Part shown: in pieces, positions 1 to 22,946 of the stretch
How positions within the stretch are numbered: the first letter of the stretch is position 1
Layout: every line of letters starts with the position of its first letter
Assembly (NCBI GenBank): GCA_006247105.1
Contig: VDLU01000012.1
Span: 1-22,946 of the forward strand
DNA: 22,946 nucleotides
Direction of reading: 5' to 3'
Origin: Giardia muris
Taxonomy: Eukaryota > Fornicata > Diplomonadida > Hexamitidae
Made by a program: the position numbers and the translations under genes
The notes under the pieces: model-generated
The model's database searches: none
What the model saw: only the letters and a program-made list of their open reading frames with translations
What the model was told of the DNA's origin: nothing

Positions 1-1557
1 GAAGGGGGAGCCACTGGCAGCAGTAGTGCACTTCCCATTGGAGGCCGATGAGCACAGCTTACTCCCGACGGAGCCCGTGGTCGTGGGGTAGCAGCCCCCC
101 TCGAAGAGGAAGTAGGTCGTCGAGCAGTTCTCGCACCTCGTGGCGGTCCCGTCGACAGGAGTCCCGTCGGCCTTCTTGCAGACGTCGTTGGTGGCCGTCC
201 TCGAGATGGTCGAGCTGACCTCGAGGCACGTCCCGTCGATCGGAACGCTTCCCTTCTTGCACTCCTTGCACACCAGGGCCTCCCCGACGAGAAGCTGGTT
301 GCTCCTGGCACAGAGGCCCGTCTTGTCCGCATCGAAGGAGGAGAGGCAGGAGGAGTTGGAGAGCATGCATCCGTTGAGGCAGGACGTGCAGGAGAAGGAC
401 CCGGAGTAGGTGCAGGTGTCGCAGTTCGCCTTCCCGTTCGTCGCGTCTCCGCAGAGGTAGAGCTTCCCGTCCTTGAGGAAGGCGATGGAGGTCGGGGTCG
501 AGCAGGTCCCGTCTGCCGTCCGAGTCGTCATTGCCTTGCACAGCTTGCTCCCGACCCCCTTTGACTGGGCATAGCACCCCCCGTTGAAGAGGAAGTGGGT
601 GCTCGAGGACCCACAGGAGTTGCAGACCCCGACCTGAGTTCCATCTTGGCTCGTCGTGCATGAGCTGGTCTGATCGGCCTTCCCCCCTTCCACCTTCAGA
701 CACCTCCCGTCGACGGGGGCGAGCCCCTTCCCGCACTTACCGCAGAGGACCTCGGACCAGCCCGGGACGGAGAAGGACTCGAGGCAGATCCCGAGGCTCT
801 TGAGGCTCTCGGGGCTGAAGCAGCCGTCGTGGAAGAAGAGGCTCCCCTCCTTGCAGGCCGTGCACTTCCCGGCGCTGGAGGCAGGGGTGCAGGAGGAGGC
901 ACTGTCCTTGAGGACGCACTTCCCGTTGACGGGGACGTGAGTGGCATCCTTGCACTCGAGACACACGAAGCTGGTCCCGATCTGCATGCAGCTCTTGCAG
1001 TTCTCGTCCGATGAGCAGCTGACGCAGGAGGTGATCGTTGGTGCATCGAGGCTCTCCACGACAGGCCCGAACCCGGGGGCGCACTCCGTGCAGGTCGGCT
1101 TGTCGGCGGCGGGGGAGGTGCAGGTCTTGCAGTTGGGAACCCCGTTCGTCTCGTCGTCGCAGGTGTAGAGGCCTGAGGGGTTGGAGTCGCTCCCCTTCAC
1201 GAAGATGCCCGTCGCAGTATCAGCCCTCTTTGAGCACTTCCCGTTCGATGCCGCCGAGCAGAGAGCAGCGCCCTCGCCTCCACTGGCCTGGTTGTAGCAC
1301 CCCCCGTAGAAGAGGAAGTAGTTGTTGGACCCACTGCCTGCATTGCAGTCCGTGCAGGCCCCATTGTTGCCCTTCGTACAATGATCCGTCGCCTCTGTTG
1401 GGGCCTTGCACGTCCCGTCGATCGAGGCCTGGCTCGTGTCACTGCACTCCTTGCAGACCTTCCCCAGCGTCCCGAGGTCGAGGCAGCTCCCCGCCTTGCA
1501 GTTGCCTGATGCCGTCCCTTCCGTACACGAGAGGGCCCTCGCGTTCTTCCCTCCCCT
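1..1557 (-). CDS. VSP cassette V10, type I, 5' leaderless, 3' end outside window
   Basis: The cysteine-rich frame reads open for 519 codons from 1557 to the window edge, beginning KNARALSC after an in-frame TAA (1560-1558). The ATG at 1564 that overlaps the previous unit's poly(A) signal is out of frame here, because the G-run at the junction is two bases shorter than in V7 and V9. No signal peptide or in-frame start is seen. The body has many CXXC pairs and several GGCY motifs (FLFYGGCY, FLFNGGCY, FLFEGGCY), which are VSP hallmarks. The membrane segment and tail lie beyond the left edge. I see no net frameshift. VSPs coat the trophozoite and undergo antigenic variation; as it stands this unit looks like a silent donor rather than an expressed gene. 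Confidence 0.8.
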
Positions 1558-1562
1558 TTACC

Positions 1563-1569
1563 ATTCACT
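1563..1569 (-). terminator. Poly(A) signal AGTGAAT of V9
   Basis: Matches Giardia AGTRAAY exactly; its first A is the last base of the V9 stop TGA, and its AAT begins the ATG that follows. Confidence 0.75.
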
Positions 1570-3455
1570 CACTTCCCCCTACATCCGAACCACCAACCGA
1601 GGAAGCCCCCGAGACCTCCCAGCACCAGCAGGACGGCGATGACGATCCCCGCAATGGCACCCCCCGAGAGCCCCGAAGAACTGGAGGAGGGGACGGCACT
1701 GCACTTCCCGTCGGTCGGGGCACTCCCGTCCCAGCACGTGATGCAGGCCGAGGCGGAGCACGTCGTGCAGCCACTGGGGCAGGCCTTGCAGTCAGAGGAG
1801 GAGGCGACGGAGGTCGTGTTGTAGTACCCGAGACCGCAGGACGTGCAGGCGGTCGCGTTCGTGCAGGCCCCACAACCGGCCGGACAGAGGGTGAAGACGC
1901 CACTGGAGAGGGGGAAGGGGGAGCCATTGGCAGCAGTAGTGCACTGACCATTGGAGGCCGTTTGACACAGCTTGCTCCCGACGGAGTTCGGAGTCACGGG
2001 ATAGCAGCCCCCCTCGAAGAGGAAGTAGGTCGTCGAACAGTTCTCGCACCTCGTGGCGGTCCCGTCGACAGGAGTCTTCCCGTCGGCCTTCATGCAGACG
2101 TCGTTGGTGGCCGTCCTCGAGATGGTCGAGCTGACCTCGAGGCACGTCCCGTCGATCGGAACACTTCCCTTCTTGCACTCCTTGCACACCAGGGCCTCCC
2201 CGACGAGAAGCTGGTTGCTCCTGGCACAGAGGCCCGTCTTGTCCGCATCGAAGGAGGAGAGGCAGGAGGAGTTGGAGAGCATGCATCCGTTGAGGCAGGA
2301 CGTGCAGGAGAAGGACCCGGAGTAGGTGCAGGTGTCGCAGTTCGCCTTCCCGTTCGTCGCGTCCCCGCAGAGGTAGAGCTTGGTGTCCTTGAGGAAGGCG
2401 ATGGAGGTCGGGGTCGAGCAGGTCCCGTCTGCCGTCCGAGTCGTCATTGCCTTGCACAGCTTGCTCCCGGGCTCCTTTGACTGGGCATAGCACCCCCCGT
2501 TGAAGAGGAAGTGGGTGCTCGAGGACCCACAGGAGTTGCAGACCCCGACCTGAGTCCCCTCTTGGCTCGTCGTGCATGAGCTGGTCGAATCGGCCTTCCC
2601 CCCTTCCACCTTCAGACACCTCCCGTCGACGGGGGCGAGCCCCTTCCCGCACTTACCGCAGAGGACCTCGGACCAGCCCGGGACGGAGAAGGACTCGAGG
2701 CAGATCCCGAGGCTCTTGAGGCTCTCGGGGCTGAAGCAGCCGTCGTGGAAGAAGAGGCTCCCCTCCTTGCAGGCCGTGCACTTCCCGGCGCTGGAGGCAG
2801 GGGTGCAGGAGGAGGCACTGTCCTTGAGGACGCACTTCCCGTTGACGGGGACGTGAGTGTCAGCATTGCACTCGAGACACACGAAGCTGGTCCCGATCTG
2901 CATGCAGCTCTTGCAGTTCTCGTTCGATGAGCAGTTGACGCAGGAGGTGATCGTTGGTGCATCGAGGCTCTCCACGACAGGCCCGAATCCGGAGGCGCAC
3001 TCCGTGCAGGTCGGCTTGTCGGCGGCGGGGGAGGTGCAGGTCTTGCAGTTGGGAACCCCGTTCGTCTTATCATCACAGGTGTAGAGGCCGGTTGGAGCAT
3101 CCTTGCTCCCCTTCACGAAGATGCCTGTCGCATCCTCGGCCCTCTTTGAGCACTGCCCTTTGGTGGCCGTCTTGCAGAGAGCAGCGCCCTCGCCTCCACT
3201 GGCCTGGTTGTAGCACCCCCCGTAGAAGAGGAAGTAGGTCCCTGCGCATGCCGTGCAGACACCATTGGAACACGTGTTGCTCTCAATAGCCGAGCTGCAC
3301 GTCCCGTCGATCGAGGCCTCGGTCGTGGTCGCGCACTCCTTGCAGACCCTCCCCAGCGTCCCGAGGTCGAGGCAGCTCCCCGTCTTGCAGTCGCCTGATG
3401 TCTCTCCTTCCGTGCACGAGAGGACTCTCGCGTTCTTCCCTCCCCCCTTCACCAT
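1569..3455 (-). CDS. VSP cassette V9, type I, intact frame, no signal peptide
   Basis: This is the longest uninterrupted VSP frame in the window (628 residues) and the only fully intact type I unit with an ATG. The ATG (3455-3453) sits inside the junction element 4 bp from the stop of V8. The first codons, MVKGGG, are junction sequence and the VSP homology starts at KNARVLSC. The N-terminus is charged and glycine-rich, so no signal peptide is present. The body has repeated CXXC motifs and GGCY boxes. Residues about 599-622 form the membrane helix and the tail is CRGK. If translated it would lack a secretion signal, unlike a normal VSP, so I infer a silent cassette whose start codon is accidental. 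The alternative is that it is expressed from an unseen upstream start or by reinitiation. Confidence 0.85.
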   Translation of the reverse strand: MVKGGGKNARVLSCTEGETSGDCKTGSCLDLGTLGRVCKECATTTEASIDGTCSSAIESNTCSNGVCTACAGTYFLFYGGCYNQASGGEGAALCKTATKGQCSKRAEDATGIFVKGSKDAPTGLYTCDDKTNGVPNCKTCTSPAADKPTCTECASGFGPVVESLDAPTITSCVNCSSNENCKSCMQIGTSFVCLECNADTHVPVNGKCVLKDSASSCTPASSAGKCTACKEGSLFFHDGCFSPESLKSLGICLESFSVPGWSEVLCGKCGKGLAPVDGRCLKVEGGKADSTSSCTTSQEGTQVGVCNSCGSSSTHFLFNGGCYAQSKEPGSKLCKAMTTRTADGTCSTPTSIAFLKDTKLYLCGDATNGKANCDTCTYSGSFSCTSCLNGCMLSNSSCLSSFDADKTGLCARSNQLLVGEALVCKECKKGSVPIDGTCLEVSSTISRTATNDVCMKADGKTPVDGTATRCENCSTTYFLFEGGCYPVTPNSVGSKLCQTASNGQCTTAANGSPFPLSSGVFTLCPAGCGACTNATACTSCGLGYYNTTSVASSSDCKACPSGCTTCSASACITCWDGSAPTDGKCSAVPSSSSSGLSGGAIAGIVIAVLLVLGGLGGFLGWWFGCRGK

Positions 3456-3460
3456 TCACT
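3454..3460 (-). terminator. Poly(A) signal AGTGAAT of V8
   Basis: Exact AGTRAAY match overlapping the V8 stop codon; the V9 ATG overlaps it on the other side. Confidence 0.75.
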
Positions 3461-5031
3461 CACTTCCCCCTGCACCCGAACCACCAACCGAGGAAGCCCC
3501 CGAGGCCTCCCAGGACCAGCAGGACGGCGATGACGATCCCCGCAATGGCACCCCCAGAGAGCCCCGAAGAACTGGAGGAGGGGGGAGAGGGGCAGGTCCC
3601 ATTGAAGGATGACCCGTCCCAGCAGGTCGTGCAGGCCGTCGTGTTGCATCCCGTGCAGCCCGAGTGGTAGATCGAGCACGCCTTGCAGTCGGGGGTGGCA
3701 GAAGCATTGGTATTGGCGTTGTAGTACCCGAAGCCGCAGGACGTGCAGGTGACGGCACCGCTCGAGGAGGTGCAGGCCCCGCACCCCGGGACCTTCGAGG
3801 AGCAGGAGACGAGGACGTTGTTGTCGAGGTAGAGGCCCGAGGTGGTATTGACAGCTGTGCAGACCCCATTAGAGGCCGTGGTGCAGGCGCTCTTCCCGAC
3901 CTCCGTGGAGGCGTTGTAGCAGCCCCCGTTGAGGAGGAAGAACTGAGTAGCCGGGGTCCCGGTCACGTCCTGGCACTTCCCGCACCTCGTGGAGGACGCA
4001 TCGAGGGCGGTTCCGTCCTCCTTCTGGCAGATCTGGGTCGCCCTCGTCACGCTCGTCGAGGCGACCGGGAAGCACTCTCCGTTGATCGGGACGAAGCCCG
4101 GCTTGCACTCGGAGCAGACCGTCGTGTTCCCGACCAGGAACTGCTTCTCCTTCGCACAGACGCCCAGCTCGGCGGCCTTGAAGGTCGAGTAGCATCCATC
4201 GAGGTAGGGGACGTATCCATTGAGGCAGGACGTGCAGGTGCCGGAGGAGTCGGTGCAGACCTTGTCGTTCTTATCCACGCACGTCCCGTCGATCGGGGCC
4301 TGACCAGTCGGACACTCGGTGCAGACGAGCCCCGGACCGAGGTTGGTGCAGGAGGTGCAGTTCTTGGGACAGGAGTCGCAGGACGTGATGGCAAGGGAGG
4401 AGTTGTAGGTCGGGCCGAAGGAGGGGAGGCAGACCTTGCAGATCTTCTCGTCCTTGTCGCACGTCTTGCAGTTCTGGATGGTACAGGCCTTGCAGGTCGA
4501 GTCGGCAAGAAGGCCGAAGCCGGGGCTGCAGGCGGAGCAGGTGTTCTCAGCACTCACCTGGGCACAGTTGGAGCACTTGGTGGTGTCACTACAGGAGACG
4601 CAGCTCCCGTCCCCCTTGGGGAGGAAGCCACTGGCACAGGAGGTGCACTTGAAGGTCGAGTCATAGGTGCAGGTGTTGCAGTTCGCCTTCCCGTTCGTGC
4701 TGTCACTGCAGAGGTAGAGGGTGTCACTCTTGACGAAGGTGACCGCGTCCTTGTCCGGGGCAGCTGTGCACTTCCCCCCGGTGGCCGTCTTGCAGAGCTT
4801 GTTCCCGGGAGAGGTGTCCGTCTTGTAGCACCCCCCGTTGAAGAGGAAGTACGGATCTGGGCAGGCCGTGCAGGCACCACTACCACAAGTAGCACCATTC
4901 CCAATCGTGGTGGCCGCAGCAGTGTCACAGAGCCCGTTGACAGGGGCGGAGTTAGTGTTAGTCGAGACATCGCACTTCTTGCAGAACGTCCCCTCAACCC
5001 CTGGGATGGTGAAGGTCGAACCACCCCCGTC
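3460..5031 (-). CDS. VSP cassette V8, type II, start-less open frame
   Basis: The VSP frame opens directly after a TGA (5034-5032) and stays open for 524 codons, ending CRGK-stop. It begins DGGGSTFTIPGVEG, followed by dense CXXC pairs, two canonical GGCY boxes, a five-serine stretch and the shared membrane helix and tail. Translating every codon I find no in-frame ATG anywhere; the first possible alternative start is a GTG at 4557. The ATG in the junction (5051) is in another frame. The unit therefore cannot be expressed as a VSP unless it is joined to a leader from elsewhere. Its 3' two-thirds closely match V5, while its N-terminal third (two-cysteine spacing, TNTNSAPVNG region) matches V6. 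I infer a silent donor cassette; a 5'-truncated pseudogene is the plain alternative. Confidence 0.85.
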   Translation of the reverse strand, partial: DGGGSTFTIPGVEGTFCKKCDVSTNTNSAPVNGLCDTAAATTIGNGATCGSGACTACPDPYFLFNGGCYKTDTSPGNKLCKTATGGKCTAAPDKDAVTFVKSDTLYLCSDSTNGKANCNTCTYDSTFKCTSCASGFLPKGDGSCVSCSDTTKCSNCAQVSAENTCSACSPGFGLLADSTCKACTIQNCKTCDKDEKICKVCLPSFGPTYNSSLAITSCDSCPKNCTSCTNLGPGLVCTECPTGQAPIDGTCVDKNDKVCTDSSGTCTSCLNGYVPYLDGCYSTFKAAELGVCAKEKQFLVGNTTVCSECKPGFVPINGECFPVASTSVTRATQICQKEDGTALDASSTRCGKCQDVTGTPATQFFLLNGGCYNASTEVGKSACTTASNGVCTAVNTTSGLYLDNNVLVSCSSKVPGCGACTSSSGAVTCTSCGFGYYNANTNASATPDCKACSIYHSGCTGCNTTACTTCWDGSSFNGTCPSPPSSSSSGLSGGAIAGIVIAVLLVLGGLGGFLGWWFGCRGK

Positions 5032-5049
5032 TCATCCTTCCCCTTCACC

Positions 5050-5056
5050 ATTCACT
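5050..5056 (-). terminator. Poly(A) signal AGTGAAT of V7
   Basis: Same arrangement as the other units; the stop used is that of the restored tail frame (5056), not the frameshifted one (5052). Confidence 0.7.
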
Positions 5057-6929
5057 CACTTCCCCCTGCATCCGAACCACCAACCGAGGAAGCCCCCGAG
5101 GCCTCCCAGCACCAGCAGGACGGCAATGACGATCCCCGCAATGGCACCCCCGAGAGCCCCGAGGAGCTGGAGGAGGGGACGGCACTGCACTTCCCGTCGG
5201 TCGGAGCACTCCCGTCCCAGCACGTGATGCAGGCCGAGGCGGAGCACGTCGTGCAGCCACTGGGGCAGGCCTTGCAGTCAGAGGAGGAGGCGACGGAGGT
5301 CGTGTTGTAGTACCCGAGACCGCAGGACGTGCAGGCGGTCGCGTTCGTGCAGGCCCCACACCCGGCCGGACAGAGGGTGAAGACGCCATTGGAGAGGGGG
5401 AAGGGGGAGCCACTGGCAGCAGTAGTGCACTGACCATTGGAGGCCGATGAGCACAGCTTACTCCCGACGGAGTTCGGAGTCACGGGGTAGCAGCCCCCCT
5501 CGAAGAGGAAGTAGGTCGTCGAGCAGTTCTCGCACATCGTGGCGGTCCCGTCGACAGGAGTCTTCCCGTCGGCCTTCATGCAGACGTCGTTGGTGGCCGT
5601 CCTCGAGAGGGTCGAACTGACCTCGAGGCACGTCCCGTCGATCGGAACGCTTCCCTTCTTGCACTCCTTGCACACCAGGGCCTCCCCGACGAGAAGCTGG
5701 TTGCTCCTGGCACAGAGGCCCGTCTTGTCCGCATCGAAGGAGGAGAGGCAGGAGGAGTTGGAGAGCATGCATCCGTTGAGGCAGGACGTGCAGGAGAAGG
5801 ACGTGGAGTAGGTGCAGGTGTTGCAGTTCGCCTTCCCGTTCGTCGCATCCCCGCAGAGGTAGAGCTTGGTGTCCTTGAGGAAGGCGATGGAAGTCGGGGT
5901 CGAACACGCTCCAGAGGAGGGGGTTGCACTGCACAGCTTGTTCCCGACCCCCTTTGACTGGTCGTAGCACCCCCCGTTGAAGAGGAAGTGGGTGTTCGAG
6001 GACCCACAGGAGTTGCAGACCCCGACCTGGGTGTCCTTTTGGCTCGTCGTGCATGAGCTGGTCGAATCGGCCTTCCCCCCTTCCACCTTCAGACACCTCC
6101 CGTCGACGGGGGCGAGCCCCTTCCCGCACTTACCGCAGAGGACCTCAGACCAGCCCGGGACGGAGAAGGACTCGAGGCAGATCCCGAGGCTCTTGAGGCT
6201 CTCGGGGCTGAAGCAGCCGTCGTGGAAGAAGAGGCTCCCCTCCTTGCAGGCCGTGCACTTCCCGGCGCTGGAGGCAGGGGTGCAGGAGGAGGCACTGTCC
6301 TTGGGGACGCACTTCCCGTCGACGGGGACGTGAGTGTCAGCATTGCACTCGAGACACACGAAGCTGGTCCCGATCTGCATGCAGCTCTTGCAGTTCTCGT
6401 CCGATGAGCAGCTGACACAGGAGGTGATCGTTGGTGCATCGAGGCTCTCCACGACAGGCCCGAACCCGGAGGCGCACTCCGTGCAGGTCGGCTTGTTGGT
6501 GGCGGGGGAGGTGCAGGTCTTGCAGTTGGGAACCCCGTTCGTCTCGTCGTCGCAGGTGTAGAGGCCTGAGGGGTTGGAGTTACTCCCCTTCACGAAGATG
6601 CCCGTCGCAGCATCAGCCCTCTCTGAGCACTGCCCTTTGGTGGCCGTCTTGCAGAGAGCAGCACCCTCTGTTCCTGCCTGGTTGTAGCACCCCCCGTAGA
6701 AGAGGAAGTAGGTCCCTGTACATGCCGTGCAGACACCATTGGAACACGTGTTGCTCCCGACGGTCGAGCTGCACGTCCCGTCGATCGAGGCCTCGGTCGT
6801 GGTCGCGCACTCCTTGCAGACCCTCCCCAGCGTCCCGAGGTCGAGGCAGCTCCCCGTCTTGCTGTCGCCTGATGTCTCTCCTTCCGTGCACGAGAGGACT
6901 CTCGCGTTCTTCCCTCCCCCCTTCACCAT
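5052..6929 (-). pseudogene. VSP cassette V7, type I, frameshifted just before the membrane helix
   Basis: An in-frame ATG (6929-6927) within the junction opens a 625-codon frame, MVKGGGKNARVLSC onward, closely related to V9 and also lacking a signal peptide. Cysteine-rich modules and GGCY boxes are intact. At the C-run complementary to the tract 5147-5151 there is one base fewer than in V9 or V10, so the frame leaves the VSP register right after the Ser-rich stem (GLSG) and ends without the membrane helix or CRGK. The helix and tail persist in the neighbouring frame (5056-5247). The protein as encoded would not be membrane anchored. A single homopolymer deletion could be a sequencing error or a true mutation. 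Confidence 0.8.
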
Positions 6930-6934
6930 TCACT
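6928..6934 (-). terminator. Poly(A) signal AGTGAAT of V6
   Basis: Exact match at the V6/V7 junction, overlapping stop and ATG. Confidence 0.75.
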
Positions 6935-8498
6935 CACTTCCCCCTGCACCCGAACCACCAACCGAGGAAGCCCCCGAGGCCTCCCAGCACCAGCAGGACG
7001 GCGATGACGATCCCCGCAATGGCACCCCCAGAGAGCCCCGAGGAGCTGGAGGAGGGGGGAGGGGGGCAGGCATTGTTGGTGGGAGTGGAGCCGTCCCAGC
7101 AGAGGGCGCACTTCCCATTTGGACAGGAGGTGCACCCACTGGGACAGGCCGTGCAGTCGGAGGGGCCGGTCACAGTAGAGTTGCTGTAGTACCCGAGACC
7201 GCAGGAGCTGCAGGCGGTCGAGGAGGTGCAGGCCCCGCACTCCTTCGGACAGGCCGTGAAGGCGCCTGAGGTCGTATTGAGGATGAAGGGGGCGTTGGAG
7301 GCGGGAGTAGTGCACTTCCCGTTGGAGGCCGCCGAGCAGAGGAGGCTCCCGACGGAGGAAGAGGAGGAAGACCCCGCGGCCGAGATGGGGTAGCACCCCC
7401 CGTTGAAGAGGAAGTAGTTGTTGGTGTTGACTGCCGTACTGATGCAGGCCCCGCACTTCGTGGCGGTGTCCGAGACCTTGTTCCCCTTCTCGTCGAGGCA
7501 GATGTTCTGACCTGCCCTCGTTGTCCCCGTGTTGATCTGCTTGATCGGAAGACACTCCCCGTCGATCGGGACGAAGCCCCCCTTGCACTCGGTACAGACG
7601 GTCGTGTTCCCGACGAGGAGCTGGCTTCCCAGGGCACAGACCTTGAGGTCCGCCGCCTTCTGGGGGAGAGACACCCGCCCTGGTAGAAGAGGAACCCGTT
7701 CTTGCAGGACGAGCAGGTCCCGTCTGGGGGTGATGGAGTCGTGCAGACGTTCGAGTTCGTGGAGCAGTTCCCGTCGATGGGGACCTTCCCCGTTCCGCAC
7801 TTCTCGCAGATGGTCGAGAAGCCCTGGTCGGCGCACTCGGTGCAGTCTGCGGGGCAGGAGGTGCAGTTCGTGATGACGAGGGATGAGTCGTAGACGGGCC
7901 CGAACCCGGAAGCGCACTCGGAGCAGGCGGAGGAGGAGCACGTCTTGCAGTTCTGGACGGTGCAGGCCGTGCAGTTGACGGGGTCGGAAGTGGTGGTGGT
8001 GTTGGGGTAGAAGCCCTCGAGGCACGAGTTGCAGGTGAGGACTTCTCCAGCACGAGAGCCGGGAGTAGGTGGAGTTGGTGTCGCATAGGTGCAGGTGCTG
8101 CAGCCCGGTTCCCCGTTTGTCGCATCGCTACAGAGGTAGAGGTTGCTGTCCTTGATGAAGGTGATGGCATCGGTAGTTGGAGCCGTCTTGCAGGTTCCGT
8201 TCTTTGCATCCTGGAGGGCGGAGCACAGCTTACTCCCAACCCCCTGTGTCTGGTCATAACAACCCCCGTTGAACAGGAAGTAGTTCCCCGTTCCACATCC
8301 TGTACAGACACCACTACCACAAGTAGCACCATTTCCAATCGTAGTGGCCGCAGCAGTGTCACAGAGCCCGTTGACAGGGGCGGAGTCAGTGTTAGTCGTG
8401 GCATCGCACTTCTTGCAGAACTCTCCCTCAACCCCCGGGATGGTGAACTTTGAGTTTGCCTCGCACTCTCCCGTGGCTCGAGCCTTCACCTCCCCCCT
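6934..8498 (-). pseudogene. VSP cassette V6, divergent type, start-less, one frameshift
   Basis: The frame opens after TGA (8501-8499) with RGEVKARATGECEANSKFTIPGVEG; no ATG precedes it in frame, and the first alternative start is a GTG at 8489. This N-terminus is unlike the other cassettes: GGAGGTGAAG at its edge also occurs at the leader/body boundary of V1. The N-terminal half (to about 7667) and the C-terminal half lie in different frames. The switch maps to a G-run at 7662-7666 (C-run on the coding strand), consistent with one missing base. The C-terminal half contains a CXXC-rich region, a FLFNGGCY box followed by a serine run, the stem CALCWDGSTPTNNAC, the shared membrane helix and CRGK. 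It is the only copy of its class here. Confidence 0.8.
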
Positions 8499-8503
8499 TC
8501 ACC

Positions 8504-8510
8504 ATTCACT
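8504..8510 (-). terminator. Poly(A) signal AGTGAAT of V5
   Basis: Exact match at the V5/V6 junction, overlapping stop and ATG. Confidence 0.75.
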
Positions 8511-9997
8511 CACTTCCCCCTGCACCCGAACCACCAACCGAGGAAGCCCCCGAGGCCTCCCAGGACCAGCAGGACGGCGATGACGATCCCCGCAATGGCA
8601 CCCCCAGAGAGCCCCGAAGAACTGGAGGAGGGGGGAGAGGGGCAGGTCCCATTGAAGGATGACCCGTCCCAGCAGGTCGTGCAGGCCGTCGTGTTGCATC
8701 CCGTGCAGCCCGAGTGGTAGATCGAGCACGCCTTGCAGTCGGGGGTGGCAGAAGCATTGGTATTGGCGTTGTAGTACCCGAAGCCGCAGGACGTGCAGGT
8801 GACGGCACCGCTCGAGGAGGTGCAGGCCCCGCACCCCGGGACCTTCGAGGAGCAGGAGACGAGGACGTTGTTGTCGAGGTAGAGGCCCGAGTCAGCCTTG
8901 ACAGCTGTGCAGACCCCACCAGAGGCCGTGGTGCAGGCGCTCTTCCCGACCTCCGTGGAGGCGTTGTAGCAGCCCCCGTTGAGGAGGAAGAACTGAGTAG
9001 CCGGGGTCCCGGTCACGTCCTGGCACTTCCCGCACCTCGTGGAGGACGCGTCGGGGGCGCTTCCGTCCTCCTTCTGGCAGATCTGGGTCGCCCTCGTCAC
9101 GTTCGTCGAGGCGACCAGAAGGCATTCTCCGTTGATCGGGACGAAGCCCGGCTTGCACTCGGAGCAGACCGTCGTGTTCCCGACCAGGAACTGCTTCTCC
9201 TTCGCACAGACGCCCAGCTCGGCGGCCTTGAAGGTCGAGTAGCATCCCTCGAGGTAGGGGACGTATCCATTGAGGCAGGACGTGCAGTGTCCGGAGGAGT
9301 CGGCGCAGACCTTCTTGGTGGTCTCGTTTGCAGGAACACACCCCCCGTCGATCGGGGCCTGATCAGTCTGACACTCGGTGCAGACGAGCCCCGGACCGAG
9401 GTTGGTGCAGGAGGTGCAGTTCTTGGGACAGGAGTCGCAGGACGTGATGGCAAGGGAGGAGCTGTAGGTCGGGCCGAAGGAGGGGAGGCAGACCTTGCAG
9501 GTCTTCTCGTCCGTGTCGCACGTCTTGCAGTTCTGGATGGTACAGGCCTTGCAGGTCTTGCCAGTCTCTCCAACAAGGCCAAAGCCGGGAAGGCAGGTCT
9601 GACAGGTGAAGGTGGTTGAGGACGACTCGTAGGTGCACGTCCCGCAGTTCTCTTTTCCTCCCGCATCTGTCGAGTTGTCACTGCAGAGGTAGAGCTTACC
9701 TCCATTGACGAAGGTGATGGCATCCGTGGCCGCCGCAGTACAAGCACCACTGGTGACGGTTGAGCAGAGCTTCTTCCCGACGTCACCCGTCTTGTTGTAG
9801 CACCCACCATAGAAGAGGAAGTAGTCCGTTCCTGTTCCACATCCTGTGCAGGCACCATCAGCACAAGTAGCACCCGTGACAGTGGTAGTCGGATTCGCTG
9901 CACAAGCCCCATCGATCGGGGCCTGGTTCGTGTCACTGCACTTCTTGCAGAACTCCCCCTCAACCCCCGGGATGGTGAAGGTCGAACCACCCCCGTC
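8510..9997 (-). CDS. VSP cassette V5, type II, start-less open frame
   Basis: I read this frame codon by codon: it is open from 9997 to the stop at 8510 (495 residues) and contains no ATG. The junction ATG at 10018 is in frame but hits TGA (10000-9998) after six codons. The first alternative start is a GTG at 9100, deep inside. The order is FTIPGVEGEFCKKC, a FLFYGGCY box (DYFLFY), a long CXXC-rich middle (IQNCKTCDTDEKTCKVC), a FLLNGGCY box, the SSFNGTC stem, Ser5, membrane helix and CRGK. The body is nearly co-linear with V2 and V8. With no start, no leader and no promoter space it is best read as a silent donor or a 5'-truncated copy kept open. Confidence 0.85.
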   Translation of the reverse strand, partial: DGGGSTFTIPGVEGEFCKKCSDTNQAPIDGACAANPTTTVTGATCADGACTGCGTGTDYFLFYGGCYNKTGDVGKKLCSTVTSGACTAAATDAITFVNGGKLYLCSDNSTDAGGKENCGTCTYESSSTTFTCQTCLPGFGLVGETGKTCKACTIQNCKTCDTDEKTCKVCLPSFGPTYSSSLAITSCDSCPKNCTSCTNLGPGLVCTECQTDQAPIDGGCVPANETTKKVCADSSGHCTSCLNGYVPYLEGCYSTFKAAELGVCAKEKQFLVGNTTVCSECKPGFVPINGECLLVASTNVTRATQICQKEDGSAPDASSTRCGKCQDVTGTPATQFFLLNGGCYNASTEVGKSACTTASGGVCTAVKADSGLYLDNNVLVSCSSKVPGCGACTSSSGAVTCTSCGFGYYNANTNASATPDCKACSIYHSGCTGCNTTACTTCWDGSSFNGTCPSPPSSSSSGLSGGAIAGIVIAVLLVLGGLGGFLGWWFGCRGK

Positions 9998-10016
9998 TCA
10001 TCCTCCCCCCTTCACC

Positions 10017-10023
10017 ATTCACT
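10017..10023 (-). terminator. Poly(A) signal AGTGAAT of V4
   Basis: Exact match at the V4/V5 junction, overlapping stop and ATG. Confidence 0.75.
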
Positions 10024-11926
10024 CACTTCCCCCTGCATCCGAACCACCAACCGAGGAAGCCCCCGAGGCCTCCCAGCACCAGCAGGACGGCGATGACGAT
10101 CCCCGCAATGGCACCCCCCGAGAGCCCCGAGGAGCTGGAGGAGGGGACGGCACTGCACTTCCCGTCGGTCGGGGCACTCCCGTCCCAGCACGTGATGCAG
10201 GCCGAGGCGGAGCACGTCGTGCAGCCACTGGGGCAGGCCGTGCAGTCAGAGGAGGAGGTGACGGAGGTCGTGTTGTAGTACCCGAGACCGCAGGACGTGC
10301 AGGTGGTGGCAGAGGAGCATGCCCCACACCCGGCCGGACAGAGGGTGAAGACGCCTGAGGTCGTATTGAGAGGGAAGGGGGAGCCACTGGCAGCCTGAGA
10401 GCACTGACCATTGGAGGCCGATGAGCACAGCTTGCTCCCGACGGAGCCCGTGGTCGTGGGATAGCAGCCCCCCTCGAAGAGGAAGTAGGCCGTCGAGCAG
10501 TTCTCGCACCTCGTGGCGGTCCCGTCGACAGGAGTCGTCCCGTCGGCCTTCATGCAGACGTCGTTGGTGGCCGTCCTCGAGATGGTCGAGCTGACCTCGA
10601 GGCACGTCCCGTCGATCGGAACACTTCCCTTCTTGCACTCCTTGCACACCAGGGCCTCCCCGACGAGAAGCTGGTTGCTCCTGGCACAGAGGCCCGTCTT
10701 GTCCGCATCGAAGGAGGAGAGGCAGGAGGAGTTGGAGAGCATGCATCCGTTGAGGCAGGACGTGCAGGAGAAGGACCCGGAGTAGGTGCAGGTGTTGCAG
10801 TTCGCCTTCCCGTTCGTCGCGTCCCCGCAGAGGTAGAGCTTGGTGTCCTTGAGGAAGGCGATGGAGGTCGGGGTCGAGCAGGTCCCGTCTGCCGTCCGAG
10901 TCGTCATTGCCTTGCACAGCTTGCTCCCGGGCTCCTTTGACTGGGCATAGCACCCCCGTTGAAGAGGAAGTAGGTGCTCGAGGACCCACAGGAGTTGCAG
11001 ACCCCGACCTGAGTTCCATCTTGGCTCGTCGTGCATGAGCTGGTCTGATCGGCCGTCCCCCCTTCCACCTTTATACACCTCCCGTCGACGGGGGCGAGCC
11101 CCTTCCCGCACTTACCGCAGAGGACCTCGGACCAGCCCGGGACGGAGAAGGACTCGAGGCAGATCCCGAGGCTCTTGAGGCTCTCGGGGCTGAAGCAGCC
11201 GTCGTGGAAGAAGAGGCTCCCCTCCTTGCAGGCCGTGCACTTCCCGGCGCTGGAGGCAGGAGTGCAGGAGGAGGCACTGTCCTTGGGGACGCACTTCCCG
11301 TCGACGGGGACGTGAGTGGTACCATTGCACTCGAGACACACGAAGCTGGTCCCGATCTGCATGCAGCTCTTGCAGTTCTCGTTCGATGAGCAGTTGACGC
11401 AGGAGGTGATCGTTGGTGCATCGAGGCTCTCCACGACAGGCCCGAACCCGGAGGCGCACTCCGTGCAGGTCGGCTTGTCGGCGGCGGGGGAGGTGCAGGT
11501 CTTGCAGTTGGGAACCCCGTTCGTCTCGTCGTCGCAGGTGTAGAGGCCTGAGGGGTTGGAGTCGCTCCCCTTCACGAAGATGCCCGTCGCAGTATCAGCC
11601 CTCTCTGAGCACTTCCCGTTCGATGCCGTCTTGCAGAGAGCCTGCCCCTTTCCAGCTGTCTGAGTGCTGTAGCAGCCCCCGTAGAAGAGGAAGTTGTTGG
11701 CTGCATTCCCGCACGAGCTGCACGTCCCGTTGTTCGCATTGACACAATCGTTCCCACTGGTCGAGGTGCACTCCCCGTCGATTGGGAACTCAGCAGCTCG
11801 AGTCGTGGTCGCGCACTCCTTGCATACCTTCCCCAGCGTCCCGAGGTCGAGGCAGCTCCCCGCCTTGCAGTTGCCTGATGCCGTCCCTTCCGTACACGAG
11901 AGGACTCTCGCGTTCTTCCCTCCCCT
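10023..11926 (-). pseudogene. VSP cassette V4, type I, start-less, one frameshift
   Basis: The VSP frame opens after TGA (11929-11927) with KNARVLSC; the junction ATG (11933) is out of frame, as in V10. The body is type I, with a distinctive N-terminal module (NAANNFLFYGGCY) not shared with V9 or V7. The frame breaks at the C-run 10953-10957, inside a FLFNGGCY box, where this copy has five C where most copies have six. The remaining type I modules, stem, membrane helix and CRGK follow in the next frame to 10023. V3 carries the same five-C allele together with a linked Tyr codon next to it, which suggests a true inherited mutation rather than a read error. Confidence 0.8.
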
Positions 11927-11931
11927 TCACC

Positions 11932-11938
11932 ATTCACT
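11932..11938 (-). terminator. Poly(A) signal AGTGAAT of V3
   Basis: Exact match at the V3/V4 junction, overlapping stop and ATG. Confidence 0.75.
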
Positions 11939-13792
11939 CACTTCCCCCTGCATCCGAACCACCAACCGAGGAAGCCCCCGAGACCTCCCAGCACCAGCAG
12001 GACGGCGATGACGATCCCCGCAATGGCACCCCCAGAGAGCCCCGAGGAGCTGGAGGAGGGGGGAGAGGGGCAGGTCCCATTGAAGGATGACCCGTCCCAG
12101 CAGGTCGTGCAGGCCGTCGTGTTGCATCCCGTGCAGCCCGAGTGGTAGATCGAGCACGCCTTGCAGTCGGGGGTGGCAGAAGCATTGGTGTTGGCGTTGT
12201 AGTACCCGAAGCCGCAGGACGTGCAGGTGGTGGTTCCGTTCGAGGAGGAGCAGGCCCCACAGCCGGCCGGACAGGGGGTGAAGGTCCCGTTCGCGTCCAC
12301 GAGGAAGGGGCCCCCGCTGGTCGGGGCGGCGGTGCACTTCCCGTTGGAGGCCGCTGAGCACAGCTTACTCCCGACGGAGTTCGAGGTCGTGGGATAGCAG
12401 CCCCCCTCGAAGAGGAAGTAGGTCGTCGAGCAGTTCTCGCACCTCGTGGCGGTCCCGTCGACAGGAGTCGTCCCGTCGGCCTTCATGCAGACGTCGTTGG
12501 TGGTCGTCCTCGAGATGGTCGAGCTGACCTCGAGGCACGTCCCGTCGATCGGAACACTTCCCTTCTTGCACTCCTTGCACACCAGGGCCTCCCCGACGAG
12601 AAGCTGGTTGCTCCTGGCACAGAGGCCCGTCTTGTCCGCATCGAAGGAGGAGAGGCAGGAGGAGTTGGAGAGCATGCATCCGTTGAGGCAGGACGTGCAG
12701 GAGAAGGACCCGGAGTAGGTGCAGGTGTTGCAGTTCGCCTTCCCGTTCGTCGCGTCCCCGCAGAGGTAGAGCTTCTTGTCCTTGAGGAAGGCGATGGAGG
12801 TCGAGGTCGAGCAGGTCCCGTCTGCCGCCCGAGTCGTCATTGCCGTGCACAGCTTGTTCCCGGGCTCCTTTGACTGGTTGTAGCACCCCCGTTGAAGAGG
12901 AAGTAGGTGCTCGAGGACCCACAGGAGTCGCAGACCCCGACCTGAGTTCCATTTTGGCTCGTCGTGCATGAGCTGGTCGAATCGGCCTTCCCCCCTTCCA
13001 CCTTCAGACACCTCCCGTCGACGGGGGCGAGCCCCTTCCCGCACTTACCGCAGAGGACCTCGGACCAGCCCGGGACGGAGAAGGACTCGAGGCAGATCCC
13101 GAGGCTCTTGAGGCTCTCGGGGCTGAAGCAGCCGTCGTGGAAGAAGAGGCTCCCCTCCTTGCAGGCCGTGCACTTCCCGGCGCTGGAGGCAGGAGTGCAG
13201 GAGGAGGCACTGTCCTTGAGGACGCACTTCCCGTTGACGGGGACGTGAGTGTCATCATTGCACTCGAGACACACGAAGCTGGTCCCGATCTGCATGCAGC
13301 TCTTGCAGTTCTTGTCCGATGAGCAGCTGACACAGGGAGGTGATCGTTGGTGCATCGAGGCTCTCCACGACAGGCCCGATCCGGAGGCGCACTCCGTGCA
13401 GGTCGGCTTGTCGGCGGCGGGGGAGGTGCAGGTCTTGCAGTTGGGAACCCCGTTCGTCTTATCATCACAGGTGTAGAGGCCTGAGGGGTTGGAGTCGCTC
13501 CCCTTCACGAAGATGCCCGTCGCAGTATCAGCCCTCTTTGAGCACTGCCCGTTCGATGCCGCCGAGCAGAGAGCAGCGCCCTCGCCTCCACTGGCCTGGT
13601 TGTAGCATCCCCCGTAGAAGAGGAAGTAGGTCCCTGTGCATGCCGTGCAGACACCAGTGGTTGTGTCCTTCGTACAATCATCGGCTGTTGGGCCTTGCAC
13701 GTCCCGTCGATCGAGGCCTGACTCGTGTCACTGCACTCCTTGCAGACCTTCCCCTCAACCCCCGGGATGGTGAAGGTCGAACCACCCCCGTC
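11938..13792 (-). pseudogene. VSP cassette V3, mosaic of type II and type I, several frameshifts
   Basis: The 5' edge is type II (GGSTFTIPGVEG after TGA at 13795-13793), the body from about KVCKEC onward is type I, and the 3' stem and upstream CXXC module (CKACSIYHSGC to SSFNGTC) are type II again, before the shared membrane helix and CRGK. Indels are visible against sister copies: one base lost near 13693; an extra G at 13335-13337 compensated by a lost A at about 13379, which leaves a short out-of-frame stretch; and a five-C run at 12886-12890 that breaks a FLFNGGCY box as in V4. No in-frame start exists. The exchange points fall in conserved cysteine modules, as expected for segmental gene conversion or unequal crossing over. 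Confidence 0.8.
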
Positions 13793-13810
13793 TCATCCTT
13801 CCCCTTCACC

Positions 13811-13817
13811 ATTCACT
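13811..13817 (-). terminator. Poly(A) signal AGTGAAT of V2
   Basis: Exact match at the V2/V3 junction, overlapping stop and ATG. Confidence 0.75.
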
Positions 13818-15271
13818 CACTTCCCCCTGCATCCGAACCACCAACCGAGGAAGCCCCCGAGACCTCCCAGGACCAGAAGGACGGCAATGACGATCCCCGC
13901 AATGGCACCCCCAGAGAGCCCGAGGAGCTGGAGGAGGGGGGAGGGGGGCAGGTCCCATTGAAGGACGACCCGTCCCAGCAGGTCGTGCAGGCCGTCGTGT
14001 TGCATCCCGTGCAGCCCGAGTGGTAGATCGAGCACGCCTTGCAGTCGGGGGTGGCTCCAGCTGTGGTGTTGGCGTTGTAGTACCCGAAGCCGCAGGACGT
14101 GCAGGTGACGGCACCGCTCGAGGAGGTGCAGGCCCCGCACCCCGGGACCTTCGAGGAGCAGGAGACGAGGACGTTGTTGTCGAGGTAGAGGCCCGAGGTG
14201 GTATTGACAGCTGTGCAGACCCCATTAGAGGCCGTGGTGCAGGCGCTCTTCCCGACCTCCGTGGAGGCGTTGTAGCAGCCCCCGTTGAGGAGGAAGAAGT
14301 TAGTGGTCGAGGCCCCGGTCACGTCCTGGCACTTCCCGCACCTCGTGGAGGACGCATCGAGGGCGCTTCCGTCCTCCTTCTGGCAGATCTGGGTCGCCCT
14401 CGTCACGTTCGTCGAGGCGACCAGAAGGCATTCTCCGTTGATCGGGACGAAGCCCGGCTTGCACTCGGAGCAGACCGTCGTGTTCCCGACCAGGAACTGC
14501 TTCTCCTTCGCACAGACGCCCAGCTCGGCGGCCTTGAAGGTCGAGTAGCATCCCTCGAGGTAGGGGACGTATCCATTGAGGCAGGACGTGCAGTGTCCGG
14601 AAGAGTCGGCGCAGACCTTCTGGTGGTTCGTTTGCGGAACGCACCCCCGTCGATCGGGCCTGATCAGTCGGACACTCGGTGCAGACGAGCCCCGGACCGA
14701 GGTTGGTGCAGGAGGTGCAGTTCTTGGGACAGGAGTCGCAGGACGTGATGGCAAGGGAGGAGTTGTAGGTCGGGCCGAAGGAGGGGAGGCAGACCTTGCA
14801 GGTCTTCTCGTCCGTGTCGCACGTCTTGCAGTTCTGGATGGTCAGGCCTTGCAGGTCTTGCCAGTCTCTCCAACAAGGCCAAGCCGGGAAGGCAGGCTGA
14901 CAGGTGAAGGTGGTTGAGGACGACTCGTAGGTGCACGTCCGCAGTTCTCTTTTCCTCCGCATCTGTCGAGTTGTCACTGCAGAGGTAGAGCTTACTCCAT
15001 TGAGAAGGTGAGGCATCCGGGCCGCCGCATCCAGCACCACGGTGCGTTGGCAGAGCTTCTTCCCGACGTCACCGTCTTTGTAGCACCCACCATAGAAGAG
15101 GAAGTAGTCCGTTCCTGTTCCACATCCTGTGCAGGCACCATCCACAAGTAGCACCCGTGACAGTGGTCGGATCGCTGCACAAGCCCATTGATCGGGGCCT
15201 GGTTCGTGTCACTGCACTTCTTGCAGAACTCCCCTCAACCCCGGGATGGTGAAGGTCGAACCACCCCCGTC
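13817..15271 (-). pseudogene. VSP cassette V2, type II, start-less, heavily frameshifted
   Basis: This is a copy co-linear with V5: FTIPGVEG edge, DYFLFYGGCY box, IQNCKTC middle, FLLNGGCY box, SSFNGTC stem, membrane helix and CRGK. It opens after a TGA and has no in-frame start. Bases 13925-14619 match V5 and V8 well. From about 14621 to 15270 many one- and two-base losses scatter the VSP reading over three frames, for example around 14621-14660 and 15225-15245. A further missing C at 13919-13921 shifts the frame just before the membrane helix. Losses occur both in homopolymers and outside them. Either this is a decayed copy or an unpolished stretch of assembly. Confidence 0.75.
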
Positions 15272-15288
15272 TCATCCTCCCCTTCACC

Positions 15289-15295
15289 ATTCACT
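15289..15295 (-). terminator. Poly(A) signal AGTGAAT of V1
   Basis: Exact match directly at the V1 stop; the same element that ends the silent units also ends the leader-bearing one. Confidence 0.75.
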
Positions 15296-17225
15296 CACTT
15301 CCCCCTGCATCCGAACCACCAACCGAGGAAGCCCCCGAGCCTCCCAGCACCACAGGACGGCGATGACGATCCCCGCAATGGCACCCCCGAGAGCCCCGAG
15401 GAGCTGGAGGAGGGGACGGCACTGCACTTCCCTCGGTCGGGCACTCCCGTCCCAGCACGTGATGCAGGGCCGAGGCGGAGCACGTCGTGCAGCCACTGGG
15501 GCAGGCCTTGCAGTCAGAGGAGGAGGTGACGGGGTCGTGTTGTAGTACCCGAGACCGCAGGACGTGCAGTCGGTCGAGGAGGCAGGCCCACAACCGGCCG
15601 GACAGAGGGTGAAGACGCCATTGAAAAGGGAAGGGGAGTTGGTGGCCTTTGTTGTGCACTCCATTGGAGGCCGATGAGCACAGCTTACTCCCGACGGAGC
15701 CCGTGGTCGTGGGGTAGCAGCCCCCCTCGAAGAGGAAGTAGGGTCGTCGAAGCAGTTCTCGCACCTCGTGGCGGTCCCGTCGACAGGAGTCCCGTCGGCC
15801 TTCTTGCAGACGTCGTTGGTGGCCGTCCTCGAGATGGTCGAGCTGACCTCGAGGCACGTCCCGTCGATCGGAACGCTTCCCTTCTTGCACTCCTTGCACA
15901 CCAGGGCCTCCCCGACGAGAAGCTGGTTGCTCCTGGCACAGAGGCCCGTCTTGTCCGCATCGAAGGAGGAGAGGCAGGAGGAGTTGGAGAGCATGCATCC
16001 GTTGAGGCAGGACGTGCAGGAGAAGGACCCGGAGTAGGTGCAGGTGTTGCAGTTCGCCTTCCCGTTCGTCGCGTCCCCGCAGAGGTAGAGCTTGGTGTCC
16101 TTGAGGAAGGCGATGGAGGTCGGGGTCGAGCAGGTCCCGTCTGCCGTCCGAGTCGTCATTGCCGTGCACAGCTTGTTCCCGACCCCCTTTGACTGGGCAT
16201 AGCACCCCCCGTTGAAGAGGAAGTGGGTGCTCGAGGACCCACAGGAGTGCAGACCCCGACCTGAGTTCCTCTTGGCTCGTCGTGCATGAGCTGGTCGATC
16301 GGCCTCCCCCTTCCACCTTCAGACACCTCCCGTCGACGGGGGCGAGCCCCTTCCCGCACTTACCGCAGAGGACCTCGGACCAGCCGGGACGGAGAAGGAC
16401 TCGAGGCAGATCCCGAGGCTCTTGAGGCTCTCGGGGCTGAAGCAGCCGTCGTGGAAGAAGAGGCTCCCCTCCTTGCAGGCCGTGCACTTCCCGGCATGGA
16501 GGCAGGGTGCAGGAGGAGGCACTGTCCTTGGGACGCACTTCCCGTTGACGGGGACGTGAGTGGCACATTGCACTCGAGACACACGAAGCTGGTCCCGATC
16601 TGCATGCAGCTCTTGCAGTTCTCGTCGATGAGCAGTTGACGCAGGAGGTGATCGTTGGTGCATCGAGGCTCTCCACGACAGGCCCGAACCGGAGGCGCAC
16701 TCCGTGCAGGTCGGCTTGTCGGCGGCGGGGGAGGTGCAGGTCTTGCAGTTGGGAACCCCGTTCGTCTTATCATCACAGGTGTAGAGGCCTGAGGGGTTGG
16801 AGTCGCTCCCCTTCACGAAGATGCCCGTCGCAGTATCAGCCCTCTTGAGCACTGCCCGTTCGATGCCGCGGCAGAGAGCAGCGCCTTGTCCAGCCTGGTC
16901 TAGCACCCCCGTAGAAGAGAAGTGTCCCTGTGCATGCCGTGCAGACACCATTGGACACGTGTTGCTCCGACGGTCGAGCTGCACGTCCCGTCGATCGAGG
17001 CCTGTTCGTGTCGCGCACTCCTTGCAGACCTTCCCCAGCGTCCCGAGGTCGAGGCAGCTCCCCGTCTTGCAGTTGCCTGATGCCTCCTTCCGTACACGAG
17101 AGGACTCTCGCGTTCTTCACCTCCATCGAGCCCTCGAGGACGTCGATCTCCGGTACTGCTCTCCCGGAGGAGCGGTCGATCGTCCCGAGTACTGCACTGG
17201 CTGTCAAGACTAGCGCAACTAACAT
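15295..17225 (-). pseudogene. VSP V1, type I, only unit with start codon and signal peptide; many frameshifts
   Basis: The ATG at 17225-17223 starts a 14-residue hydrophobic signal peptide (MLVALVLTASAVLG) and a short leader ending EGSMEV, followed by KNARVLSCTEG, the point where V4, V7, V9 and V10 begin. This is the only VSP in the window with upstream intergenic DNA, so it should be the promoter-proximal, expressible copy. VSPs are exported through the ER and anchored by the C-terminal helix with the CRGK tail. As given, the frame breaks at about 17082-17085 and repeatedly after that (about 16240-17085 and 15300-15760), while 15770-16240 is clean and almost identical to V10. The tail in the correct frame ends at 15295. 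Whether the gene is broken or the sequence is poor here decides its status. Confidence 0.8.
17118..17225 (-). other. Leader region unique to V1 (signal peptide plus pro-segment, 36 codons)
   Basis: Codons 1-36 of V1. Residues 1-14 are the signal peptide and the rest is an acidic linker with a second in-frame ATG (17126-17124). None of V2-V10 contains this stretch; shared type I homology starts at 17117. The context around the start codon is AATGTT, which resembles the initiator described at G. intestinalis vsp start codons (recalled, not checked). If cassettes are copied into V1, this segment would be the invariant part. Confidence 0.75.
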
Positions 17226-17442
17226 TCTTGAGGAAACTCGATTCGAATTGGTTTGGATCCTTCTCTCTCTGCCTCGGCGAGGACGCGACCCTGAGATCTG
17301 CAGAGCCACACGCGTCACCACCCAGGTCCCTCTAACCCAGGCATGTCAGATCGAAAAAGACCTGTTCTCAACCCTCATCTTGGCCTTCTCCGTGTCACAC
17401 ACCTCTTATAAGACCTTTATCTCCCCTTCGTTGCTCTTGAAG
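17226..17442. promoter_or_regulatory. Divergent intergenic region between V1 and the ankyrin kinase
   Basis: These 217 bp are the only promoter-sized space next to the VSP array. Toward the kinase there is an A/T-rich patch around 17406-17420 (TATAAGACCTTTAT), about 25-35 bp before its ATG. Toward V1 the sequence before the ATG includes CAAACCAATTCGAATCGAG, a modest A/T-rich stretch. Giardia promoters are short A/T-rich initiators close to the start codon, so both fit, but no element is proven. Confidence 0.5.
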
Positions 17443-19134
17443 ATGTCTCTAAGGCTCAAAACCCAGCAGGCCATGGCTCGAAAAATGACCCTCATCTCCG
17501 CGGCCAGGTCCGGAGACGTCGAAGGCGTGCATCAACACGTCTCCTGTGCCGGGGAGCGTGACATCGACGGGATGACGGCCTTGATGCACGCTGCACGGGG
17601 CGGTCATGACGAATGCGTCCATATCCTCATCCCCATGGAGGCCGGGCTCAAGGACGTGGACGGTTGGACAGCCTTGATGTACTCGGTCGTCACTGGTCAT
17701 CAGGAATGTGTCCAGCTTCTAGCAAGCATCGAGGCTGCCGCACAGGATAAGTATGGCGGAACGGCTCTTCACCTGGCCGCCAGATACAACAAGACCGAGG
17801 CCATCCGTTTACTCCTCCCATATGAGGAACGTATGACCGATCTCAAGGGCTGGTCAGCGTTGATGACTGCAGCGTACTGGGGAAACGTCGATTGCGTTCA
17901 GCTACTGCTGTCTGAGACCTGTATTCAGTCGACTCAGGACTATATCGGCTGCCTGAAGGGCGCAACGGCCCTAATGGCGGCGGCTTTGAGAGGTCACACA
18001 GCTGTCGTCCCAATCCTACAGCCATACGAGTCATCCCTTAACGATAAAGCAGGACATGATGCACAGTGGTACGGTGCACATGGACTGCGGTCTGAAGTCG
18101 CACAAGCGCTAACAGAGGATATCAAGCCACCCAACGGCTCCTCAGCAATGGATATGCCTTATATGGCCCCCTTACTGAAGTCTGACCTCTCTGCTGCCTC
18201 GGAGTTGTCTCCCACTGTGAGCACTGGACAGACGTCATTGTCGATACAAGGCTCGTCGAAATACCTCCTGTCCTGTGAAGACTCGTGTGCAGGAGAGACA
18301 CGCCTCCTGTCGCGCTTGCTTGAATGCTATACCATCGACCGGGTCATCTCTAAGAGACCGTTCAGCGAGATATCCATCGCTTATGCGTCCGATGATGAAC
18401 GATTCGCGATGAAGAAGGTCAATTATGGCTTCTGTCCTAAGTCGGAACAGCCGCGCATCATCAAGGCCATTACAGTCGAGCTCTCAAAGCTGCTTGACTT
18501 GACCCATCCTCATCTGTTAGGTTACCTCCAGGCCCTACATGATCCTGAAGGTGGCTGTGTTTACTTCTTCACCGAGCTCTGTAATCGTAGCTTACGTGAT
18601 GAGCTTGATGATCGTTTCATGTCTGGACAGGACTTCACAGATAGCGAGATCTGGCAGTTCCTATCCCAGGTATCCGAGGCACTCACATACCTGCACGATC
18701 GGAAGCTTATTCATAATGGGATCAAGCCCGAGAATATCTTCATGACTGATGGCTCCTATCGTGTGGCAGACTTTGGACTTCAGAAGCTGTTCAAGGGCAC
18801 TGCGATCGCTAGTGATCGTGAGAAATGGGAGTATGGTGCTCCGGAACTCAAATCTGCGAAGGGGCATGGTACGGAGGTGGACGTTTGGGCACTAGGAGTC
18901 ATTGCTTATCAGATGTGTACCGGTTCTCTTCCCTTTGAGACTGCGGATGCCATTGAGACTGAGAGTCCTATCCCAATCAGCTTGCGGAGTCGTCTTCTTA
19001 TCAGCACGATAACGCAGATGCTTGACAAGGACCATGAGAAGCGTCCTACGATGCAATTCGTCATGGATACGGCCTCCGCCGCACTGAAAACAGCCCCAAA
19101 TAGTACTGAGGCATCCCCGAAGTTCGTCGCTTAG
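17443..19134 (+). CDS. Ankyrin-repeat NEK-like protein kinase, probable pseudokinase
   Basis: This 563-residue protein has about six ankyrin repeats (residues 16-202, with TALM-AA-GH-ECV patterns), a linker of about 90 residues, and a kinase-like domain from about residue 298 to 545. Visible kinase features are the ATP-site lysine in AMKK (324-325), a DFG motif (443-445), a YGAPE motif (464-468) and DVWALGV. The catalytic loop reads HNGIKPEN (424-431): the HRD arginine and the catalytic aspartate are replaced by Asn and Gly. The glycine-rich loop is also poor. Giardia has a large NEK family in which many members lack catalytic residues and carry ankyrin repeats, so a scaffold or localisation role is likely. 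The start at 17443 gives MSLRLK; an alternative ATG is at 17473. Codon use and frame are clean, unlike the neighbouring array. Confidence 0.9.
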   Translation: MSLRLKTQQAMARKMTLISAARSGDVEGVHQHVSCAGERDIDGMTALMHAARGGHDECVHILIPMEAGLKDVDGWTALMYSVVTGHQECVQLLASIEAAAQDKYGGTALHLAARYNKTEAIRLLLPYEERMTDLKGWSALMTAAYWGNVDCVQLLLSETCIQSTQDYIGCLKGATALMAAALRGHTAVVPILQPYESSLNDKAGHDAQWYGAHGLRSEVAQALTEDIKPPNGSSAMDMPYMAPLLKSDLSAASELSPTVSTGQTSLSIQGSSKYLLSCEDSCAGETRLLSRLLECYTIDRVISKRPFSEISIAYASDDERFAMKKVNYGFCPKSEQPRIIKAITVELSKLLDLTHPHLLGYLQALHDPEGGCVYFFTELCNRSLRDELDDRFMSGQDFTDSEIWQFLSQVSEALTYLHDRKLIHNGIKPENIFMTDGSYRVADFGLQKLFKGTAIASDREKWEYGAPELKSAKGHGTEVDVWALGVIAYQMCTGSLPFETADAIETESPIPISLRSRLLISTITQMLDKDHEKRPTMQFVMDTASAALKTAPNSTEASPKFVA

Positions 19135-19144
19135 GCCCTTGACT

Positions 19145-19151
19145 AGTAAAC
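19145..19151 (+). terminator. Poly(A) signal AGTAAAC of the ankyrin kinase
   Basis: Exact AGTRAAY match 10 bp after the TAG stop, typical of the very short Giardia 3' UTRs. It lies 5 bp from the stop of the convergent gene, so the two 3' UTRs must overlap. Confidence 0.75.
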
Positions 19152-19156
19152 CGATG

Positions 19157-21133
19157 CTATGCCTTCCGAACGTCAAGATACTCGGGGAGGTGTATCGTAC
19201 AACTCGTTGTCGCGAAGCGGACTATCGCATTGAGGCTATGGACCGTGCTGAAGAACGATTTGACCGTTACTTCTTCCGAGTTGAGTAAGATGGTACTCTC
19301 ATGTAGCAACGCACCCGCGGAGATGATCCCAGCGAGAGAGCGGCGTCTAATAGGCGAGATACAGGTCTCCTCCGCCGGAATGGTGAAGTCATTTGTTGCA
19401 TCAAGTGCATAAGCTCTATCAACCATCGCCCCGATATCTATGCAATACCAGGTTCGAAAGCTTAGATCGCAATGCGTGCTAAGGATAAGAACGTCTCCCG
19501 TGGTCTCATCAAGATGTGCCAGAAGCGGTGATGAGATACGAGCTCTTCGTGTTTTCCCTCCAAAGAAGCTTCCGTCTACTCCGGAGTGTACAAGCTTCTC
19601 GGCCGTTCCACGGCACTTGAGCGCTCCGCGCGTGATCGTGATGATGATAGGCTTCTGAATTGGTTGAACAAGAAGACGACTACTAAGATAGCTCATGATG
19701 AGGTAATAGATGGTATGTTCAACGTATGTCATCTCACGGAGCAAGTCATCCCCCACACGTGCATCAATCAAGGCTTGTAAAATACCAAACCGTCGAAACG
19801 TTTGAGCACCACAAACCAGCTCGCATCTAACGCCGTGCAGTCCTGTAACATAGAGCTTGAGAAGGTTAAGCGTCAAAGGACTTCGTTGGTGCGTTGCTAT
19901 CTCAAGATAATTGGAATAGTACAGATCGAATCTGAAGCTTCCATAAACCATCGCCATGTAGCCCATCCATTGAAATACGTGCTGTACAGCGTCAGTACTG
20001 TACGCCTTCTTGGCTGTGAGTAACGGTTCACGCAGGCGTTGCCAAAGAGCGAAGGGAGGGCCACGAAATGTGCGTAAAAGCTCACTACTAGCCCTTCTCT
20101 CCTCCAGGAGTATCTTACTATGCATCAGGATGGTCCTTGATAGGCGTCCACTGTCTAAAAAGAACCTTCGACGTCTTGTCATACAAGCATCCACCCTTTG
20201 TGCCATCCCCATGAAGAAGCGCGCGTTATAATGCGAGAGGAAGATGCCGAGTAGATAGTAGGTGCCTACATGCACTTGTACTGGGACTTCTGCCGGATTT
20301 GCGGCAGGGATGTATAGCAAAGGTACTTCATGACTGGAAACAGACCTTCGAAGCTCTTCTATGCTCTGATTATGTAGTGCATGACGTACTCTAGTAGCAT
20401 CACAGCCAACGGAGAAGAAGGACCTATCCTTAGTCAAGAGAAACACTGGACATTCCAACTCGGATGCCAGCACATGTACACACCACGAATGTAAGTCTTC
20501 GAGGTTTCCGGCCGTGATGATGAGTGAATTGATGGTGAGGAGACGTTCTGTCAAGGAGGCTCTTTCTTCTGCTTTCATAGCGCCTCGCATATTCGCACAG
20601 AGAGCAGGCAATTGTGCTACGGCATCATCGAAGAGGACTGATCCCGAGTATTCAAGGACTCGCCGGCGCATCCCGATGAATAATACGAGCAAACAGATCC
20701 AAACGGCATACGGCGGGTGCAAGGACAGCACAGGGATTCCATAAGAAAGCATCGTCAGACGAAGGTCTATTCCACTTGAGTAATTATCAAGGGCAAGACC
20801 CGCAGCAATGTATGCACTCGCTGCTATGTGATCCGCCTCCTTTGCCAGGATCTTGCACAACGTGACCGAGACCGCTCCTTCTGCTAGATGCACAAGGATA
20901 CTGTGCTTTAAGGTGCAGGACTTGGGCGCTAGATTACAGGTGAAGTACGCATCTGCCGCCTCCTTTTTGATTTCAGCTTCTGCGTCCTTATAAACATTCG
21001 CACTATCTAGGGCAACCGCTAACACTAGAAGAGTTTCGAATAGACCCTCCCCAGTCAGATGGAATGTCGTGAGGACCGTGATGAACCCTATGCTGGCCAC
21101 CAGTTTCACAGCATACGGACTCTGTCGTCTCAT
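19157..21133 (-). CDS. Hypothetical protein with N-terminal membrane region
   Basis: An uninterrupted frame of 658 residues from ATG (21133-21131) to TAG. I do not recognise the family. The first about 155 residues are hydrophobic, with likely membrane segments at about 10-26, 31-43, 79-97 (weak), 102-115 and 128-155, the last ending in a basic cluster (MRRR). The remaining 500 residues look soluble, with an arginine-rich patch (TRRRRFF, about residue 320) and no motif I can name; a degenerate sensor or GAF-like domain is possible but unproven. It is convergent with the ankyrin kinase (10 bp between the kinase poly(A) signal's start and its stop region) and divergent from the gene at 21301. 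No clear poly(A) signal is visible; the best candidate, AGTCAAG near 19137-19143, has mismatches. Confidence 0.8.
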   Translation of the reverse strand: MRRQSPYAVKLVASIGFITVLTTFHLTGEGLFETLLVLAVALDSANVYKDAEAEIKKEAADAYFTCNLAPKSCTLKHSILVHLAEGAVSVTLCKILAKEADHIAASAYIAAGLALDNYSSGIDLRLTMLSYGIPVLSLHPPYAVWICLLVLFIGMRRRVLEYSGSVLFDDAVAQLPALCANMRGAMKAEERASLTERLLTINSLIITAGNLEDLHSWCVHVLASELECPVFLLTKDRSFFSVGCDATRVRHALHNQSIEELRRSVSSHEVPLLYIPAANPAEVPVQVHVGTYYLLGIFLSHYNARFFMGMAQRVDACMTRRRRFFLDSGRLSRTILMHSKILLEERRASSELLRTFRGPPFALWQRLREPLLTAKKAYSTDAVQHVFQWMGYMAMVYGSFRFDLYYSNYLEIATHQRSPLTLNLLKLYVTGLHGVRCELVCGAQTFRRFGILQALIDARVGDDLLREMTYVEHTIYYLIMSYLSSRLLVQPIQKPIIITITRGALKCRGTAEKLVHSGVDGSFFGGKTRRARISSPLLAHLDETTGDVLILSTHCDLSFRTWYCIDIGAMVDRAYALDATNDFTIPAEETCISPIRRRSLAGIISAGALLHESTILLNSEEVTVKSFFSTVHSLNAIVRFATTSCTIHLPEYLDVRKA

Positions 21134-21300
21134 GAAGTGATTGGCAACTCGATCTTCGGAACTTTCGTCTCATCCCTCGAATCGCGCAGAACGCGGAGAA
21201 AACGGTTAGTAGTAGCCGTATAGGTGAGAGATAACCTTCATTGAGCTCTGCCATCCCATCCATCCGTCCAATTTTCCTGGAGTACTGCAGACTGAACAAA
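21134..21300. promoter_or_regulatory. Divergent intergenic region, 167 bp
   Basis: This lies between the start of the minus-strand membrane protein (21133) and the plus-strand gene at 21301. The bases just before the plus-strand ATG are GAACAAA, an A-rich context like a Giardia initiator. A GGAACTTTCG patch lies at about 21158-21167 in front of the minus gene. The frame of the plus gene is also open upstream of 21301 without an ATG. Confidence 0.4.
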
Positions 21301-22946
21301 ATGCAGAACGAGGCTCAACTCTCTCTTATCCAGCAGCTCTGCATCAACACCCTCAAGGCGGGGTCTGTCACGGCGTTCATAGACCTCTTCCGCTTGACTC
21401 ACATGGAGCAGCCACTGAGACAGGCACAACACACGAATATTGAGGACCTCATCTCAGCGTCTAGTACCGCCGCCGTGGAGATTCCCATCAGTTCTCGTTC
21501 GACAACCCTCTCACTTTCAACGCCGATAGGTTACAAACGATCCAAGCACTTCTTCGTGAAGCCGAGTCGTGCTTCATTGGAAGGCACTACTTCGAGCAAT
21601 TCGAATCTCTCTCACGTGTTAGTGACGTCTTCGCAGAAACCCAACGACTGCGTGCACGGTTCCGCATGCCACCTCTAGTGACCCCATGTCCTGTCGTTAC
21701 AAACCTAGCGGATTCGCTTGACACAGTTAACTGCATCGACATCCTCTCGCTCATAGACTCTCCCACCTTCTGTCGTGTTAACTCCGTCAGTGACCCGCTT
21801 ATTGCTGCAACCGCCCAGATTAAGGAGGTTGACTCCCTCATGCAGATCTATTGCCCTCTCGACGTCTATTACGCCATCCTTGCCCGAAACACGCTGTATA
21901 CGATGGTGCAGAGCGCGGAGCACGAGTACTCGACGAAGGGGTTACTAGCAAAGATCTTACCTCCTCTTCCACACTGTGCACCCGTATCTCAGAACACATA
22001 TAAGGACTCTCCTACGACGCATAACGTCCGGAGCCGGATGCTTCTTTACACCATCGTTTGTTATCTTAGACTCGGTCATCAGTTACACTTCTTCTCCCTT
22101 TTCCGTGCCGCTCACCTAGTCCTTGACACCTGCCTCATTGCGCTTGCAGAGTTCGAAAGGCACGTGGACATCTCCTTCTCGTCCCTTTTTGAGCCTACCC
22201 ATGAGAACGGATACGCAATTTTCCTTCCCGATGACATTGGACCCATGAAAGCGGGAGAAGATACGGGTCGAGAGAATGAATCACTTATTTCAGGGGACGA
22301 GACTAGCTTCCGCACGCTTGGACCTCGAGTCTGTCCCTGGCCTCCCAGTTCTTGGGCCTGATTCGAAGCCTTTACCCACCTCTTTCTCAGGTAGTCCAAC
22401 TGATACATACGAGGACCAATACTCGGAGATGGCTGAGCTGGCTTATACGGCGCGCCTCCTTATGGTTCATAACCTACTGGCTCTTGCGGCCACAGCGTTG
22501 TCAAGCGGCTTCACGGAAGAAGGCTTGGCCTTTCTTCAAGAGGACGTGTCGGCCTTACTATCCAGAATTGATATGCTTTCGAAGCAAGGTGCTGTCCTTT
22601 AGGAGAAACCTTAACCGTTTCGGCCATTGGTGACAATGACGGGATAGCCCTCTTAGACAATGTACCCTGCACGCGCACCGCGCCCTCTCAGGTTGTACCC
22701 TCCTCTTGACCGCAGCAGACCTCGCCTTCACCTTCAACGCGTACATGCTCATCATTCCCGTTTGTCGTCGCTTGTTTGAGCTGTGTACACGCCTTGCCAT
22801 AGTCCCCATTGCGGAACAGTATGCTGAGCAGCTTCTCACACTGGGAGATGAGTTTGCTATCATCGGACACGCTTGGCTTGCTCGTTGGGCGGCACAGCGT
22901 GGAGATAACGCAGAGGTTATTCGTCATCTCACGGAGCGATGGAGGC
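21301..22946 (+). pseudogene. Hypothetical protein gene, broken over several frames, runs off the right edge
   Basis: Coding-like sequence continues on one strand but in changing frames: frame 1 from ATG 21301 to about 21465, frame 3 from about 21470 (RRGDSHQFSFDNPL) to about 22310, frame 1 to 22602 (AYTARLLMVHNLLALAA region), a short frame 3 piece, then frame 2 from about 22650 to the edge (LLLTAADLAFTFNAYMLIIP onward). At least four shifts are needed, most of them consistent with one missing base. The pieces are leucine- and alanine-rich and probably helical; I recognise no family, signal peptide or membrane segment with confidence. It is either a real pseudogene or one gene in a stretch with uncorrected deletions; I see no Giardia-type intron boundaries at the switches. 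Confidence 0.6.

What the first reader, a model, noticed from the sequence alone, without database searches (positions are those of the whole stretch)
1..17225. One leader-bearing VSP followed by nine or more leaderless cassettes: a possible archive for segmental antigenic variation
Seen: only V1 has an ATG with a signal peptide and upstream intergenic DNA. V2-V10 start at the mature-protein homology, abut each other within 4 to about 25 bp, and mostly lack any in-frame start, yet V5, V8, V9 and V10 keep frames of about 500-630 codons open with CXXC, GGCY and (where inside the window) tail motifs intact. Known: Giardia VSP switching is usually described as selection among complete genes with post-transcriptional or epigenetic control, while Borrelia vls and Anaplasma msp2 use one expression site plus promoterless 5'-truncated donor cassettes. 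Inference: this array has the second architecture. Maintenance of open frames in units that cannot be translated suggests selection through gene conversion into V1, or very recent amplification.
Basis: partly seen in the sequence, partly recalled or inferred. Interest (0 to 1): 0.88.

Follow-up and report, generated by a model that had tools for sequence, protein, structure and literature searches.

The report
Telomeric leaderless surface-antigen array, Giardia muris
A mouse gut parasite keeps rows of surface-protein gene bodies without a start near its chromosome ends, behind one copy that has a start; the layout and the idea that it is a spare-parts store are already published, but the assembly also holds three versions of this spot in which the same start is joined to different bodies.

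Summary
The array is real. The window is a whole contig of what is almost certainly the published Giardia muris assembly. Leaderless tandem VSP arrays at its chromosome ends were reported in 2020 (PMC7641422); that such units may be cassettes recombining with the first, expressible gene was proposed for G. lamblia in 2010 (PMC2996952). Architecture and hypothesis are known.

Correction: V1 is not intact in this contig. Its frame from the ATG runs 129 codons; V1-V4, V6 and V7 carry frame-shifting indels, probably in part consensus errors. In the parts of four main-contig arrays read, 51 of 52 leaderless cassettes are open, with strong cysteine conservation.

Added: three contigs share flank and leader without a substitution over 5.8 kb but carry three different first-gene bodies. 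The C2 head contains a 1,033-nt exact copy of leaderless V5; the C7 head shares its 3' part and, nearly unchanged, everything telomere-ward with a cassette leaderless in C2. A leader joint stands on the centromere side at all 10 main contig ends. Three of four breakpoints fit telomere-ward exchange; the fourth also fits conversion. Misassembly is not excluded.

The parts
17223..17225 (-). start codon of the leader (MLVALVLTASAVLG...), context AATGTT
17115..17225 (-). leader and mature N-terminus up to the leader joint; identical in C2 and C7
17115..17141 (-). 27-nt leader-joint element, the only copy in the window, 58 in the genome
15276..17114 (-). V1 body, frame-broken in this contig; best listed match elsewhere 94%
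13798..15275 (-). V2 leaderless cassette, frame-broken in this contig (unit borders are those of the repeated tail/spacer, about 25 nt either way)
11919..13797 (-). V3 leaderless cassette, frame-broken in this contig
10004..11918 (-). V4 leaderless cassette, one frame-shifting indel
8491..10003 (-). V5 leaderless cassette, open 495 codons; 1033 nt of its 3' part are identical to the body of the leader-bearing head on C2
6915..8490 (-). V6 leaderless cassette; 5' part differs from C2 unit 2, nearly identical from about 8046 downward
5037..6914 (-). V7 leaderless cassette, same as C2 unit 3 apart from one indel
3441..5036 (-). V8 leaderless cassette, open 523 codons, identical to C2 unit 4
1550..3440 (-). 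V9 leaderless cassette, open 628 codons, identical to C2 unit 5
1..1549 (-). V10 leaderless cassette, open 519+ codons, cut by the contig end
17479..19134 (+). ankyrin-repeat/protein-kinase gene (NEK-type by analogy with Xu et al.) divergent from the array, in the flank shared by C2, C6 and C7; the stop-to-stop frame begins at 16915

Best explanation
This is one structural version of a telomere-adjacent pseudo-VSP array at the right end of contig C2 of Giardia muris: a leader-bearing head gene followed, towards the telomere, by leaderless but mostly open VSP cassettes and then rDNA. Most likely the cassettes are a non-expressed archive. Homologous recombination in the 5' half of a cassette (crossover or break-induced replication running towards the telomere, with local conversion patches) joins the constant promoter and leader to the 3' body of another cassette and tends to bring that cassette's telomere-ward neighbours along. 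Because the leader sits on the centromere side and repeats and rDNA lie beyond, one exchange could install a new body without losing unique genes. Shown: the anatomy, the three alternative heads in the assembly, the exact tracts and the coding constraint. Inferred: that the head is expressed, that the exchanges happened in living cells, and that they cause antigenic switching.
For: Flank and leader without substitution between C6 and C2 and between C6 and C7 over 5.8 kb (5 gap openings each) while head bodies differ. C2 head against V5: 107 substitutions up to nt 463 of the body, then 1 in about 1,100 nt, with a 1,033-nt exact tract; 2 of 1,485 pairs among 55 main-contig cassettes share a tract that long. 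C7 head against C2 unit 8: 45 substitutions up to nt 804, none after in the cassette, then 2 substitutions and 14 indels over the rest of C7 to its rDNA end. V6 against C2 unit 2: 48 substitutions up to nt 448, then none in the cassette, 1 mismatch and 2 gaps over the whole 8,048-bp match. C5-left against C33: break at nt 629, 2 substitutions and 3 indels telomere-ward. V1 and V5 have no near-identical copy outside C6/C10 among the listed matches (40 candidates scored of 231 and of 306). Leader joint on the centromere side at 10 of 10 main contig ends. Cassettes: 51 of 52 open; 31 of 50 tree edges at 5% divergence or less give pN/pS 0.58, stop-creating changes 0 seen against 41.9 expected, cysteine-codon changes 8 against 140.
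Against: The assembly is PacBio RS II/HGAP; cassettes about 95% alike could be confused during read correction, and C6 and C10 are error-rich. No read-level check was possible. The identity of the C2 head with V5 does not run on telomere-ward without a break: the first 450 nt or so of the next cassette (V6 against C2 unit 2) differ before identity resumes, so that tract taken alone could be a conversion. No exact donor was found for the 5' parts of the C2 and C7 heads or for V1. Nine of ten heads at main contig ends show no ATG plus hydrophobic stretch in what was read (Kyte-Doolittle scan, no signal-peptide program; some reads ended at the edge of the stretch held). No expression data for this head were seen. 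The direction of the events (loss from a C6-like or gain from a C2-like state) is unknown.
Confidence: 0.47

Rival explanations
1. Archive used by segmental gene conversion into the head or into the central complete VSPs, without exchange of flanking cassettes (Adam 2010 and Xu 2020 in general terms; the first reader).
For: Mosaic exact tracts of about 80-300 nt between heads and scattered cassettes; the V5 tract in the C2 head is bounded on both sides by differing sequence; Xu et al. infer recombination or segmental gene conversion from phylogeny.
Against: In three of the four comparisons with a clear breakpoint (V6/C2 unit 2, C7 head/C2 unit 8, C5-left/C33) near-identity continues telomere-ward through the following cassettes for 8 kb or more.
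Confidence: 0.28
2. The alternative heads are assembly artefacts: one true array, with C6, C7 and C10 built from noisy reads confused among similar cassettes.
For: HGAP assembly of RS II reads; V1-V3 rich in missing bases; C6/C10 differ mostly by one-base homopolymer indels; the second C7 unit has a shorter open stretch (397 codons) than its C2 counterpart (504).
Against: C6 and C10 agree over 12.6 kb, of which C6 8046-14906 has no match of 99% or more elsewhere in the contigs held; C7 is anchored in the flank and in SSU rDNA and its head frame is open over 606 codons; a 351-nt piece of the C7 5' head is at most 98% like any other listed place (40 of 98 candidates scored).
Confidence: 0.27
3. 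Dead relics: a recent amplification of truncated copies with no role.
For: Reported as non-transcribed, leaderless; some copies in one array are nearly identical.
Against: Even among the 12 edges at 2% divergence or less, cysteine-codon changes are 3 against 20.8 expected and stop-creating changes 0 against 5.5.
Confidence: 0.1
4. Cassettes are expressed through in-frame ATGs after the upstream stop, or by trans-splicing of a leader.
For: 13 of 51 open cassettes have an in-frame ATG directly after the upstream stop.
Against: The residues after it (such as MVKGGGKNARVLSCTEG, MVRGGKNAR) are not a hydrophobic leader; Xu et al. report essentially no transcription.
Confidence: 0.03

Closest known systems
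Giardia muris pseudo-VSP arrays (Xu et al. 2020, PMC7641422; abstract, sections on assembly, VSPs, sequencing methods and discussion, and passages read)
   Same: Same organism and almost certainly same assembly: leaderless tandem VSPs near telomeres, tail end to the terminus, silent, recombining with complete VSPs.
   Different: The text read does not mention a leader joint at each array head, three alternative heads at the C2 end, or cysteine-codon constraint; supplementary figures and tables were not seen.
Giardia lamblia vsp linear arrays (Adam et al. 2010, PMC2996952; abstract passage, further passages and the section on linear arrays read)
   Same: First gene often with upstream region and initiator (12 of 25), no initiator in downstream members; hypothesis of cassettes recombining with the first gene or distant genes.
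   Different: Telomeric vsp genes are described as rare there; no alternative heads at one locus in what I read.
Pneumocystis jirovecii msg-I with CRJE (PMC10622565; passages read)
   Same: Constant upstream part, mostly open silent copies in subtelomeres, mosaicism, a proposed single recombination that exchanges genes together with the telomere.
   Different: There each msg-I copy starts with the CRJE; here the 27-nt element stands at heads and breaks lie inside the body.
Trypanosoma brucei VSG expression sites (recalled; Xu et al. make the comparison)
   Same: Telomere-ward replacement of an antigen gene from a silent archive.
   Different: Different protein family; expression-site machinery untested here.
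Borrelia vls and Anaplasma msp2 (recalled)
   Same: One expressible copy plus truncated donors.
   Different: Bacterial; flanks are kept and segments converted; here the telomere-ward side travels along in three of four comparisons.

Membership tests
Giardia VSP / pseudo-VSP | PF03302 match and many CXXC | tested here: met
   (V5, V8, V9 and the C2 head; other units not scanned one by one)
Giardia VSP / pseudo-VSP | conserved membrane tail ending in GCRGK (G. muris form) | tested here: met
   nine of nine tails in the window; V10 tail lies outside
Giardia VSP / pseudo-VSP | pseudo-VSP: no signal peptide | tested here: met
   V2-V10 start without leader (read by eye; no signal-peptide program)
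G. [quoted passage not shown]
   for the C2 end; rDNA beyond it; the window itself has no rDNA match
G. muris telomere-adjacent array | cassettes not transcribed | not testable with these tools
   reported by Xu et al.
Pneumocystis-type leader/CRJE switching | constant leader with variable bodies at one locus | tested here: inconclusive
   three assembled versions; assembly error not excluded
Pneumocystis-type leader/CRJE switching | shared junction element at the start of each silent copy | tested here: not met
   one element in the window, at the head
Borrelia vls-type segmental conversion | donor tracts inside the expressed copy with flanks unchanged | tested here: inconclusive
   short mosaic tracts and the V5 tract are compatible; three of four breaks extend telomere-ward
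any antigenic-switching system | expressed antigen changes between clones | not testable with these tools
   no clone or RNA data

The most novel reading that the evidence does not exclude
Giardia muris switches (or has switched) the body of a telomere-adjacent, leader-bearing VSP by telomere-ward exchange or break-induced replication inside the head cassette, and the published assembly already contains three products of this at one chromosome end. That would be antigenic variation by DNA rearrangement in Giardia, where switching is described as epigenetic, and would explain why the terminal arrays point their tails to the telomere.
Probability: 0.3. Interest if true: 0.72.

Novelty: already known. 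Interest (0 to 1): 0.42.

Why it matters
The architecture and the archive idea are in print, so the finding as written is not new. If the three heads are real, they turn a hypothesis about Giardia arrays printed in 2010 into something that existing raw reads can test, and give a geometric reason for the orientation of the arrays: one exchange replaces the antigen body and costs only repeats and rDNA.

Tried and rejected
Intact expression site in the window: rejected, V1 is frame-broken here. Junction element at every cassette, as in Pneumocystis: rejected. Whole-body donor for the C2 head: none among the listed matches, best 96% (28 candidates scored of 191). One functional leader per array genome-wide: not supported. 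Whole-genome comparison of C34: one search scored only 5 of 145 candidates and did not list C34 itself, so it was not used. Rows dropped: one C5 unit cut by the edge of the held stretch is in no count; one short C2 unit near the contig start (363 codons) is the one of 52 that is not open and was left out of the selection counts. Units were found by the exact tail motif, so a cassette without its tail would be missed.

Full report
Identity. The window is contig C6 in full (22,946 bp) of an assembly of 9,737,486 bases in 52 contigs. Two contigs of 1,296,710 and 1,289,658 bases match the 1.297 and 1.290 Mbp chromosomes of the Giardia muris genome paper (that text gives 59 contigs and 9.8 Mbp), and the GCRGK tail is the G. 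muris form. I take the window to be G. muris; this is inference, no record name was shown.

Observation. Nine tails plus one cut unit lie head to tail on the minus strand. Only the first has a leader. The open frames claimed for V5, V8, V9 and V10 are there. But V1 is not an intact gene in this contig: its frame from the ATG runs 129 codons, and frame-shifting indels against the nearest open cassette number 28, 20, 5, 1, 0, 3, 1, 0, 0 from V1 to V9. The excess of missing bases near V1 and the one-base, mostly homopolymer indels between C6 and C10 suggest consensus error; but V2 and V6 have equally short open stretches before the tail in both contigs, so not every break need be one.

Prior art. 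Xu et al. 2020 (abstract, four sections and passages) report 239 leaderless pseudo-VSPs, 183 of them in 17 arrays, nine of ten main contig ends with an array and one with a cluster of two, tails to the terminus, essentially no transcription, and exchange with complete VSPs; they compare with Pneumocystis and T. brucei. Adam et al. 2010 (passages and the section on linear arrays; [quoted passage not shown] The G. intestinalis WB reference paper (passages) also notes pseudo-VSPs in arrays without proper start codons. Architecture and hypothesis are therefore known.

Survey. A 27-nt leader-joint pattern has 58 matches genome-wide at up to 2 mismatches (49 exact, reversed control 0) against 230 tail-spacer matches at up to 3 mismatches (control 0; 100 listed). 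By coordinates a joint lies on the centromere side and same strand of the terminal array or cluster at all 10 main contig ends (C1 5738-, C1 2767858+, C2 29713-, C2 2370238+, C3 19682-, C3 1270279+, C4 26601-, C4 1254885+, C5 23030-, C5 1115127+), with array positions, and of the internal C5 array (555737-). Exceptions: minus-strand cassettes beside the C1 right-end array are headed by a VSP with a different leader and no joint, and minus-strand cassettes near C4 1245-1252 kb have no listed joint. N-termini read at 51 of 58 joints show an ATG with a clearly hydrophobic stretch (Kyte-Doolittle mean above 2 over 8 residues) only at the three contigs of this locus and at C5 478 kb and C3 1,123 kb; C1 2,535 kb is borderline (1.38).

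Coding constraint. In the parts of four array ends read, 51 of 52 leaderless cassettes are open over 483-662 codons. On a minimum spanning tree of these 51 (50 edges), the 31 edges at 5% divergence or less have pN/pS 0.58, 0 stop-creating changes against 41.9 expected, and 8 cysteine-codon changes against 140 expected; the 12 closest edges give 3 against 20.8. The zero for stops is built in, since open units were chosen, but only one unit was left out for being short. The cassettes thus carry variation filtered by protein function, which fits exchange with expressed genes better than free decay.

Three heads at one locus. C6 shares the flank and leader with C2 and with C7 without a substitution over 5.8 kb (5 gap openings each; C2 against C7 directly: 3 mismatches and 12 gaps in 9.6 kb). 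C2: leader plus a 593-codon open frame (553 from the ATG). Its body departs from V5 up to nt 463, then has one substitution in about 1,100 nt, including a 1,033-nt exact tract; V5 in C6 is leaderless. C7: leader plus a 606-codon open frame (566 from the ATG), different from C2 unit 8 up to nt 804, then without substitution to the cassette end, then 2 substitutions and 14 indels to the rDNA; C7 holds three tailed cassettes where C2 holds ten. C6: leader plus V1, then V2-V5, which among the contigs held match at 99% or more only C10, then V6, a mosaic with C2 unit 2 (break at nt 448), then near-identity with C2 to the contig end (1 mismatch, 2 gaps in 8,048 bp). C5-left against C33 breaks likewise at nt 629, with 2 substitutions telomere-ward. 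In three of these four comparisons the telomere side stays nearly identical for 8 kb or more; in the fourth (C2 head/V5) the start of the next cassette differs for about 450 nt before identity resumes, which a conversion could also leave.

Mechanism. Breaks lie inside the body, not at the leader joint, and the silent cassettes of the window lack the joint element. Near-identity running telomere-ward is what crossover or break-induced replication would leave. With leaders centromere-side and tails telomere-side, a single exchange swaps the body and costs only repeats and rDNA. Expression and switching are inferred. The strongest rival for the structural part is misassembly; raw reads decide it.

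Print check. Searches in the held library: apart from the papers named above I saw listings only. No listing pointed to alternative heads at one G. muris locus, and the two papers holding 'Giardia', 'VSP' and 'break-induced replication' are about trypanosomes and a microsporidian. Subscription papers and supplements were not seen.

Noticed in passing
40 listed places genome-wide; window 17115-17200: The leader segment AVLGTIDRSSGR..PEIDVLEGSMEV is 92-100% identical in DNA at 40 listed places (40 of 85 candidates scored), although most of the 51 N-termini read have no start codon with hydrophobic leader in front; why it stays so conserved is open.
   Followed up: partly
cassette junctions, e.g. 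window 3441-3460 and 6915-6936: The length of a G run after the stop codon sets whether the post-stop ATG is in frame with the next cassette; 13 of 51 open cassettes start with an in-frame ATG.
   Followed up: no
L077-L079 (C34), C33, C5 left end: C34 1-13325 equals C33 15814-29133 (99.9%) and C34 1-4542 matches the C5 left end (99.3%); by coordinates the other part of C34 seems to follow the C4 left end, so different chromosome ends may share telomere-ward cassettes.
   Followed up: partly
C5:531533-555763: Internal array with an exact 2,017-bp spacing between the ten listed tails and a leader joint at its 5' end; Xu et al. describe a recent duplication there.
   Followed up: no
L013:2292-6614 and L016:1-199: rDNA lies telomere-ward of the C2 array and at the end of C7.
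   Followed up: yes
window 19157-21169 - and 21465-22361 +: Two open frames in the shared flank without a Pfam match at E 0.001.
   Followed up: no
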